Positions 1 to 64,000 of a stretch of DNA of 64,000 nt are shown here, piece after piece. The notes under the pieces are model-generated. The model did not search any database, had not been told where the DNA came from, and saw only the letters and a program-made list of their open reading frames with translations. Numbering within the stretch: the first letter of the stretch is position 1; each line of letters opens with the position of its first letter. The stretch comes from Microlunatus elymi (GTDB lineage: Bacteria > Actinomycetota > Actinomycetes > Propionibacteriales > Propionibacteriaceae): positions 620,001-684,000 of the forward strand of contig NZ_CP041692.1 of assembly GCF_007362775.1 (NCBI RefSeq), read 5' to 3'. Both the position numbers and the translations under genes were made by a program.

Positions 1-41
1 AACACGAGAGTTCCCCGGCGTTGAACCTGAATACCGGCCGT

Positions 42-60
42 GGTCTCAGTTTTGGTCTCA
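42..60. repeat. Paired 7-bp repeat, putative integrase arm-binding sites (left, element 1)
   Basis: GGTCTCA occurs twice, at 42-48 and 54-60, with a 12-bp period. An identical pair lies at 24008-24026. The right-hand copy of the pair includes the integrase stop codon on the minus strand. A different 7-mer with the same 12-bp period flanks element 2, which suggests paired sites for the AP2-like N-terminal domain of the tyrosine integrase. Confidence 0.6.
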
Positions 61-1272
61 ATTGTCCACATCATCGGCCCAGAACAGCCCGCCAACACGC
101 TCGGCTACATCACGTCGAATCGGATCGGTTACGTGCTGATACCGAGCCGCCATCGAGGTACTCGACCAGCCCATGAGTGCCATCGTCGTCCGCTCCGGCA
201 CGCCCAGGACCAGCAGCACTGTCGCGGCGGTATGGCGCGCATCATGGAGTCGGCCATCCCGGACTCCGGCTCGCTTCAGCAACGCCTTCCATGCGTGATA
301 GTCGGTGTTCGGATTGATCGGCTCCCCGAAAGGAGACGTGACCACGAAGCCCGTCTCATGCCAGAGCTGTCTGGCCAATCGTCGTTCTGCGTGCTGTTCT
401 TCCCGATGGATCTTGAGCATCGCGATCAGGTCGTCCGGAAGCCCGATGATGCGTCGGCCGGCCTCAGATTTCGTTTCGTCGACGTCGTCGTTGATCCGGC
501 GTCGCCGTGGACACCGACCCGGAGTCTTTCCGCACGTCTCACCGCAGCCGTGCTCATACTTTGGGCGTTGTCGGGACTTCCGAACGCGCAGAGTTCCGGT
601 GTCAAGATCAACATCCGATTCCCACCGCAAACCGAGCACCTCGCCCTGACGCATTCCCAGCGCGAGAGCGATGGCCCAGCGAGCGGAATTTCTGCTCCTG
701 CCGGCTTCGGCCAGGATTGACTTCACCTCGGGGATCGAATAGGGCGTGATCGGCTCGACCTTGACCCGTGGAGCCTTCGCGAGAGTGGCGACGTTACGGC
801 TGACATAGCCACGTCTCACCGCCTCACCTAATGCGGTACGGACAGTGCGATGCACTTGGTGCGCTGTGCCTGGGCTCGCACCACCGTCCACGATCCGCCG
901 ATACAGGCGCTCGAGGTGCTCCGGCTGAAGGCGATCGAGTCGCTGCTTACCTAGAGCCGGAATCAGATGAGTGTTCACGGCGGTTCGGTACGCCTCGTAG
1001 CTGCGCTGGCGCACATTCGGCCGTGAGATCAATTCCAACCAGTGCGTCAACCAGTCCGCGACCGTCCACCGACGACCAGCTTTCGGTACGTGTCCGGCGT
1101 CCCGCGCCTTCGTCAACTCGCGGACCTTGTCCATTACCGCTTCTTTAGAGCGGCCGCGGACGTGGCGTCGATCCGGTGACCCGTCATCGCGGATCCCGAC
1201 CGAGACCCGTCCGTGCCAATCGCCATCGGCCCCGAGATAGATCGACCAGGTGTTGTTCGGATTGCGTCCCAT
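58..1272 (-). CDS. int: Tyrosine recombinase integrase of element 1
   Basis: This site-specific tyrosine integrase would insert and excise element 1 at a tRNA-Ser gene. The ATG at 1272 gives 404 residues beginning MGRNPNNTW. The N-terminus resembles the AP2-like arm-binding domain (motif W.G.V), followed by a SAM-like core-binding domain. The catalytic domain shows the arginine in MRQGEVLGL, the HxxR box in LHDARHTAA and the nucleophile in MAARYQHV. It lies 8 bp downstream of the excisionase gene and is last in the minus-strand backbone operon, at the element's left edge. The protein appears intact. A much longer upstream extension is open but runs through the xis region in another frame and is not credible. 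Confidence 0.93.
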   Translation of the reverse strand: MGRNPNNTWSIYLGADGDWHGRVSVGIRDDGSPDRRHVRGRSKEAVMDKVRELTKARDAGHVPKAGRRWTVADWLTHWLELISRPNVRQRSYEAYRTAVNTHLIPALGKQRLDRLQPEHLERLYRRIVDGGASPGTAHQVHRTVRTALGEAVRRGYVSRNVATLAKAPRVKVEPITPYSIPEVKSILAEAGRSRNSARWAIALALGMRQGEVLGLRWESDVDLDTGTLRVRKSRQRPKYEHGCGETCGKTPGRCPRRRRINDDVDETKSEAGRRIIGLPDDLIAMLKIHREEQHAERRLARQLWHETGFVVTSPFGEPINPNTDYHAWKALLKRAGVRDGRLHDARHTAATVLLVLGVPERTTMALMGWSSTSMAARYQHVTDPIRRDVAERVGGLFWADDVDN

Positions 1273-1280
1273 GGCGATCC

Positions 1281-1562
1281 TCAAGCGCTCGCGGCGTGAG
1301 TCTGCGCCCGGAGCCTGCTGACGTACTCCTCCAAGCACTCGACCGGAATGCGGCGAAGCCGTCCGACCCGAACCGACTCGACCTCGCCGGAGCGGACCAG
1401 CTCGTACATCATCGAGCGCGCGATGCCCAGCCGAGCAGCCGCGTCCTCGATTCGCAACAGCAGCGTCGGAGCATCGATTTCCGTGTGTACGTGGATGTCC
1501 GAGCACGACTCATCTATGGGTGCAGACGTACTGGTCACCTGGTGTTCGTTGAGCTCATACAT
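1281..1562 (-). CDS. xis: Excisionase-like helix-turn-helix protein
   Basis: A short DNA-binding protein of about 93 residues. Its C-terminal half is a MerR/excisionase-type helix-turn-helix (RIEDAAARLGIARSMMYELV) followed by a wing (VRVGRLRRIPVECLEEYV). Such proteins bend attachment-site DNA and steer the integrase toward excision. The ATG at 1562 is chosen because GGAAAG lies about 8 nt upstream; a TTG two codons earlier is also open. The first 35 residues are acidic and have no domain I recognise. It sits directly upstream of int, the standard AICE order. Confidence 0.85.
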   Translation of the reverse strand: MYELNEHQVTSTSAPIDESCSDIHVHTEIDAPTLLLRIEDAAARLGIARSMMYELVRSGEVESVRVGRLRRIPVECLEEYVSRLRAQTHAASA

Positions 1563-1638
1563 GATCAACTTTCCTTCCCAGCAGTGTGATCGTTCCCAGC
1601 CAGTTCTTCAGAGATCTGATCGTGCGCGGGGATCGGCG

Positions 1639-3165
1639 TCACGGGGCGGGCCCCGCGTCAGTCCCGCCATGATCACTTGCCGAATGGTTTTCCACAGGAT
1701 CTGTCGCGGCTTTGGCGGCGTCGTACTGCTGTTGCCAAGCTCGCCGCTGTTGGATCGCGGCGAAGATGATCTTGCGATACTCGCCAGGGCTGCCGGGTCG
1801 AGTGTCTGTCCACACATAGCGAGGTAGCCCGTCGGGTGCTGTCACATCAGCGGAAAGACGTTCGACCTCGGGAGGCACGATTCCAGCGGCGTGCAGAGTT
1901 TCGCGCACGACAGTCGCCCGGTCGGCTTTGTGTTCGGCGAGCGTCTTGCCTGACCAATGTCGAGAGACCAGAACGCGGCGGCCACCGACGCCGAGGTGTT
2001 CGCGATCGTGTGCCTTGCTCGGACAGTGGCCAGCGCGCATGCCCGGTGTCGGATTCTGGGGTTGGACGCCGTAGCGCAACCAGTTCGCGCACCGTTCCGA
2101 GCAGGGGAGCCACCGCAGTTGATCATGCAGCCGATCGATGTGCGCGTCTCGCGCAGCAGCAGTTGAATCGACGATCGGCTCTGCGATGGCTTTCGTGAGG
2201 TACTTGGTCAGGTAGCGGATCGCCCGATCGGCTTCTTCGGATGGAGCGATGATGCCGCGAATGTCTGCCTGGGTTCCGAATCGCATCACATGCGCCGGTT
2301 TGGCCTCGGAGTCGTCGACCAGGGCGTCAACGGCTTCCTCCCATGTTGGAAGCGCCTTGCCGGTGTCGGCGTCGATGTATCCGCTGCCATCCCAGACCGG
2401 TGTGCGGTGCATGTAGACCGGCCGATCACAAGGCGGCCACCACACCTGCACATAGGTCGCTTTGATGACCTGGCGAAGCCGGTGGCGGGGAATCGCGCCC
2501 CGGATCGCGGCATGCAGATGGGGCGCGAGCCGTTGTTGAGGTTCGATCGCGGCGAAGTACTGGACCTTGTAGCCGGCGCACCGGCGCAGGTTCTGCCAGA
2601 ACCGATCGACCAGCTTCGGAAACAACAGTGCGTCCATGGCTGCCCGCCAATAGTTGTACGAGTCGGGCTGGCTGGGGACGCCATCGGTGATCGGCCCGTA
2701 TGACGGCAGTGTCAAGGTGAGGAACATCGAGGGCCGGTATTGCTGACCATCCCTGCTGCAAAAGGTTCGCCCGATCGTGCGGTCATCAGCAGGGACGCGC
2801 GGAAGATCAACTACATCCGGCCGGCGACGTGTCGACCGCACCCGACGATCTGAATCGGAGTCCTTACCCTGATCGTCGGCGTCAGCGTCCTCGTGTTGAT
2901 CATGATCGATCTCTGAATCGCGTTCGGGTTCGCTGCCCAGATGCCATCCCTCGGCGCACTGGTGCATCCGCAACACCCGGGCTTTGTGTGCACAGGAAGG
3001 ACAAACGCTCTCCAAGGTGGAGCCGCAGGGGATCGGAACGACTTCCTCGACGCCAGTCGTCCGGTCCAACACTCGGCGCAGAAGGGGCCGTACACAGACC
3101 TTGGCCACGATCGCCATGTCGTACACCATGTCGTTGGTGATTTCGGCGAAGGTCGAGAGCATCAT
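1639..3165 (-). CDS. RepSA-like replication initiator
   Basis: Replication initiator of the kind found in pSAM2-type AICEs, expected to nick the element's origin for rolling-circle replication after excision. At 508 residues it looks complete. A cysteine cluster (PCGSTLESVCPSCA, near residue 50) suggests a zinc-binding N-terminus. The HUH-like metal motif is APHLHAAIRG and the probable catalytic tyrosine region is RYLTKYLTK. The start codon overlaps the stop of the upstream translocase gene as ATGA, implying translational coupling. Element 2 carries a clear homologue, broken by a frameshift, so this copy is the intact reference. Confidence 0.85.
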   Translation of the reverse strand: MMLSTFAEITNDMVYDMAIVAKVCVRPLLRRVLDRTTGVEEVVPIPCGSTLESVCPSCAHKARVLRMHQCAEGWHLGSEPERDSEIDHDQHEDADADDQGKDSDSDRRVRSTRRRPDVVDLPRVPADDRTIGRTFCSRDGQQYRPSMFLTLTLPSYGPITDGVPSQPDSYNYWRAAMDALLFPKLVDRFWQNLRRCAGYKVQYFAAIEPQQRLAPHLHAAIRGAIPRHRLRQVIKATYVQVWWPPCDRPVYMHRTPVWDGSGYIDADTGKALPTWEEAVDALVDDSEAKPAHVMRFGTQADIRGIIAPSEEADRAIRYLTKYLTKAIAEPIVDSTAAARDAHIDRLHDQLRWLPCSERCANWLRYGVQPQNPTPGMRAGHCPSKAHDREHLGVGGRRVLVSRHWSGKTLAEHKADRATVVRETLHAAGIVPPEVERLSADVTAPDGLPRYVWTDTRPGSPGEYRKIIFAAIQQRRAWQQQYDAAKAATDPVENHSASDHGGTDAGPAP

Positions 3166-4649
3166 GCCGCAGCACTCTCGATCGCCTGCAATCTCTGACC
3201 ACCGGCCGCGCTCGCTCTGTTGGTGATCTTGGTGACCAGGTGGGAGATGTCGTCGTCGGTGATGTGGGCGAACCGGACCCGTGTCGGTTCGGGCAGTCCG
3301 TCGACCTGGACGAATCCGACACCGGGGAGGTCGTGCCGGATCCGTTCAGCGTGGGCACCTTTGGCTCGCATCCCGGCACCCAGCGTGAGGGTGACATGTT
3401 CGGGCTCGGTGACCCGCAGGCAGATCCTGGTCGGGAACAAATCGCGGACCGGGATGGTGTCCTTGCGTGGATCTTGCACCGCAGCGACCATCGAAACGCC
3501 AGCGGCTCGGCCTTGCGACAGCAGCAGCGACAGCGCGGCGTCGATCCGTTTCCGGACCCCGCGATCGGACACGTAAGCGGTCAGGGAGGCAAGTTCGTCG
3601 ATGATGATCACCAGCAGCGGATCACCCGGGGTCGGCCGATGCAGCCGAGTCCGACCACGGAGCCGATCCTGCCGGTCTCGCATCACCGCTACGGCGTCCT
3701 CCAGCAGCTCAGCGAAGGATTCCTCCCACAGCCCGACGCCATCGGCATCGATGGTTGAGGCGCCGTGAGCGAAGCGGTCGAACAGGGCCTGCCCAGGGGC
3801 GAGTTCCATTCCGCCTTTGGGGTCGATCACCCACAAGCGCACCGAATCATCGACCAGACCAGGCGCGAGCTGGGTGAGCGTGGACCAGATCACCGAGCCT
3901 TTCCCGGAGCCGGTTGCCCCGACGACCAGGACGTGGTGACCGAGCAGACCGAGCCGGAACGGTTCCCCGTCCTCGGCCCGGCCGACCTCGAGCCCGCCCA
4001 GGTCCATCCCGGCCGTCTCGACGGGTGCGACGGTGTCGGTGAGTGGGTCACGCCGCAGCGCCCAGATCTCGATCACCTGCACGTCGGTGGTCGAGTGGAC
4101 CCGGCAGGAGTCGATAGCGAAGGTCTGCGCCAGCCGATGCGCCATCTCGGCCCAATCATCGAGCGTCTGGCCGGGCAATAGCCGTACGCGTACCCGGTCG
4201 ACCGAGCGCGTCGAGGCCACCCCGAGCAGTTCCGGTAGCTGTTCGGAGCCATCGCGGTGCTGGGCCAGATTCGCGGTGACCATGGCCGGCTGCCAGTAGC
4301 GCCGATACGTCCACAGCCAACGCCCCAGACTTCGAGCGCGGTCGCCAACTGTCCGCGTGAACGTGGCAGGCGACCGCAGCCACCAGCCCACCAGGGCCCC
4401 GATGATCAGCAGGCTGGCCAAGCTCGACGGCAATAGGCCGAACCGCGACCACAACACGGCCAGGCCGATGATCACGACCGTGGCGGCCAGGAGCAGCGGA
4501 GTTCGCGCGATGGTGATCATCACGCCGACCAGGCGCCGGATTATCCAGACCCCCACGACAATCGCGAGGCTGACCCGGACGGACCTTGTGCGTACTGGGA
4601 CCGGTGCCATGTCGGTCGCTCGGCCGCGCGTGAATGGAGTCGGGCTCAT
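3162..4649 (-). CDS. FtsK/TraB-like DNA translocase
   Basis: A membrane-anchored hexameric motor of the FtsK/SpoIIIE class, which in AICEs moves double-stranded DNA between mycelial cells. The ATG at 4649 overlaps the preceding stop (ATGA) and gives 495 residues. Three hydrophobic segments occupy the first 110 residues. Walker A is GATGSGKGS and Walker B is LLVIIIDELASL. A later arginine-rich stretch near FPTRICLRV matches the family. The gene couples to rep through a second ATGA overlap. The element 2 copy is co-linear, with the same motifs. Confidence 0.88.
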   Translation of the reverse strand: MSPTPFTRGRATDMAPVPVRTRSVRVSLAIVVGVWIIRRLVGVMITIARTPLLLAATVVIIGLAVLWSRFGLLPSSLASLLIIGALVGWWLRSPATFTRTVGDRARSLGRWLWTYRRYWQPAMVTANLAQHRDGSEQLPELLGVASTRSVDRVRVRLLPGQTLDDWAEMAHRLAQTFAIDSCRVHSTTDVQVIEIWALRRDPLTDTVAPVETAGMDLGGLEVGRAEDGEPFRLGLLGHHVLVVGATGSGKGSVIWSTLTQLAPGLVDDSVRLWVIDPKGGMELAPGQALFDRFAHGASTIDADGVGLWEESFAELLEDAVAVMRDRQDRLRGRTRLHRPTPGDPLLVIIIDELASLTAYVSDRGVRKRIDAALSLLLSQGRAAGVSMVAAVQDPRKDTIPVRDLFPTRICLRVTEPEHVTLTLGAGMRAKGAHAERIRHDLPGVGFVQVDGLPEPTRVRFAHITDDDISHLVTKITNRASAAGGQRLQAIESAAA

Positions 4650-4846
4650 AGCTGCGTCACCTGCTCCCACAGCCACGCCCCCGAAGCGTTCAGCGCTTGC
4701 TGCACCGGATCTCCGACCGGTGTCACGCCGATCACCAGACCGAACAGGACACAGACCACAGCGCCGCCGATCCGCAGGATCTTGGACTTGATCATGAACA
4801 CGATCAGCGCCCCGAGCAGGACGGCGACAGCGACAGCGCTCAACAT
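4646..4846 (-). CDS. Small two-pass membrane protein
   Basis: A 66-residue protein with two hydrophobic segments (about residues 2-20 and 27-44), then a polar tail. It overlaps the translocase start by 4 bp, so it is probably co-translated with it. A role in spreading or as an accessory to the translocase is a guess from position; small membrane Spd-like proteins are common next to TraB genes. Element 2 has no equivalent between its traB and its small upstream genes. Confidence 0.6.
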   Translation of the reverse strand: MLSAVAVAVLLGALIVFMIKSKILRIGGAVVCVLFGLVIGVTPVGDPVQQALNASGAWLWEQVTQL

Positions 4847-4849
4847 CGC

Positions 4850-5305
4850 TCACACCGCCTCGACCGCGGCTGGCCAGCTGATCAGCGAACCCGGCCGTTC
4901 GAAGCTGGGCTGACCATCTGCGGTCATGATCATCTGGGCGTGTTCGTGCGACCCGCCAGCATGGGCGAACGCGGCTAGGACCAGCGCCAGATGCTGCCGA
5001 TCCAGGCCCGCGAGCGTACCGCCCAGATCAGTGAGCGGCTGGCCGCCGATCAGCGCTGCGACGACGTTCAGCAGGCGGCGTTCGCCACCCGACAGCGCGC
5101 CAGCGCCGGTCCAGATCGCATCCGGGTTCAGCCAGAACCAACCGGATCGATCACACGGCTGCACCCACGGCCAGCCAGTCGAAACGAACCGACCGCCGAA
5201 CGACCGAGCCAACAACTCGACCGCCGCCTCTTCGGCGTACGAGTCACGAGCCCACGCCCGCAGGCCGGCGACCGTGACACTCACGTTCTCGGACATGATG
5301 ATCAC
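4850..5305 (-). CDS. Hypothetical AICE backbone protein
   Basis: A 151-residue protein without a family I recognise. It is mostly alanine- and glycine-rich, with tryptophans in TGWPWVQP and GWFWLNP and no membrane segment. A GTG at 5305 overlaps the upstream stop (GTGA); an ATG three codons later is an alternative. It lies between two other small genes of the minus-strand backbone operon, 4 bp from the membrane protein gene. The position suggests a role in replication or transfer control, but nothing in the sequence says which. Confidence 0.65.
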   Translation of the reverse strand: MIIMSENVSVTVAGLRAWARDSYAEEAAVELLARSFGGRFVSTGWPWVQPCDRSGWFWLNPDAIWTGAGALSGGERRLLNVVAALIGGQPLTDLGGTLAGLDRQHLALVLAAFAHAGGSHEHAQMIMTADGQPSFERPGSLISWPAAVEAV

Positions 5306-5679
5306 GCCGCCTCAGACTTCGACGACCGTGAGGCGCCGGCCGTCGCATCAGCAGGAACGAGACCCTCGACCGTGATCGACAAGGTCATCCGGCCGTTGGA
5401 TTCCCACGGCTGCACGTAGATTCGGCCCTGCGCCTTGTAAATCACGCCCAGCTCGTAGATCGCCGCTTGCTTGATCACGTTCACCGACGCCGCCTTGTCC
5501 GCAGCGATCGTGCCGTCCTTGCGGCGCATCCGCAGGATGCAGCCCGTCGAGTAGGTGACTTCGCCTTCTGGTGAAGCCTTCTCGCGTTCTCTCGGTGTCT
5601 CGCCGAGGCCGATCACCTCGACCTGCCACAAGTCGGAATGAGTATGAACCGGCAACGCGGTCCCAATGTTCGTGCTCAT
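5302..5679 (-). CDS. Hypothetical backbone protein, first gene of the minus-strand operon
   Basis: About 125 residues beginning MSTNIGTAL. It has a beta-rich look with alternating hydrophobic residues (ILRMRRKDG, IYVQPWESN, LSITVEGLV) and a disordered, serine/alanine-rich tail. No membrane segment or enzyme motif is visible. Its place at the head of the operon matches the 142-residue gene at 36979-37407 in element 2, which has the same general composition, so the two may be distant counterparts. An in-frame ATG further upstream is open but falls in the divergent promoter region. Confidence 0.65.
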   Translation of the reverse strand: MSTNIGTALPVHTHSDLWQVEVIGLGETPREREKASPEGEVTYSTGCILRMRRKDGTIAADKAASVNVIKQAAIYELGVIYKAQGRIYVQPWESNGRMTLSITVEGLVPADATAGASRSSKSEAA

Positions 5680-5715
5680 CGTGAACCTTCCCGTCGTTCT
5701 CGTCGGACCTGATGT

Positions 5716-5731
5716 GAACCACTGTTGGTTC
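5716..5731. promoter_or_regulatory. Palindrome in the divergent backbone promoter region
   Basis: GAACCA-CTGT-TGGTTC is a perfect 6-bp inverted repeat with a 4-bp loop in the 138-bp gap between the minus-strand operon and cutA. It is a candidate operator for the Xre regulator encoded downstream. A TACGCT hexamer lies 7 nt before the cutA ATG, which would give a leaderless transcript. Confidence 0.4.
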
Positions 5732-5817
5732 GTCCGGTCGTCTGCAACAGGGGTTCGCTGTCCGGTGTCACGAAGCACTACTGCGCCACGTCAGGATGCG
5801 GCCCTACGCTGAGTCGC

Positions 5818-6180
5818 ATGACTGCAGAGTTCTGCCAAGTACACGTGACCTTCGATGACCGCGCCGCAGCTCAGGACGTCGTCACCACGATCGTGGGTGA
5901 ACGTCTCGCCGCCTGCGCCCAGATCGACGGGCCGATCACCTCGACCTACTGGTGGGACGGCAAACCAGAAACCGCCGAGGAATGGCGCGCCGAATTCAAG
6001 ACACGGACCGACCTACTCGACCAACTCACAGCACGGGTCGTCGACCTGCACACTTACGACACGCCGCAGGTCGTGGCTGTCCCCGTTGTCGGTGGCTTGG
6101 ACGACTATTTGAAGTGGATGCGAGACGAAACGACTAGCACGGACACCAACCCCACATCGGGAACCGGGGCCACCGGGTAG
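5818..6180 (+). CDS. cutA: CutA1-like protein
   Basis: A 120-residue protein with the full CutA1 pattern: VTFDDRAAAQDVVTTIVGE, the ERLAACAQI segment, TYWWDGKPE and LHTYDTPQVVAVPV. The family forms very stable trimers and is linked, loosely, to divalent-metal tolerance and to signalling. No ribosome site precedes the ATG, but a TACGCT hexamer 7 nt upstream suggests leaderless transcription. A second, divergent CutA lies in the same zone of element 2, so the gene seems to belong to the mobile backbone and not to be random cargo. Confidence 0.85.
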   Translation: MTAEFCQVHVTFDDRAAAQDVVTTIVGERLAACAQIDGPITSTYWWDGKPETAEEWRAEFKTRTDLLDQLTARVVDLHTYDTPQVVAVPVVGGLDDYLKWMRDETTSTDTNPTSGTGATG

Positions 6181-6219
6181 AACCGCACCCTGCGGTCCCT
6201 TCGACAGAAGGGAAAGACC

Positions 6220-7224
6220 GTGACACGGATTGTCGATCCGTCGTTCGGAGTACAGCTGCGGGAACTCAGAGCCGCTCGCGGTCTGTCGCTCCGCGAGCTC
6301 GGCCTAGCGGCCTACGTCAGCAAGAGCCAGATCAGCGAATACGAAACCGGCCGACGGCGCCCGTCCGCAGAGATGGCCGGCTACCTTGACCAAGCACTCG
6401 AAGCCGATGGGGCGCTCTCAGCACTCGTGGTCGAGAGCCACACCGACGATGACGCGACCAACCGGATAGCGCACGCCTTGGCTGCACCGACGTCGGTTGA
6501 TGCAGAGACAGTCGAATCACTCGGACGCATGCTGGAGCAACAACGCCACCTCGACGACACGTTGCCAGCTCCCATGCTTCTTCCCACCGTGGAAGGACAT
6601 CTCGAGATGGTGCAGGCACTTGCCCGCAACGCGCGAGGACCCCACGCATCAGCGCTACGACTGGTCGCCACCGAGTGGTGCCAGTTCGCCGGATGGATGA
6701 ACGGTCAGGTCCGCCACGACACCCGAGGCAGCAAACTCCTGACCGATGCCGCCCGCGACGCGCTCGACCTGGGCGCCCCGGACCTGGCGTCACAAAGCTA
6801 CAACTTCCGCGGCTACATCGAGCGCCGGAAAGGCAACGCCAGAGGCATCGTGCGCTGGTTCATGACCGCCTACGAGACACCAGGAGCTTCCGACCTCCAC
6901 CGAGTCGACGCGGCAGTGCAAGCGGTCCACGGCTTCGGGCTGCTCGGAGACCACAAGGGCGCGCAGAACTTGCTCGCAATGGCTGACGACCTCTCGACGT
7001 CGGTCGGTGAGCGCTCAGGCAACGTCTCAACTCGGTACTACTGGCTCACGCCAGCCTGGCTCCGACTTCCGATCGGCCTCGCGCATCTCGGGCTCGGAAA
7101 CTATTCACTGGCCGCTGACAGTCTGCGTGCCGGCTTGGATCAGCTTCCCGAAAGCTGGCGAAAAGCCGAGTGGTCGGCCGAGTACCGAAACGCGCTCACA
7201 CGGGCAGAAACCGCGGTTGCGTAG
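6220..7224 (+). CDS. Xre-family regulator with TPR-like C-terminus
   Basis: A 334-residue protein. Residues 8-60 form a Xre helix-turn-helix (LRELRAARGLSLRELGLAAY, then SKSQISEYETGRRRPS). The remainder is alpha-helical and resembles the repeats of Rgg/PlcR-type or Streptomyces XRE-TPR regulators. It starts at GTG with GGAAAG 3 nt upstream, 39 bp after cutA. By position it should control the divergent backbone operon, as KorSA-like or Xre repressors do in related elements. Ligand and operator are unknown. Confidence 0.8.
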   Translation: MTRIVDPSFGVQLRELRAARGLSLRELGLAAYVSKSQISEYETGRRRPSAEMAGYLDQALEADGALSALVVESHTDDDATNRIAHALAAPTSVDAETVESLGRMLEQQRHLDDTLPAPMLLPTVEGHLEMVQALARNARGPHASALRLVATEWCQFAGWMNGQVRHDTRGSKLLTDAARDALDLGAPDLASQSYNFRGYIERRKGNARGIVRWFMTAYETPGASDLHRVDAAVQAVHGFGLLGDHKGAQNLLAMADDLSTSVGERSGNVSTRYYWLTPAWLRLPIGLAHLGLGNYSLAADSLRAGLDQLPESWRKAEWSAEYRNALTRAETAVA

Positions 7225-7408
7225 CCCGCCTTCGTGAGACAACCGTTCAAACGTGGACAGTTGTCCGCACCGGATCCTGCATCGAGCAGACAACGGCAGG
7301 AGCCGACCCCAGCCCCGATGCACAACGCCGGACCTCGACTCAGTAAGTTGGCTGTCTCAGCGATCAAGTCGGAGAGACGCCTTCGCCCGTGGCCACAGGC
7401 AGGAATCA

Positions 7409-8404
7409 GTGAACGCTTCAGAGCATACTGTGAACGCAAGTCAGCGCGTGACCATCTACGTGCCAACCGTGCGTGGTGGCTTACTGAAGGACGCACACAT
7501 TGTGCGCGCGATGATGCGTTCGCTGGGGCGTGAATGCACGATCGCTCCGATGCGATACAACTCAAGCGCCAATGCGTACTCGATCCCCGACTACTCCCGG
7601 TCGGAAGACAGCCTGCATGTGTACCTTGAGGTGCTTCCAGAAGAGATCCGGAATGCAAGGTCGATATTCATTCCGAACCCTGAATGGTTCAAGCTGAAGT
7701 GGTCGTCGTCCATCAGCAGCATCGGGGCAATCTTTGCGAAGACGCGCGAGGCCCACGAGATCTTTAAGGGGATGGGAGCAAACTCGTACTACATAGGCTT
7801 CGCGTCGGCCGATCCCGGTTGCTCGGTTGACCCACACAAGCCAGTGTCATTTCTGTCTCTCTCAGGTAAGAGCCCACTGCGACAGGACGAACTCGTTGCT
7901 CAGGCGTGGTCAAACCATCCCGAGTGGCCGCTCGTCACCATCGTATCTTCGCTCCTTGGGGACAGTTGGAATCGCTCTAATGTCCGGATACTGTCGCCAA
8001 ACTACCGAAGTAGCGAGTTCACTGAGCGGCTCTTTAGTGGGGCCAGCTTCCACCTCTGCCTATCGCAGACCGAAGGGTGGGGACATTATGCGGTGGAGGC
8101 CCTGGCGGCGGGCGCGATCACCCTCTTCAGCACCTGTCAGCCGCTTCGAGAAACCCTCAGGAACTCCGGAGGACTTCCGGTGAGCGCGTCAAAGACGGAG
8201 CGAACCTCGGGCCTGGCAACTCTATACGACGTCGACTCAGGCTCGCTCGAGTTGGCTGTGGGCCGTGCCCTCGCGATGTCGGGTGACGAGCGCGAAGCCC
8301 GTTCCGCCCAAGCGCGCAGCCGCTTCGAGAAAATCTGGATAGAATTCCGTAGCCGGTTCACACGCAGCCTGGTAGACATTGAATATCGCTTCGGTCAAGA
8401 ATAG
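7409..8404 (+). CDS. GT4-type glycosyltransferase
   Basis: About 331 residues with a GT-B C-terminal half: SQTEGWGHYAVEALAAGA matches the nucleotide-sugar-binding EX7E-like region of GT4 enzymes. The N-terminal half (VTIYVPTVRGGLLKDAHIV) looks like an acceptor domain. The start is uncertain: GTG codons at 7409 and 7430 are both open, and only a weak GGAA precedes the first. It is the first cargo gene after the backbone regulator, separated by 185 bp with no obvious feature. Acceptor and sugar cannot be read from sequence. It may decorate the product of the operon at 10.1-20.3 kb. Confidence 0.75.
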   Translation: MNASEHTVNASQRVTIYVPTVRGGLLKDAHIVRAMMRSLGRECTIAPMRYNSSANAYSIPDYSRSEDSLHVYLEVLPEEIRNARSIFIPNPEWFKLKWSSSISSIGAIFAKTREAHEIFKGMGANSYYIGFASADPGCSVDPHKPVSFLSLSGKSPLRQDELVAQAWSNHPEWPLVTIVSSLLGDSWNRSNVRILSPNYRSSEFTERLFSGASFHLCLSQTEGWGHYAVEALAAGAITLFSTCQPLRETLRNSGGLPVSASKTERTSGLATLYDVDSGSLELAVGRALAMSGDEREARSAQARSRFEKIWIEFRSRFTRSLVDIEYRFGQE

Positions 8405-8416
8405 ACGCGTGCTCAC

Positions 8417-8899
8417 TCAGGCGCAATGCACCCGTTGATACCATGCGAAAGCAACCGGAAGTATCTGATTCATATCGGACGGAACGCGCAGTGTTTCGCG
8501 CAAGTCGCTCTCTGTGAACCAGCCAGATTCTGTAACCTCGTCCCTCTGCAGGGATATCTCAGACGATTCTGCAACACACGCGTACATGAACACCGCGTAG
8601 GCGGTAATCGCGCCACCACCGTAGTTCACCTCGAAATCTGAGCCTCCAAATCCGCCGATCAGATCGAGTTGCGGAAGATTCAACCCCGCTTCCTCGTACA
8701 CCTCACGCCGAGCGGCCGCCTCGGGCGACTCGCCAGGTTCCATCCCTCCCCCAGGAGTGGCCCACAGCCCATCATGAGCGTGGCGGAGCAGCAGGACCCT
8801 TCCATCCTTGTCGAAGATGGATGCGCCAGCAGCGGGAGTGAGCAACAGTCGATCACCGATCAGCTGACGGATATCGGACATGTACTTAGACCACGGCAT
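8417..8899 (-). CDS. Nudix hydrolase
   Basis: A 160-residue protein with a textbook Nudix box: GGGMEPGES, then REVYEEAGL (consensus GX5EX7REUXEEXGU, around residues 56-78). Nudix enzymes hydrolyse nucleoside diphosphates linked to another moiety. The gene ends 12 bp from the convergent glycosyltransferase. An ATG six codons in (8881) is an alternative start. It sits among genes for a nucleotidyltransferase and a HisG-like enzyme, so a substrate such as a nucleotide-sugar or nucleotidylated intermediate is possible, but that is inference from context. Confidence 0.88.
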   Translation of the reverse strand: MPWSKYMSDIRQLIGDRLLLTPAAGASIFDKDGRVLLLRHAHDGLWATPGGGMEPGESPEAAARREVYEEAGLNLPQLDLIGGFGGSDFEVNYGGGAITAYAVFMYACVAESSEISLQRDEVTESGWFTESDLRETLRVPSDMNQILPVAFAWYQRVHCA

Positions 8900-9018
8900 G
8901 TCGGAACTATCTCACAATCCGTGCACAGGCTCGATGCTGCGGCGAGTTCACCGAATCTGTGCGATAGTTGCCGTGGAGGGAACCCGGCGGAGTGGAGCCA
9001 CCGCCACCGTCGCGATTC

Positions 9019-10197
9019 ATGGGCCGTATGCGAGTTCTTTCAATCGATACCTGGGCGGGTGCCATGGGGCGCCTGTTCGGAGATGGTAGCGCAGCTGAGG
9101 ACCTCCGGACCGCGCTGACGACGGCCGGGCACACCGTTTCGCACTTCGGAATCAATCCGTTTACGGAGACCCTCGAATACGAGAACAGGGTTTGGAGGTT
9201 TCCCGGACACTACCGTCGTGAGGTGGGGCTACGCGCAACAGATCAACCGCAGGCGTTCATTCGGTCCATGCGTGACTTGAATAGGTTCGCGCTACCTGTG
9301 GTCGATGTTGCCCGCAGCAAGGCGGATGTAATCCATCTTCACACGGAGCTCGCCATGCCCGCTATTGAGGAGATTCGGCGACATACAAAGATTCCAATGG
9401 TGTACACTCAACACACAGTCAATCGCGTTCAGCTTGAGTTAAGTCGATGTAATTCAGTTGTCGCACGACTTCTCGTCACGATGCAGGATCGAGCTATTGA
9501 GACGGCCGATGAGTGGACGGCGCCATCCGCGTTGAAGTCCAATTCCACTCGACAGCCGGTCATCATTCCGCATGCTATCGGACACCGACATCCCATTCAG
9601 AATCGCTCTGCTGGACGTGTGCCGACGATCTTGTACGTGGGGCGACTGACGGCGATCAAGGGCATTGACCTCCTTCTCGACGCCTTAGATTTGGTGTCTC
9701 GCCAATTCCGTCTAGTCGTTGTCGGAACAGGACCTCGCCTTGAGGAGTATCGGCAGCGAGCGAGCGACCTAGGAATCGACGCCCTGTTCACCGGCCAGGT
9801 GCCTCGGGAAGAACTATGGGGCATCTATGCCCAGGCTGACATATTTGTCTGTCCCACCGAGTTCGACACCTACAACCTGACTGTGGATGAAGCCATGGCG
9901 AGCGGCCTACCGGTCCTGGCTAGTGAAATTGACGCCCTTCGCGGAAGAATTGAATCCGGATCAACGGGAATTCTGTGTCGACGAGACAAAGATACGTTCG
10001 CGGAATGTATCACCTATCTCATAGACCATCCGAAAGAGCGCCGAAAATTGGGGTCGGCGGCGCAGAAGAAACTCGCATCTCGAAGCATCGAGACCGCCTA
10101 CGCATACCTCGAAGTCTATTCGAGAGCACTCGAAGGAGCTGCTGAGCTCCGCTCTCCGCTATCGACCGCGAGCTCGACCGCAGTGTTGAACGCATAG
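9019..10197 (+). CDS. GT4-family glycosyltransferase
   Basis: A complete GT-B glycosyltransferase of 392 residues. The N-terminal domain begins MRVLSIDTWAGAMGR and carries HLHTELAMP. The C-terminal domain holds ILYVGRLTAIKGIDLLLDAL, then VCPTEFDTYNLTVDEAMASGLPVL with the two glutamates typical of GT4. ATG codons at 9019 and 9028 are equivalent choices. Its last 82 bp overlap the convergent oxidoreductase gene. Together with the gene at 7409 it supplies two sugar-transfer steps around the coupled operon. Confidence 0.88.
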   Translation: MGRMRVLSIDTWAGAMGRLFGDGSAAEDLRTALTTAGHTVSHFGINPFTETLEYENRVWRFPGHYRREVGLRATDQPQAFIRSMRDLNRFALPVVDVARSKADVIHLHTELAMPAIEEIRRHTKIPMVYTQHTVNRVQLELSRCNSVVARLLVTMQDRAIETADEWTAPSALKSNSTRQPVIIPHAIGHRHPIQNRSAGRVPTILYVGRLTAIKGIDLLLDALDLVSRQFRLVVVGTGPRLEEYRQRASDLGIDALFTGQVPREELWGIYAQADIFVCPTEFDTYNLTVDEAMASGLPVLASEIDALRGRIESGSTGILCRRDKDTFAECITYLIDHPKERRKLGSAAQKKLASRSIETAYAYLEVYSRALEGAAELRSPLSTASSTAVLNA

Positions 10198-11426
10198 GCT
10201 GCAAGTGCGAGCGCGCTGTTGTGTGAACCTGGGCGCGAGAAAGCTAGAGGCGAGAGAACCCGTAGGTTCGAGATGCCCGGCACGGAATCGGTTACGTCGA
10301 TATGACTTGATCCGAGGCCAGCCGAGGGAACCACGACGCGGGGCCACCGACGACCGCCGACGGCCCACGATGTGTGACCTGCCGGCTCAGACAGGCGATG
10401 CCCTTCATGGTCAACTGGAACTGCGGTGGCGCCCAAGTAGGTTGCTATTACGTTAACCACCTTGTCCATCGCGTCGTCCAAGGACTCCCAAGCTGCAACC
10501 CCTTGCAGGTCATGACCGGCAGAGTAGAGCCGCCCGGACCGGTCGGTAATCGCAAGAAACCCTGAAGCAAGCTCGACAACGCCAACTATCTTTAGGGTCG
10601 GAGAACTTTCTGCGTCGAGACTTATCTGGAGGTGCCAGTGAGCGTCTTCGAAAAAACCACGAATGAGGATTCTCGCACTAATGCAGTGGCTGTCACCGGT
10701 GAGTCGGTACTGAATTGAAGAATGACCGTGGCCACCGAGAAGCAGCGTCCTGGGAATCAAATCCATTGACCGCAGAATTTCCACAGTTCCACGGATCCCG
10801 GCTGCAAGGACGACTGGACGCGACGGGTCAACTGAGAACCTCTCCCTCTCGGAATGCAGAGCAGTGACACGACCGTTGGCGAATTCAAGACTGCGGATCT
10901 CACTGTCGGTACGGATGGTTGTTGGTGCAGAAGCCGAGGTCAGGCATGGGACTACTTTTCCTCCCCAAAGGCGCTCTGTTTGCTTGAGGCCGAACGCGGA
11001 GATCATTGCTGGTGCTGCGTGATTGACCCAAACGCCATGGGCGGCAAGACCTTCGACAATAGCGTCGAGCAGCAACGGATCATTCGGGTATGAGTCAACC
11101 GGGTTAAGGAACTGAGTCGCTGGTGGCAGGCCTCTCGTAACTGCCGCACGCTCGAGCCCAGACGTCTCTGAGGGGAGCGGAGGAACAAGCCAGCCTGCCC
11201 AAAAGTTGGATCCGCCGCCAGCAGATTGGACCTCGTCTGCCGCAGAAGTACCCGAGATCGGTCGGGCGAGTGGCCGGGAACTCTGCGAGTACATTCTCCG
11301 CAGCGTCGGTTCATTGAGGCCCTCGGGTATGGGAGCGCCGGTGGTGAACACATCCAGGGTGGCGCCCGTGCGGGCGGCGGCGTATGCCAATGACAAGCCG
11401 GCGACTCCGGACCCGATGATATACAC
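10116..11426 (-). CDS. GMC-type FAD-dependent oxidoreductase
   Basis: 436 residues starting at GTG, with AGGAG 7 nt upstream. The N-terminus is a dinucleotide-binding fold (YIIGSGVAGLSLAYAAARTG). The C-terminal signature NLRVLSPLAFSRPGSHNSAL matches the GMC oxidoreductase C-domain, in which the histidine and asparagine act in substrate oxidation. It would oxidise an alcohol or similar group with FAD. It is the last gene of the minus-strand cargo operon, 10 bp after the FkbM gene. The middle region is divergent from standard GMC enzymes, so substrate cannot be proposed. Confidence 0.75.
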   Translation of the reverse strand: MYIIGSGVAGLSLAYAAARTGATLDVFTTGAPIPEGLNEPTLRRMYSQSSRPLARPISGTSAADEVQSAGGGSNFWAGWLVPPLPSETSGLERAAVTRGLPPATQFLNPVDSYPNDPLLLDAIVEGLAAHGVWVNHAAPAMISAFGLKQTERLWGGKVVPCLTSASAPTTIRTDSEIRSLEFANGRVTALHSERERFSVDPSRPVVLAAGIRGTVEILRSMDLIPRTLLLGGHGHSSIQYRLTGDSHCISARILIRGFFEDAHWHLQISLDAESSPTLKIVGVVELASGFLAITDRSGRLYSAGHDLQGVAAWESLDDAMDKVVNVIATYLGATAVPVDHEGHRLSEPAGHTSWAVGGRRWPRVVVPSAGLGSSHIDVTDSVPGISNLRVLSPLAFSRPGSHNSALALAAYAFNTAVELAVDSGERSSAAPSSALE

Positions 11427-11435
11427 GGATGGCTC

Positions 11436-12287
11436 CTAGCCCATAGCTGTTGTCGGTTGGTCTCGGTCAAGGCCGTGCAGTCTCATCGACTCAAGGATGC
11501 GCTCGTAGGTCGACTGGCGGCTCTTCGGCGCCGCGAACCACAGAAGCTGGTCTCCTGGAATGTATGAGTGATCAGCGGATTGATGGCTGGATCCACCGTC
11601 CAGTTGAGTGGCTGTATAGCCGTGCTCGTTGAGAATCTCGAGGACCTCTTCACCCCCAGCGCCCAGATTTACTTCGACCAAGATGAGGGCCCCGCGCCGG
11701 AGCACTGACTGCGCGCCGCGTAAGACGAGATGCTCACAACCCTCGACGTCGATCTTGACCAAACCTGGCTGATCCGAATATCGAGCAATGGTGTCGAGCG
11801 TTGTAGTAGGCACTTCAATCTCCGCAGCCACGGATCGCCAACCCTTGCGTAAGCTCCCGGAGGCATCGCTGGTCGACGACTGGCGGAAGATCATCCGACC
11901 ATCACGATCAGCTACGGCGACAGGATATGAGCTCCACTTAGGTCCAGCAGCATTCACTGTGAGGTTCCGACCGAGGATGGACCTCAGCTGCGGGTTCGCT
12001 TCAATGGCCACACCGCCGAATCCTCGGGAGGTGGCCAGTGCTCCGTAGAGACCGACGTTAGCCCCAATGTCCCACACTAGATCGATGCGCGGATCGAGCT
12101 CCGATAACGCGCTGACAAACGCACCAATCCCCATCGGTTCATATAGCCCGATCGACCTCTCAAGTGCGGCGTGTATGACGCTGGAGCACGACGGGCCCTC
12201 GACTTGCTCACTATGCCCACGGACAATGGACTGGTCCCTGATAGCAACCCAAAGGCACGACGACTCACCGCAAAGTTGGCACGCCAT
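11436..12287 (-). CDS. FkbM-family SAM-dependent methyltransferase
   Basis: The ATG at 12287 yields 283 residues beginning MACQLCGESSCLW. The SAM-binding motif is VWDIGANVGLYGALA, followed by VAIEANPQL and, later, LVKIDVEGCEHLVLRGA, which is the FkbM hallmark. FkbM enzymes O-methylate natural products and sugars. An N-terminal CxxC pair precedes the usual domain. The start lies 22 bp inside the preceding nucleotidyltransferase gene, so the two are likely co-translated. Confidence 0.88.
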   Translation of the reverse strand: MACQLCGESSCLWVAIRDQSIVRGHSEQVEGPSCSSVIHAALERSIGLYEPMGIGAFVSALSELDPRIDLVWDIGANVGLYGALATSRGFGGVAIEANPQLRSILGRNLTVNAAGPKWSSYPVAVADRDGRMIFRQSSTSDASGSLRKGWRSVAAEIEVPTTTLDTIARYSDQPGLVKIDVEGCEHLVLRGAQSVLRRGALILVEVNLGAGGEEVLEILNEHGYTATQLDGGSSHQSADHSYIPGDQLLWFAAPKSRQSTYERILESMRLHGLDRDQPTTAMG

Positions 12288-12978
12288 GTCGTACGACCGC
12301 CTCCCAGAATCGAATGTCGCCTGCAAGGAAGTTCGCGTACTGATCGTCAGTACCGACGTCGGCGTACTCGCCCGGCCACGCAACGGAATCGACGGAACTC
12401 AGGACAGGCGGAGATCCCTCGCGGTCGCCGTGCCAAGGCATTGGATGTAGCAGTCCTGACGGATACGAGATCCTGCCTATGAGGCGACCACTGCCGCTCG
12501 GTGCGGAGGACGATGCCGCAGTCTCGCCGAGGGAAACCCGTTCGATGCGCGGTTGAGTGAGTTCTCGCCGAATGTGTGCCGTGTGTACTCGGTGCGTCGA
12601 TGTAGCCGACTCAATCTGAAGCATAGAGAGCCGCGGGTGGCAAAGTTCATCCGAATGCATTAACAACGTTGGCAGTCGACTTGTGAGAACGCTCAGGATT
12701 GCCGGTATGTCGGCCTTGCGGAACTCGATCAGCCTAGGAACCGGGACAGAAGTGGGTAGGTGCTCAACGAGGTTGTCGTACCATGCGGCGATAGCGAACC
12801 TCGAGGAACCTTCCGTGACAATGTCGATCGCACTTGCACCAGCAATGATTGCTTCCGAAACAACGCAGTCAAGTATCCTCGCGCTGGGCCCTAGTCTCTG
12901 AAGGCTCTTGTGCGCGACCGTTCGCTGAGCACTGCGACTGCCCAACCCGCCGCAGAGTATGAGAGCACGAAAACTCAC
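12265..12978 (-). CDS. NTP-transferase-like protein (sugar-phosphate nucleotidyltransferase fold)
   Basis: A 237-residue protein whose first 30 residues carry the nucleotidyltransferase signature (ALILCGGLGSR, with a later lysine in VAHKSLQRLG). A DVGTDDQYANF motif near the C-terminus is also typical of sugar-1-phosphate nucleotidyltransferases. It starts at a GTG that overlaps the preceding stop (GTGA). The family joins NTP to a sugar or other phosphate, releasing pyrophosphate. The middle of the protein is divergent and the substrate is unknown. It is co-translated with the HisG-like gene, which suggests sequential nucleotide chemistry. Confidence 0.75.
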   Translation of the reverse strand: MSFRALILCGGLGSRSAQRTVAHKSLQRLGPSARILDCVVSEAIIAGASAIDIVTEGSSRFAIAAWYDNLVEHLPTSVPVPRLIEFRKADIPAILSVLTSRLPTLLMHSDELCHPRLSMLQIESATSTHRVHTAHIRRELTQPRIERVSLGETAASSSAPSGSGRLIGRISYPSGLLHPMPWHGDREGSPPVLSSVDSVAWPGEYADVGTDDQYANFLAGDIRFWEAVVRHGVPTLR

Positions 12979-13577
12979 GAGATGGTTCCAATTCTGAGTA
13001 GGTCATAGATCTGACTCAATGTTTCGTCCGCGATACCCGGAAGCGTGTACAAGGCGGCGTAGCTCTCAAGGTACGAAGTTATGGCGACCAGCCCGTTATC
13101 GGCGAGTGTCTCACCGGTCATTACGGCATCGACCGCGACATCCGCGAGGCCCTCGCGAAGATACATCTCAGCGGCACCAGAGATAGGCCGGACAGTCGCA
13201 TTGGGGTACACCGGCCGGACAAACTTGTCCGCGAGGTTCGGATACTGGGATACTACGCGAAGCGCATCAGTCGTCACATAGGACTCACCCGGCCTCCCAA
13301 TCAGGCAGAGTTCATTCTTCTGATATCCGTAGTTCCAGGCCTCATGAAGAACTTCACCCAAACCAGCTTCCCATACGTAGTCTCTTCCTGTAACGACGGC
13401 GTCGCATACGGCTTCGGTCACCAACATCGGGAGGTCGGTCGATCGGGCCAGAAGGATCCGAAAGTCGCCAATCCTGGCCACGAGTCGCCGATTTCCCTGA
13501 AATTGGCCCAGCACTGAGGGACAGCTCGCGAGGACCTCACTCATAAGGCGCCCGGTGTTGGGAAGTCCAATGGTCAT
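12975..13577 (-). CDS. Short HisG-like ATP phosphoribosyltransferase paralogue
   Basis: 200 residues that follow the short form of HisG from end to end. It starts MTIGLPNTGRL (HisG: ALPKGRL) and has CDAVVTGRDYVWE (HisG: ADLGITGxDW) and VSQYPNLADKF. The PRPP-binding loop is GLADVAVDAVMTGETLADNG. HisG transfers phosphoribosyl from PRPP to N1 of ATP, the first step of histidine synthesis. No other his gene and no HisZ partner is nearby, so a housekeeping role is unlikely. The ATG at 13577 gives the family's natural start; an upstream ATG at 13622 would overlap the protease gene. Use on ATP or on another purine-like acceptor is open. Confidence 0.75.
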   Translation of the reverse strand: MTIGLPNTGRLMSEVLASCPSVLGQFQGNRRLVARIGDFRILLARSTDLPMLVTEAVCDAVVTGRDYVWEAGLGEVLHEAWNYGYQKNELCLIGRPGESYVTTDALRVVSQYPNLADKFVRPVYPNATVRPISGAAEMYLREGLADVAVDAVMTGETLADNGLVAITSYLESYAALYTLPGIADETLSQIYDLLRIGTIS

Positions 13578-13608
13578 GGGCCTTGACTCTGGTGATGGCC
13601 CCTTGAAT

Positions 13609-15039
13609 CTATATGTCCACATGGCGAGATCCGATCATGCCTACCGTACGGTGGTACTCGACCCTCGCATGTGAGATCCAGACGATCCTCACCGAGTACA
13701 TATCAGGCCCGGCATCCATCGGGACAGTGACCGAGATGCGCTGCTCGGCGAGCTGACTCCCGGGCTGTATGGCGTGGTACATCACGCCTACCTTCGACTT
13801 GTCCCGTACTTGAATGACTAAATTCCCGGATATTCGGGCCTTCGGGTCAACCGTCTGGCAGTGGATTTCTGCGGTTCCGCCAGCGTGCCATTTGACCGGC
13901 GTGCTCACTAGCAGTCGGACACCCTGAGGGGCAAGTGTTGTAGTGCCGCAAGCCAAACATCCGCGCTCCATGACCGGCACCCCGGCCTCATACGCATCGC
14001 TGTGTTCAACCTCATAGACACGCCCTCTGCAGAACTGGCAAATCGAGATCACCCTGCGATTGCGGGCGGCTCGCCTCCACTTCATAGCCTTGGTTAGGTT
14101 GTCGCCAACGCCCGCGAGTGATGATCCCCCTGATATCAATCTTTGCTCGACCAGAGAAATAATAGCTGCGTCCGTGGCGTCTACCAGGGTTGACAGCTTC
14201 TCGTTGGCTGTCGCGTCACGTTCTCTACCCGGCGGAGATCCACGATATGCGGCGAGGCGAACGCGACCTAGTGCGGCCTGGAGGTGCTGCGTCTCCGCCG
14301 CCTCGATTAGTTTCGTCGCGAATGCTGCTGAGACGAGGCGCTCCGTCGAAAGGGTGTTCCGTGGCAGATCACTCAGGCTCATATCGGCTAATTCTGGCAG
14401 TGACACAGTCACGTCTGTGCCGAGGCGTACGAAGTATCCGCCGAGACCATATCTGTAGCCGTCGTTCAGCCGATGGCAGATATCCCCCAACGTTTCGCCG
14501 CGTTGCCATGCACTCCGTATGAATTCGATCTGCTCAGGTGTGACCGGCATTTGACGCGTGGTGCCGACGACTTCCGTGAATCCTGATCTGATCGCGGTCA
14601 TTGCGATCCCTGGCCGGGTATCACCGAAGGTGTACTGTCCGGCGACATTGAGGCTGTTGCACGACAGCAGAACCAGGACATCACCAGGCATATCGCGCAC
14701 AAAGACTAAGCGGGCAGCGTAACGCTCCCTGACGCATCGGCGCAGGTCGGCAGAGCACGGTCCACCCATCGGACGGACCTCGCCGCAGACAACTGTACCG
14801 TCCTCCAGGATTATGTGATTGCCGTCGCCGTGTCCGGCGAGAACGATCAACAGTTTCCCGTCAGGCGACATGGCCAGAGGCGCATCTACTTCGGCGTTCC
14901 GAACGCGTAATTCAGAATTGGAGTCCGTGACGAACGTCTCTGGGGCCTCCATTGGGACAAGCAGCGAAGCTCCACCAGCTTGGGCCTTCTCCGCGAGCGC
15001 TTCGAGGTTGTCGAACGTCCACCCGCTGTCGATCTGCAT
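13609..15039 (-). CDS. Caspase-fold (CHAT-like) cysteine protease with zinc ribbon
   Basis: About 476 residues. The caspase-like core has its histidine in LLIVLAGHGDG (His70) and its cysteine in VLVLLSCNS (Cys127), each after a hydrophobic strand, as in clan CD proteases and CHAT domains. Residues 334-364 hold a zinc ribbon of two CxxC pairs (CQFC, CLAC). A beta-rich C-terminal domain of about 100 residues follows. AGGA lies 6 nt before the chosen ATG. It sits 9 bp after the DUF1152 gene. In this operon it is the obvious candidate to cut the leader from the small acidic peptide, though that is inference. Confidence 0.7.
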   Translation of the reverse strand: MQIDSGWTFDNLEALAEKAQAGGASLLVPMEAPETFVTDSNSELRVRNAEVDAPLAMSPDGKLLIVLAGHGDGNHIILEDGTVVCGEVRPMGGPCSADLRRCVRERYAARLVFVRDMPGDVLVLLSCNSLNVAGQYTFGDTRPGIAMTAIRSGFTEVVGTTRQMPVTPEQIEFIRSAWQRGETLGDICHRLNDGYRYGLGGYFVRLGTDVTVSLPELADMSLSDLPRNTLSTERLVSAAFATKLIEAAETQHLQAALGRVRLAAYRGSPPGRERDATANEKLSTLVDATDAAIISLVEQRLISGGSSLAGVGDNLTKAMKWRRAARNRRVISICQFCRGRVYEVEHSDAYEAGVPVMERGCLACGTTTLAPQGVRLLVSTPVKWHAGGTAEIHCQTVDPKARISGNLVIQVRDKSKVGVMYHAIQPGSQLAEQRISVTVPMDAGPDMYSVRIVWISHARVEYHRTVGMIGSRHVDI

Positions 15040-15047
15040 TTCTGTTC

Positions 15048-16175
15048 CTAATCCGTCTGCATGGCTGGGATTTCGCATGTGTCCGCTCTAGCCACAGTTT
15101 CGGACGCAGCACGCGCGGTTGATCGGTCAACAACTGGCGAAAGCTCTGGGTTCCGGCGGCTGAGCGAACGGTGAAGCCGCGCCAACAGTTCGCGAGTCGG
15201 TTTTGGGCCGGACATGAACCGTGACAAGCTCCTGATGGTTATGTACGGTTCAGTGACATAGGCATCGAACGACAGCCGTGGTCCGTCTGCCGAATAGCTG
15301 CCCCACTCTGCATGGTGCCGCAGTTCGTCGGGGAAGCCCAGTTCAACAAGCTTCGCTTGAACCGTCGTGATGGAGTCCGCTGGACCGAAAAGACTACCGG
15401 GGACTCCACTATCTAGCAGGTCGTCCAACTGGATGCGGTAGTTGCGAGCCGAGAATTCGGATGTCTCGACGGCAGATCCGAATGGCTCGCCGACCTGCAC
15501 GCGCATCGGGTGACATAGGACGGACAGAAGTGCCAGTAGGCTGGCCTCGGTACGGCATACACGTCCCCGAGTATGCCAACTTCGTGCCACCTTCCGGTCA
15601 ATAGCCGGCAATCTCGTTGGGGTCAATTTGCCAAGGAACTCTTCGATCTGACCCCGAGACAACTCGCCATCTAGGCCGAGCCCTCCGACAATGACAGTCT
15701 TGTCGTCATGGCGAACTCGCCGCAGCGCCGTGATGAGGAGGGCCTCGCTTAGTGGGCTCACCACCCCAGGTGCTGGTCCGTTCGCCAGAACATCTCCGCC
15801 GACGTCGACGAGGGAAATCTCATCGGCCCGGTGCTGCTCTGCGAGATGCTCAATCTGTTGACTTAAGGGTTCGGCCACGTTCAGGGCATACAGCGGGGCC
15901 GGAGCCAAGATATCGGCGATTACCGGCAGCTGCGACGCGCACCCAAGAGCCGACGTTCCACCGGTAACGCGATAGCCGCCGCCGTCGCGGGCGATCCCTT
16001 TCAGATCTGACAGCGCTCTTGGCCCGACATGAGGATCGACAGACGGCCTTTCCCAAGGGATCGCCGCGTAGATCGCCCATCGGCGTTGAGTCTCTGCGAT
16101 CGCTGCTGCCAGCAGTAGGTCGCCCAGACCGCCCGACGCGACGTAAAGGGTCACTCCTTGATGTCTGAAGGTCAC
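15048..16175 (-). CDS. DUF1152 family protein
   Basis: A 375-residue protein that starts at GTG, overlapping the stop of the small peptide gene by 4 bp (GTGA). A glycine-rich N-terminal loop (YVASGGLGDLLLAAAIAE) resembles a nucleotide-binding turn. ERPSVDPHVGPRALSDLKGI and VDVGGDVLANG match the conserved DUF1152 blocks as I remember them. The family has no established biochemical role. Direct coupling to the putative precursor suggests binding or modification of the peptide. The last 50 residues are less conserved and rich in arginine and serine. Confidence 0.75.
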   Translation of the reverse strand: MTFRHQGVTLYVASGGLGDLLLAAAIAETQRRWAIYAAIPWERPSVDPHVGPRALSDLKGIARDGGGYRVTGGTSALGCASQLPVIADILAPAPLYALNVAEPLSQQIEHLAEQHRADEISLVDVGGDVLANGPAPGVVSPLSEALLITALRRVRHDDKTVIVGGLGLDGELSRGQIEEFLGKLTPTRLPAIDRKVARSWHTRGRVCRTEASLLALLSVLCHPMRVQVGEPFGSAVETSEFSARNYRIQLDDLLDSGVPGSLFGPADSITTVQAKLVELGFPDELRHHAEWGSYSADGPRLSFDAYVTEPYITIRSLSRFMSGPKPTRELLARLHRSLSRRNPELSPVVDRSTARAASETVARADTCEIPAMQTD

Positions 16176-16312
16176 CAGCTGAAGACTGCCGGCCCGACTT
16201 CGGACTCGTCGGCCTCCTCCAGCTCATAATCGCTCATGGAGTCGAGCAGATGGGCCATCACTTCGTCAAGGCCCGGGCCCTCGAGTTCGTTTGCGGGCTG
16301 TTCAACCGCCAT
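16172..16312 (-). CDS. Putative precursor peptide, 46 residues, acidic
   Basis: A short gene with a perfect AAGGAG seven bases before its ATG. The peptide is strikingly acidic: 13 Asp/Glu in the first 38 residues, no Lys or Arg and one His. A helical segment around LDEVMAHLLDSMSDYE looks like a leader. The C-terminus is uncharged and ends EVGPAVFSW. The stop TGA overlaps the GTG start of the DUF1152 gene by 4 bp, so both are translated together. Small size, acidic leader, hydrophobic tail and neighbouring exporters, protease and tailoring enzymes all fit a ribosomally made, modified peptide. No known precursor family is recognised. Confidence 0.7.
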   Translation of the reverse strand: MAVEQPANELEGPGLDEVMAHLLDSMSDYELEEADESEVGPAVFSW

Positions 16313-16315
16313 TCG

Positions 16316-16513
16316 TCAGCTCCTTCGCTGGTCGCGCCATCGTGGCTTGCTGATCCTAACCGGGGCAAGCTCACTCGGCGATACTTTTTTGTAAGTTCTC
16401 GTAGCAGGGTCTGCCGCTGCGACCGGGGACGACCCTGGCCACATCCAGTCGAAGACAGTGTTGAGGACTGTAGTTGCAGAACCAACGTAGATCTGCCGCG
16501 ATCTGGCTCTCAA
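16316..16513 (-). CDS. Possible small upstream peptide gene
   Basis: An open frame in the 272-bp gap before the precursor gene ends 3 bp before the precursor ATG. From a TTG at 16513 it gives 65 residues. From the internal ATG it gives 42, beginning MWPGSSPVAAADPATRTYK, with a basic C-terminus (KPRWRDQRRS). No good ribosome site precedes either start, and third-position GC is only moderate. The close spacing to the precursor is the main argument for it. It may equally be spacer. Confidence 0.25.
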   Translation of the reverse strand: MRARSRQIYVGSATTVLNTVFDWMWPGSSPVAAADPATRTYKKVSPSELAPVRISKPRWRDQRRS

Positions 16514-16584
16514 TACGGAACGAGCGGTTGGTGCATCCGACCCAACCTGAGACGGAGCCCTGTCGAAGCCGTCGCAAGGGGTTG

Positions 16585-18384
16585 TCAGGCCGTTGCCCCA
16601 TCAGACTCATATCCACGGGCCTGCTGCATGAACAGGCTCCGATACTGGGTCTGTCTCGCCATGAGCTCATCATGAGTGCCCGCTTCGGCAATGCGGCCAT
16701 CGTCGATTACGACGATTTGGTCAGTCATCGTAACTGTCGAGAAACGGTGTGAAACAAGAATCGTGACAGCTCCGGTGCGCGCGGCGATCGAGCGTGCTCG
16801 TTCGGCGAAACGTCTGAACAAGTCATGCTCGGCCTGCGGGTCAAGAGTGGCTGTCGGCTCGTCAAGTACAAGGATGACAGGATCGGGTCGCATCATGCCA
16901 CGGCTAAGGGCGACTCGCTGCCACTGTCCCTGACTGGGGCGGTGACCATCAAAGGTGGATCCAAGCTGTGTTGTCCACTGCTTCGGGAGCCGCTCAATGA
17001 AGCTGTCGGCACTGCCCTCTTCGGCAGCTCGTGCTACGGCCGGAATGTTGTCGATCTCAGGCAGGTGCCCGATGCCGATGGCCTCATGCGCCAGCGTCTG
17101 GGGCCGGAGGTAGTCCTGGAACGTTGCTGACGTCGATTGAGAGAGCTGTCCGGGCTCCACCGGAGCGCCGTCAGCAAGCAGTTGACCGCCCGTGGGTGTA
17201 TAGAGCCCCGTAAGCAGCATCACCAGTGTGGACTTTCCGGCGCCGTTGACGCCTACGATTCCAAGCACGCTTCCTGCAGGGATGTGGAGATTGATGTCGG
17301 TCAGGACATCTTTTCTCCCTCCGGGATACCGAAAGGAAACGTGGTCCAAACTGATCCCGTGTCTAAGCTGGCCGATTGGATTTCTAGCTCTGGGGAGCTC
17401 TTCTGTACGTTCCTTTAGCCATAGGTAGTGTTCGGTGACCCTTCCGGATTCGATGACACTGTTCCTGGCGCGCAGAACCGCGCTGACCTGCCCAAGCAAG
17501 CCAACCGTCAGCGCCATCGTAACGGCGATGTCGCCGATGCTTAGCGCCTGTCGATGCGCCAGTTCGATGACCCACCACGTGCTCAGGCCGATGCCGAGCG
17601 TGTAGAAGGCCCAGCCGCTGGCAGTGAGCGCCACGGTCACGGCGCGGACCCGTAACTCCTTCCGAGCCGCCTCAATCCAAATCTGCGATGCCGCGCGGTC
17701 GACGGCGTTTCCTTGGTCGGACCCCTTGATCTCAGCAAGGGACTCCGGCTTGGTCGCCAGTTGATGTAGATCTTCTTCCCAGCGCAGCAGATGCTCCGTG
17801 CTATCTACGATGTTGAGATGAAGTATTCCCGCCCTACCCGCAAGCAAGACAGCTGGCACTGTGAACACGACGACGAGCGGCAGAAGTATGTCGACGCGAA
17901 AGAGCAGGGCTAACGTGACCATGAGTGCGACAACGGTGCCAATCGCGGAGATCGCGGCCCATGCGGCGTACGCGACCGCCCCTGCATCACGAAGAACTCG
18001 ACTTTGCCTGTCTAGGTATTCCGGCTCTTCAAGGTGCTCGACAGTCGCAGCCTCGGTAGACCAATGCAACAGGTCGGTAGTCAACTCCAACTCGGTCAGT
18101 TCCGACAGCTCTCTAGTGAGGCTGTACTCGTAGAGTCCGCCAATCTGGGCGACGACCAAGAATGCGGCACCAATTGTCCCGGCGAGGAAGACACGCAACA
18201 ACAGCGTGTTCTGAAGACCGTCGACAAGTTGGCCTTGTGTCCAGGCGAGAACGCTCGGGGCAGTCACTCGGGCCAGGATCAGCGCAAGCACGGTTAGCGT
18301 CGTTGCGCGCCGCCGTCGTAAACACATGACCACTACATAAGCGGTGAACCTGACCTTCGACCACGCACGTGATGTGGTTTTCAA
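16585..18384 (-). CDS. ABC exporter half-transporter with degenerate signature motif
   Basis: A 599-residue type I ABC exporter: about six membrane segments in the first 320 residues, then an ATPase domain. Walker A is GVNGAGKS, Walker B is VILVLDEPTATLD, and the H-loop is LVSHRFST. The signature reads RPSQGQWQRV instead of LSGGQ, so this subunit probably forms a degenerate composite site. No C39 peptidase domain is present. It overlaps the preceding exporter gene by 4 bp from a TTG start. The pair should form a heterodimer that exports the product of this operon. Confidence 0.88.
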   Translation of the reverse strand: MKTTSRAWSKVRFTAYVVVMCLRRRRATTLTVLALILARVTAPSVLAWTQGQLVDGLQNTLLLRVFLAGTIGAAFLVVAQIGGLYEYSLTRELSELTELELTTDLLHWSTEAATVEHLEEPEYLDRQSRVLRDAGAVAYAAWAAISAIGTVVALMVTLALLFRVDILLPLVVVFTVPAVLLAGRAGILHLNIVDSTEHLLRWEEDLHQLATKPESLAEIKGSDQGNAVDRAASQIWIEAARKELRVRAVTVALTASGWAFYTLGIGLSTWWVIELAHRQALSIGDIAVTMALTVGLLGQVSAVLRARNSVIESGRVTEHYLWLKERTEELPRARNPIGQLRHGISLDHVSFRYPGGRKDVLTDINLHIPAGSVLGIVGVNGAGKSTLVMLLTGLYTPTGGQLLADGAPVEPGQLSQSTSATFQDYLRPQTLAHEAIGIGHLPEIDNIPAVARAAEEGSADSFIERLPKQWTTQLGSTFDGHRPSQGQWQRVALSRGMMRPDPVILVLDEPTATLDPQAEHDLFRRFAERARSIAARTGAVTILVSHRFSTVTMTDQIVVIDDGRIAEAGTHDELMARQTQYRSLFMQQARGYESDGATA

Positions 18385-20126
18385 TCCAACCCCTGCCCGA
18401 GGTTATTGCCAGCTGCTTCGAAGCGACTGGCTTGAAGCCGGAAAAGTGAGGCGTAGCGTCCACCAGCTGTCATTAGCTCGCCGTGGGTTCCGCACTCTGT
18501 CAGTCGGCCACCGTCTAGTAGCGCGATTCGGTCTGCGGAGCGAACGGTTGACAGTCGATGCGAGATCAAAACGACTGAGGCGCCGTTCAGGTTGCGCACG
18601 ATCTGATCAAAGAACTCCGCCTCAATCGCGGCATCGAGGAAGGCCGTGGGCTCGTCCATAACCACGAGTCGCTTGCCACCGCGGACAGCATAGAGAATGC
18701 GAGCCAGTGCCACTCTCTGCCACTGCCCCCCAGACAGATCAATGCCGTCTCGCTGCTGTTTGGACAACACAGTGTCAATCCCGAACGGTAGCTGTTCGAC
18801 TAGGTCCTCGCCAGCGGCCAATCGAATTGAGTCTAAGACAGCATCTCTGTCGATGGGGCCATCCGATGATATAGCGACGTTCTCGGCAAGGGTCAACGGA
18901 TAGCGGACAAAGTCCGAGAACAGCACAGCGGTGTTGCTGGGGGGACCTGAATTGCCTGGCCAGGAAACTGAGCCTGTGGTGGGCTGGTACAACCCGGTGA
19001 GTAGCTTCGCGAGAGTTGTCTTTCCAGCGCCGTTAACTCCAACAAGCCCCACCACCTCTCCTGGCGCGATGTCCAGGTCAAAGTGATCGATCACAAGGGG
19101 ACCGTCGCCATATCCAAAAGAAACCCGTTCCAGTCGGATCTGACCATCCGAAGAAGTGGCGAAAGGAGCCGGAGCATTCTCGGATGCACGTCGCTCAAGG
19201 TAGTCGACTGCCGCTAAGGCGCTCACTGCGAAGCTGGTCATTTGAGCCCTACCGCTGGGCCATGTCGCGAAATAGGCAGCCGATCCCGCCACGATCGCCC
19301 CGACGAACCCGGCTGTGCCGATCTGACCGTTCCAGGCAAGCCAGGACGGCCAGGCGAATATCACTGCAGCCGTTCCAGCCATCAACGCTACGACGCCGCG
19401 CTGGCCACGTAGCGCGTCGCGACGAGCGCGCCATAGAGGGTGCAAGTACTCGGTCGCTTGCCGGTAATGGCGTTCGCGGGCCCAGCCCCCTAGGCCGAAG
19501 ACTCGCAGGTCCCGGGCACCCGCGGCGCCGACGGCCAATTCGCTCCAATAGGCGGTCCTGCGCGACCCAGCCGCTTCAATCGCGGCTCCGTCGTCTCCGC
19601 GCAGCGATAGTTGTTTGCGCCATTCGCGAAGACCGAGCACCAATAGCCCAACAGTTACTGCCAACGGAACGTTGGCCTGTCCGATCACGACGCAGGAAGC
19701 GATCATGCTACCTACTCTGAATAGGTCCTCCAGCTGGGCGAACGCTCCGCTGCCGATGGACTGGCTATACCCATTCGGGCCGCTGGAGGTCGTGGCTAGT
19801 GCAGCCGCGTCTAGTACCTCAGGGTCTTCTACGTCGCTCTGCTCAGGCATACCCGAGAGGAGGAGTCGAACACGGCTTCGGACGTCGCCATCTATGGCGC
19901 GCCCAACGGCACGATTCAGCACCTCCATCGTGTAGGCGCATAGCTCTCGCAGTGCGAGCAGAACACACAGTGCAACGATCAATTGAAGCGGCTGCCGCCC
20001 GTCTAGTGCGGCGCTAATAATCCCGGCAGTCAGAGCTGCAGACAGTGCTGGGGTAACTGCAAACCCAAGATTCGATATGACCAGCGCAACCAATAGTCCC
20101 TTTGGCGCCTGCAGTAGCATTGCCAT
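18381..20126 (-). CDS. ABC exporter half-transporter
   Basis: About 581 residues, with six membrane segments followed by an ATPase domain. Walker A is GVNGAGKT, the canonical signature is LSGGQWQRV, Walker B is LVVMDEPTAFLD and the H-loop is LISHRLST. The ATG at 20126 is chosen because GAGG lies about 9 nt upstream; a TTG start at 20147 is also open. No peptidase domain is fused, so leader removal must be done by another protein, plausibly the caspase-fold enzyme. It is the first large gene of the minus-strand cargo operon. Confidence 0.88.
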   Translation of the reverse strand: MAMLLQAPKGLLVALVISNLGFAVTPALSAALTAGIISAALDGRQPLQLIVALCVLLALRELCAYTMEVLNRAVGRAIDGDVRSRVRLLLSGMPEQSDVEDPEVLDAAALATTSSGPNGYSQSIGSGAFAQLEDLFRVGSMIASCVVIGQANVPLAVTVGLLVLGLREWRKQLSLRGDDGAAIEAAGSRRTAYWSELAVGAAGARDLRVFGLGGWARERHYRQATEYLHPLWRARRDALRGQRGVVALMAGTAAVIFAWPSWLAWNGQIGTAGFVGAIVAGSAAYFATWPSGRAQMTSFAVSALAAVDYLERRASENAPAPFATSSDGQIRLERVSFGYGDGPLVIDHFDLDIAPGEVVGLVGVNGAGKTTLAKLLTGLYQPTTGSVSWPGNSGPPSNTAVLFSDFVRYPLTLAENVAISSDGPIDRDAVLDSIRLAAGEDLVEQLPFGIDTVLSKQQRDGIDLSGGQWQRVALARILYAVRGGKRLVVMDEPTAFLDAAIEAEFFDQIVRNLNGASVVLISHRLSTVRSADRIALLDGGRLTECGTHGELMTAGGRYASLFRLQASRFEAAGNNLGQGLD

Positions 20127-20143
20127 CAGGCGGCCTCGCCGTA

Positions 20144-20308
20144 TCAAAACGACACTCCAATCCAGCTGCGCCGGTCGTGAGCCAGCAGCTGCTCTGCAGC
20201 GGCGAGACGCAGGTTGAGCAATGATGGCACCGTTCGGCTAGCTCCGCCACTTTGCCTCACCGAGTGTGTCGTTGCATTGGCAACCTCCGCTGCTCTCACA
20301 TCGAGCAT
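20144..20308 (-). CDS. Possible small leader gene of the cargo operon
   Basis: A 54-residue frame starting ATG with GGAGG only 3 nt upstream and ending 17 bp before the exporter ATG. The second half is a plausible amphipathic helix (LLNLRLAAAEQLLAHDRR), and the peptide ends SWIGVSF. It could be a second precursor, a small accessory protein or chance. Codon use in the second half fits coding sequence, while the first half overlaps another open frame. Confidence 0.35.
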   Translation of the reverse strand: MLDVRAAEVANATTHSVRQSGGASRTVPSLLNLRLAAAEQLLAHDRRSWIGVSF

Positions 20309-20503
20309 CGGCCTCCGTATCGGTTCCGACACCGGGACACCGCAGCCAGAGGCATACGCGCTTGGGGAACGGTTGTCCGTAGGTCCCGTTTGGCACCAGG
20401 TGCCTGGACAGGTACTGCATACCGAACGCCAGGGGCCAGACGGCGTCGCGGCATCTGACAGAGCACAGGACCTTGTTCGTGCCCTTCGTGCCCTTCGTGC
20501 CCT

Positions 20504-22528
20504 TGTCTTGAATCACCTGATGCTTGACGGATCCGTCTCACCTGATTCTTGACACCTGGTCTAGGAATCTAAGGGGTAGCCGTCCGCGGTCGGTTGGACT
20601 TGATGTTAATCACCGGCGTTCTGGTGGTGCGCCGGACGACTCGGGTTCCACCGTCGTCCAGCTCGATCGCAAAGTCGTTTCGGAGACGTAGATCGTCACG
20701 GTGGCGTATCGGTGGATCCGGCCTAGCGAGACTCTCTGGCTGCAGATACTGATGGTGCCGTCCTTCGAGGCTCGGCGTTGCACCCGGATCGGCTCGACCG
20801 AGGGCCGCGGCGGTGGTCCGGCCGGCCGGAGCCCACGCAACCGGGCCACCTGTTCCGGGGTCAACGGGTTGGGCCGAGTCCGCAACAGCTCACGGGACTG
20901 GAGGTCGAAGAACTGCAGGGTGTCGGGCTCGATCCTGATCCCGACCCGGCGCCCGGCCAGGATCTCCGCGGCCAAGATCGTCTTGCCGCCCAGCGAGGTG
21001 ATGCCGCCGCTTGCAATGGACCGGTCGACCTCCACCGCGGCACCGTCCTCGATCGGCGGCAACGGTGACGGGCCGGCGTTGACCGCACCCGCAGCAACCA
21101 ACCGAGCCAGATCCTTGACCGTCAAATGTGACCGGACCGTTTTGACCCGAGCACCACCGATCAACACGTGGATCATGTCGACACTGGCCCAGAACCGCAC
21201 CACCTGACCTGACCGGGCCGGTCCCAGCCAGAACTGCTTGCCACACAGCAGCATGTTCCCCGACGCCGGCACGACCCGATCCAACTCGACCGGACCACCA
21301 GCCCAGGACTCCTCCGGCGAGTCCGGGCCAGCATCGACCAAAGATTCCTTGTCAGTAAAGGATTCCTGGGCGGGTGGTGACTCGTTGTCGGTCACAGACT
21401 CGGTGGGTTTCAGGGCCGGTGGCAGCCACACGTCGATCAATGCCCGATCCGCTTCCGGGACCGGCCGGAACCGCTGGACCGGGGTCACGGGCAGCTGGTC
21501 GTCCAAGGCCTGGTGCGGCCGGTCGGTGTTGTAATGCTCAACCCAGGCATCGACTGCTGCCTGCGCCAAGATCAGGGACTCGAACGGCTCGGCCTGGTCT
21601 AGAAAGTCGGGCCGGAAGGTGCCGTGGAATCTCTCCACCTTTCCGTTCTGGTTCGGCGAGGCCGGCTGGGTCAACCGGTGGGTGATGCCGTTGTTGCGGC
21701 AGATCTTGTCAAACAACACCTCACCGTTGCGGGCTCCATGACGGCCGAACCGGTCGGTGAACTGCTTCCCGTTGTCGGTGATGATCTCTTCCGGCACCCC
21801 GAACCGGGCCAACGCCTCAGCCAGCGCCAGGCATACCTGCCGGCTGGTGGCCCGCTCCACCACCTTGGCCATCACACAGAACCGGGAATGATCATCAACC
21901 CCGGTGACGATCTTCGCACCGCGGATCTCCCCGGTCCGGGTGTCAACCAGATCGATCCCGCCGACAATATCGATGCCCCACATCTGCATCGGACCCTCAC
22001 GCTGGAACCGGACATAGGACTCCCGCGGACGCTTCCGCGGCCGTGGCTGCGACAGACCTTGCCGATGCAGGATCCGCACGATGGTCCGCACCGAGGGCAC
22101 CGTCAGCCCCTCGGCCGGCCGGCGCAGCATCTCCATCCGGATCCGTTTCGCACCCCACCGGGGATGCTTCCGTCGCATCTCCGCGACCAGCACCTCCACC
22201 GAGGTCGCGACCTGATGCGGACACGACTCCGGTCGATGCGACCGATCCGACAATCCCGCAACGCCCTCGATCAGATACCGCGCCATCCACCGATGCAACG
22301 TGGATCGATGCACCCCCACCGACAGAGCGATCTCGCCGACGTCACCGCCGCCCAAAGCCGCCCGAACCGCGTCCAGACGCTGCTCCACTACCGACAACAC
22401 GATCAGTGCCAATCTCGGCCTCCTCCGAGTCCGACGCCCCGCGGAGACGCCAAACTCACAGTGGCCGAATCAGCCCATGTCGCACATCAGCTGGCACAAG
22501 AATGTCGCGCATCACCTGGCACAAGACA
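20504..22528. mobile_element. IS481-family insertion sequence
   Basis: The ends are imperfect inverted repeats: TGTCTTGAATCACCTGATGC on the left matches TGTCTTGTGCCAGGTGATGC read inward from the right. A second subterminal copy of the GATNNNNGAC block lies inside each end. The flanks duplicate TGCCCT (or 15 bp, TGCCCTTCGTGCCCT), both allowed by the 9-bp tandem repeat in which it landed. It encodes one transposase. Confidence 0.85.
20610..22412 (-). CDS. IS481-family transposase, long form
   Basis: A DDE transposase of 600 residues. An N-terminal helix-turn-helix (EIALSVGVHRSTLHRWMARY) precedes the rve core, with the first aspartate in MWGIDIVGG, the second in IITDNGKQF and the glutamate in NGKVERFHGTF. 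About 250 extra residues follow the core, longer than the usual IS481 enzyme of around 300-350 residues; the extension includes a beta-rich segment. The frame is intact, so the element may be active. It separates the cargo operon from the toxin-antitoxin pair. Confidence 0.9.
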   Translation of the reverse strand: MALIVLSVVEQRLDAVRAALGGGDVGEIALSVGVHRSTLHRWMARYLIEGVAGLSDRSHRPESCPHQVATSVEVLVAEMRRKHPRWGAKRIRMEMLRRPAEGLTVPSVRTIVRILHRQGLSQPRPRKRPRESYVRFQREGPMQMWGIDIVGGIDLVDTRTGEIRGAKIVTGVDDHSRFCVMAKVVERATSRQVCLALAEALARFGVPEEIITDNGKQFTDRFGRHGARNGEVLFDKICRNNGITHRLTQPASPNQNGKVERFHGTFRPDFLDQAEPFESLILAQAAVDAWVEHYNTDRPHQALDDQLPVTPVQRFRPVPEADRALIDVWLPPALKPTESVTDNESPPAQESFTDKESLVDAGPDSPEESWAGGPVELDRVVPASGNMLLCGKQFWLGPARSGQVVRFWASVDMIHVLIGGARVKTVRSHLTVKDLARLVAAGAVNAGPSPLPPIEDGAAVEVDRSIASGGITSLGGKTILAAEILAGRRVGIRIEPDTLQFFDLQSRELLRTRPNPLTPEQVARLRGLRPAGPPPRPSVEPIRVQRRASKDGTISICSQRVSLGRIHRYATVTIYVSETTLRSSWTTVEPESSGAPPERR

Positions 22529-22598
22529 TGCCCTTCGTGCCCTGCACTGCCGATACTGGCTCTGGTGTATCAAGAGCGGCTCGCTGCGCTCGCCGCTG

Positions 22599-22637
22599 GC
22601 GGGCGCGTGTCCTCGCTTCGCTGCGGGCCGCGCCCGC
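22599..22637. repeat. REP-like palindrome after the PIN toxin gene
   Basis: GCGGGCGCG (22599-22607) pairs with CGCGCCCGC (22629-22637) around a CCTCGCTTCGCTGCG-type loop. It ends at the base before the toxin stop codon on the minus strand and may act as a terminator. The same loop motif recurs at 46561-46585. Confidence 0.55.
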
Positions 22638-23063
22638 TCAGCGTAAGGGTCCGTCGAGCGGAACCTCGGAGAGCCCCGTCTGATTCACCAGATAGAACCA
22701 CGGTCCCTCCGGCCTATCTGCGACTATCTGCTCCATCCGATTCCAGTACCGCACGAACCGGCCGAGCCAGTCCCAGGTCGACTGGTCCTGCTTTCCGCCG
22801 ATCCTGAAGACGCGTAATCCAGATTCCCGAATTGCTTCACGCTCAGCCGGCCGAGTTCGAATGCGTTTGTCACGGCCGATTGCCACCAGTCCCCTCGCGG
22901 CCACCGCACGCATCCAGTCGTCGTCAAGTGTGCCGAGAGGGCACTCCGGGATTAGCGGGTGACCGACGTGGATAACATCCTTCCTCGCAGCCGTCAGAGT
23001 TCGCCCAAGCCCCAGCGCGCTCTCGTCAACGTAGAACCGCTCCGCACCTGACACGGCAGTCAT
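22638..23063 (-). CDS. PIN-like toxin of a VapC45-type pair
   Basis: A 141-residue protein with a compact PIN-like layout: an N-terminal acidic motif (FYVDESALGLGRTL), a central DDDW, and GRDKRIRTRPAER. This resembles the PIN-like proteins paired with DUF433 antitoxins, such as Mycobacterium tuberculosis Rv2019. It would cleave RNA when its antitoxin is lost. It starts 6 bp after the antitoxin stop. Such a pair would help retain element 1 in the chromosome. Confidence 0.75.
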   Translation of the reverse strand: MTAVSGAERFYVDESALGLGRTLTAARKDVIHVGHPLIPECPLGTLDDDWMRAVAARGLVAIGRDKRIRTRPAEREAIRESGLRVFRIGGKQDQSTWDWLGRFVRYWNRMEQIVADRPEGPWFYLVNQTGLSEVPLDGPLR

Positions 23064-23069
23064 CGGATG

Positions 23070-23762
23070 TCAGGCCGCGCGCCGTTGTTCGTACTCAATC
23101 GCCGCTACCACTTGCGGCACATCCAATTCGTACAACTCCGCGATCATCTCGATTGGGTCGCCGGCCCGATGAAGTTCGGCAAGGACCGAGGTCTCCACGC
23201 CGCGAACGACCGGCTCACCGAAGGAGCGGAGTGGGTCTATCTCAACTTGTCGATCCGTCCCGGTGGCCCAGACCAGAACCGGCAGCTGTAGTGGCGGAGA
23301 CGACCACTTCAACGACTCCTGGAATCGGTGCGATGGTGGCGTCCAGTCGATGGGCAGCATTTGGTCATCCGTACGAACCACCCACAGGGATTGTTCGATC
23401 CCAACTTCGTCCTGAACGCGCGCAACGATTTCACGTCCCTGAGGTTCCAGCCACAGCTGAGCGGAGGCGAGCGGATACCGCGTGCCCAGCTCAGCTCTGA
23501 GCTTCTCGACCACCGGGCGCATGTGCAGCATCGGAACGCCAGCCTCGCGGTACTCCGCCAAGAACCGGCACTCTATAAACTCTCCCCAAGTGGCTACTGG
23601 GTTCCCCGTAGATCGTCTGCGAATGACCGGGGGGTAGTCGCGGCCCTGTCGCCTGTAGCCATCTATCCAACGCTGGGCGGTCGACCCTCTCAGCCCCAGC
23701 AGATCATCCACCTGGGCGAAGGTGTAAAGCCTTCGGTCAAGCAGACTGGTCACGGTCCCCAT
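23070..23762 (-). CDS. MerR-like/DUF433 antitoxin (VapB45 type)
   Basis: About 230 residues from the ATG at 23762. The N-terminus is a helix-turn-helix (YTFAQVDDLLGLRGSTAQRW) and the C-terminal 50 residues match DUF433 (FGEPVVRGVETSVLAELHRAG, then YELDVPQVVAAIEYE). The layout is that of Rv2018-type antitoxins, which bind DNA and neutralise the downstream PIN toxin. An upstream extension to 23918 is open, but it reads through a palindromic repeat (23875-23925) and is rejected. Confidence 0.78.
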   Translation of the reverse strand: MGTVTSLLDRRLYTFAQVDDLLGLRGSTAQRWIDGYRRQGRDYPPVIRRRSTGNPVATWGEFIECRFLAEYREAGVPMLHMRPVVEKLRAELGTRYPLASAQLWLEPQGREIVARVQDEVGIEQSLWVVRTDDQMLPIDWTPPSHRFQESLKWSSPPLQLPVLVWATGTDRQVEIDPLRSFGEPVVRGVETSVLAELHRAGDPIEMIAELYELDVPQVVAAIEYEQRRAA

Positions 23763-23874
23763 GTCGGAATGATTGCACGGTCGTCGGACCCTCTCCGGCA
23801 CTCGCTCGAGTTCATGGATCCTTCGTGTTCGCCGCGTCCCCTCTCCGGACCAGTCTCCGGCCTCCACTCCGCGC

Positions 23875-23925
23875 GTCAAGGGCGCCTGCGGCGTCCTTCG
23901 GATTCCGCTGCGCTCCACCCTTGAC
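23875..23925. repeat. Palindromic repeat, GTCAAGGG/CCCTTGAC arms
   Basis: GTCAAGGG (23875-23882) and CCCTTGAC (23918-23925) flank a loop containing CCTTCGGATTCCGCTGCGCT. The same arms and nearly the same loop occur at 33585-33631 inside the tail of rep in element 2. Confidence 0.65.
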
Positions 23926-24007
23926 CCACTCCGCTCCGACCTACGATTGGCGCCTACGAGGGGACGCGGCCGGTGTGGGTCGCCGGCTGGGTAGAGGGGC
24001 GAGTTCT

Positions 24008-24026
24008 GGTCTCAGTTTTGGTCTCA
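24008..24026. repeat. Paired 7-bp repeat, putative integrase arm sites (right, element 1)
   Basis: GGTCTCA at 24008-24014 and 24020-24026, period 12 bp, with the same GTTTT spacer as at 42-60. The 20-bp block TGGTCTCAGTTTTGGTCTCA is shared exactly by both ends. Confidence 0.6.
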
Positions 24027-24122
24027 TCCACCACCGTCCAGCGGCGTCCATGCAGGCCAATTCGGGCGGTACGTTACCCCGGCCGCAGCGAGAAATCGCT
24101 GCCCGGACCCCCACGAGACGAC

Positions 24123-24179
24123 CTGCTAAGCGGGTTGAGGGCTCAAACCCTCTCGCGGGTTCAAATCCCGCCGCCTCCG
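24123..24179 (+). pseudogene. Displaced 3' fragment of tRNA-Ser(GCT), right attachment site of element 1
   Basis: The fragment begins in an anticodon loop with GCT (CTGCTAAG) and includes a long variable arm (GAGGG/CCCTC), a T-arm (GCGGG-TTCAAAT-CCCGC) and the acceptor strand CGCCTCC with discriminator G. No matching 5' half or anticodon stem lies upstream. This is the usual scar at the distal end of a tRNA-integrated island. Confidence 0.8.
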
Positions 24180-24462
24180 CCCCTGCGAAGTGTCTGCGGA
24201 CATCGAGTGATGTTCCCAGATCTCGCCCGGCCCGAACTCTCGTACGAGGGTTCGGGCCGTTTGCGTCTCCCGGCCCGAGTCCGCGGCTGCCCGCACTCCC
24301 GCGCGCAAGATCGACTCCCGCACCCGAACCCGCCGCCGACCAACACTGCCGCGCGCAAAACCGGCTCGCGCGGCCGAAATACCGGGTGCGGGAGACGATT
24401 TGGCGCGCGGCTACGACCGGCGACCGCGAAAGTGGCGGACGGCGTTCGTAGGAAGGGTTTCC

Positions 24463-25047
24463 TCAGCCGGACACGTAGTGCTGGATGGTGGGTCCGACCA
24501 GGCGAACCAGGGTGTCGGGGTCGGCGGAGGCCAGCGGTTCCAGGTGGACGACGTAGCGGGCGAAGGCCAGGCCGATCAGTTGCGAGCCGACGAGCTGGGA
24601 CCGCAGCTGGGCGTCGTCGCTGTCGATCACCTGCTCGATCCGGGCAACGATCTCGCGTTCGATGAACTCCTTGAACGGCGTTGCCGCCCCGGACTCGGCT
24701 GATCGCATCAACGCGAACAGCGGATCGAACCGATCACGGTCGTCCCAGATGCCCACGAAGTGCCGCACGATGCGCTCGCCGAGACCGTCCACCCCCGGTT
24801 CGAGCAGCCGGGTGATCAACTCCGGAACGATTGCCGGGAGTTGCATCGAGGTGGCGAACAACTGCGCCTTGTTGGTGAAGAAGTAATGCACCATCGCCGG
24901 ATCGACGTCGGCTTCGGCAGCGATCGCCCGGATCGTCGTAGCCGCGTAGCCACGCTCACCGAAGTTGCGTCGAGCAGCGTCCAGGATCCGTTCCCGGCTC
25001 TGTTCGCCGGTACGCCATCGGCCGGGTCGGCTGTTCTGTTGCGGCAC
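24463..25047 (-). CDS. TetR-family repressor
   Basis: A 194-residue TetR protein. The N-terminal helix-turn-helix is complete (ERILDAARRNFGERGYAATT, then IAAEADVDPAMVHYFFTNKA), and the C-terminal part is helical, as in TetR ligand domains. It is divergent from the dikinase gene, and a perfect 9-bp inverted repeat lies over a promoter in the 96-bp gap, so it probably represses both genes. The ligand is unknown; a rifamycin-like or other aromatic compound would fit the neighbour. Confidence 0.9.
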   Translation of the reverse strand: MPQQNSRPGRWRTGEQSRERILDAARRNFGERGYAATTIRAIAAEADVDPAMVHYFFTNKAQLFATSMQLPAIVPELITRLLEPGVDGLGERIVRHFVGIWDDRDRFDPLFALMRSAESGAATPFKEFIEREIVARIEQVIDSDDAQLRSQLVGSQLIGLAFARYVVHLEPLASADPDTLVRLVGPTIQHYVSG

Positions 25048-25073
25048 GATTCCGGATGGTACTTCATTTTCTG

Positions 25074-25119
25074 TTGAAGAATCCGCGTCCGACTGTTAGC
25101 GTCAAACTCCAACAGTCGG
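25074..25119 (+). promoter_or_regulatory. Promoter with overlapping TetR operator
   Basis: A -35 TTGAAG (25074-25079) and -10 TAGCGT (25097-25102) are spaced 17 bp. CCGACTGTT (25089-25097) and AACAGTCGG (25111-25119) form a perfect inverted repeat that covers the -10 region. Repressor binding would block transcription of the dikinase gene. Confidence 0.65.
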
Positions 25120-25143
25120 TGAAGTTTATTCGGGGAGGCCGGG

Positions 25144-27594
25144 ATGAGCGGCTACACAATTGATCTTCACGGGCGCGACGTGCCCGAGGACGAACGGCAG
25201 GACGGCGGCGCACCGTCCGCGCGGGACGTCGAGCTGATCGGCGGCAAGGGGCTCGGGCTGACGGCCCTGACCGCAGCCGGATTCCCGGTGCCGAACGGGT
25301 TCGTGATCACCACCGACGCCTACCGCGAGGTCGTCGCCGCGGCCGGACTCACCGCCGCCGATCCGGCGGAAATGCGGGCGCAGTTGCCGACGATCGCGAT
25401 CTCGGCTCCGATCACCGAGCAGATCCTGACCGGCTACGCCCGGCTCAAAGCCGCGGCCGTCGCGGTCCGTTCGTCTGCCACCGCCGAGGATCTGGCCGGT
25501 GCCTCGTTCGCCGGACAGTACGACAGTTATCTGTCGCTGTCGACCGGCCAGGAGGTGCTTGACGCCGTACGCAACTGTTGGGCGTCGTTGTGGACGCCGC
25601 GCGCCGTCGACTATCGAGCGCAGCACGGCGCCGACGACCGGCGGTTGGCGATGGCGGTGGTGGTGCAGGCGATGGTTCCGGCGCAGTGGGCGGGGGTGCT
25701 GTTCACCGCCGATCCGGTGTCCGGCCGCCGCGACCGGATCGTGCTGGAGGCCGTTGCCGGACTGGGGGAGGCGCTGGTCAGCGGCACCGCGACGGGCGAA
25801 CATGTCGATCTCGACAAGACCACCCTGGCGGTACGAGGTGAGCCCGGCCCGGGTGCCGCGGTGGTCCGGGAGCTGGCCGAGCTCGGTCTACGGGTCGAGC
25901 AGGAGTTCGGCGGGCCGCAGGACCTCGAGTGGGCCTACGCCGACGGCAAGATCTGGCTGCTGCAGGCGCGTCCGCTGACGGCGCTACGCGCCGAGCCTGC
26001 TTCCGGGAGGTCATCGCGCAGGCGGGGCCGACGGGATCGGCAATCCCGGCCGAGCCCGTTCGCGGTGACCGCCGACCACATGCCCCAGCCTCCGTACCCG
26101 ATGGATCTGGCGCTGTTCGTCCGACCCGTGTTGCGTGCCGTACTCGGCGCGATCGCGTCCACCGGGCTGACCACCCCGCCGCTGGACGAGGTGCTGGTGG
26201 AGATCGACGACGGCGTGGTGCAGGTGATCCCGCCGAAGATCGGCTTCGACCGACGCGCACTGCTGGGCGTACCGGCCGCGCTGCCGAAGGTGGTCGGCTT
26301 GCTGCGCACCCGCACCGACGTCTGGCGGGCTCGCTCGGCCGAGACCTTGCTGCCGCTGGCCCGCCGACTCGACACCGAGGACCTCGATCGGCTGTCCGAC
26401 GCGGAGTTGCTGGATCGCGTCGGCGAGCTCTTCGGTACCGCCGGCCGGCTGTCACCGAGCCGTTTCGGAGCGGTACCGATCGGAGCCGCCGCCGAGCAGG
26501 TGGCCGCACTGCTGCTCCGCCCGCTGGTCGGCACGCCGCGGGCAAAGCGACTGCGGGCCGATCTGATGGCCGACCTCGACTGCGTCACCAGCCGCGCGAA
26601 CGCGGACCTGGCCCGGCTCACGAGGACCGTGCGCGACGCCCCTGAACTGCTTGCGGCCTATCGGGAGCGCGAGCCGGAGGAGTTGGGTGAGCGACTGGCC
26701 GGCTCAGAGTCCGGGCGCCAGCTGCTGCTGCAGGTCGACCGTTATCTGGCCGACTACGGCTATCGCGAGCTGGCGCTGCTCACGGTCGGGCAGCCGTCGC
26801 TGCGGGAGCGACCCGAGGTGGTGCACACGCTGATCAAGGGGCAGTTGGAGCGTGGTGACGACCAAGCTCCGCGCGATCGCGCGATCCGGGCCCGCGCCGA
26901 ACTGGCTGCCGAACCGGGGCTGATCGTCGGCGCGCTGCGGCCGGTGCTGGGCAAGCTGTTCGACACCGCCCGGGATCGGACTGCCTTTCGTGAGGACAGC
27001 GACTACCAGTTGGCGATGGTGCCGTCGGTCGCGCGTCGGCTGCTGCTGGAGCTCGGCCGGCGGATGGTTCGCCGCGGCGCGCTGGCGGACCCGAACGACA
27101 TCGCCTTCCTGGAGCCGGACGAACTCGACCTGCCGACCGACCGGACCCAGGAGTTGGTTGCCCGCCGCAAGCAGGCTCGGGAGGCGGCGCTGCCCGGCTA
27201 CTCGATCATCCCGGCCCATCTGCTGGGCTCGGCAGCCGCCGGACAGGTCCGGGGAACGCCGGCCAGCCCCGGCTCGTACGTCGGCATCGTGCGGGTGGTA
27301 CATGACGAGACGGAATTCGCCACCCTGAGGGCCGGCGAGGTGCTGGTCTGCCCGTACACCAATCCGTTGTGGACGCCGCTGTTCGGGTTGGCCGGCGCAG
27401 TGGTCGTCGACTCCGGCGGGGCCGCGTCGCACGCCGCGATCGTGGCCCGCGAGTACGGCATCCCGGCCGTGATGGGGACGCAGAACGCGACCCGTGAACT
27501 GATCGACGGCCAGCGGGTGCTGGTCGACGCCGACCGCGGCACGGTGACCACGGTCGGATCCTCGAGGACCACCCGTACGCCGGTCGGCCGCTGA
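25144..27594 (+). CDS. Rifampin-phosphotransferase-like dikinase (PPDK-type ATP-binding plus swivelling His domain)
   Basis: An 816-residue protein. Residues 30-280 are the PEP synthase/PPDK ATP-binding domain (IGGKGLGLTALTAAGFPVPN; VAVRSSATAEDLAGASFAGQ; ending LLQARPLTAL). A helical middle follows. The C-terminal swivelling domain carries the phosphorylated histidine (His763 in GGAASHAAIVARE). The PEP/pyruvate barrel of true PEP synthase is missing, which is the layout of Rph, the enzyme that phosphorylates rifampin with ATP. GGGGAGG lies 5 nt before the ATG. Rifampin as substrate is not proven. Confidence 0.8.
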   Translation: MSGYTIDLHGRDVPEDERQDGGAPSARDVELIGGKGLGLTALTAAGFPVPNGFVITTDAYREVVAAAGLTAADPAEMRAQLPTIAISAPITEQILTGYARLKAAAVAVRSSATAEDLAGASFAGQYDSYLSLSTGQEVLDAVRNCWASLWTPRAVDYRAQHGADDRRLAMAVVVQAMVPAQWAGVLFTADPVSGRRDRIVLEAVAGLGEALVSGTATGEHVDLDKTTLAVRGEPGPGAAVVRELAELGLRVEQEFGGPQDLEWAYADGKIWLLQARPLTALRAEPASGRSSRRRGRRDRQSRPSPFAVTADHMPQPPYPMDLALFVRPVLRAVLGAIASTGLTTPPLDEVLVEIDDGVVQVIPPKIGFDRRALLGVPAALPKVVGLLRTRTDVWRARSAETLLPLARRLDTEDLDRLSDAELLDRVGELFGTAGRLSPSRFGAVPIGAAAEQVAALLLRPLVGTPRAKRLRADLMADLDCVTSRANADLARLTRTVRDAPELLAAYREREPEELGERLAGSESGRQLLLQVDRYLADYGYRELALLTVGQPSLRERPEVVHTLIKGQLERGDDQAPRDRAIRARAELAAEPGLIVGALRPVLGKLFDTARDRTAFREDSDYQLAMVPSVARRLLLELGRRMVRRGALADPNDIAFLEPDELDLPTDRTQELVARRKQAREAALPGYSIIPAHLLGSAAAGQVRGTPASPGSYVGIVRVVHDETEFATLRAGEVLVCPYTNPLWTPLFGLAGAVVVDSGGAASHAAIVAREYGIPAVMGTQNATRELIDGQRVLVDADRGTVTTVGSSRTTRTPVGR

Positions 27595-27625
27595 GTCGCG
27601 GAACTCGGTTCAGACACGAAAAGGC

Positions 27626-27651
27626 GGCCCTCGGCGACGCTGCCGAGGGCC
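27626..27651. terminator. Bidirectional hairpin terminator between the dikinase and pckG
   Basis: GGCCCTCGGC (27626-27635) and GCCGAGGGCC (27642-27651) form a perfect 10-bp stem with a 6-nt loop between two converging genes. No U-tract follows on the plus strand, while AAAA precedes it, giving a short U-run for the minus-strand transcript. Confidence 0.7.
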
Positions 27652-27720
27652 TGTGCATGTGTGGTCGACGGTGACCACACATAGCCGATCATCGACATTG
27701 ATGATCAAGTTCTGCTGCTG

Positions 27721-29661
27721 TTAGCCAGAGAGTTTCTGCTTGAGAGCCTCAAGCTCTGTGGAAAGTCCTGCCGGCAGCTTTGGGCCGATCTTGCCAAACC
27801 ATTCCTCGATCAGCGGAATCTCGGCCCGCCACTCCTCCGGGTCGACCCGGCAGGCTGCGGTCAGGTCGTCCTCGGTCACCGCAAGGCCGGCGACGTCGAG
27901 CGAATCGGCGGTGGGCGTGTAGCCGATCGGGGTCTTCTCGGCCGCCGCCGTGTGGTCGATCCGCTCGGCGATCCACTTCAGCACCCGGCTGTTCTCGCCG
28001 AAGCCCGGCCACAGGAAGCCGCCGTCCTCACCGCGCCGGAACCAGTTGACGTAGAAGATCTTGGGCAGCTTGTCCTGCTCGTGCCGCTCGCCCAGTCGGA
28101 GCCAGTGCGCCAGGTAGTCGCCGACGTGGTAGCCGATGAACGGCAGCATCGCCATCGGGTCGCGGCGCACCACACCGACCTTGCCGGTGGCCGCAGCGGT
28201 CGTCTCGCTGGACAGGGTGGCGCCGAAGAACACCCCGTGCGTCCAGTCCCGGGATTGGGTGACCAGTGGCATGGTGTCGCGCCGTCGGCCGCCGAACAGA
28301 ATCGCGTCGATCGGTACGCCGGTCGGTGAGTCGTACTCCGGTGCCAGGATCGGCGTCTGCTTGATCGGCGTACAGAACCGGCTGTTGGGATGGGCGGCGG
28401 GCTCGATCTTGTCGCCATCTGGAACGGGCAGAGTGGGTCCTGATCCTGTCGAAGGACCCGTCTCGGGCGTCCAGCTGCGGCCCTTCCAGTCGGTCAGATG
28501 TGCCGGCGGCGTCTCGGTGGCACCCTCCCACCAGACGTCGCCGTGGTCGGTCAGTGCGACGTTGGTGAACAGCGAGTTGCCCCGGTTCATCGCCTGCATC
28601 GCGTTCGGGTTGGTGTGCCAGCCGGTGCCCGGCGCGACGCCGAAGAATCCGTACTCTGGATTGACCGCCCACAGCCGCCCGTCGTCACCGAATCGCATCC
28701 AGGCGATGTCGTCGCCCAGCGTCTCGGCCCTCCACCCCGGCACGGTCGGGTTGATCAAGGCCAGATTGGTTTTCCCGCATGCACTCGGGAACGCGGCGGC
28801 GATGTGATAGACCCGGCCCTGCGGCGAGGTCAGCTTCAAGATCAACATGTGTTCGGCCAGCCAACCCTCGTCGCGAGCGATCGCGCTGGCGATCCGCAAC
28901 GCGAAGCATTTCTTGCCCAGCAAGGAATTCCCACCGTAACCGGAGCCGTACGACCAGATCATCCGATCCTCGGGGAAGTGGCTGATGTACTTCTCCGTGT
29001 TGCACGGCCAGGGCACATCATGATCACCGGGCTGCAGCGGTGCGCCCACCGAATGCAGGCAGGGTACGAAGTCATGATCATGATCACGCGTCATCGCGGC
29101 CAGGATGTCGGAGCCCATCCGGGTCATGATCTTCATGCTCATCACCACGTAGGCGGAGTCGGTGATCTCCACGCCGAACATCGGCTTCTCGGCCTCCGGG
29201 CTCCCCATGCAGAACGGGATCACGTACATCGTCCGGCCGTGCATCGCACCACGGAAGCGGTCGGTCAAGATCGACTTCATCTCGTCCGGATGCATCCAGT
29301 TGTTGGTGGGCCCGGCATCGTCGGGAGACTTCGAGCAGATGAAGGTCCGGCCCTCGACCCGGGCGACGTCGTCGGGATCGGTCCGGGCATAGAACGAGTT
29401 GGGTTTGGCGCGCTCGTCCAGCCGGACCAGGGTGCCGGCCGCGATCAACTGCTCGGCGAGCCGATCCCACTCCTCCCGTGAGCCGTCACACCAGTGCACC
29501 GCCGCCGGTTCCGCCAATTCTGCGATCTCCTGCACCCAGGCGAGCAGTTCGGCGTGCCGGGTGGGAGACTCCGCCACCGGCGTCGGCGCGTCCGGCGCCG
29601 GGGCATCCCGCCTGGGGGCTGTGGTGGTCAGAGCGGCGTTGCGAGCGGTTACGGCAGTCAC
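27721..29661 (-). CDS. pckG: Phosphoenolpyruvate carboxykinase (GTP)
   Basis: Converts oxaloacetate and GTP to PEP, CO2 and GDP in gluconeogenesis. The GTG at 29661, with GGAG 5 nt upstream, gives 646 residues. Motifs include the P-loop with its reactive cysteine ([14 protein letters not shown]), [20 protein letters not shown] and HPNSRFCTP. Between WTPETG and HPNSRF there are about 17 extra residues compared with the family as I remember it. They include GPSTGSGPT, and the DNA there is a small palindromic repeat (28435-28459). The gene is otherwise standard chromosome and not part of either element. Confidence 0.93.
28435..28459. repeat. Small palindromic repeat inside pckG
   Basis: GGGTCC (28435-28440) and GGACCC (28454-28459) flank TGATCCTGTCGAA. 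It is read in frame as part of a glycine/serine-rich loop of the enzyme. Confidence 0.5.
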
Positions 29662-29904
29662 GCGATCTCCCTCGAGAGTAGAACCAGTAGCTCTGGTGGT
29701 CTGACGATAGTCCACCCATGCCACTGGTCTTATCCCGATCGGCCGACATGAATCAGGTGATCGGAAGTCCGGTGCTCAGGTAATCGCTTGCCTCGGCTGG
29801 CAGCCGGCCGGCGATATGAGGCAGATCACGAAGGACTGGCCTTACCAGTGGTCCTACTGGTCTGCTCGCAGACGGTCGGTCGGTGGCTGTCGCCCAACAT
29901 CCCC

Positions 29905-30064
29905 AAGTCGTGACAACACGAGTTCGGGCGGTCCGGTACGGCGTTCGGCAGCAGGAAGTCGTGACAACACGAGTTCGGGCGGTCCGGTACGGCGTTCGGC
30001 AGCAGGAAGTCGCGACAACACGAGTTCGGGCGGTCCGGTACGGCGTTCGGCAGCAAGAAGTCGC
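29905..30064. repeat. 51-bp minisatellite, three copies plus a partial fourth
   Basis: Units begin at 29905, 29956 and 30007 with AAGTCG(T/C)GACAACACGAG, and a partial unit begins at 30058. The copies are almost identical. The unit length is a multiple of three, so open frames run through it, but it lies between genes. The preceding 29662-29904 region holds the pckG upstream sequence and no gene. Confidence 0.85.
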
Positions 30065-30085
30065 GCTGCCCAACCTGGCGCAGGG

Positions 30086-30313
30086 TCAGTGGAACTGCGG
30101 GATGATCAGATAGAGCCCGAAGGCGATCATCATCCCGATCAAGATCAACAGGGTCCAGCCACCGACCGATGCTGGGCCGGATCGGCGGCCTTCCTCGCCG
30201 GCCAGCCTGGCGTCGGACAGCAGCCGGATCGCAAAGGCCAGCAGCAGGGCGAACACCGCGGTGGTTGCGATCGAGACGACGGCCACGATCAGCAGTGAAA
30301 GCCAGTCGATCAT
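30086..30313 (-). CDS. Small membrane protein coupled to the PiT transporter
   Basis: A 75-residue protein with two hydrophobic segments (about residues 5-28 and 52-70) and a short polar loop containing AGEEGRRSGPAS. Its ATG overlaps the transporter stop codon (ATGA), so the two are translated together. A role as a transporter accessory is likely by position only; PiT genes more often sit beside a PhoU-like DUF47 gene, which is absent here. Confidence 0.75.
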   Translation of the reverse strand: MIDWLSLLIVAVVSIATTAVFALLLAFAIRLLSDARLAGEEGRRSGPASVGGWTLLILIGMMIAFGLYLIIPQFH

Positions 30314-31728
30314 CGTTCCTCACCTGCCGTCGGCTCGTAGCTCTCGGTCCGGGCCGGTTCGGACGACCGCTCGGTCGCTCGTTGCTCGGCAGGGCGCTGT
30401 TCGGCAGAGCTCTGCTCGGCGGTCGCGCTCGCATGGGGCCGCTCGGAGCCGGAACCGGAGCCAATGCCGGCTTCGGCTACTTCGTCCGATGCCTCGGACC
30501 GCTGAAGACCCTCGGCTTCTCGGAGTACTGCTTCGGCCCGCAGCCGCTCCTTTTCGCGTCGCTTGGCTTCCTTGCGCTGCGCCTTGGCGATCTTGTTCGG
30601 CTTGGCGGCGTTCAGCACCAGCACGTCGGGGCTCTCGGTGACGTTGGTGCGATCGACCTGGTTGCGCCGGGAGGCGAGCCAGATGATCAGGCACGAGATG
30701 CCCAGCAGTGCCAGCAGGACGATGGTGCCGACCATGCCCTGATCGGCCAGCAGCGCGGCCAGCCCACCGACGATGGCGGCGGCCGGCAGAGTCAGCAGCC
30801 AGGCGTACACCATCCGCCGGGCGACGCCCCAGCGCACGTCGGCACCCTTCCGGCCGACGCCCGAGCCCATGATGCTGCCGGTCGACACGTGGGTCGTCGA
30901 CAGCCCGAAACCGAGGTGCGAGGACGCGAGGATGGTGGCCGTGGTGGCGGCGCCGGCGGCGGCGCCCTGCTCGGTGTCGATCTTGACGATGCCCTTGCCC
31001 ATCGTGCGCATGATCCGCCAGCCGCCGGAATAGGTGCCCAGTCCGATGGCCAGCCCGGCGGTGCCGATCACCCACCACTGCGGGCCGGTACCGGAGGCCT
31101 GCAGGCCGGCGGCGATCAACACCAGGGTGATCACGCCCATCGTCTTCTGCCCGTCGGAGGTGCCGTGCGCCAGCGCGACCATCGCTGCGGTGAAGGCCTG
31201 TGCCCTCCGGTAGCCGCGTTTGGTGTCCTTCTTCGCCACGTCGCGGGTTACCCGGTCGGCGATCTTGATCCCGGCGGCCGCGGCCAGGCCGGCCACCACC
31301 GGTGCCACGACGGCGGGCAGCAACATTTTGGAGACGACGACCGAGTAGTTCACCGAGGCCAGGCCGGCGCCGACGATGACGGCGCCGATCAGGCCGCCGA
31401 ACAGCGCGTGGGACGAGCTGGAGGGGAGCCCGAACAGCCAGGTGACCAGGTTCCAGACGATCGCGCCACAGAGTCCGGCCAGGACGATCTGAGGCGTCAC
31501 CAGACTGTCGTCGAAGAATCCACCGGAGATGGTCTTGGCGACTTCGGTGGAGAGCATCGCGCCGACGACGTTGAGCACGGCGGCCAGCAGTACGGCGATC
31601 CGTGGCGTCAGAGCGCCGGTCGCGATCGGTCCGGCCATCGCGTTGGCGCTGTCGTGGAAGCCGTTGGTGAAGTCGAAGATGAGAGCGACGACGATGACGC
31701 AGATCACCACGAACAGGGCAACTGTCAC
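30310..31728 (-). CDS. pit: PiT-family inorganic phosphate transporter
   Basis: A low-affinity phosphate permease of 472 residues from the GTG at 31728 (GAGG 5 nt upstream). The PiT signature DFTNGFHDSANAMAGPIATG sits near the N-terminus and its partner repeat around YRRAQAFTAAMVALAHGTSD lies in the second half. About ten membrane segments are visible. The last 110 residues are a charged, low-complexity tail rich in Glu, Arg and Ala. It ends in an ATGA overlap with the small membrane protein gene. Confidence 0.9.
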   Translation of the reverse strand: MTVALFVVICVIVVALIFDFTNGFHDSANAMAGPIATGALTPRIAVLLAAVLNVVGAMLSTEVAKTISGGFFDDSLVTPQIVLAGLCGAIVWNLVTWLFGLPSSSSHALFGGLIGAVIVGAGLASVNYSVVVSKMLLPAVVAPVVAGLAAAAGIKIADRVTRDVAKKDTKRGYRRAQAFTAAMVALAHGTSDGQKTMGVITLVLIAAGLQASGTGPQWWVIGTAGLAIGLGTYSGGWRIMRTMGKGIVKIDTEQGAAAGAATTATILASSHLGFGLSTTHVSTGSIMGSGVGRKGADVRWGVARRMVYAWLLTLPAAAIVGGLAALLADQGMVGTIVLLALLGISCLIIWLASRRNQVDRTNVTESPDVLVLNAAKPNKIAKAQRKEAKRREKERLRAEAVLREAEGLQRSEASDEVAEAGIGSGSGSERPHASATAEQSSAEQRPAEQRATERSSEPARTESYEPTAGEER

Positions 31729-31945
31729 GGTTTCCTCGCGACTTCTGGGCGATAGCTGTACGGCCGCGACACCGATGCAGCCGGTTGAACCGGCGCCGCT
31801 CGATGAACAATAAGTGACTGCGCCCCGGTACACCTATCTGAGCCGCCGCGCCACCTGTTTGACGGACACTGTCGGAACGCATTTGGGCGGATCGGGCCAC
31901 GACCGCTAAGCTGACTCGGCGTTGCCGGACTTGAGTCGGCAACCT

Positions 31946-32021
31946 GCGCCCGTGGCTCAACGGATAGAGCATCTGACTACGGATCAGAAGGTTGGGGGTT
32001 CGAATCCCTCCGGGCGCGCCA
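31946..32021 (+). tRNA. tRNA-Arg (ACG)
   Basis: The acceptor stem GCGCCCG/CGGGCGC, the D-arm GGCTCAACGGATAGAGC, the anticodon loop CTACGGA in the stem TCTGA/TCAGA, and the T-arm GGGGGTTCGAATCCCTC are all present, with CCA encoded. Its 3' 44 bp are the left attachment site of element 2, and the integrated element leaves the tRNA intact. Confidence 0.97.
31977..32020 (+). repeat. Left attachment core (attL) of element 2
   Basis: The 44-bp repeat begins CTACGGATCAGAAGG and ends CCGGGCGCGCC. It covers the anticodon loop to the acceptor stem of tRNA-Arg. The identical copy is at 61386-61429. Confidence 0.95.
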
Positions 32022-32088
32022 GCGACAAACCCGCCCTGACTAGGGCAATCACCTCCCCGCCGATCCTCGCAGCGAGCCTGATTTCTCA

Positions 32089-33276
32089 TCACGCACCGCC
32101 TTGGGAGCCAGACTGGGAGCCAACGGTCCCAAACAGGGCCGTACTCATCGCCTTCGACGCCTCACGTTTGTGCCCTTCGACCAGGTGTCCGTAGATGTCC
32201 TTCGTGATCGCGATGCTGGCGTGTCCGAGGACTTCTGAGACCACGTAGAGGTCGGTTCCCTGAGCCAACATGAGCGATGCGCCCGAGTGGCGAAGCTCGT
32301 GCGGATGCCAGTGCCCGAGTCCCGCCTTCGTCGTCAACCGGGCGAACACGTGGGAGAAGTTGTCCGGATCCAGCGGCGTCCCGATCTCGGTCGGGAAGAC
32401 GAGACCGTGGTCCTGCCAAGCTGCGCCCGCAGCGATCCGCTCCGCCGCCTGTCGACCGCGGTGTTGCTTCAGCAGTTCGACCAGTTCAGGCGTCAGGAAC
32501 AGCGTCCGGCGCGACCGCCGCGTCTTCAGCTCGCCAATCTCGAGCCGGGTCTTTCGCTTCGATTCTGTCCGATCTTTGACGCGTTTGACGCCGTGCGTCA
32601 CCCGAAGCGTCATCGCATCGGCATCGAACGCCGACCAGTGAAGGCCCAAAGCCTCGCCCCGGCGCAGCCCGAACGCCAGCATGATCGAGATCAGCGCGCG
32701 ATGTCGATGGGTCTTGATCGTGTCGAGCAGCTCCCGGGCCTGATCCACCGACATGGATCGTCCCTCGCCGGCATCCAGCCGCGGAGCGCCCGACAGTGCC
32801 GCCACGTTGCGGAGGATGACACCTTCCCGCTCCGCCTGGGTCAGCGCACGGCGCAGCACCGAACGCATGATGCGGATGCTGTTCGCGCTGTATCCCTGCT
32901 GCCGCTTCGACTGCCACAGTGCATCGACTTGGCTCACAATCAGCTTCCGAACGGGAATCCGACCCAGCCCCGGAACCAGGTGCAACCGCACCGTGTCCGC
33001 ATAGCTGTCGGCAGTCTTTGCCGACACTCGGCCATCCAGCGAGAGCACCCAGCGATCAAGGAATGCTCCGGTCGTCAGCCGATCACTTGGTGCAGATACT
33101 CCTGCGTCCAACTCGCGGCGCAGCTCGCGGAGTTTGCGAACCACCTCGGCCCTCGAACGACCGCTGACCTTCTTCCGAAGCCTGCGGCCATTCACGCCGT
33201 AGCCAAGATCAACAGCGCCCCGCCATCGATCACCGTCGCGGTACACGGAGTCCTCGCCAGAGCTCCGACGCGTCAT
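32089..33276 (-). CDS. int: Tyrosine recombinase integrase of element 2
   Basis: A 395-residue tyrosine integrase beside tRNA-Arg. The N-terminal AP2-like arm-binding domain (VYRDGDRWRGAVDLGYG) is followed by a core-binding domain and a catalytic domain with FGLRRGEALGL, HELRHSGASL and TKDIYGHLV (nucleophile Tyr). It starts in an ATGA overlap with xis. The last codons, encoding GSQSGSQ, contain the paired GGGAGCC repeats that are also found near the right end. It is related to the element 1 integrase but clearly divergent. Confidence 0.95.
   Translation of the reverse strand: MTRRSSGEDSVYRDGDRWRGAVDLGYGVNGRRLRKKVSGRSRAEVVRKLRELRRELDAGVSAPSDRLTTGAFLDRWVLSLDGRVSAKTADSYADTVRLHLVPGLGRIPVRKLIVSQVDALWQSKRQQGYSANSIRIMRSVLRRALTQAEREGVILRNVAALSGAPRLDAGEGRSMSVDQARELLDTIKTHRHRALISIMLAFGLRRGEALGLHWSAFDADAMTLRVTHGVKRVKDRTESKRKTRLEIGELKTRRSRRTLFLTPELVELLKQHRGRQAAERIAAGAAWQDHGLVFPTEIGTPLDPDNFSHVFARLTTKAGLGHWHPHELRHSGASLMLAQGTDLYVVSEVLGHASIAITKDIYGHLVEGHKREASKAMSTALFGTVGSQSGSQGGA
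32103..32121. repeat. Paired 7-bp repeat, putative integrase arm sites (left, element 2)
   Basis: GGGAGCC at 32103-32109 and 32115-32121, period 12 bp, 83 bp from the attachment core. It lies within the integrase 3' end. The counterpart is at 61260-61278. Confidence 0.6.
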
Positions 33277-33515
33277 GACGACTCCTGATGCCCCGAGACG
33301 AAGTCGTGCAACGCCTCCGTCGATATCCGGCGAGAGCCACCGATCTTCAAGGACCGGAGCTCTCCAAGCCGAATCAGCTCGTACACCTTGCTCCGGCCGA
33401 CGCGAAGCAACGCCGCCGCCTCCTCGGGCGTCACCAACAAAGCCAACCCATCGGGACCGGCACCACCTGCATCGCCGGTCGGCGCCGCAAACAGATCCAT
33501 ACTCGGAACACCCAT
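33273..33515 (-). CDS. xis: Excisionase-like helix-turn-helix protein
   Basis: About 80 residues. After a low-complexity N-terminus comes a MerR/excisionase helix-turn-helix (VTPEEAAALLRVGRSKVYEL, then RLGELRSLKIGGSRRISTEAL). It overlaps int as ATGA. The ATG at 33515 lies just after the rep stop codon, with AAAGGA upstream; a TTG two codons earlier is possible. The role is excision control, as for its counterpart in element 1. Confidence 0.85.
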   Translation of the reverse strand: MGVPSMDLFAAPTGDAGGAGPDGLALLVTPEEAAALLRVGRSKVYELIRLGELRSLKIGGSRRISTEALHDFVSGHQESS

Positions 33516-33517
33516 GA

Positions 33518-35229
33518 TCAAGAGTCCTTTCCGGTTGGGGGAGTGGCCTCCCCGACTTGTGATGGTCTGGTCCCCGGGCCGCGCGTCAAGGGCACTTCGT
33601 GTCCTTCGGATTCGCTGCGCTCACCCTTGACCCACGGCCCGGGGACCGCAAACTGGCTGGCTATCGGGGAGGCCACCCTGTGGTCACCCTCTTGGTCTCT
33701 GTTTCCTGGCGTTGGCTGGTCCGACGTTTCATGATCAATTGCCGAAACACCGTCCACAGGTTCGCGTTGTTTGGCTGCCTCGTACTGCTCCCGCCATCGG
33801 GCGCGCTCGTTCACCGACTGCAGAATCGTCCACACGTAGCCGGCATGATCAACTTTGGAATCGGACCACACGAATCGGGGTCGGCCGTCGGGCAAGGTGA
33901 TCGACGCGGCGAGGCGTTCGATCTCCGGCGCGAGGATGCCCGCGTTCAGCAGTGCCTCGCGGACAACGGTGGCGCGGTCGGCACGGTGCTCTTGCAACGT
34001 CTTGCCCGACCATTGCCGCGATACCAGCACCCGCCGGCCGCCGATGCCCAGGTTCTCGCGATCGTGCGCCTTCGATGCGCAGGCACCTGGGCTGAGCCCG
34101 GGGCCGGCGTTCTTGGGTTGGATCCCGAAGCGGAGCCAGTTGGCGCATCGCTCACTGCAGGGCAGGTAGGTCAGTTCCTGATGGAGCCGGTTGACGTGCG
34201 CCTCGTATTCAAGATCAACATCGTCCCCGTCGACGTAGGCCGAGGCGATCGACTTCGCCAGGTACTTGGTCAGGTAACGGATCGCGCGATCGGCGTCCTC
34301 GCTCGGCGCGACGATCCCGGCCATGTCCAACTGCGGGCCCAGTCGCAGCACGTGCGCCGGCCGTGCCTGCTCGTCGAGGTTGGCGATGGCCTGATCCCAG
34401 CTGGGCAGTACCTCACCGGAGTCGGGATCGACGTAGTCGTGTCCGTCCCAGACCGGCGCCCTGTTCACGTAGATCGGGTGGTCAAATTGCGGCCACCACA
34501 CCTGCGCGTAGGTCCCCGGGCAACTTGCCGGATCGTCTCTCGCGGGATAGCGCCACGAATTGCCGCGTGCAGATGCGGAGCGAGTCGTTTCTGCGGTTCC
34601 ACGGCGGCGAAGTACTGCACCTTGAACCCGGCACAGCGGCGCAGGTTCTGCCAGAACCGGTCCACCAGCTTCGGGAAGTGCAGCGCATCCAACGCGGCGC
34701 GGCGGTAGTCGTACGTGCTCGGATCGACCGGGGCACCGTTGGGTTTCACCTTCCCGTACGAGGGAAGCGTGATCGTGACGAACATGCTCGGCCGGTACCG
34801 GCGCCCGTCGGGGGTCTCGAACACCCTTCCCACGGTCCGGTCCTCGACGGGGACTCGAGGGAGATCAGCGGCATCCTGTCGACGCCGTGTTGACCGGACC
34901 CGACGAGCGCCGGAGTCGTCAAGATCATCATCGGCGCTTTCAAGATCATCATCGTCATCCATACTCTCGCGGGTCGGTTGCCCGGCGTCTGGTTCGATGT
35001 CGCGGTGCCATCCCTCTGCGCATTGCTGGATCCGGAGCCGGCGGGCCTTGTCCGCACACGATGGGCAGACCGATTCGCGAGTGGACCCGCAGGGCAGCGC
35101 GACTCGAGTTTCCTGGCCGGTCTGCTGATCGAGCACTCGCCGCAGCAACGGCCGAATGCAGACCTTCTGCTCCACCGCCAGCTCCCGTGCCATCTCCGGG
35201 GTGATCCGGGGCATCGTCGCGACGCTCAT
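33518..35229 (-). pseudogene. RepSA-like initiator, frameshifted
   Basis: Two frames together cover a full homologue of the element 1 initiator. The first (34465-35229) carries the Cys cluster (PCGSTRESVCPSCA) and APHLHAAIRGAI. It leaves the frame just after ETIRQVA. The second resumes at YAQVWWPQFDHPIYVN and contains YLTKYLAKS. Compared with element 1, one base is missing in a CCCCGGG run at 34514-34520. This may be a real loss of function, a sequencing error in a G/C run, or slippage. The last 40 residues include a palindromic repeat read as VKGERSESEG. Confidence 0.8.
33569..33647. repeat. Nested palindromic repeat in the 3' end of rep (element 2)
   Basis: Outer arms GGTCCCCGGGCC (33569-33580) and GGCCCGGGGACC (33636-33647) are a perfect 12-bp pair. 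Inner arms GTCAAGGG (33585-33592) and CCCTTGAC (33624-33631) match the repeat at 23875-23925, as does the CCTTCGGATTCGCTGCGCT loop. It extends the reading frame of rep rather than following it. Confidence 0.75.
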
Positions 35230-36638
35230 GCCGCCACCTCACTCGCGTCCACACTTGCGGCATGTTGGCGGCCGGCCTCGACAATCCGGTCGTCGGTGAC
35301 GTAGAAAAACCGCACTCGGCGGGGCTCGGCAATCCCGTCGACCACGACGTAGCCCACTCCCGGCAGACGTTCAGGGATCCGGTCGGCGAATGCCCCACGA
35401 GCTCGGGCGCCTTGGCCCAGCACCAACCCGACCTGTTCTGCCTCGCTGACGCGCAGCGCGATCCGGGTCGGGAACAGGTCCCGCATCGGCAGTACTTCCT
35501 TGCGGGGATCCTGCACGGCACCCAGGACCACGACGCCGACCGCTCGGCCCTGTGACAGCAGCAGCCCGAGTGCGGTCTCGATCCTCTTCTTCAGCGTGCG
35601 ATCGGCTACCCAGCCGGACAGAGCAGCCAGCTCGTCGATCACGATGATCAACAACGGCTCATCCACACTCGGCTCGTGCAGCCGAGTCACGCCCCGCAGC
35701 AGATCCTGGCGTTGCCGCATCACGGTGACCGCATCGTCAAGCAGGACGGCGAACGCCTCTTCGTACGAGGCCGAGGTTGCGTCACCGTGGCAGAAACGAT
35801 CAAACAAACCTACGCCCAGCGACAGCTCCATACCGCCCTTCGGGTCGATCGCCCAGACCCGTACCAGCCCGGCCGTGATCGCCGGCCGCAGCCCGACCAG
35901 CAGCGACCACACCACCGACCCCTTACCCGAGCCCGTCGCCCCCACCACCAACACGTGCGAACCGACGATCACCAGGCGGTGCACCTGCCCGTCCTCGGAT
36001 CGTGCCACCGGGATTCCCCGAGTCAGATCGTCGACCGTGGTCGGAAATGGCTCGACGATCTGCTCGAGTGGTTCCTTGATCAACATCCACAGCTCCAAGC
36101 GGTGTGGACGTCGAGGAACACTGTGCACACGGCAATCCAGCGCGCCGAACGTCTGCGCCAACCGATCAGCGACGCCCGCGAAATCGTCCAGCACCTGGCC
36201 GGGCAACATCTCCACGGTGACCCGATCGACCGATCGAGAACTCCGCACCCGGACCAGACGGGGCACCTGCCGAGCCTGTTCGGTCACCCTGACCAGACCG
36301 GACGCGTCCATCGCACTGCTCCACTGACGCCGGTAGATCCGCCCTCCCCGCCGCACCGATCGCAGCGGCAGGCCCAGCACCCGGCCGAACCCGGACGGCC
36401 ACAGCCACCGCCAACCCAGCAACACCACCACGACGGTCGGACCGAGTTGCCACCAACGCCAGCCGTAGACCGTCAGCAGCACGGCCCAGCCGGCCAGGGC
36501 GACAACGGCCAGCACCCCGAACGGCGCTCGGGCCAACCGGCGGGCACCTCGGGAGACGACCCGGCAGACAGCCAGAGTCACCACGAGCCAGGCCGGCTCG
36601 CGACGGATTGGCCCGATCCGCACCACGAGGCGCCGCAT
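35226..36638 (-). CDS. FtsK/TraB-like DNA translocase
   Basis: A 470-residue counterpart of the element 1 translocase: two or three N-terminal membrane segments, Walker A GATGSGKGSVVW, Walker B LLIIVIDELAALSG, and FPTRIALRVSE. It overlaps the rep start by 4 bp. In AICEs this one protein moves double-stranded DNA between cells. Here it shares an element with a type IV secretion-like gene set, so it might instead serve as the coupling ATPase, or each module may have a separate history. Confidence 0.88.
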   Translation of the reverse strand: MRRLVVRIGPIRREPAWLVVTLAVCRVVSRGARRLARAPFGVLAVVALAGWAVLLTVYGWRWWQLGPTVVVVLLGWRWLWPSGFGRVLGLPLRSVRRGGRIYRRQWSSAMDASGLVRVTEQARQVPRLVRVRSSRSVDRVTVEMLPGQVLDDFAGVADRLAQTFGALDCRVHSVPRRPHRLELWMLIKEPLEQIVEPFPTTVDDLTRGIPVARSEDGQVHRLVIVGSHVLVVGATGSGKGSVVWSLLVGLRPAITAGLVRVWAIDPKGGMELSLGVGLFDRFCHGDATSASYEEAFAVLLDDAVTVMRQRQDLLRGVTRLHEPSVDEPLLIIVIDELAALSGWVADRTLKKRIETALGLLLSQGRAVGVVVLGAVQDPRKEVLPMRDLFPTRIALRVSEAEQVGLVLGQGARARGAFADRIPERLPGVGYVVVDGIAEPRRVRFFYVTDDRIVEAGRQHAASVDASEVAA

Positions 36639-36640
36639 GA

Positions 36641-36979
36641 TCAGGACCGCCCACTCACACCGGACGACTCATCGGCGCAAGGATCCGCGCCCGTCGATCG
36701 CGAGCCGCACCCATCGTCGCCGGCCTCGTACACGTTGCAGGCCACGTCGATGTCCCCGGCAGACTGCAGGAGTGCTGCCATGAGCTGACGGGCGCGCCGT
36801 ATTTCGCGCTCGAACAACAGCAGCGCATCGGGATCGCGGCTCATCAGAGTCACTTCCGGCGCGATGTCGATCGACACGAACGGAATCGAGCCGGGGACCT
36901 CCCGCGCCGTCACGGTCCCCGGCGCACCCAGATGCACCATCACCGACGCCCGGCCCGAGTCGATCCTGCCGGGGATCAT
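36641..36979 (-). CDS. Hypothetical backbone protein
   Basis: 112 residues from an ATG that overlaps the preceding stop (ATGA). It has a beta-like N-terminal half (MIPGRIDSGRASVMVHLG; IPFVSIDIAPEVTLM), a helical middle (LLLFEREIRRARQLMAALL) and a polar tail. No family is recognised. It sits between the translocase and the first operon gene, where related elements keep small control genes. Confidence 0.65.
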   Translation of the reverse strand: MIPGRIDSGRASVMVHLGAPGTVTAREVPGSIPFVSIDIAPEVTLMSRDPDALLLFEREIRRARQLMAALLQSAGDIDVACNVYEAGDDGCGSRSTGADPCADESSGVSGRS

Positions 36980-37407
36980 CAGGCAGCCCTGCTCGACTCG
37001 GACCGGGACTGATCTGTCTTGCTTGCCTGTGTCGGCTTCGGCGCAGCCAGGCCCGAGCAGCGCAGGCTGTAGGCGATCCGGGGCCGTTCGCCGTCTTTGA
37101 TGTACGGCGTCATCAGCAGCCCTTCCAGATACACCGGTCGCACCGGCGTACCGGCAACCAACTGCGGCGGCACCGGCTGGACCTCGGCGACGACCTTGAC
37201 CTTGAAAGTGCGCTCGCGTGCCTCGGGGTCGAAATCGATCACGTCGACTACCCAGACCGGCAGCCCGGACGCCTTGTCCCTCGCCTGAACCCGGTTGTCC
37301 TTGCTCGAACGCTCGAAGTCGGCCTGCGGCGCAACCTCGCTGACGACGCCCACGCCGTGCGGGAAGAGCTCGCCGCATTCGACCTTGAACGGACCTTGAA
37401 CAGCCAT
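36979..37407 (-). CDS. Hypothetical backbone protein, first gene of the minus-strand operon
   Basis: 142 residues with a perfect AGGAGG before the ATG. The sequence is beta-rich (VWVVDVIDFDPEARERTFKV; AGTPVRPVYLEGLL), with a serine/lysine-rich tail. It occupies the same position as the gene at 5302-5679 of element 1. The three operator-like sites immediately upstream suggest it is the first gene repressed by the divergent Xre protein. Confidence 0.7.
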   Translation of the reverse strand: MAVQGPFKVECGELFPHGVGVVSEVAPQADFERSSKDNRVQARDKASGLPVWVVDVIDFDPEARERTFKVKVVAEVQPVPPQLVAGTPVRPVYLEGLLMTPYIKDGERPRIAYSLRCSGLAAPKPTQASKTDQSRSESSRAA

Positions 37408-37441
37408 GTCGAACCTCCTGTGAGGACTGATCCTGCCTAAT

Positions 37442-37535
37442 AGGACTAATGCGACACTAGAGGCAGTATGAGTCACTGTCAAGGACCTACGCGTCCCTTT
37501 TGGACAGATTTTTCCTCTAGGGGACGGATGCGTCC
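37442..37535. promoter_or_regulatory. Three phased operator-like sites between divergent backbone promoters
   Basis: AGGACTAATGCGACA (37442-37456), AGGACCTACGCGTCC (37482-37496) and GGGACGGATGCGTCC (37521-37535) share GGACNNANGCGNC with dyad character. Their starts are 40 and 39 bp apart. They fill the 147-bp gap between the operon start at 37407 and the Xre gene at 37555, and are the likely binding sites of that regulator. Confidence 0.65.
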
Positions 37536-37554
37536 TAGGGTTGACGGTGTGGAG

Positions 37555-38145
37555 ATGTCCGAAGTGATGAGAGAGCGTCGAGCGGCCCTGTCGCTGTCGC
37601 AGACTGACCTGGCTGCAGCGGTCGGCCTCGACAAGCGACAGATCCGCCGCTATGAGGCCGGCGAAGCGCAGCCGACGCTTCCGGTCGCCAAGGCCATCGC
37701 CCTCGCACTGGACATCAGCATCGACGAGTTGGCCGGCCTCGGTGAACAACGCCTAAAGATCGCCGGCGATTGGTGGGCCACCTGGCAGACCTCGAAGGAT
37801 GGCGAGGAGGTGTTCACCTGCCAGCCGATCCAGATTCGCCAGCGCGGCACTGACCTCGAGATCCGCGCGGTCGAGCGCGGGATCACCGTCGAAGAGGGCG
37901 GCTTCCTGTGGCGTGGCCAGCTTCGCCTTTGGGACAACGAGATCCTGATGGGTTGGTACACCGCCGACGATGAGGCGATCCGCTCCAAGGGCACCCTGTA
38001 TCTGGTCATCCACCAGCACGGCCAGCAGATGCTCGGCCGCTGGGTTGGCCTCAGCTACGACGGAATGATCCAGACCGGTCGTGCGGCTATCGCCCGAACC
38101 GACGAAGCTGCGCGCGAACTCATCAAGAACGAGCCGATTTCATGA
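37555..38145 (+). CDS. Xre-family repressor with C-terminal sensor-like domain
   Basis: 196 residues. Positions 5-60 are a Xre helix-turn-helix (RRAALSLSQTDLAAAVGLDK, then RQIRRYEAGEAQPTLPVAKA). The C-terminal 110 residues form a beta-rich domain with several tryptophans (GDWWATWQTSKDGEEVF; GFLWRGQLRLWDNEILMGWY). The operator-like sites upstream suggest autoregulation and control of the divergent backbone operon. It overlaps cutA by ATGA. It is not similar to the TPR-type regulator of element 1 beyond the helix-turn-helix. Confidence 0.85.
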   Translation: MSEVMRERRAALSLSQTDLAAAVGLDKRQIRRYEAGEAQPTLPVAKAIALALDISIDELAGLGEQRLKIAGDWWATWQTSKDGEEVFTCQPIQIRQRGTDLEIRAVERGITVEEGGFLWRGQLRLWDNEILMGWYTADDEAIRSKGTLYLVIHQHGQQMLGRWVGLSYDGMIQTGRAAIARTDEAARELIKNEPIS

Positions 38146-38474
38146 CGGATCAACCGGACATCTGCGAGGTCGTGATCACCGCACCGGACGAGGCGTGGCT
38201 GCTGGCGTTCACCCGCCAACTCGTCGAGCGTCGACTGGCCGCCTGCGGTCACCACGCCTCGATCCGCAGCATCTACACCTGGCAACACAGCATCGAAGCT
38301 CATCAAGAGACCCGAGTCGCTCTCCATACCCGTGCCGAGCACGTCCCGGCGATCATCGAAACCACCAACAACCAGCACCCGTACGAAGTCCCGTGCGTCA
38401 TCGCAACACCGATCATCCATGCTAACCCGGAGTACGCCCAATGGATCATCGACTCGACCAACGACCCGACGTGA
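38142..38474 (+). CDS. cutA: CutA1-like protein
   Basis: 110 residues with the CutA1 blocks VVITAPDEAWLLAFTRQLVE, RRLAACGHHASI, YTWQHSIEA and HPYEVPCVIATPI. It is divergent from the element 1 copy and from housekeeping CutA1. For example, the usual YWW/W segment is YTW. It is coupled at both ends: ATGA with the Xre gene and GTGA with the VOC gene. Recurrence beside the regulator in both elements points to a backbone function. Confidence 0.82.
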   Translation: MTDQPDICEVVITAPDEAWLLAFTRQLVERRLAACGHHASIRSIYTWQHSIEAHQETRVALHTRAEHVPAIIETTNNQHPYEVPCVIATPIIHANPEYAQWIIDSTNDPT

Positions 38475-38908
38475 TTGGCCCGCGGACGCATCGCAGCCGC
38501 CTGTGCCAGTTCGTCATCGACGTCGATGATCTTGATCGCGGAGTCACGTTCTGGGCAGCAGCCCTCGGCGCCACCGAGGAACCGGTCGGGGTAGCGAGCC
38601 GACACGTTTACCGGCAGCTTCGGCTTCCCGACTCCGAGATTCGCATTCTGCTCCAGCACACGAACGATCCCAAGATCAACAAGGAGCGCATGCACATCGA
38701 TATCGAAACCGATGACGTCGAGGCCGAGGTCGTCCGGCTAGAGCAGCTGGGTGCGGTTCGGATCGACCACCAGCAAGAACGCGGCTACGACTTCTGGGTC
38801 CTCCAAGTCCCGTGGGGCAACGAGCTTTGCATCCTGCAGTCGGTCTTTCCGCACCTCCTGGCCGCGCGCGTACCGTGGGCCGCTTCGGCAGAGCCGGTGC
38901 GGGCCTGA
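38471..38908 (+). CDS. VOC-superfamily (glyoxalase-like) protein
   Basis: About 145 residues. It has one glyoxalase/bleomycin-resistance-type fold with CQFVIDVDDLDRGVTFWAAA at the N-terminus and RMHIDIETDDVEAEVVRLEQLGA with WGNELCIL at the C-terminus. The GTG at 38471 overlaps the cutA stop as GTGA; an ATG at 38441 is also open but lies inside cutA. VOC proteins bind metals and small molecules, often in resistance. The third gene of an Xre-CutA-VOC set, its substrate is unknown. Confidence 0.8.
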   Translation: MIGPRTHRSRLCQFVIDVDDLDRGVTFWAAALGATEEPVGVASRHVYRQLRLPDSEIRILLQHTNDPKINKERMHIDIETDDVEAEVVRLEQLGAVRIDHQQERGYDFWVLQVPWGNELCILQSVFPHLLAARVPWAASAEPVRA

Positions 38909-39168
38909 TAGGCCGCGCCACGGTCAGGGCTACTGCCAATCGGCCTTTATGCAGTCTGGGATCCGGGATCGAAGCCATCGATTGCTGTTGTCGAACCCCC
39001 GCATGATCAGTCGAGGCAGAGCAAACCGGTCAGCCGTGTCTGTACCGCGATGTCACGATTCGATAACATCACCGAACTATTGGCCCCGGCTGTGTGTGGG
39101 CTTTGTAGCTTTCTCGCCAGGCGGCCTCCGCTTGTAGAGGCTCTCGGGTCTCAGTGGAGTGCGTCGTC

Positions 39169-42100
39169 ATGGCCCTGGTTTATCGCGCCCTAAATCAGCT
39201 CAGTTCTGCGCCGCGTGGTTTGCGTGCCGGGATTTGCGGCCTTGCTGGGTTGATCACGTTCAGCGTGTTGGCGACGGATCTGTCGGTCCCGCTCGCACAC
39301 GCTGATCCCGCTCCGACGCCGTCGACGGGGTCGACGCCTTCCAAACCAGGTTGGGTTGAGCCGACGGGCGATGGGCTGGTTCGCCCGGATGTGGTGTCTG
39401 CCCGGGTGACCGCTCGGGCGTCGGGCAGGCGGGTTGAGGTGTTGGCGCAGCGGTCGGAGACGTCGCGGACGTGGGCGAATCCGGATGGCACATTCTCTTC
39501 GGAGATGGCTGGCGGGCCGGTCCGGTTCCAGGATGAGTCGGCGACGAAGACGGATGGGTGGCGCGATATCGATGTCACGTTACGTAAGAACGCTGACGGG
39601 ACGGTGTCACCGGCCGCGGCACCGAACAAGGTGGTGTTGGCCGGTTCGGGCGATGCTGCGGCGAAGTTGATTACGACCGTCGATGACGGAAACAAGGTGG
39701 TCCTGGGCGCCGGGATTGACGGCACCTTGCCGGAGCCGATTCTGGATGGGCCGACGGCGACGTATCGGGATGTGTTGCCGGGTGTTGATGTAAAGGTCGA
39801 GGTCCGGCCGACCGGGTTTGAGACGTTCTGGGTGGCTAAGGACCGTGCTGGTTTGGATCGCTTGTTGGCCAAGCAGCCGGGCGGCGATCAGGGCCTGTCG
39901 ACGGATCTGACCACCGGCAAGGATGTGTCGGCTGTCCCGCGGACCGACGGCAGCGTCGCGTTGATTGATGGCCAGGACAAGGCGGTGGCGAAGATCGCGC
40001 CGGCCACGGTTTGGGATGCGGCCAGCACGGACCAGTCGTCGGCCGCGCCGACCCAAGTGGAGCCGGCGGAGTTGACCCTGACCGATGGGGACGGGAACAC
40101 GGTTCCGGTCAAGCAGGACGCCTCGGGTGATCTGGGCCTGTCGATGGTTCCGGATCAGGATTGGTTGAACGATCCGGCCAGGGTGTTCCCGATCACCATC
40201 GATCCGACGTATGTGGCCGCGTCGGCGAAGCCGATCTATGACGGGTTTGTCGAGGAGACCTGGACCGGTGACCACTCCTCGGACGACAAGTTGAAGTTCG
40301 GCGACAACGGCGGCAATCCTGGGTTGAAGGCACGCACCTATCTGGCGTTCTCCACCACCGCGCTCCAGGGCAAGACGATCACGTCCGGATCGTTGGACCT
40401 GTATGGGACCTACACCCGCACCTGCGCGGCGCGGGGCTGGTCGGCGTTTGATGCTGGCGTGCCGACGACGGCGACGCGGTGGACGAATCAGCCGACGATC
40501 GGGGCGAAGTACGCCACCTCGACCCAGGCGAAAGGTTATCAGTCGGGCTGCCCGAACGGCACGGTCAAGATCGACATGACGAAGCAACTGCAGGCCTGGG
40601 CGGACAGCAGCACGAGCCCTCGGGGCATGTTGTTGCGGGCCGATGATGAGACCGACACGGCGTATTGGAAGGAGTTCGCCTCGTCGGAGACGACGCATCC
40701 GCCCGTGTTGCGATGGACCTACAGCCGCAACCCCGGGTCGACCGCGACACCGACCGTGTCGCCGGTCACCTCCTACAAGCCGTCGGGTTCGTCGACGAGC
40801 TACTACTACACGTCGGATCCGACGCCGAACGTGACCGCGGTGATGGCCGCCGATCCGGACGGTGATGTGATGCGGGGCCGATTCTTCGCCTTCGACAACC
40901 CGACCTCGGTGTTGGAGGCGGACAAGATCCGCAGCTGCGCGGGCAATGTCTGGCACGCCGCTGGAGAGAAGTCGATGTGTTGGTTCGGCACCGATCTGCC
41001 GGACAACACCACAGCATGGATCAGGGCCCGCTCGCAAGACAGCACCGGGTTGAATGGTCCGATGTCGGCGGCCCGGGAGATCCGGATCGCCTCGAAGGTG
41101 CCGACCAAGCCGGTGATCACCTGCCCGGGCTTGTCGAACAACACCTGGACCACCAGCGGCCCGTCGTCGGCTACCACGTGCACGATCACCGCAACCGGTA
41201 GCGGCTTCTCCGCACCGTCGACAATCAAATGGTCGGTCGACGGGAAGACCGCAACGTCGACACCGATCACCCAATCGACCTCGACCGCGACCGCGAAGAC
41301 CACGGTGTCGCTGCCGGCAGCCAGCGGCGGGCACAAGATCACCGCTTATGCGATCAACCCGGCCGGCCTGACCTCGGCACAGTCCGTATTCCAGACCGGA
41401 TGGGGCACCGCCTCGCTATCGGCGCCGAAGAACAGCCCTCAGGTGACCACGACCGACACGGTCACGGTGACCGCCGCCGGGCCGCCGAAGGGCGGTTCCG
41501 CGCTGCCGGGTGCGAAGGTGCAATGGCGGGTGTCGGGGGCGACCGGCACCGCGGGCTGGAAGGACGCCCCGGCCGGCACGAGCTTCACCGTGACCGATGA
41601 TGCTGGCGGCACCAACGCCACGGCGAACTTCGACACGAGTCTCCTGGTCGGCGAGTCGGACGACTCGTCGGTGAAGGTGGGGGAGCGGACCGCGACCCTG
41701 CTCGACCTGCGGGTCTGTCTGACCTACGACTCCGGCATGCAGTGCACCGGTTCGGCCCGGATCCAACGGGTTCCGCACGCTTACGGTGATGGGTTCCCGA
41801 CCGCTGATGCGGGTCCGAGCACGGTCGCCTTGTGGACCGGTGAACTCTCGGTCTCGGACAGTGATGCCGAGCTCGCCACCCCCGATGGCGGCCTGTCGGT
41901 GTCGCGGACGCACAGTTCGTTTGCCGGTCCGGCAGCCGGAGCGCAGAACCGGGTCTTCGGGCCGGGCTGGACCGCCTCGTTTGATGGTGATGACACCGGC
42001 GCCGGTGGCGCAGAGATCTGGGACAACAGCTACATCGACGGCTCGATCTCGGTGGTCGATGCCGACGGCGGTTTGTTGACCTACCTTCGCCCCGGCACGA

Positions 42101-45100
42101 CCCCGGGTGCCCGGCGCACGACCGCGACGATGCCGACCGGCACCTGGGTCCCGGCCGACGACGACACCGCCGAAGCCGGCATGGCGCTGAGCATCACCGG
42201 CAGCGGCGCATCCACGATTTTGGAGTTGAAGAGCGCCGAAGGGGTGATCACCAAGTTCCAGGTCACCGCCGCCCCGGTCGCCAACGATGCCGCACTGTTC
42301 CGCACCCTCGAGGTCCGCGAGCCGGCCACCAGCAGCAAAACCACCTACACCTACGACTCCTCCGGCCGGGTCACCGCGATCGTTGCCGGACTTCCCGACG
42401 GAGTGACCAGCTGCGCCCCTGGCACGCCATCGGCCGGTTGTCGGGTGTTGAAGATCAGCTACGCCACCACAACAACCGCGACCGCCAGCACACCCGGCGA
42501 CTACGCCGGTCAGGTGTCGAAGATCACCGCCCAGGTCAACACCGACAGCGATCGCACCCTGGCGACCTACAAGTACAACACGGCCGGCCAGCTCGTCTCG
42601 GCCACCGATGCCCGCACCAACCTGACCACCAGCTACGGCTGGATCGGCACCGGCACCGGGCTCCGGCTGGCCAGCTACACCCCACCCGGGCAGGCCGCCT
42701 ACACATTCGTCTACGCCAACAATCGACTGTTCAAGGTGACCCGTCCGAACCCGGCCACCGCCGGCGGCGGCACCGCCCAACTCGGCGCCTACCTCTACAA
42801 CGTGCCCCTCAACGGGACGGTGGCCGGGCTGCCGAACATGACCACCGAAGTCGACAAATGGAACCAGGACCGCACCCCGACCTGGGGAACGGCCGTGTTC
42901 GGCCAAGACAAACCGATCACCACCGCGCCAGCCGCGGGAAGTGACGACTGGAAGTACGCCGACCTGCAATTCACCGACGACCAGGGCTACACCCTCAACA
43001 CCGCCAGCTACGGCGCAGGCGACTGGCAACTCACCGCCCAGGACTACGACGACCACGGCAACGTCATCCACTCCTGGGACGAACGCGCCATCGCCGGCAT
43101 CCGCAACGGCAGCCTCCTGACCGGAGGATCAGCCACCGACGTCGCCACCATCACCGTCTACAACAACGACATCACCAACACCGCCGGCGACGTCGTCACA
43201 CCCGCCGGGACCCTGGTCACCGACACCTACGGCCCGGTGCACGATGTGGTTGCCGCCGACGGCAGCATTCAGCCGTTGCGGCTGCACACCGCCACCACCT
43301 ACGACCAGGGTGCACCCAACTCCGGCATCGACACCAACACCGGACAGCCCTACCGGCTGCCCACCAAGGTCGTCCAAACCGCCGAGACCGTCGACGGGGA
43401 CCAGGACGGGAAACCCCTGTCGATCACCCTGACCGGCTACCAGCCGCTGCAGTCGGGCGACAAGTCCGGTTGGGACCTAGGCCAGGCCACCTCCAGCACA
43501 GTCGACATGGACTTGTCCGGCACCGTCACCTCCGGTGACATCACCAGCAAGACCCGCTACGACGAGCGGGGTCGGGTGATCGAGAACCGGCAACCCAAGT
43601 CCGATGGCACCGACGCCGGCACCCGGGTCACCGCCTACTACACCGCAGCCGCAACAGGCACCACCGGCTGCACCAGCAAGCCCGAATGGGCCGGCCAGGT
43701 CTGCCAGGTCGGGCCCGCCGCCCAACCAGCCGGCCAAACCATGCCCATCGCCAAGACCACCGGCTACACCTGGGACCTCCAGACCTCCAAAGAAGTCGAC
43801 ACCTCGGGCAGTGTCACCTCCACCACCACAACCAGCTACGACGCACAAGATCGGCCCACCACCGTGGCGACCACGGTCTCGGGACTGGCCAGTTCCGAGC
43901 CCGTGCCGGCCGTGACGACCAGTTACGATCCCGCGACCGGGCTGGACACCGGCACCACCTCCGCGGCCGGCACCACCGGGAAGACCTACGACAATTGGGG
44001 ACGACAGGTCACCTACACCAACACCCCAGCCGTACAGGCGGCCGACAAAGCCACCACCACCTACAACACCGCCGGCAACATCACCGCCGTCGTCGACAAC
44101 AACGGACAAACCACCTACAGCTACGACGGCACCGACGCCGCCGGAAACCAAGAACGCCGAGGACTGGTCACCGCGGTCAAGGTCAAGATCACCGGTGGCA
44201 CCGAATACACCTCCACCGGCGCCTACGACACCGGCGGCGACCTCACCCTCGAAAAACTGCCTGGCAATCTGATCCGCCGCACCGACACCGACATCGCCGG
44301 CGACCAAGTCGGGCTATCTGTCAACGGACAAGCCGTCAACCCCGACACCGGAAATCTCGAGCCCGACCAGCCGTGGCTCGGGTGGACCACCACCGTCAAC
44401 GCGCAAGACAAGGTCATCGGTGAATACTCGCCCGACAGCAGCACCCTCGAGAACGCCGACCAGGCCAACCGCACCTACACCTACGATCCAGCCGGCCGCC
44501 TCACGAGCGTCCAAGACGCCACCGGAACACCCGACGCCGACGGCAACGTGCCCTGCCAAACTCGCACCTACGCATTCGACGCCAACGGCAACCGCGCCAG
44601 CCAAAAGGCCATCCCGGCGGCCACGGACGGCACCTGCGCAACAACCGGCGGGACTGCCACAACTCGCGCCTACGACAACGCTGACCGGCCCACAACCGGA
44701 GCGGATGGAATCGGCAGCTATGCCTACGACCCACTCGGCCGACAGACCGCCATCCCCGCCGGCGACGCGCCGCAGCCCAGCGATGGCAACATCAGCCTCG
44801 GCTACTACGACACCGACGCCGTTCACACCATCACCCAAGGCACCTTGGGCTCAGGTGGAACGCGGCTCACCTACACCCTCGACGGAGCGCGACGGCGACT
44901 GACCGAAGAAGCGGAGAGTAACTCCGGCACTTCAACGCTAACCCGTCACTACGTCGACGACTCTGACAACCCAACTTGGTCCGTTGAAGGCAGCAGCAGT
45001 GGCACAACAACGACCACGCGATATACGGAGCTTCTCGACGGCCAACTTGGCCTCACGATCAGCGTCGCTGGCGCCACAACCAATGCCGAGATTGCCCTAG

Positions 45101-45798
45101 CGACACCGCGTGGCGACGTCGTGTCGGCAATCAGCCTCGAAACCGGCATGACGGGCCCTGCGGAGACTCCGGCAGAAGGAATCACCACGTGGAGCTCCTA
45201 TGGCGAGTATGGCGCGGCGCAGCAGCCTTCAATGACAGCGCCGGACGGGGTAGCCCGAATCGGATACGGCTGGCTTGGATCACAGCAGCGCGCGACGACT
45301 GATGCTGGGTTGACGCTGATGGGTGCCCGAATCTATAACCCGGCAACTGGGTCGTTTACCAGCGCGGACCCCGTCTACGGTGGCGGGAGTACTAGCTATG
45401 GATATCCCACAGACCCGATAAATACGCAAGATCTGGACGGGAACACGTGGTGGAAGCGCGCACTGGGCTTCGCGGCCAGAACCGCGCGCGGCCCGGCCGA
45501 AGACGTAACCAATATGGCCGTCCGCGTATACAAGCACGTAGCACCAAAGCGGGTCCGGCGTTTTGGCCATAGGCATGTATATGGGTATAACTCGTACCTT
45601 TTTGGTGGGACCAGAGGGCATCGCAAGGGTAAGCTCAATCACAACTCCTACGTCAGAATAGGCTGGGATTGGCACGGCCCCAACGAACACAACGGTCGCA
45701 GGGTCTTCCGTATAGCTACGGGGACCATCAGGAAGAAGGTCAAGTACCGCCTGCCCCGGAGCCATTTCGACATCTATGACCCGTGGCGCTTCCGGTGA
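39169..45798 (+). CDS. Secreted RHS-repeat polymorphic toxin
   Basis: A 2209-residue giant. A signal peptide is visible (GLAGLITFSVLATDLSVPLA, then HADPAP). Residues 347-530 resemble a DNRLRE domain. A DUF6531-like segment starts near 892 (SDAELATPDGGLSVSRTHSS). Many YDxxGR-type RHS repeats follow, and the RHS core box is MGARIYNPATGSFTSADPVY (about 2050). After the core a basic, His-rich domain of about 117 residues (HRHVYGYNSYLFGG, HNSYVRIGWDWHGPNE, SHFDIYDPW) should be the toxic part; I do not recognise its fold. GGAG lies 9 nt before the ATG. Codon style changes along the gene, suggesting mosaic assembly. Confidence 0.9.
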   Translation: MALVYRALNQLSSAPRGLRAGICGLAGLITFSVLATDLSVPLAHADPAPTPSTGSTPSKPGWVEPTGDGLVRPDVVSARVTARASGRRVEVLAQRSETSRTWANPDGTFSSEMAGGPVRFQDESATKTDGWRDIDVTLRKNADGTVSPAAAPNKVVLAGSGDAAAKLITTVDDGNKVVLGAGIDGTLPEPILDGPTATYRDVLPGVDVKVEVRPTGFETFWVAKDRAGLDRLLAKQPGGDQGLSTDLTTGKDVSAVPRTDGSVALIDGQDKAVAKIAPATVWDAASTDQSSAAPTQVEPAELTLTDGDGNTVPVKQDASGDLGLSMVPDQDWLNDPARVFPITIDPTYVAASAKPIYDGFVEETWTGDHSSDDKLKFGDNGGNPGLKARTYLAFSTTALQGKTITSGSLDLYGTYTRTCAARGWSAFDAGVPTTATRWTNQPTIGAKYATSTQAKGYQSGCPNGTVKIDMTKQLQAWADSSTSPRGMLLRADDETDTAYWKEFASSETTHPPVLRWTYSRNPGSTATPTVSPVTSYKPSGSSTSYYYTSDPTPNVTAVMAADPDGDVMRGRFFAFDNPTSVLEADKIRSCAGNVWHAAGEKSMCWFGTDLPDNTTAWIRARSQDSTGLNGPMSAAREIRIASKVPTKPVITCPGLSNNTWTTSGPSSATTCTITATGSGFSAPSTIKWSVDGKTATSTPITQSTSTATAKTTVSLPAASGGHKITAYAINPAGLTSAQSVFQTGWGTASLSAPKNSPQVTTTDTVTVTAAGPPKGGSALPGAKVQWRVSGATGTAGWKDAPAGTSFTVTDDAGGTNATANFDTSLLVGESDDSSVKVGERTATLLDLRVCLTYDSGMQCTGSARIQRVPHAYGDGFPTADAGPSTVALWTGELSVSDSDAELATPDGGLSVSRTHSSFAGPAAGAQNRVFGPGWTASFDGDDTGAGGAEIWDNSYIDGSISVVDADGGLLTYLRPGTTPGARRTTATMPTGTWVPADDDTAEAGMALSITGSGASTILELKSAEGVITKFQVTAAPVANDAALFRTLEVREPATSSKTTYTYDSSGRVTAIVAGLPDGVTSCAPGTPSAGCRVLKISYATTTTATASTPGDYAGQVSKITAQVNTDSDRTLATYKYNTAGQLVSATDARTNLTTSYGWIGTGTGLRLASYTPPGQAAYTFVYANNRLFKVTRPNPATAGGGTAQLGAYLYNVPLNGTVAGLPNMTTEVDKWNQDRTPTWGTAVFGQDKPITTAPAAGSDDWKYADLQFTDDQGYTLNTASYGAGDWQLTAQDYDDHGNVIHSWDERAIAGIRNGSLLTGGSATDVATITVYNNDITNTAGDVVTPAGTLVTDTYGPVHDVVAADGSIQPLRLHTATTYDQGAPNSGIDTNTGQPYRLPTKVVQTAETVDGDQDGKPLSITLTGYQPLQSGDKSGWDLGQATSSTVDMDLSGTVTSGDITSKTRYDERGRVIENRQPKSDGTDAGTRVTAYYTAAATGTTGCTSKPEWAGQVCQVGPAAQPAGQTMPIAKTTGYTWDLQTSKEVDTSGSVTSTTTTSYDAQDRPTTVATTVSGLASSEPVPAVTTSYDPATGLDTGTTSAAGTTGKTYDNWGRQVTYTNTPAVQAADKATTTYNTAGNITAVVDNNGQTTYSYDGTDAAGNQERRGLVTAVKVKITGGTEYTSTGAYDTGGDLTLEKLPGNLIRRTDTDIAGDQVGLSVNGQAVNPDTGNLEPDQPWLGWTTTVNAQDKVIGEYSPDSSTLENADQANRTYTYDPAGRLTSVQDATGTPDADGNVPCQTRTYAFDANGNRASQKAIPAATDGTCATTGGTATTRAYDNADRPTTGADGIGSYAYDPLGRQTAIPAGDAPQPSDGNISLGYYDTDAVHTITQGTLGSGGTRLTYTLDGARRRLTEEAESNSGTSTLTRHYVDDSDNPTWSVEGSSSGTTTTTRYTELLDGQLGLTISVAGATTNAEIALATPRGDVVSAISLETGMTGPAETPAEGITTWSSYGEYGAAQQPSMTAPDGVARIGYGWLGSQQRATTDAGLTLMGARIYNPATGSFTSADPVYGGGSTSYGYPTDPINTQDLDGNTWWKRALGFAARTARGPAEDVTNMAVRVYKHVAPKRVRRFGHRHVYGYNSYLFGGTRGHRKGKLNHNSYVRIGWDWHGPNEHNGRRVFRIATGTIRKKVKYRLPRSHFDIYDPWRFR

Positions 45799-45808
45799 AG
45801 GGGCTCTA

Positions 45809-46237
45809 ATGGTCTTACAACCATTTGAGGGCGTGGTCGTCGACGCAATCCAACGACTAGCGAAACTCTACGTGTGCCAGGTCACGGTCAACCCTGATGA
45901 GCATGTCGTCGGGGTCCGCGGGGGCGATCGGAATTGCACCATGAGTTTCTGTTACGGTGAAGAGGAGTCGCTGGGGATGGCGATTGGACTGGCCGGCTGG
46001 GATGACGGGTATACGGGGGTTGTGTCGCTCAGCGAACGCGCAGAAATCGCAACCTCCGTCGCAGTAGAGGTGCTGGCAGGTGCAATAACGGAAGAGGTGT
46101 GGCGACGGGGGTCGGAAATTGTGAAATCTGTAATTCGATTCCCGCGGATCAATGACAAATTCGTGTATCAGAAGTCGCTACTGATTCTCGGCGGTCCGCG
46201 GGAAATGATCCAGTACGAGCCCTACCCGCTAAAGTAG
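45809..46237 (+). CDS. Probable immunity protein for the RHS toxin
   Basis: 142 residues starting 10 bp after the toxin stop, with GAAGGGG before the ATG. It is soluble and acidic in its middle (YGEEESLGMAIGLAGWDDG), with no signal peptide, as expected for a cytoplasmic protein that binds the incoming toxin domain. GC content falls in this gene and the toxin's last 400 bp, the usual pattern of an exchangeable toxin-immunity cassette. No family is recognised; the assignment rests on position. Confidence 0.7.
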   Translation: MVLQPFEGVVVDAIQRLAKLYVCQVTVNPDEHVVGVRGGDRNCTMSFCYGEEESLGMAIGLAGWDDGYTGVVSLSERAEIATSVAVEVLAGAITEEVWRRGSEIVKSVIRFPRINDKFVYQKSLLILGGPREMIQYEPYPLK

Positions 46238-46533
46238 AATCAGTCGAACTTGTCCGCACTGCCGAAAACTGCCGGGGCCCCAACTCGGATAGAAAGATCA
46301 ACTTCACAACACTCCAAAACTCGGCATGTCCCGGCCCAGCAGGCATCCGAAACTGTCGATATCGGACACACGGCTTGGGGCCTGCGCCGGGAAAGATAAC
46401 TCAAATGTGGAGCCTGGCTCCGCAATAGTCGCTTGCGCGCTAGGCATGTTGAGCGGTTGCTGCCGCTCGAGCGCTCAGCAATGCGCCCCTCGACCGTCTG
46501 CCAACCTTGCTGAATTTGGCTCTACTGGATCAA
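46238..46533. other. Gene-poor stretch after the immunity gene
   Basis: About 300 bp of comparatively low-GC sequence. Short open frames exist on both strands, but none has a ribosome site or protein-like composition. It could be the decayed remains of an older toxin cassette; nothing recognisable remains. Confidence 0.5.
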
Positions 46534-46594
46534 GGCGGCGCTTCGCGCCGCCGGCCCGCGTCCTCGCTCGCTGCGCTCGCTGCGGCGCCGGGCC
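46534..46594. repeat. Double REP-like palindrome
   Basis: GGCGGCGC-TTC-GCGCCGCC (46534-46552) is a perfect hairpin. It is followed by GGCCCG (46553-46558) paired with CGGGCC (46589-46594) around a CCTCGCTCGCTGCG-type loop. The loop resembles that at 22608-22626. Confidence 0.65.
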
Positions 46595-47471
46595 GTGAGT
46601 CCCATCTTTCCAGCGTGTAGCAAGGCGGAGATATCTGGCTCTTCGCAGTTGAGGGTGTAGAGAAGGTCGGCGCGTCGGTGCCGGGATAGGTGCCGAGGTC
46701 TTCCGAGGATGGAAGTTCTCACACTGCCCATCGGGAAGACCTCGACGTGTCCGACGCTACCTTCGACTGCCCTGATCTGACTACCTTCTGCCGGCTTGAC
46801 GAACTCGGCCTCGTTGTCGTTGGTCAACGACTTGAGCCGGATCGTGCGGTACTGGCCTGCCGAGTCAGCGATCCCGATCAGTGGTGTCATCACTGCGGCT
46901 GCGAGGGCGTCCCGCGTGACACGGTGGTTCGGCGGCTGGCCCACGAACCGTTGGGTTGGCGACCCACCACGCTGGAAGTCAGGGTCCGTCGGTATCACTG
47001 CACCGGTTGTGGACAGGTATGGCGACAGGACACCAGTCTCGCGGCCGAACCGCGGGCCAAGTTGTCTCGGCGTGGTCTGCGGTGGGCCTTGGAAGGCATC
47101 GTCTGTCAGCACCTGACCGTGGCCCGCATCGCCGAAGGGCTCGGGGTGTCGTGGAACACCGCCAACGCCGCGATCCTGGCCGAGGGCCGACGGGTGTTGA
47201 TCAACGATCCGGCCCGGTTCGATGGTGTGCGGGTGATCGGGGTCGACGAACACTCCTGGCGCCATACCCGTCGCGGGGACAAGTTCGTCACCGTGATCAT
47301 CGATCTCACCCCGGTGCGGGATCGGACCGGTCCCGCGCGCTTGTTGGACATGATCGAGGGCAGGTCCAAGCAGGTGTTCAAGGGCTGGCTCGCCGATCGG
47401 CCACAGTTGTCGGCGTACTACCTCACATGTTGCATGGGGTACGACCTGACGTGTCGGTCTCGGCATGGTGA

Positions 47472-48242
47472 TCATGGCATGGTTTCTCCTCCGGTGGTGA
47501 GGTTGAAGCGGTCTTTGAGTCGGTAGGAGGGTCCGTTGATGTTGATGACGTCGCAGTGGTGTAGGAGTCGGTCGAGGATGGCGGTGGCTAGGACGTCGTC
47601 GCCCAGGACGCTGCCCCATTCGGTGAAGGCCTTGTTCGAGGTGATGATCATGGAGCCGCGTTCGTAGCGGCGGGAGACGAGTTGGAAGACCATGTTGGCT
47701 TCGGCCCGGTCCAGGGGGAGGTAGCCGACTTCGTCGACGATCAGGACCGCGGGTCGGAGGTAGGTGGCGAGTTGGCGGTTGAACCGGCCGGTGGTGTCGG
47801 CGGCGCGGAGTTTGCGGACCAGGTCGTCCAGGGTGGTGAAGTAGATGGAGAACCCGGCTTGGCAGGCGGCGACCGCGAGGGCGACGGCGATCATGGTTTT
47901 CCCGACGCCGGGTGGGCCGAGGAGGACCACATTGGATTTGGTGCGGGCGAACTCCAGGGTGGCCAGGTCGCGGACCTTGCGGACGTCGAGGTCGGGTTGG
48001 AAGGCGAAGTCGAAGTCGTCGAGGGTTTTGTGGTGGGGCAGGCCGGACAGGCGTAGGGCGTTGCGGAACCTGCGGCCCTCGCGCAGGCCGACTTCTTCTC
48101 CCAGGAGCAGGTCGATGAAGTCGAGGTAGCCCAGTTGGGCTTGCTCGGCGCGGTCGACCAGTGGGCCGATCGATTCGGTCAGGTGGGTCAGTCCGAGTTT
48201 GGTGGCGTGGTCACGGATCCGGTCGCTGGTCAGGCTGTTCAC
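47472..48242 (-). CDS. istB: IS21 helper ATPase IstB
   Basis: A 256-residue AAA+ protein that helps the IstA transposase choose its target. Walker A is LLGPPGVGKTMIAVAL and Walker B is VLIVDEVGYLPLD; sensor and arginine regions follow (MIITSNKAFTEWG). It starts at a GTG overlapping the stop of the preceding small gene (GTGA) instead of overlapping istA directly. Confidence 0.95.
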   Translation of the reverse strand: MNSLTSDRIRDHATKLGLTHLTESIGPLVDRAEQAQLGYLDFIDLLLGEEVGLREGRRFRNALRLSGLPHHKTLDDFDFAFQPDLDVRKVRDLATLEFARTKSNVVLLGPPGVGKTMIAVALAVAACQAGFSIYFTTLDDLVRKLRAADTTGRFNRQLATYLRPAVLIVDEVGYLPLDRAEANMVFQLVSRRYERGSMIITSNKAFTEWGSVLGDDVLATAILDRLLHHCDVININGPSYRLKDRFNLTTGGETMP

Positions 48243-48712
48243 CGGGCCACCACCCCGGTGCGGGCCTGGGCAGCGGTGACCGGGATGATCCGGTCGTGGT
48301 CGGGGTCGGTGTGCCAGTTGTCGCGTGGGCTGGGGGTTGTGGCCTTGATCCGCTGGTGCAGGTGGAGTTGGTGGAAGCCGAGCATGTCGATCAGCCAGCC
48401 CGGGTCGGCCGGTGGGGTCTGGCCGGTGAGGTATCGGCGAAGTTCGGCATGGACGGCCGGGCCGGCGGTGCGGAGGAATTCCTCACACAGGCCGAGCAGC
48501 TCGGCCAACGTGGCGGCGGTGTACTGGCTCAGCTCCACCCCGGCAGCTGCTGGTGTCGGGCTCGGGTCCAGGCTGTGTCCGGGCAGACCCTGGATCGACG
48601 ACACGGAGTTGGGTGGGCCGCAAACCTTACCGCTGCTGCTGTTCGTGCTGTTGATCATGTCGTTGTTGATCATGCTCTCGTCGTTGTTGATCTTGTTCCT
48701 GTTGTTGATCAT
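48239..48712 (-). CDS. Accessory gene between istA and istB
   Basis: 157 residues, ATG preceded by AGGAG, starting 3 bp after the istA stop and overlapping istB as GTGA. The N-terminus is repetitive (INNRNKINNDESMINNDMIN), encoded by repeated GTTGTTGATC-like DNA. The remainder is helical (AATLAELLGLCEEFLRTAG; LIDMLGFHQLHLHQRIKA). Most IS21 elements have only istA and istB. The function is unknown; a role in regulating or assisting transposition is possible. Confidence 0.7.
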   Translation of the reverse strand: MINNRNKINNDESMINNDMINSTNSSSGKVCGPPNSVSSIQGLPGHSLDPSPTPAAAGVELSQYTAATLAELLGLCEEFLRTAGPAVHAELRRYLTGQTPPADPGWLIDMLGFHQLHLHQRIKATTPSPRDNWHTDPDHDRIIPVTAAQARTGVVAR

Positions 48713-48714
48713 GG

Positions 48715-50133
48715 TCAGCTCCTGGCGGTGTGGGATCCGGCGGCGGGGTTCGTCTGGGCGGCGGGGTTGGTCTGGGCGGCGGTCTGGTAGTCCGACAGCG
48801 GCCGGACAGCGACCGGCTGGCCGGCGGCGTGATGGCTGGCCAGCAGCGCGGTCAACGGACTTGGCTCGGCCGGACCGGTTCTGGAGCGTGGTGCCGGTGG
48901 AGGGTCGAGACAGATGGCCCGGGTGTGACCGTCGGGCAGCCCGGCCCAATGGGTCTCATCGACGATCCACGAGCCCCGTCGGCGGGCCCGTTGGTGGGTC
49001 GCCAGCCAGCCGCCACCATCAACGGCGAGCGCGCTGATGGTCACGGTGTCGGCGTTCACGGCCACCTCGACCTGCCCACCGGGCCGGACCCGGCTGGCGG
49101 GCACGGAGTAGAAGCTGGCCTCAAAGGAGACCAGGGCGTCCTTACCGACTCGACGCAGATACCGATCGCAAACCAGATATGGCCGGTCCGGCAACGGCAA
49201 CAGGGCGGCCCGATCGCCGATCGCGCGAACGGCGATGACCTGACCGTGGGTGCGGTGGACCTGCCCACGTCGGATCGGTAGCCAGGCATCGAAGGCGCCG
49301 TCCAACTCCTGGATCGAGTCGAACCAGCGGCCGGCGACCACGTGTTCACGCACGATGTTGACCTGGCGTTCGACCCGGCCCTTACCGGTGGGTCGGTAGG
49401 CGGCCAGAACGTCGATGACGAACCCGTAATGATCGGCGAACGCGGCCGCTTCCGGGTGCACCGGCACCGCCAGCCCGGGCGCGACATGGCGTTTGACCAC
49501 GGTCTTGGTCCGGTCATAGACGATCGCACCCGGCACCCCGCCGAAATGGGCGAACGCGCGCCGATGGCAGTCGAAGAACGTGGCCAAATCCATGCTGGTG
49601 GTGAAACAGCAGAACGGGTCCCGGGAATGGGACAAGGTCATGTGGAACGAATACACATGGCCGATCCCGACATGGGCCAGCAGATCACCCTCATCGCCCC
49701 AATCGACCTGGGCCTGCGCACCCGGCACGACCTCGAACCGGCGATGGAACCCGATCAACGGGTTCTCATCGGTCTGGGCCAGCTCGGCGGCGATCCGGGG
49801 CCGGGCCTCGGCCAGGAACATCTTCACCCGCTGATACGACCCGGTGAACCCGTGCTCGGCCACCAGCCGCTCATGGATCACCGTGCCCTTCAACCCGACA
49901 TCGGCACGCAGCCAGGCCTCGACCACCCCGATGAACGGGGCGATCACCCTCGGCTGCGTCCCGGCCCGGGGCGGTGGTGTCGGTGGGACCGAGGCAGCGT
50001 CCTCGATCAGATACCTCTTCACCGTGCGCCAATCCACCCCGCACTCACGGGCGATCTCGGCAAAGCTCGCGCCGGCAACATGCAAGGCGCGGAAACGACG
50101 GACATTCATCCAGGACTCCGTATCCAGGATCAT
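48715..50133 (-). CDS. istA: IS21 transposase IstA
   Basis: About 472 residues. An N-terminal helix-turn-helix (GASFAEIARECGVDWRTVKR) is followed by the rve core with VDWGDEGDLL (first Asp), GAIVYDRTK (second Asp) and a glutamate in PTGKGRVERQVNIV, then a beta-rich C-terminal domain. The ATG at 50133 is followed within 24 bp by a second possible ATG. The frame is intact, so the element may be active. Confidence 0.93.
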   Translation of the reverse strand: MILDTESWMNVRRFRALHVAGASFAEIARECGVDWRTVKRYLIEDAASVPPTPPPRAGTQPRVIAPFIGVVEAWLRADVGLKGTVIHERLVAEHGFTGSYQRVKMFLAEARPRIAAELAQTDENPLIGFHRRFEVVPGAQAQVDWGDEGDLLAHVGIGHVYSFHMTLSHSRDPFCCFTTSMDLATFFDCHRRAFAHFGGVPGAIVYDRTKTVVKRHVAPGLAVPVHPEAAAFADHYGFVIDVLAAYRPTGKGRVERQVNIVREHVVAGRWFDSIQELDGAFDAWLPIRRGQVHRTHGQVIAVRAIGDRAALLPLPDRPYLVCDRYLRRVGKDALVSFEASFYSVPASRVRPGGQVEVAVNADTVTISALAVDGGGWLATHQRARRRGSWIVDETHWAGLPDGHTRAICLDPPPAPRSRTGPAEPSPLTALLASHHAAGQPVAVRPLSDYQTAAQTNPAAQTNPAAGSHTARS

Positions 50134-50943
50134 GGAGCAAGTCACCCTTCGGACTCGTCTACTTGGCAGTTGACGAACCGAAGGGTGACCCAACTCAAGG
50201 CGAGCAGGGACTCAACTCGCCGAGACCGACCTACACGTCAGGTCGTACGGAGAACGACATGTGAGGTCGTACGCGGACAACAGTCCTGGCGCGACCAGAT
50301 CGAGGTGGTCGGGATGGACGGTTTCACCGGCTACAAGACCGCCGCCACCGAGGAACTACCCGAGGCGGTGACGGTGATGGATCCCTTCCATGTCGTGCGG
50401 TTGGCCGGCGATGCGCTGGAGCAGTGCCGGCAACGGGTCCAACAGGAGACCCTCGGCCACCGCGGACGCAAGGGCGATCCGCTCTACAGCGCCCGCCGGA
50501 CCCTGCTCACCGGCGAAGATCTCCTCACCGAGAAGCAACGCGACCGACTGGTCGCCGTGTTCGCCGCCGAGGGCCACGTGCAGGTCGAAGTCACCTGGGG
50601 TGTCTACCAAAAGGTGATCGCCGCCTACCGGGCACCAGACCCCGCGACCGGGAAGATGATCATGAAACAAGTCGTGGCGGCAACCTCCGGCAAGGTCCCG
50701 GCCGTGCTGGCCGAGATCGGCAAACTCGGCCGAACGCTGAAACGCCGCGCTGCTGACGTGATCGCCTACTTCGACCGGCCCCACACCTCCAACGGACCTA
50801 CCGAAGCGATCAACGGCCGCCTCGAACACCTCCGCGGCTCCGCCCTCGGATTCCGCAACCTCACCAACTACATCGCCCGTAGCCTGCTCGAAGCCGGAGG
50901 ATTCAGACCCCAACTACACCGTCGATTCTGAAGAGCCAGATAT

Positions 50944-51402
50944 CTAGGGCTCAAAGTCTCTGGCCAGGCGTCGCAACGCAGCACGCTCGCCCTTTGTGCG
51001 GGGATTCCCACTCATGCTAAACATGACGGCGTGCCAAGGCGCATTCTCAAGCGGGTCAGGCATAACACCATGCAGAATTGCGGTTCCGTCACCGAGAGTG
51101 AGGTTGCGCACCTCACGAACTGGCAGCGCAAACAGCAATGAACCGGGCGCGAACCCACTCAGTAAATCCTCAACACTGCCGCTCAAGTCGCGCCAAATCC
51201 GCTCAATCGCGACCGAAGCGCAGGCACCAGAGAATCCATACGTTGCAGCATCGGCAGCCGATCTGTCCTGGAATGCGTTGCTCTGCGGGCGACCATTCTG
51301 CTGAAATATGGGCTGCACGACGCGTATTAGGGTGTCATCGTCCAGAATGGCTTCCGTGTCATCAACTAGCGATCGCAGCGGATCGCCCTGAGACCAAGTC
51401 AC
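50944..51402 (-). CDS. Hypothetical protein, third gene of a three-gene cassette
   Basis: 152 residues from a GTG, 9 bp after the preceding gene. It is rich in acidic residues near the N-terminus (DDTEAILDDDTLIR) and ends with a basic patch (NPRTKGERAALRRLARDFEP). No family is recognised. Its stop codon lies at the edge of the ISL3 target duplication, so the insertion occurred precisely at the 3' end and did not damage the gene. Confidence 0.6.
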   Translation of the reverse strand: MTWSQGDPLRSLVDDTEAILDDDTLIRVVQPIFQQNGRPQSNAFQDRSAADAATYGFSGACASVAIERIWRDLSGSVEDLLSGFAPGSLLFALPVREVRNLTLGDGTAILHGVMPDPLENAPWHAVMFSMSGNPRTKGERAALRRLARDFEP

Positions 51403-51411
51403 ACTGATCCG

Positions 51412-51888
51412 TCAGTGGTGGGTGAGCTTCCATGCCCACTTTTCAAGGCCGTCTGGCACACTGTCTAACGACCCTTCCCACTCCGATCCCGTCGGCTCGT
51501 ACACATACACGCTGGGCTTCCTCGTGCCATCAGTCTCAAGATGGACCTCGACACCGCCCGAAATGAACTCGGCGCTGAACCCGCGGTCTCCGCACGGGCT
51601 AACAAATGGCGCAGGCGACGACGACCACAGTGGATCGCTCAAGATTTGAAGGAGCTGCCAGCCTGCCTGTGCGCGAGGGTACATCGCATCGACTTCAATC
51701 TCTCGCACGATCACGTCCGCCACCAGCCGGAGCCAGTCCGGGGACCGATGCCCAAAAGGACGATAATCAAAGTCCAGGACGTCTGAGCCCGAAATCGTTA
51801 GCTGTGACGGCAGGCGGGGCGAGAAGGCGGAGAGCGGCACAGCGGACCAAACCGCCTCGGGCCGGCTTCCAACATAGTCGGTTTTCAT
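51412..51888 (-). CDS. Hypothetical protein, second gene of the cassette
   Basis: 158 residues from the ATG at 51888, which overlaps the TIGR04255 gene as ATGA. The sequence looks like a soluble alpha/beta protein (LTISGSDVLDFDYRPFGHRS; VEVHLETDGTRKPSVYVYEP). Tryptophans are frequent in the C-terminal third. No domain is recognised. Tight coupling implies a joint function with the upstream protein. Confidence 0.65.
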   Translation of the reverse strand: MKTDYVGSRPEAVWSAVPLSAFSPRLPSQLTISGSDVLDFDYRPFGHRSPDWLRLVADVIVREIEVDAMYPRAQAGWQLLQILSDPLWSSSPAPFVSPCGDRGFSAEFISGGVEVHLETDGTRKPSVYVYEPTGSEWEGSLDSVPDGLEKWAWKLTHH

Positions 51889-52718
51889 CGCTGCCCCCAC
51901 GACTGCCTCGCCTTCAATGACGTCATCGACAAAAATGATTGCACAACGGCCGACCGACCGCGAGCAAGTGCCTTCACAACAGCATCATGGCTCATTTCAC
52001 CAGGCGCTCCCCGTGCGGTGATCTGGAGCACAATAAGAGGCGATGCATTCGGCGGAGCACGGTCAAAAGCCGGCTGCACCGAAACGTGCAAGCGCCATGG
52101 CGGGATGTCGTCAATCGGGGGCAGCCGGAACTGGGCCTGCCAAGTGTTCTGCTCAAGTTGGCCGCCGGGAAATTCCGGCGCACCCATCCACGAAAAGACC
52201 CCCGCCCACGACGAGTGATCTTCCCAAACCCCTTCAATCGGTCGAATGTGATTAATGTAGGTAATCTCACATTGGTCCGGACGAAGGTCCTCACCAATAG
52301 ATCCCGCCCAATTTTGGAACTGAGCCCATCGGTGACTGAAAGATTCGCGGCGAGCCGGCCATCGGTCGTAGGTCGAAGTTGAACCATCGGGCCTGGCGCT
52401 TCGCCAATTTACCGCGAACCAATTATGTTGAACCTGAATCAACTCTTCGCGCGAATTACTTGTGAACCACAACCGTGGCATGGGAGGAGCGCTCGCAATC
52501 CCGAAACTAAATTCCGGAGGTCTGTAATTGCTCTCAAAACTCTCAACTGGTGCTTCGAATGGAGGCTGGACATTGACTGCCTCGAAGTCCGGCCTAAGTG
52601 TCGAGCGCCAGAAATCACCAAGGCTCAACGCAGCAACGTCGGACAGGCCGCCGAACCTCACCGATGCTACGACCTCGACGATTGGTGGCTGCGTGAAGGT
52701 GACGATGACGTCGTCAGT
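51885..52718 (-). CDS. TIGR04255-family protein, first gene of the cassette
   Basis: About 277 residues beginning MTDDVIVTFTQPPIVEVVAS. This opening, with PPIVEVV and a following VRF, matches the TIGR04255 family as I know it (consensus like PLVEVVFELRF). The rest fits the family's length: ERFAxx-type WAQFQNWAGSIGEDLRPDQC and a C-terminal SHDAVVKALARGRSAVV. The function is unknown; members are often found in variable genomic regions. A 133-bp gap upstream, toward the gene at 52852, could hold its promoter. Confidence 0.7.
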   Translation of the reverse strand, partial: TDDVIVTFTQPPIVEVVASVRFGGLSDVAALSLGDFWRSTLRPDFEAVNVQPPFEAPVESFESNYRPPEFSFGIASAPPMPRLWFTSNSREELIQVQHNWFAVNWRSARPDGSTSTYDRWPARRESFSHRWAQFQNWAGSIGEDLRPDQCEITYINHIRPIEGVWEDHSSWAGVFSWMGAPEFPGGQLEQNTWQAQFRLPPIDDIPPWRLHVSVQPAFDRAPPNASPLIVLQITARGAPGEMSHDAVVKALARGRSAVVQSFLSMTSLKARQSWGQR

Positions 52719-52851
52719 CATGGGGACCGGCACGCCTCCAAACATACTGGACCGGGCCAACCGTGGCTCCGGCCGTGGGAAGGGTGTTTCCTCAAGTTTC
52801 GGATCGGGCTTCCCGGTCTACGGAGACGTTGAAGCCAACGGCATGACTGGT

Positions 52852-53229
52852 TCAGTGACCCTGGCGAGCGGGTCGCTCCTCCAGCCAGACATACCGAGCT
52901 GGCCAGCACACCGCTTTGCCCGGCCGCTCGGATCGTCGCGCCGCGGGTTGGTTGAGCCAATCCCACCATTGGTCTTCTCCGATGAGGTGGACGTACCAGC
53001 CTCCGGCGTCTTGGAAGACTTCGGAGGCGATACGGAGGTCGAAGGTGGGACCGTTGGAGTTCCGGGTGGCGGCGCGGCGTCCGAAAACGTTGGGCACGTC
53101 CGTGACGTTGGCCCAGGTGATCGGTGGTGGCGGTCCGAATTCGACGAACTCGACGGGACCGTTGACGTCGACGAGACGGCCGTTCTCGTCGAAGGCGAGG
53201 TCTTCCCAGCGGCTTGGCCGTTCGGTCAT
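52852..53229 (-). CDS. Hypothetical protein at the end of the transfer operon
   Basis: 125 residues starting MTERPSRWEDLAF, overlapping the peptidase stop (ATGA). It is acidic and Trp-rich (GGWYVHLIGEDQWWDWLNQP). No family is recognised. The coupling makes it the last gene of the secretion-like operon; in related conjugative clusters small soluble proteins occupy this place. Confidence 0.65.
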   Translation of the reverse strand: MTERPSRWEDLAFDENGRLVDVNGPVEFVEFGPPPPITWANVTDVPNVFGRRAATRNSNGPTFDLRIASEVFQDAGGWYVHLIGEDQWWDWLNQPAARRSERPGKAVCWPARYVWLEERPARQGH

Positions 53230-54731
53230 GGTTTGACTCCTCGCGTGGTGAGCCATTGGTCGGGGTCGACCGGCGTGCCTGCTACTCGGATCTCGAGGTG
53301 GACATGTGGTCCGGTGGTGTTACCGGTGGCGCCGACCCGGCCGATGGTTTGGCCTGCGGTCACGGTGTCGCCTTCTTTGACTGTGATGGCGGATTGGTGT
53401 GCGTACCAGGTTTGCACACCGCCGGCGTCCTGCACCTTGGTCAGGTTTCCGTAGGCGCCGCCCCAGCCGGTCCAGACCACTATGCCGCTCAGGGTGGCGT
53501 GGATGGGTGTGCTGGTGGCGGCAGCGAAGTCGAGGCCGGTGTGACAGTTCGCCCAGTGCGATGAGCATTGGCCGAACGTGGCGCTGATCGTGTAGTGGTC
53601 GACCGGGAGCACCGGCGTACCGGAGTTCGTGGTCGAAGTCTGGCCGGCTTGGTTGCCGTAGACGGAGATGTGGACGTGGTCGCGGTGGGCGGCGGTGTCG
53701 TCGGGTCCGCTGTAGCAGCTGGCGTTGGGGCCGGCGCAGGCTCGCCAGCCTTCTTTCGCACGCGCGACGTTCCAGATGTGTGCGTTCCAGATGACGTACT
53801 TGACGCCGAGCCGCTGGCGGTTGGCGACGGCCCAGTCGGCGACGGTCTTGCCGAGCTTCCGTCCGATGTCGGTGTGGCAGTTGGGGATCATGGCGTCGAT
53901 GGCGCGGCCTTCTTGGTGGTCGCGGTCGACGTTGCTGGGGCGGTCGCCGATGCCGCCGAGGCTGGTGACTTGTGGCCAATGCTGTTTTGTGCAGCGCAGC
54001 ACGCGTAGTGCGTCGGGGGTGAGGCCGGCTTCGACCGGCATGCCGGTGGTGGGGCAGGATTGGGCGGCCCCGGTTCCGCACATCGCCGAGCCAGCCATGA
54101 TCTGGGCTTGAGCGGTGCCGGGTTCGGCATGGGATTGGAACGTGGCGACCAGGCCGGCGGCAGTCTTCTCGAATTTGGTGTAGGCGTCTGGGAAGGCCGA
54201 GCGTTGCACGGCTTGCGCCGCAGCAGTTACCGACATCAGTTCCCAGCCGCGGGTCTTCTTTAGTGCTTGGAAGAACAGTCGTGCCGACTGTTTGGGATCG
54301 GCCCGATCGGTGTAGCTGCCCCAGCCGGCGCGCTGTTGGAAGAGCCCGACGGAGTCGCGGTCGCCGCCGGGCAGGTTCTTCAGCGAGGATTCTTGCAGCG
54401 CGGTGGCGATTCCAATGACCGCGGCCTGCCCGGGCAGGGACATCGAGCGGGCGACGGTCCAGATGATTCGGGCGTTCGTGACCTGTTCGCCGGTGAGTGC
54501 CGAGGCCGATGTGTGGTTGTCATCGCTCGTCTCGCTGCTGGTGGTGCAGGTGCCGGCATCGGTGGTTTGCTGCTGGTTGTGGTGGCTGACGCTGGCGGCG
54601 AGTTAGGTGGTCAGGATCCAGGGGCCGAAGGTGAGCGAGAGCACCGCGAGCATGGCCGCGAGGATCGAGCCGACGACCAGATAGCGCACCGCCTTGGAGC
54701 GGGCGAGGGTGAGGCCGATCTGGATGGCCAT
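53226..54731 (-). pseudogene. M23 peptidase/transglycosylase of the transfer apparatus, interrupted by an in-frame TAA
   Basis: The ATG at 54731 (or GTG at 54752) opens a 42-codon frame with a membrane anchor (VVGSILAAMLAVLSLTFGPW) that stops at TAA (54603-54605). The same frame continues beyond the stop without a shift: a polar linker, then a lysozyme-like part (AAVIGIATALQESSLKNL; VGLFQQR), a middle domain and an M23 domain (HTGLDFAAATSTPI; GPHVHLEIRVAG). The next in-frame start is the ATG at 54443, which would give a 405-residue soluble protein without its anchor. A point mutation or a base-call error is the simplest explanation. Confidence 0.75.
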
Positions 54732-54756
54732 CTGGGCCGTTATCGGATCCACGGGC

Positions 54757-55329
54757 TTAGGCCTGTTCGACCGAGGTGGCGACCCAGCCGTGTTCGGCCT
54801 GCGGATCCGCCGCGAGGTAGATGCGGATCGCCGTGCCGTCGGTGAGCCGTTGGGTGTATTCGGCGCTGTAGGTGGAGACGTGCTCCAGCACCGGGGGACC
54901 AGCCGGCTTAGCGTCCGGAACGTTCTCCCTCGCCGTCATCATCAGCTGCTCGGCCAAGCCAGGCACCGCGGTACCCTGCAACGCTTGCTTGCGCGCGTCG
55001 GTGTCTGGTTCGAGCCAGGCCGCGACGAAATCTGAGGCCGCCGATTGGGATCCCGCAGGCGCACTTGTCGCTTTGGCGTCGTCTGATCCCGGCGGCGTCG
55101 AAGACCCGGGCACTGCGGACGAGCGAATCCCGGACGGTGTCGAAGCCGCGGGCACCGGGTCGTCGACGGCCGAGCTGGTGCGGTTGTTCGCGTGCAGCAT
55201 CCACACCGTGAGCAGCGCCGCCATCGCGAGCACGCCGGCCAGAAGCAGGATCATCGGCCGACTCACCCGTGCACGAGAGGTGCGGTGTTGGTCGCCGAGG
55301 TCGTAGGTCAGCTGGTCACGGCGTCGCAT
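54757..55329 (-). CDS. VirB8/TcpC-like transfer protein
   Basis: 190 residues. A cytoplasmic basic N-terminus (MRRRDQLTYDLGDQHRTSRA) is followed by one membrane segment (PMILLLAGVLAMAALLTVWM), a low-complexity Pro/Ser/Ala linker and an outside domain of about 90 residues (ASDFVAAWLEPDTDARKQAL; AIRIYLAADPQAEHGW) that looks like the NTF2-like fold of VirB8/TcpC proteins. It overlaps the VirB6-like gene by 14 bp. It would be a periplasm-side scaffold of the channel. Confidence 0.65.
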   Translation of the reverse strand: MRRRDQLTYDLGDQHRTSRARVSRPMILLLAGVLAMAALLTVWMLHANNRTSSAVDDPVPAASTPSGIRSSAVPGSSTPPGSDDAKATSAPAGSQSAASDFVAAWLEPDTDARKQALQGTAVPGLAEQLMMTARENVPDAKPAGPPVLEHVSTYSAEYTQRLTDGTAIRIYLAADPQAEHGWVATSVEQA

Positions 55330-57373
55330 GACCGGCTCCGGAGTGGTAGGTGACGTGTTCGTGTTCGCTGCCGTCCTGGGCAAGTTCGAGGTCGCCCATC
55401 GGGATGTACGTCTCCCGCGATCGACCATCGTCGGATTCGGACCGTCGGTACAGCGGAGCCTCGTCGTCGGCCACGAGAACACCGGTCGGATAGACCACCT
55501 GCTGGCCATCACCCTCGGGGGTCCCAGGTCGAGGTCGATCGCCGAACGCCTCGGTCGTGCCGACATCGCTCGCTGAGTCGCTGCGGGCGCTTTCAGGTTC
55601 TTCCTGGGGTGAGGTTGTGTTCACGACTTCGGTGTGGTCAGTCGCAGGCGAGCTGCCTGCGGCAATCGCGAGAACGGGCATGCGCGTTGCGGTGGGGCGT
55701 GACGGCGCTGCTGGCAGTTCGCCTGCCCGCGGTCCGGCTACGACGCCGGGCCAGACGGGGTCTTGGCTCCCGTTTGGTTGGGATCGTTGCGTGGGTTCGC
55801 TTTGCACGACCCGGATGCTGGCCGTCTGGTCGGCCGACTGCCATTGCGGCGCGGGCAGTGCGGGCAGTGATTCCTGCGCATCGGGCGAGGGTCGAACCGT
55901 GGTCGTCTTCTTCGTCTGGGTCGAGCATCCATCCTCGCCGTCGTCGTGTTGGCCGTCTTCGGCGCCGGCGCGGGCTCCCAAGTAGCTCGCGATGCCGGAG
56001 ACGAGGGTGCGGATGTAGGAGCGGTTAGGGTCCATGCCCGGGACGATGGTTTTGAAGCTGCGCACCGGATGGGTGAGCACGATCCCGACGATGGTGGCCA
56101 CGACGATCCAGAACAGTTTCGGCGCCCCGCCCAGATCGTCATTGGTTTCGATCGCCGCCAGCACCATTGTCATCACACCGCCGGCGATGACGAACTTGGC
56201 CACCGCGAGCAGCGCGGCGGTGAACAGATCCCACACCCGCGCGAGGGCGAACGTGTGGGTGGGCAGGATCCCGACGACCGCGGCCAGCGGTGCGGCCAGG
56301 GCGAGGCCTTGCATCATCAACCGGGCGACCAGGACCATGATCATCGACACGATCACGAAGAACGACATGCACAGCGCGAGCACCATCCCGAACAGGGCGG
56401 GTCCGGTCCGTTCACCTCTGCCGGTGAAGGTTTCGTAGGCGGCTTCGTCGCGGTCTTCGAGTTCGTTGGCGATCTTCTTGAATTCGTCGGCTTTGGCATC
56501 GTCGATGTCGTCTTTGGCATCGGGGTCGGCCTGGATCCGTTTGATGTCGGACCAGGAGTAGTGCGTGGACGCCATCAGCCGTGGCCCGAGGTCTTTGGCG
56601 ACTTGGGAGTCGGGGTCGCCGAAGTTCCCGGCCAGCCAGGTCCGATAGGCGCTTTCTCGGTTGATCGCATCCGATGAGGAGTGTGGGAACTGGGAGCCTG
56701 CGGCGTCGGCCACGGTCACGACGGCCTTGTCAGCGGTTCTGGAGGCGATGGTGGGGTAGGCGAGGGCGAACACGGCCAGGCTGATCGCGCCGGTGACGAT
56801 CATCAGGGTGCGCAGGGTGTCGGAGTAGCTGGCCCGTTTCGCGCGAACGCCGATGATCACCCCGACCCCGAGCAGGGCCAGCGGCAGCCAGACGGCCAGG
56901 ACGGGGGTGCGGAGTTTGTCGGCGATGCCGGTGATCACGGTGGTGAGCCAGGCCAGCGACGAGGTACGGGCCATCTGCTCCAACGAGGCGACCCCGGCCG
57001 GGACCATGCCGACGAAGGAGAGGACGACGTTGCCGGATTTGGTGTTGGTGACCGCGACCGGGTCGCGGAGGAAGTCGTTTCCGCAGCCCAGGTCGTAGTT
57101 GGCCCATTGCCAGTTGTAGCCGTACACGTCCCCGATCGGCACCGACGTGTCGGCAAACGGATCCGGCGCCTGATCCGGGATGTCCTTCGGCCTGCTGGTC
57201 AACAATCCCGGCAGCCCCGACTTGGGCTCGATCGGCGCCGGCGCATCCTTACAAATATCCGCCGCCGCCGGCCGAGTTTCGACTGTCAGCACCGCAGCCG
57301 CCAAGATCAACAACACGGTGATCCGGACAATCCAGCGATGCCGGCCAGCGTGAGTGGCAAGTGCCGCCCTCAT
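55316..57373 (-). CDS. VirB6/TrbL-like polytopic channel protein
   Basis: 685 residues. After a signal-like segment (ITVLLILAAAVLTVETRPAAA) come an extracellular loop and about seven membrane segments between residues 140 and 470 (for example VLAVWLPLALLGVGVIIGVR and MVLALCMSFFVIVSMIMVLV). A long polar tail with Pro/Ser-rich, acidic sequence follows. Length and layout are those of TrbL/VirB6-type proteins in actinobacterial conjugation clusters. It overlaps the VirB4 gene as ATGA. Confidence 0.75.
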   Translation of the reverse strand: MRAALATHAGRHRWIVRITVLLILAAAVLTVETRPAAADICKDAPAPIEPKSGLPGLLTSRPKDIPDQAPDPFADTSVPIGDVYGYNWQWANYDLGCGNDFLRDPVAVTNTKSGNVVLSFVGMVPAGVASLEQMARTSSLAWLTTVITGIADKLRTPVLAVWLPLALLGVGVIIGVRAKRASYSDTLRTLMIVTGAISLAVFALAYPTIASRTADKAVVTVADAAGSQFPHSSSDAINRESAYRTWLAGNFGDPDSQVAKDLGPRLMASTHYSWSDIKRIQADPDAKDDIDDAKADEFKKIANELEDRDEAAYETFTGRGERTGPALFGMVLALCMSFFVIVSMIMVLVARLMMQGLALAAPLAAVVGILPTHTFALARVWDLFTAALLAVAKFVIAGGVMTMVLAAIETNDDLGGAPKLFWIVVATIVGIVLTHPVRSFKTIVPGMDPNRSYIRTLVSGIASYLGARAGAEDGQHDDGEDGCSTQTKKTTTVRPSPDAQESLPALPAPQWQSADQTASIRVVQSEPTQRSQPNGSQDPVWPGVVAGPRAGELPAAPSRPTATRMPVLAIAAGSSPATDHTEVVNTTSPQEEPESARSDSASDVGTTEAFGDRPRPGTPEGDGQQVVYPTGVLVADDEAPLYRRSESDDGRSRETYIPMGDLELAQDGSEHEHVTYHSGAGHATP

Positions 57374-60168
57374 GCCGCCACCTCCACGGTGTCCTCGATC
57401 GGGATGTGGGGCACGTACTCGAACAGGTCCGGGTCGATGAACGGAGTCGGCTGCGGCTCCACCGGACCGATCCCACGAACTCGACCAGGTGTCGTCTGCA
57501 ACGCCGCCCGCAACGCGGGATGCCAGTCCAGATCGATCCGAATCTTGCCCAACCGGCCGAGCGGGTCCAGCCAGACGAATTCGCCGGTCTCGGCCGTGGT
57601 TTCACCCTCACGGGGCTTCGGGGACAGGGCTTGGATGACCGGGGCGTAATCCTCCGGGCACTGGATCAGCTTGCACGCCTCGACCGCGGTCGCATCCTTC
57701 GTCAACCGGCCCACGAACGCCGACCCCATCAGCGCGTCCATCCGGCCGATCGACAGATGATCGGCAGGGTGCTGACTGGCCGCGCCGATCGCGGTGTTCC
57801 ACTTCCGCGAATCCCGCGACAACCTCACGAAGAAAGCCCGTCCGGATCCCCACTGGCCCATCAGATGGTTCTCATCCAGGAACACGTTCTTGCGGACATC
57901 CCTCGGGCGGCCGTAGATGAACTTGGAGGCGAAGAACGCCGCCAAATGCAACAAGGGTTGGGTGTAGCGCTCTTCCGATCCCCAGAACTCCCGCTCCACC
58001 GATTCCGGTGGCGGCGCCAGGCCGGGCATGGTGACCACGACGAGGGTTTTGTCTTCGATTTGTTCGTCGTCGATCGGGGCCCGGTGGGGCGGCATGATCA
58101 ACTCACCCAGCGGGAACTCCGAGGCCGCGCGGAGTTCCTCCACCAACTGGTGGGCCAGGTCCTTCGACGCCTCATTGGCGGTGTCGGCGAGCTGCTCGAG
58201 TTCTTCGATGATCCAGCGCGGATTGGTCCGGGTGTCGCGCAGTCCGCGTTTCTTCACCCGTTCGGCCACCTTGCGCAGCGCATCGCGCAGCATCACATCG
58301 GTGCCCGGATGGCGCAGGGTCGAGGACGGGAGCCACATCCGCAGCACGTCGAACATCAACTGCTGCCGCTCGGCCACCGCCCGCCGGACCGCCCGTTCGA
58401 ACTCGACCTCATTCAGCCCGCCGGCATCGTTGGTGAAGGCGTCGCGGCTCGGTTCGGGCACCAGCTGATACGGCGACAACGTCCCCGCCCGGGAGGCGGT
58501 CAGATCCAGCACCCGCGAGAACGGCGCCAACTCCGGCAACTCACACAACCGGGCGAGCGGTCCAGACGGGTCGAAGATGATCGTCGGCTGCCCTGCCCGA
58601 ACGGCGTTGTAGGCCAGGGTGCCGATCAGCACACTCTTTCCGCCGCCCGGCTCAGCGACGATCGGGAACAGACCGGGTGTTTGCAGCACCTCCGGGCCGT
58701 AGTGCATGTCGAACCGGGATGCCCGTCTGGCCGAGCCGATCCCGTACCCCAGATACGGGCCGGTCGGGGTGCCGAGGGCGCTGTCGACGTTCGGCAACGC
58801 GGAGGCGAGATAGCGGACCGGCATCCGGCGTTCGTAGCCGTGGGCGGCTCTTGGTTCGCCGGGGATGAATTCGCGCAGGGCGCGGGCCTGGCCGCGGGCA
58901 TGATGCAGCGGCATGTTCAACCGCTCCCCATACAGATCGACCACGTCGCGGGCCCGTTTCAACGCCTCATCCTCGCTGGCCCCGTACACGGCAAGCCGGA
59001 CCGTCCCGAGGAAGCGTGCGGCGGTTCGGGAGTCGCCCTCGGTGACCTCGTCCAGGTTCCCGGCCGCGGCCCGGATCGCCCGACCCACCGACGGAGGCGG
59101 CGCCATCCGATGTTCGTCGTAGTGGGCGGCGATGCCGGAGGCACGGTTTTGTTCGAACTCGATCGCCTTCGACAAAGTCTTCGCCGACAGGAGAGTGCCC
59201 GACAGTGACCACTCGACCGGGAAGCCGAGGCGGTTCGAGGCGACCATCCAAGGATCCTTCCCGTCGTCGGGCCAGGTCCGATCCGGCATCACCCCCATCG
59301 TCAACACCGCCGCCGACCGCGCGACTTGAGCACCACGGATCTCGGAGATCACCTGCACCGACGACCCGTACGGCTCACACAGCCAGGCCCGGCGTTCAGT
59401 GAACTCGGCCAGATCCCCGACATCCCAGCGTTCACCACCCACACCGGCGTGGACCGGTGCCGGGATGCCCATCGACAGGGAGCGGTGCATCAGGAACGCC
59501 ATTTCTCGGCCGGTGGCGCGGCGGCCGTCGAAACCGGGGCCGGAGACGATCTTCTCGATCTGCAGAATCTGCTCGATGATCCCCATGGCTTCCCGCGACG
59601 GCGACGGCGCACCCTCCACCAGCTCCTCCCGCACCACCAGCTTCGGCGTCGGCGCCACCCACACCCCCAGCGCGGTGACCTTCTGGTCCAGGCCGGTCGA
59701 TTGCAGCCGGCGTTGCGCATGCCCGAGGTAGTCGTCCCACGATTCGCCGCCCTCGACCTGCGGCAACGGATCCGGGGTCTGCTCATCCAAGCTGCGGGCA
59801 TACTCAAACGACGGATACGGCCGGGTCGACAACCTGAGCCGGATCGGCCGACCCTCCGGACGCGAAGCCGCCAACTGGCCGTACCGGAAGGCTTGTTGAT
59901 CCCACAGGCGGCGCCGTTCGTCCAGGGTGCGGAAGTCCCACGCCTGCCCTTCCAACATGAACCAGACGAACACGCCGCCGCGCGTGAACTGCAGCGGTCC
60001 GGCGATTTCCCGTGTCGCCAACGGGAACGTCACCTCCCGGCGGGCCATCAGCTGGCGATGTAGCCAGCCCTGCGTGGCCCGGCCCGGATGCACCTCACGG
60101 GCCCCGCTGGCCGGCCGCTCATCCTGCTGTTGTTGATCTTGCTCAACAACGCGACGTTTGAAGATCAT
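57370..60168 (-). CDS. VirB4-like ATPase (SCO6880 type)
   Basis: 932 residues. The N-terminal half is the long domain typical of SCO6880-type ATPases. The ATPase half has Walker A FPIVAEPGGGKSVLIG around residue 510, EDKTLVVVTMPGLAPP and KNVFLDENHLMGQWGSG with the Walker B acid. It powers assembly or substrate transfer in the secretion channel. It overlaps the PrgI gene as ATGA. The extreme N-terminus (EQDQQQQDERPAS) is disordered. Confidence 0.88.
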   Translation of the reverse strand: MIFKRRVVEQDQQQQDERPASGAREVHPGRATQGWLHRQLMARREVTFPLATREIAGPLQFTRGGVFVWFMLEGQAWDFRTLDERRRLWDQQAFRYGQLAASRPEGRPIRLRLSTRPYPSFEYARSLDEQTPDPLPQVEGGESWDDYLGHAQRRLQSTGLDQKVTALGVWVAPTPKLVVREELVEGAPSPSREAMGIIEQILQIEKIVSGPGFDGRRATGREMAFLMHRSLSMGIPAPVHAGVGGERWDVGDLAEFTERRAWLCEPYGSSVQVISEIRGAQVARSAAVLTMGVMPDRTWPDDGKDPWMVASNRLGFPVEWSLSGTLLSAKTLSKAIEFEQNRASGIAAHYDEHRMAPPPSVGRAIRAAAGNLDEVTEGDSRTAARFLGTVRLAVYGASEDEALKRARDVVDLYGERLNMPLHHARGQARALREFIPGEPRAAHGYERRMPVRYLASALPNVDSALGTPTGPYLGYGIGSARRASRFDMHYGPEVLQTPGLFPIVAEPGGGKSVLIGTLAYNAVRAGQPTIIFDPSGPLARLCELPELAPFSRVLDLTASRAGTLSPYQLVPEPSRDAFTNDAGGLNEVEFERAVRRAVAERQQLMFDVLRMWLPSSTLRHPGTDVMLRDALRKVAERVKKRGLRDTRTNPRWIIEELEQLADTANEASKDLAHQLVEELRAASEFPLGELIMPPHRAPIDDEQIEDKTLVVVTMPGLAPPPESVEREFWGSEERYTQPLLHLAAFFASKFIYGRPRDVRKNVFLDENHLMGQWGSGRAFFVRLSRDSRKWNTAIGAASQHPADHLSIGRMDALMGSAFVGRLTKDATAVEACKLIQCPEDYAPVIQALSPKPREGETTAETGEFVWLDPLGRLGKIRIDLDWHPALRAALQTTPGRVRGIGPVEPQPTPFIDPDLFEYVPHIPIEDTVEVAA

Positions 60169-60620
60169 CTCTGCTCCTCATCCGATTCCGGCCAGGCGCC
60201 GTCGAGCAGCGCATCGGTGTTCGGGTGCAACTCGCCCACCCTCGGCCACGGCATCTGCCACCGGGTGGACTTCTCGGCTGGCATCCGGGAGCCGTGGCCC
60301 CACTCCTGGCGCAGGGTGGTGATCTTGAACCGCAACGGTTCATCGAAACTCACCCCGCGCATCAGCCGCACCGCCACCCACACCCCGGCCGGGCCGCCGT
60401 AGATCAGGCCGAACCACCAGGTGAACCACGGCGGATGCCCCAACACCAGCAGGCCGCCGGCGGCGACGATCCCGGTGACCAACAGGACGCCGACCGGGAT
60501 CATCAACAACGTCACCGCCCACTGGACATAGGTCCACTCAAACGGCAACGTCGCACCCTTCGGGCCCAGCCAGACCGCCCGCAGTTTCCGCGGACCGTCA
60601 TCAGTACGCAACTCCGGCAT
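60165..60620 (-). CDS. PrgI-family membrane protein
   Basis: 151 residues with two closely spaced membrane segments (YVQWAVTLLMIPVGVLLVTG and PPWFTWWFGLIYGGPAGVWV), the second followed by a charged region. PrgI proteins replace VirB3 in Gram-positive type IV systems and stand directly before VirB4, as here. It overlaps the VirB4 gene by 4 bp and lies 16 bp after the pilin-like gene. Confidence 0.78.
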   Translation of the reverse strand: MPELRTDDGPRKLRAVWLGPKGATLPFEWTYVQWAVTLLMIPVGVLLVTGIVAAGGLLVLGHPPWFTWWFGLIYGGPAGVWVAVRLMRGVSFDEPLRFKITTLRQEWGHGSRMPAEKSTRWQMPWPRVGELHPNTDALLDGAWPESDEEQR

Positions 60621-60636
60621 GGTCGATCACCGCAGA

Positions 60637-60864
60637 TCAGCTGATGCCCAGCGCGTTCAGGACCTTGCCGCCGAACGCGGCCACCCCGACAGCGCCCAGG
60701 CCGATCGCCACGATCACGATCGACACCATCGTGTTGAACCCGACCCGGGCAGTCTCCGAATACTGAGCCCGCTTCGCACCAGCCGCGATTGCGATACCGA
60801 CCGCGATCACGACCAAGCCGAACACCGCCAACAGCAGGGTCTGGATCTTGCCCTCATCAAACAT
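60637..60864 (-). CDS. VirB2-like small membrane protein
   Basis: 75 residues, with GGAGG 9 nt before the ATG. Two hydrophobic segments (TLLLAVFGLVVIAVGIAIAA and VSIVIVAIGLGAVGVAAFGG) are separated by a short basic loop, the layout of VirB2/TrbC-like pilins. It is the first gene of the operon that runs to 52852, so the operon's promoter should lie in the region upstream. Confidence 0.7.
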   Translation of the reverse strand: MFDEGKIQTLLLAVFGLVVIAVGIAIAAGAKRAQYSETARVGFNTMVSIVIVAIGLGAVGVAAFGGKVLNALGIS

Positions 60865-61259
60865 GACGAACTACCTCCAGGGGAGAGAAGGGAGCCGTAG
60901 CCAACTGGCATACGACGGACACGCCAGACAAAGCGCGTCGAACCAAGGGAGAAATCGCCCACGGCCCAGAACGAGCGCGGCCACAAGGCACCCGCCAACT
61001 GCCCCCGAATCGGATGCCACACGATGACGACCGAGCACCTCGAAGAAGCGCACGCCACCCACGGACCGGGCAACCGCCACAGCCGGGTGGGAGCTCACGC
61101 ACGCCTCCGGGTGAAAGGAACGTCCGAAACGTTGCTCCCGACGCTTCCACCGATCTCAGCCGGGACTCAGCTGCGACACACCGGCGATTCCGGACTGTCA
61201 GCGGCACTTCACCCGGTGGTCGTAAGGCCCCGTACGAGAGGAGAACGGGCTCGGGCTTC
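60865..61259. other. Non-coding right margin of element 2
   Basis: About 400 bp before the right arm repeats, with no credible gene on either strand. Several open frames cross it but lack ribosome sites and run through the attachment site. AACGT-CCGA-AACGTT (61121-61136) is a small imperfect palindrome. It should hold the transfer operon promoter and part of the attachment region. Confidence 0.55.
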
Positions 61260-61278
61260 GGGAGCCGATCTGGGAGCC
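61260..61278. repeat. Paired 7-bp repeat, putative integrase arm sites (right, element 2)
   Basis: GGGAGCC at 61260-61266 and 61272-61278, period 12 bp, 107 bp before the right core. The counterpart is at 32103-32121. Confidence 0.6.
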
Positions 61279-61385
61279 AGCCCGACCAACCTTCATGACA
61301 CGAGACCGGATCGCCCGGGACAATGTCCCTCACGAGCAAGTACGCAAATGTCCGGTTGGATCCACGACAAACGGCTGAACGAGAC

Positions 61386-61429
61386 CTACGGATCAGAAGG
61401 TTGGGGGTTCGAATCCCTCCGGGCGCGCC
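61386..61429 (+). repeat. Right attachment core (attR) of element 2
   Basis: A 44-bp exact copy of the tRNA-Arg 3' half (31977-32020). The base after it is G instead of the A of CCA, and the base before it also differs, so the limits of the repeat are sharp. Confidence 0.95.
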
Positions 61430-61535
61430 GAACTCCGCCTGCGGCGTCTTTCCCGCACTTACGACTCTCTGCTGCTCTACGGTGGGAGCGCCGCGCACAG
61501 CTGCAGACTGGTCGTCTGCCGACCTGGAGCATCCC

Positions 61536-62141
61536 GTGAATAACCACGACAGCCAACTCGTCACCGAATTCAGCATCCGGCTGCCGGGTTGGCTGCGTAC
61601 GGAGTTGGCGAGGCTGCCGGGCCACATCGCTGATCGCGACGACCGGATCCGGATCGTGAACGAGCTGGCCGGCCGGAATATTGCCGAGGGGACGGGCGGT
61701 CCGTTCGCAGCCTTGGTGGTCGAGCGGGACAGCGGCAAGCTGCTCTCGGCCGCGGTGAATCTGGTGCCGGAAGTTGATCTTGCTCTGGCCCACGCCGAGA
61801 TGATCGCACTGAGCCTGGCCCAGGCTCATATCGGTTCCTGGAATCTCGGCGCAGATCCGGCGCGAGCTCACAGCCTGGTGATCAACGCCCAACCGTGCGC
61901 CATGTGCCTCGGCGCGTTGATCTGGTCCGGCATCGGCGAACTGGAGTTCGCCGCCTCGGGGGCGGACGTCGAACGCATCACCGGCTTCGACGAAGGGCCG
62001 GTTCCGCCGGACTGGCGGGAGCAGCTCGAGAGCCGCGGGATCGCTGTGCACGCAGGGAGATCGGCGGCCGAGGCGCTCGTTGTGCTGCAGGACTTCCGGG
62101 CCCGAGTGGCCGAGGGCAGCGCCACTCTCTACAACGGTTGA
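61536..62141 (+). CDS. Cytidine/deoxycytidylate-deaminase family protein
   Basis: A 201-residue zinc deaminase starting at GTG, with GGAG 7 nt upstream. Zinc ligands and the catalytic acid are His86 and Glu88 (LAHAEMIAL) and Cys121/Cys124 (QPCAMCLGAL). The layout fits guanine- or nucleoside-type deaminases rather than tRNA deaminases because of the longer C-terminus. GCAGAC/GTCTGC (61503-61519) is a possible operator upstream. It is the first chromosomal gene after element 2, in the position just downstream of tRNA-Arg before integration. Confidence 0.88.
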   Translation: MNNHDSQLVTEFSIRLPGWLRTELARLPGHIADRDDRIRIVNELAGRNIAEGTGGPFAALVVERDSGKLLSAAVNLVPEVDLALAHAEMIALSLAQAHIGSWNLGADPARAHSLVINAQPCAMCLGALIWSGIGELEFAASGADVERITGFDEGPVPPDWREQLESRGIAVHAGRSAAEALVVLQDFRARVAEGSATLYNG

Positions 62142-62295
62142 CGGCCTCGGCGCTCCGGTTGCTGGTGCGAACCTGAGCCGGCCTCTGAGGGGCGTTTGAG
62201 AGAAGGTCGATCGTCGTTACCGCATTCCCGGCCGCTCGTGAACGCTCAGCACTGTCGGCTCGCAACGGCAGCTCGCAACGGCAGGGGGAGCAACG

Positions 62296-63879
62296 GTGTC
62301 TGCAACGGCGTCCGCACCGGGATCGGTGCCGCGTCTCGAATCGCCCCCTCGCGCACGGCGCGGCCTCGGACTGCCGGCGACCGCCGCGGCGATCTTCGTG
62401 GTGACCGTCGCGGCCAGACTGGTCCCGATGCTGCGCGGCGGCGGGTTGAGCGGCTACGGCTCGTACGACGACTCGGTCTACTTCGCCGCCTCGCTCGGCT
62501 GGGTGCACGGCCGCTGGCCCTATCGCGACTTCCTGCTCGTGCACCCGCCCGGCATCGTGGTCGCGCTGTCGCCCTTCGCCGAACTGAGTCGGTGGGTCGG
62601 TGACGCCAACGGGGTTGCTGCGGGCCGGCTGGCCTGGAACGTGATGGGCGGGCTGACCGCGGTCGGCATCGTGTTGTTGGTCTGGCGGCTCAGCCGGGCC
62701 GGCGCCGTGGTGGCCGGGCTGTTCTACGCGCTGCTGTGGCCGGCGGCCATGGTCGAGCGGCTGACCGATCTGGAGGGTCCGCAGAATTTCCTGCTGATCA
62801 TCGCCTTGCTGCTGCTTCGACCCTTCGGCCCGGAGCGTCGTACACGAAGATCGGCGCAGGTCGCTGCCCTCGCCGCAGGGGCTGCCATGGGCTTGGCCTG
62901 GAGCGTGAAGATCTGGTGGGCCGCGCCGCTCCTGGTGCTGGCGGTCTGGCTCGCGTTCGGGCCACGACGGCGGCAGCTCGGCTGGTTCCTGATCGGTGTC
63001 GCGGCCGCACTGGCGGCGGTGTGCCTGCCCTTCTTCCTGACCGCCCCGCGGCAGATGTGGCGGGACGTGATCAGTGATCAACTCAACCGACCACGGCACA
63101 ACTTGTGGCTGCCCAGACTGACCGACATCACCGGCACCACCCGGCTGCTGCACGGATCGCAGCGGCCAGAGGGTTTGATCTTGGTCGGGCTGATGGTGTT
63201 GATCATCATCCTGCTGTCCTGGCGGCGGCCGGGGGCGCGGATGATCTCCCTGCTCTACCAGACCATGCTTGCGGTGTTGATCATCTCGCCGCCGGTCTTC
63301 GTACACTACGGATCCTTCGTCGCCGTGCCGTTGGGGATCTTGATCGGAGTAGCCACCGGGGAGTTGCTCGGCCTGGCACGACGCATACCGTTGACGATCC
63401 TGCGGGTGGCCGGAACGACCGTCGTTGCCGTTGGCATCGCCGCCACGTTGGTGATCATGGCCGTGCCGATGGCCAGAGCGAAGGCGAACCAGCCGGTGGC
63501 GACCGGCCGGCTTGCCGCAGAGGTGGCCCGGATGCCGGGCTGCGTCTCGTACGATCAACCGTCGCAGGCGATCTCACTGAACGTCGTCACTCGTGATCTT
63601 GAACGCGGCTGTCCGATGATCGCCGATCTCGGCGCGACCAGCCACTGGACGAAGTTGAAGGCAACCTCGGACGGCTGCCTGACGCATTCGGAGAAGATCG
63701 CGCTGGACTACCTGCGGAGCGCCTCGGCCAGCCTGCTCTGGCGCTATCCGCCCGGGCACGGAAAGCACGCAGCGATCCACATCATCGGCGGTTGGAAGCT
63801 GCTGGCGCGCCAGCATCGACTCCGGCTGGTCGTCCCCGAACACCTGCCCGGCAGGGCCGAGCAGTGCGGCGCAGGCTGA
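62296..63879 (+). CDS. Polytopic membrane glycosyltransferase (GT39/ArnT-like)
   Basis: 527 residues with about ten membrane segments. Between the first two helices lies an acidic loop motif (GSYDDSVYFAASLGWVHGRW, then PYRDFLLVHPPG), typical of GT-C enzymes that use a polyprenyl-phosphate sugar. GGGGGAG stands 6 nt before the GTG start. The soluble C-terminal domain contains CVSYDQPSQAI and several cysteines. Acceptor and sugar are unknown. Only 121 bp remain after it in the window, with no gene. Confidence 0.78.
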   Translation: MSATASAPGSVPRLESPPRARRGLGLPATAAAIFVVTVAARLVPMLRGGGLSGYGSYDDSVYFAASLGWVHGRWPYRDFLLVHPPGIVVALSPFAELSRWVGDANGVAAGRLAWNVMGGLTAVGIVLLVWRLSRAGAVVAGLFYALLWPAAMVERLTDLEGPQNFLLIIALLLLRPFGPERRTRRSAQVAALAAGAAMGLAWSVKIWWAAPLLVLAVWLAFGPRRRQLGWFLIGVAAALAAVCLPFFLTAPRQMWRDVISDQLNRPRHNLWLPRLTDITGTTRLLHGSQRPEGLILVGLMVLIIILLSWRRPGARMISLLYQTMLAVLIISPPVFVHYGSFVAVPLGILIGVATGELLGLARRIPLTILRVAGTTVVAVGIAATLVIMAVPMARAKANQPVATGRLAAEVARMPGCVSYDQPSQAISLNVVTRDLERGCPMIADLGATSHWTKLKATSDGCLTHSEKIALDYLRSASASLLWRYPPGHGKHAAIHIIGGWKLLARQHRLRLVVPEHLPGRAEQCGAG

Positions 63880-64000
63880 TCTTGGTCGCGAGTCTTGACC
63901 CTTCCTGAGCCGCATCCGGCGACTGTTGCCTGATCTTGACCTCGCCGCGATCGGATTGCGATCGGTTTGGTCCGTCGCTCGATTAGTTTGATCGAGCAAT

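Follow-up and report, generated by a model that had tools for sequence, protein, structure and literature searches.

Several described systems come close to the locus reported here. In microcin C-like systems a ThiF-like enzyme adds a nucleotide to the peptide, and the mycofactocin cluster brings together a small peptide with an aromatic C-terminus, a protease and an MftG-like FAD enzyme. The relation between AICEs and biosynthetic clusters has also been the subject of publications. The precursors of microcin C-like peptide-nucleotides are mostly 7 amino acids long, according to PMC6495379. PMC13055916 places the HisG homologues AdeC, AdeL, PenA and PyrS in nucleoside antibiotic clusters, and records that neither AdeC nor AdeL complements an E. 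coli hisG mutant.

We describe an operon of nine genes, all on the minus strand, at positions 10116..20147 of a 64,000-nucleotide stretch of Microlunatus elymi DNA (the window). We put a probability of roughly 60% on the reading of these genes as RiPP-like and biosynthetic, acquired horizontally and carried by a pSAM2-type integrative element; a mechanism is proposed below. The cluster is best read as a rare RiPP-like class that is undescribed in the open-access literature searched. It shares with microcin C-like systems a short ribosomal peptide and nucleotide-type enzymes, a combination that would give a nucleotide-bearing peptide, but here the enzymes are HisG-like and MobA-like, a protease is encoded, the peptide is longer and no ThiF family matched among the scanned genes of either operon. 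A small aromatic-ended peptide, a protease and an MftG-like FAD enzyme recall the mycofactocin cluster; unlike that cluster, the window operon has no radical SAM match, and the match of its FAD enzyme is far below the cut-off. The nucleoside-antibiotic HisGs (AdeC/AdeL, PenA, PyrS) appear to offer the same case of a HisG duplicate moved into specialised metabolism, whereas terms for a precursor peptide or a caspase are absent from the main text of PMC13055916. Open-access searches found no paper on DUF1152, none joining RiPPs with caspase-like proteins, HisG, FkbM, or a phosphoribosyltransferase plus a nucleotidyltransferase, and none on a C-terminal tryptophan bearing a phosphoribosyl group.

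Organization of the operon

All nine genes of the minus-strand run reported in a first-pass annotation are present. The upstream end lies at 20147, the start of the longest frame of the first ABC gene, 161 bp short of the 20308 given earlier. Two ABC permease-ATPases come first: exporter 1 (18381..20147; PF00005, E 5.4e-21, with a full-length MsbA-type match below cut-off) and exporter 2 (16585..18384; PF00005, E 6e-23). The junctions had been described as mostly 4-bp overlaps or gaps under 35 bp. Three 4-bp overlaps do occur (between the two ABC genes, between the peptide and DUF1152 genes, and between the HisG-like and nucleotidyltransferase genes), but a gap of 272 bp, the exception among the junctions, separates the second ABC gene from the peptide gene, which may therefore head its own transcript. 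The DUF1152 and protease genes overlap by 31 bp, or are 8 bp apart if the next in-frame start is used; the protease and HisG-like genes overlap by 14 bp, or leave a 31-bp gap from the next start. Scans for promoters and terminators found no more than in shuffled sequence. The operon is low in GC.

The run ends with two accessory genes. One encodes an FkbM-family methyltransferase (11436..12383; PF05050, E 2.4e-18), whose start at 12383, the longest frame, or at the ATG at 12287 gives an overlap with the nucleotidyltransferase gene of 119 or 23 bp. The other, 9 bp further on, encodes an FAD-dependent oxidoreductase (10116..11426) that is distantly MftG/GMC-like; the earlier GMC label is weakened, since the match to the MftG model (TIGR04542, E 2.8e-5) scores 23 bits where the cut-off is 400. 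Two plus-strand genes are of uncertain membership: a family-4 glycosyltransferase (8968..10197; PF13692, E 6.2e-30), whose 3' end overlaps the oxidoreductase gene on the opposite strand, and a glycosyltransferase-like protein (7253..8404; PF00534, E 4.1e-4, below cut-off).

Relatives in other genomes

A core of five genes (peptide, DUF1152 protein, protease, HisG-like enzyme and nucleotidyltransferase) is found in the same order in Curtobacterium sp. UCD-KPL2560. A further copy, in genome G897, is 99.7% identical to that set over 19 kb, and the independent lineages found with the core number only two. The core is constant between them and the exporters and tailoring genes differ, an ABC pair in the window standing against an MFS exporter in Curtobacterium; by analogy, this variation in accessory genes resembles that of natural-product clusters. 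A small acidic ORF precedes the DUF1152 gene in all three genomes with the core, two of them near identical. The first-pass annotation had made this ORF a point to be checked, and in the sole other lineage found it is present and shares the C-terminal Ser-Trp.

Searches with single members of the core gave a sparse set of relatives. The DUF1152 protein matched in two of 146 relatives, its own genome and, weakly, G144, in which no other operon gene matched over a 20-kb region. PF06626 occurs in 16 of the 396 genomes of the phylum, its own included; tblastn detected no protease, HisG-like or nucleotidyltransferase gene in ten DUF1152 regions (drawn from eight of the 15 other PF06626 genomes and G144), and the remaining PF06626 genomes were compared over short loci only. 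The protease matched in 27 of 394 genomes at E <= 0.01, again counting its own; the matches inspected were its own, L035 and L036, and the other 24 span E 7.9e-5 to 0.01. L035, in G547, is a real relative, and L036, which resembles an IMP-dehydrogenase-type protein, was counted as chance. The G547 homologue belongs to another operon, where it follows NUDIX, ThDP and three iron-redox-enzyme genes; a possible 35-residue ORF before the NUDIX gene would begin inside a longer frame, at an internal ATG. A two-row protease profile found one of three genomes in the family of G547 (G547 itself) and one of 396 in the phylum (its own). With three rows, the profile found two of 66 Curtobacterium genomes (G870 and G897) and two of 329 genomes in the family of Curtobacterium (G870 and G959). 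G959 has an operon with a third protease relative, and no clear peptide gene was seen in the three gaps inspected there.

A HisG profile recovered two of 251 genomes at E <= 1e-22, its own and G728; the G728 copy, which has PNKG and a HisC-like gene after it, was set aside. Scanning genome contigs with DNA patterns yielded at least 120 stretches and two viral ones; one of these 122 loci has a clear protease relative, and L175 gave a protease match of E 0.04 among the matches listed. No relatives were found in the viral contigs scanned. In plasmid and phage searches the protease had no match and DUF1152 had one weak match (29% over 41% of the query), and HisG matches in plasmids were at most 33% identical.

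The core enzymes

The DUF1152 protein (15048..16175, with a GTG start at 16175 or 16154; PF06626, E 1.4e-36) is 31% identical to its Curtobacterium counterpart (L128:2554-3564). The next gene (13609..15078, starting at 15078 or 15039) had been labelled a caspase-fold protease. That label is weaker than first proposed: no Pfam family scores above cut-off, and the protein has no sequence match among solved structures, but the sequence has a His (in HGDG) and a Cys (in SCN) that are conserved. The dyad is kept in order, HGDG then SCxS, in all three aligned homologues, where H83, C140, C347, C350 and C377 are invariant; C374 is common to the window and Curtobacterium copies, which are 36% identical. 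The assignment as a putative caspase-like (clan CD) cysteine protease rests on the conserved His and Cys. The C-terminus carries CxxC...CxxC, a putative zinc ribbon.

The nucleotidyltransferase-like protein (12265..12978) had no Pfam match; it is 33% identical to a Curtobacterium protein (L181:15721-16563) that matches the MobA-like family PF12804 (E 5.6e-9).

The short HisG-like phosphoribosyltransferase (12975..13622; PF01634, E 1.4e-23), identified by its tree position and motifs as well, is 38% identical to the Curtobacterium copy (L128:449-1132). PF01634 is above cut-off for both cluster HisGs and TIGR00070 for the window copy. The two form one tree group (97 ultrafast bootstrap, 0.996 SH-like) and keep the PRPP-loop pattern, as TGETL and TGLSL. 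They are second copies: G000 (the M. elymi genome), G870 and G897 each have a separate long-form HisG, so the cluster HisG is unlikely to be the histidine-pathway enzyme of its genome.

A duplicated HisG would also suit a nucleoside-type metabolite, made by joining PRPP to a nucleotide as in the pentostatin and adechlorin clusters, with the later steps left to the nucleotidyltransferase and tailoring enzymes and the small ORF being regulatory or incidental. The HisG homologues of nucleoside antibiotic clusters, and the failure of AdeC and AdeL to replace hisG, point this way, as does a Streptomyces anulatus plasmid with a HisG-like gene among nucleotide enzymes, whose HisG has VSEY in place of the VSQY of the cluster copies. 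The window operon, however, lacks the MazG-domain, AIR-synthase-related and aldo/keto reductase genes of that plasmid, and in both lineages a protease gene is retained together with an SW-ending peptide ORF. Moreover, the lysine of the N-terminal PNKG/PKG, present in nine of nine other HisGs compared, nucleoside-type included, is T or Q in the two cluster HisGs. We regard a nucleoside product as quite unlikely.

The putative precursor peptide

The reading of the cluster as RiPP-like turns on a small gene (16172..16312) for an acidic peptide of 46 residues ending in FSW. The ORF is gene-like, because AAGGAG sits 7 nt before its ATG and the G+C content by codon position is 0.74/0.36/0.74. It had no match in Pfam or NCBIfam. 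Its positional counterpart in Curtobacterium (L128:3626-3718) encodes an acidic peptide of 30 residues that ends in MSW and lies directly before DUF1152 with its own ribosome-binding site.

The two peptides agree in their position, size, acidity and final residues, and in nothing else. Their likeness over the whole length was equaled by 1708 of 5000 shuffles, and by 2780 of 5000 when the last four residues were removed, so that similarity in a leader or recognition sequence outside the last residues is not above that of shuffles. A C-terminal SW occurs in 36 of the 8006 small ORFs in the DNA compared in the analysis. The ending [AVLIMF][FM]SW, a motif chosen post hoc once the peptides were known, occurs in three of 8006, all of them cluster peptides and two near identical. 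A 12-bp stem lies 3' of the Curtobacterium peptide stop; the 81-nt stretch containing it folds at -37.8 kcal/mol (z -4.46), and none of 200 shuffles did as well. The window peptide gene has neither a gap nor a hairpin at its 3' side, where DUF1152 overlaps it, and shuffled sequences fold as well as the 278 nt on its upstream side.

As in RiPP loci generally, a short-ORF gene lies beside enzyme genes across lineages, with protease-like and exporter genes nearby. A Pfam scan of the nine window genes revealed no lanthipeptide, YcaO, lasso, radical SAM, ATP-grasp or ThiF family, and the same six class-defining families are absent from the seven Curtobacterium core and accessory proteins scanned. 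The earlier view that the set matches no known class is thus borne out for the RiPP classes considered: the description as RiPP-like, of no known class, stands because the small ORF is shared, class enzymes are absent from the scanned genes and the accessory genes vary.

The peptide might instead act as a carrier: its C-terminal Trp (or Ser-Trp) would be modified while still attached and then released by the protease as a small molecule, so that the product would not be a peptide. C-terminal residues are used in the mycofactocin, PQQ and pearlin pathways, and such a role would agree with the restriction of the shared sequence to the extreme C-terminal [FM]SW and with the presence of a protease-like gene and of one for an FAD enzyme distantly like MftG. 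Against it, no radical SAM family appears in the scanned genes of either operon, the FAD enzyme resembles MftG weakly, and the Curtobacterium set showed no counterpart of that enzyme. We hold this role of the peptide to be distinctly improbable.

A pSAM2-like element carries the operon

A pSAM2-like element, integrated in tRNA-Ser(GCT) and with 64-bp repeats at its bounds, has the operon as its cargo, a setting left unmentioned in the first-pass annotation. The integrase, RepSA, FtsK-type protein and tRNA attachment repeats of pSAM2-type AICEs are all present; the M. elymi element differs from pSAM2-type AICEs in having this biosynthetic operon aboard. On the minus strand are genes for a tyrosine integrase (58..1506; PF00589, E 4.4e-19), a pSAM2-type replication initiator (1639..3165; PF20199 RepSA, E 2.8e-91) and an FtsK/SpoIIIE-type transfer protein (3162..4853; PF01580, E 7.6e-10). 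The right attachment repeat (24122..24185, plus strand) matches the 3' part of tRNA-Ser(GCT) exactly over its 64 bp, and the copy in the tRNA gene itself lies 25-88 bp left of the window. In a comparison of the integration site with eight congeners, the flank was too diverged for alignment to an empty site. A NUDIX hydrolase gene (8417..8899, minus strand; PF00293, E 4.5e-24) may belong to the mobile element and not to the cluster; pSAM2 itself encodes a NUDIX-type protein.

A defence or conflict operon, with the caspase-like protein as effector and an inhibiting or sensing role for the peptide, is very improbable. The operon does sit on an integrative element, and bacterial conflict systems often use caspase-like effectors. 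PADLOC, however, gave no match for nine of ten proteins (ABC proteins and peptide left out); the one that did match, the methyltransferase from Curtobacterium, hit methyltransferase models and mad2. The exporters and variable tailoring enzymes fit biosynthesis.

Proposed mechanism

For the RiPP-like reading, we start from what was observed (the genes and their order, the core and peptide ORF in a second lineage, the PRPP-loop pattern and the mobile setting) and infer every catalytic step of the pathway. The gene set probably makes and exports a small modified peptide, and phosphoribosyl or nucleotidyl chemistry on the putative precursor is plausible. The 46-residue acidic peptide would be made on the ribosome, with its N-terminal part as leader and the C-terminal stretch ending Phe-Ser-Trp as the part that is modified or released; the tail GPAVFSW named in the first-pass annotation is a candidate core. 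The five-gene core would perform the defining chemistry: most likely, the HisG-like enzyme would take 5-phosphoribosyl from PRPP and attach it to an acceptor that is part of, or derives from, the C-terminal Ser-Trp. The phosphate thus introduced would be the site at which the nucleotidyltransferase acts next. DUF1152 may have an enzymatic role of some kind. The leader would be cut off by the caspase-like protein, the product finished by the FkbM methyltransferase and the FAD enzyme, and export carried out by the two ABC proteins.

In its most specific form, this proposal is of a new RiPP class in which a duplicated and re-purposed HisG uses PRPP to phosphoribosylate the C-terminal Ser-Trp and the MobA-like enzyme adds a nucleotide to the phosphate as a cap. 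The product would be a nucleotide-tailed peptide freed by the caspase-like protease, and the element would spread the system. We advance that form tentatively and consider it unlikely to hold in full.

Implications

If the RiPP-like reading is right, the cluster represents a class whose core comprises DUF1152, a caspase-like protein outside Pfam, a second HisG and a MobA-like transferase, and mining rules based on known class-defining enzymes would probably miss it. The idea can be tested directly through the five-gene core and the [FM]SW terminus that the lineages share. DUF1152 would gain a pathway context, and an enzyme family of the histidine pathway would have been re-purposed beside a ribosomal peptide.

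The operon and its mobile setting

All nine genes of the minus-strand run (10116..20308) claimed in the first-pass annotation are present in the window, and their tight spacing holds at the other junctions, but 272 bp separates the second exporter from the peptide gene. Two of the gene labels were too strong: the "GMC" oxidoreductase bears a distant likeness to MftG (E 2.8e-5, below the cut-off), and the protein called a caspase matches no Pfam family above the cut-off, its name being based on a His and Cys dyad. The G+C content of the operon is 59.4%, compared with 67-68% in the flanks. The operon lies in a pSAM2-like element of about 24 kb, which is marked out by genes for an integrase, a RepSA protein (E 2.8e-91) and an FtsK-type protein and by a 64-bp stretch of tRNA-Ser(GCT) that is repeated exactly at -88 to -25 and 24122-24185. 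None of the 19 congeners listed gave a match when the DUF1152 protein was the query. A PIN_10 protein and a DUF433 and HTH protein, a toxin-antitoxin-like set, occupy the right end of the element (22638-23918).

Two further features of the window were recorded. Beside tRNA-Arg (31946-32021) lies another AICE-type set (32089-36638), with integrase, RepSA and FtsK genes; its RepSA looks split, since the match at 33518-34501 covers model positions 236-409 only and the frame at 34465-35229 reads like the missing front. The 2214-aa protein encoded at 39154-45798 matches the RHS-repeat family (PF05593) and is apparently a large, secreted protein built of repeats.

A second lineage in Curtobacterium

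A degenerate DNA pattern was derived from the block GHGDGxH..L.D, which the window protease shares with a distant homologue in another genome (G547), and was scanned over genome contigs (at least 120 loci) and viral contigs (2 loci). Among the matches listed, one of the 122 loci read carried a clear protease relative: L128, from Curtobacterium sp. UCD-KPL2560. Its neighbours are DUF1152 and a HisG-like gene, in the window's order, and the extended contig adds a nucleotidyltransferase (PF12804), an MFS protein, a GNAT acetyltransferase and a methyltransferase. Identity to the window is 31% for DUF1152, 36% for the protease, 38% for HisG and 33% for the nucleotidyltransferase. One other genome of 66 Curtobacterium has the set, but the two copies are 99.7% identical over 19 kb and therefore represent one lineage in practice.

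The small acidic ORF expected before DUF1152 is present in this lineage, immediately ahead of that gene: 30 aa, with a strong ribosome-binding site and the C-terminus NLMSW. The window ORF (46 aa, 16172-16312, minus strand) ends in AVFSW and overlaps DUF1152 by 4 bp; AAGGAG stands 7 nt before its start ATG. Of the 8006 ORFs of 25-80 aa in the DNA examined, 36 have SW at the C-terminus, and the three that end in [AVLIMF][FM]SW are the cluster peptides; that motif was picked after these had been seen, so 3/8006 describes its rarity and is no test. Against this resemblance, the window and Curtobacterium peptides, aligned whole, score no better than shuffles (1708 of 5000 as good), and without the last four residues 2780 of 5000 shuffles match them. 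A 12-bp hairpin follows the Curtobacterium peptide gene (81-nt stretch, z -4.46). Hairpins between precursor and enzyme genes are a common arrangement for making more precursor than enzyme; the window peptide has no such gap and overlaps DUF1152 instead.

The core enzymes

A long-form HisG is found elsewhere in the genomes of M. elymi and both Curtobacterium (G000, G870, G897), the short cluster copy being the second. The two cluster HisGs pair in an 11-sequence tree (support 97 and 0.996) and keep the PRPP-loop pattern (TGETL, TGLSL). The lysine of PNKG/PKG, present in 9/9 other HisGs, is T or Q in the cluster copies, which read VSQYPN where 6/9 others have ATSY; together these replacements naturally suggest an altered acceptor. 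The Streptomyces nucleoside-type copy has VSEY.

The nucleotidyltransferases of both lineages share GGLG(S/T)R, H(S/T)DELC and D.GTD. In the protease, three homologues all keep His83, Cys140 and three of the four C-terminal cysteines, and the two cluster copies have all four. No solved-structure relative of DUF1152 was found by sequence (best E 0.88). Nine of ten proteins tested with PADLOC had no match; the tenth, the Curtobacterium methyltransferase, matched. In two genomes (L028 ~9600-13270, L026 ~5390-10300), DUF1152 genes adjoin genes that read as radical-SAM (HemW-like) and ATP-grasp-like, a hint that DUF1152 may be a natural-product enzyme more widely.

The protease also occurs in other operons. 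In G547 (L054 3256-11072) a caspase-like protein follows a NUDIX gene, a ThDP enzyme and three iron-containing redox enzymes of the Haem_oxygenas_2 type (two above the Pfam cut-off, one just below). Ahead of the NUDIX gene there is possibly a 35-aa ORF, starting at an internal ATG of a longer open frame, and an integrase lies ~6 kb further on; this is possibly a second peptide pathway with the same protease family. In a further genome (G959), the protease follows a set that reads, from the sequence, as radical-SAM-type and aminotransferase-like, and no clear peptide gene was seen in the three gaps read. Given these two settings, the protease seems to be a part that recurs, and in the cases seen it is not always tied to a peptide.

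A candidate class

A serious rival is a nucleoside-type product, because nucleoside antibiotic clusters are reported to contain HisG duplicates (PMC13055916). Four S. anulatus plasmids carry a HisG match; in the one whose neighbourhood was read (NZ_CP109414.1, L202 5015-14181) the HisG-like gene has MazG-domain, AIR-synthase-related, reductase and phosphatase genes for neighbours, and the cluster is likely of nucleoside type. A pathway that uses the peptide as a carrier is a further rival. We favour a RiPP-like pathway, and infer each catalytic step, in which phosphoribosyl or nucleotidyl chemistry would occur at the C-terminus of a ribosomal peptide. The view that the operon matches none of the RiPP classes considered stands: the genes scanned in the window operon and in Curtobacterium include no member of the enzyme families that define them. 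Literature searches in an open-access library found no description of this system, and works on nearby topics, by title and start of abstract, concern other systems. As the peptide modification is putative, we term the operon a candidate RiPP class.
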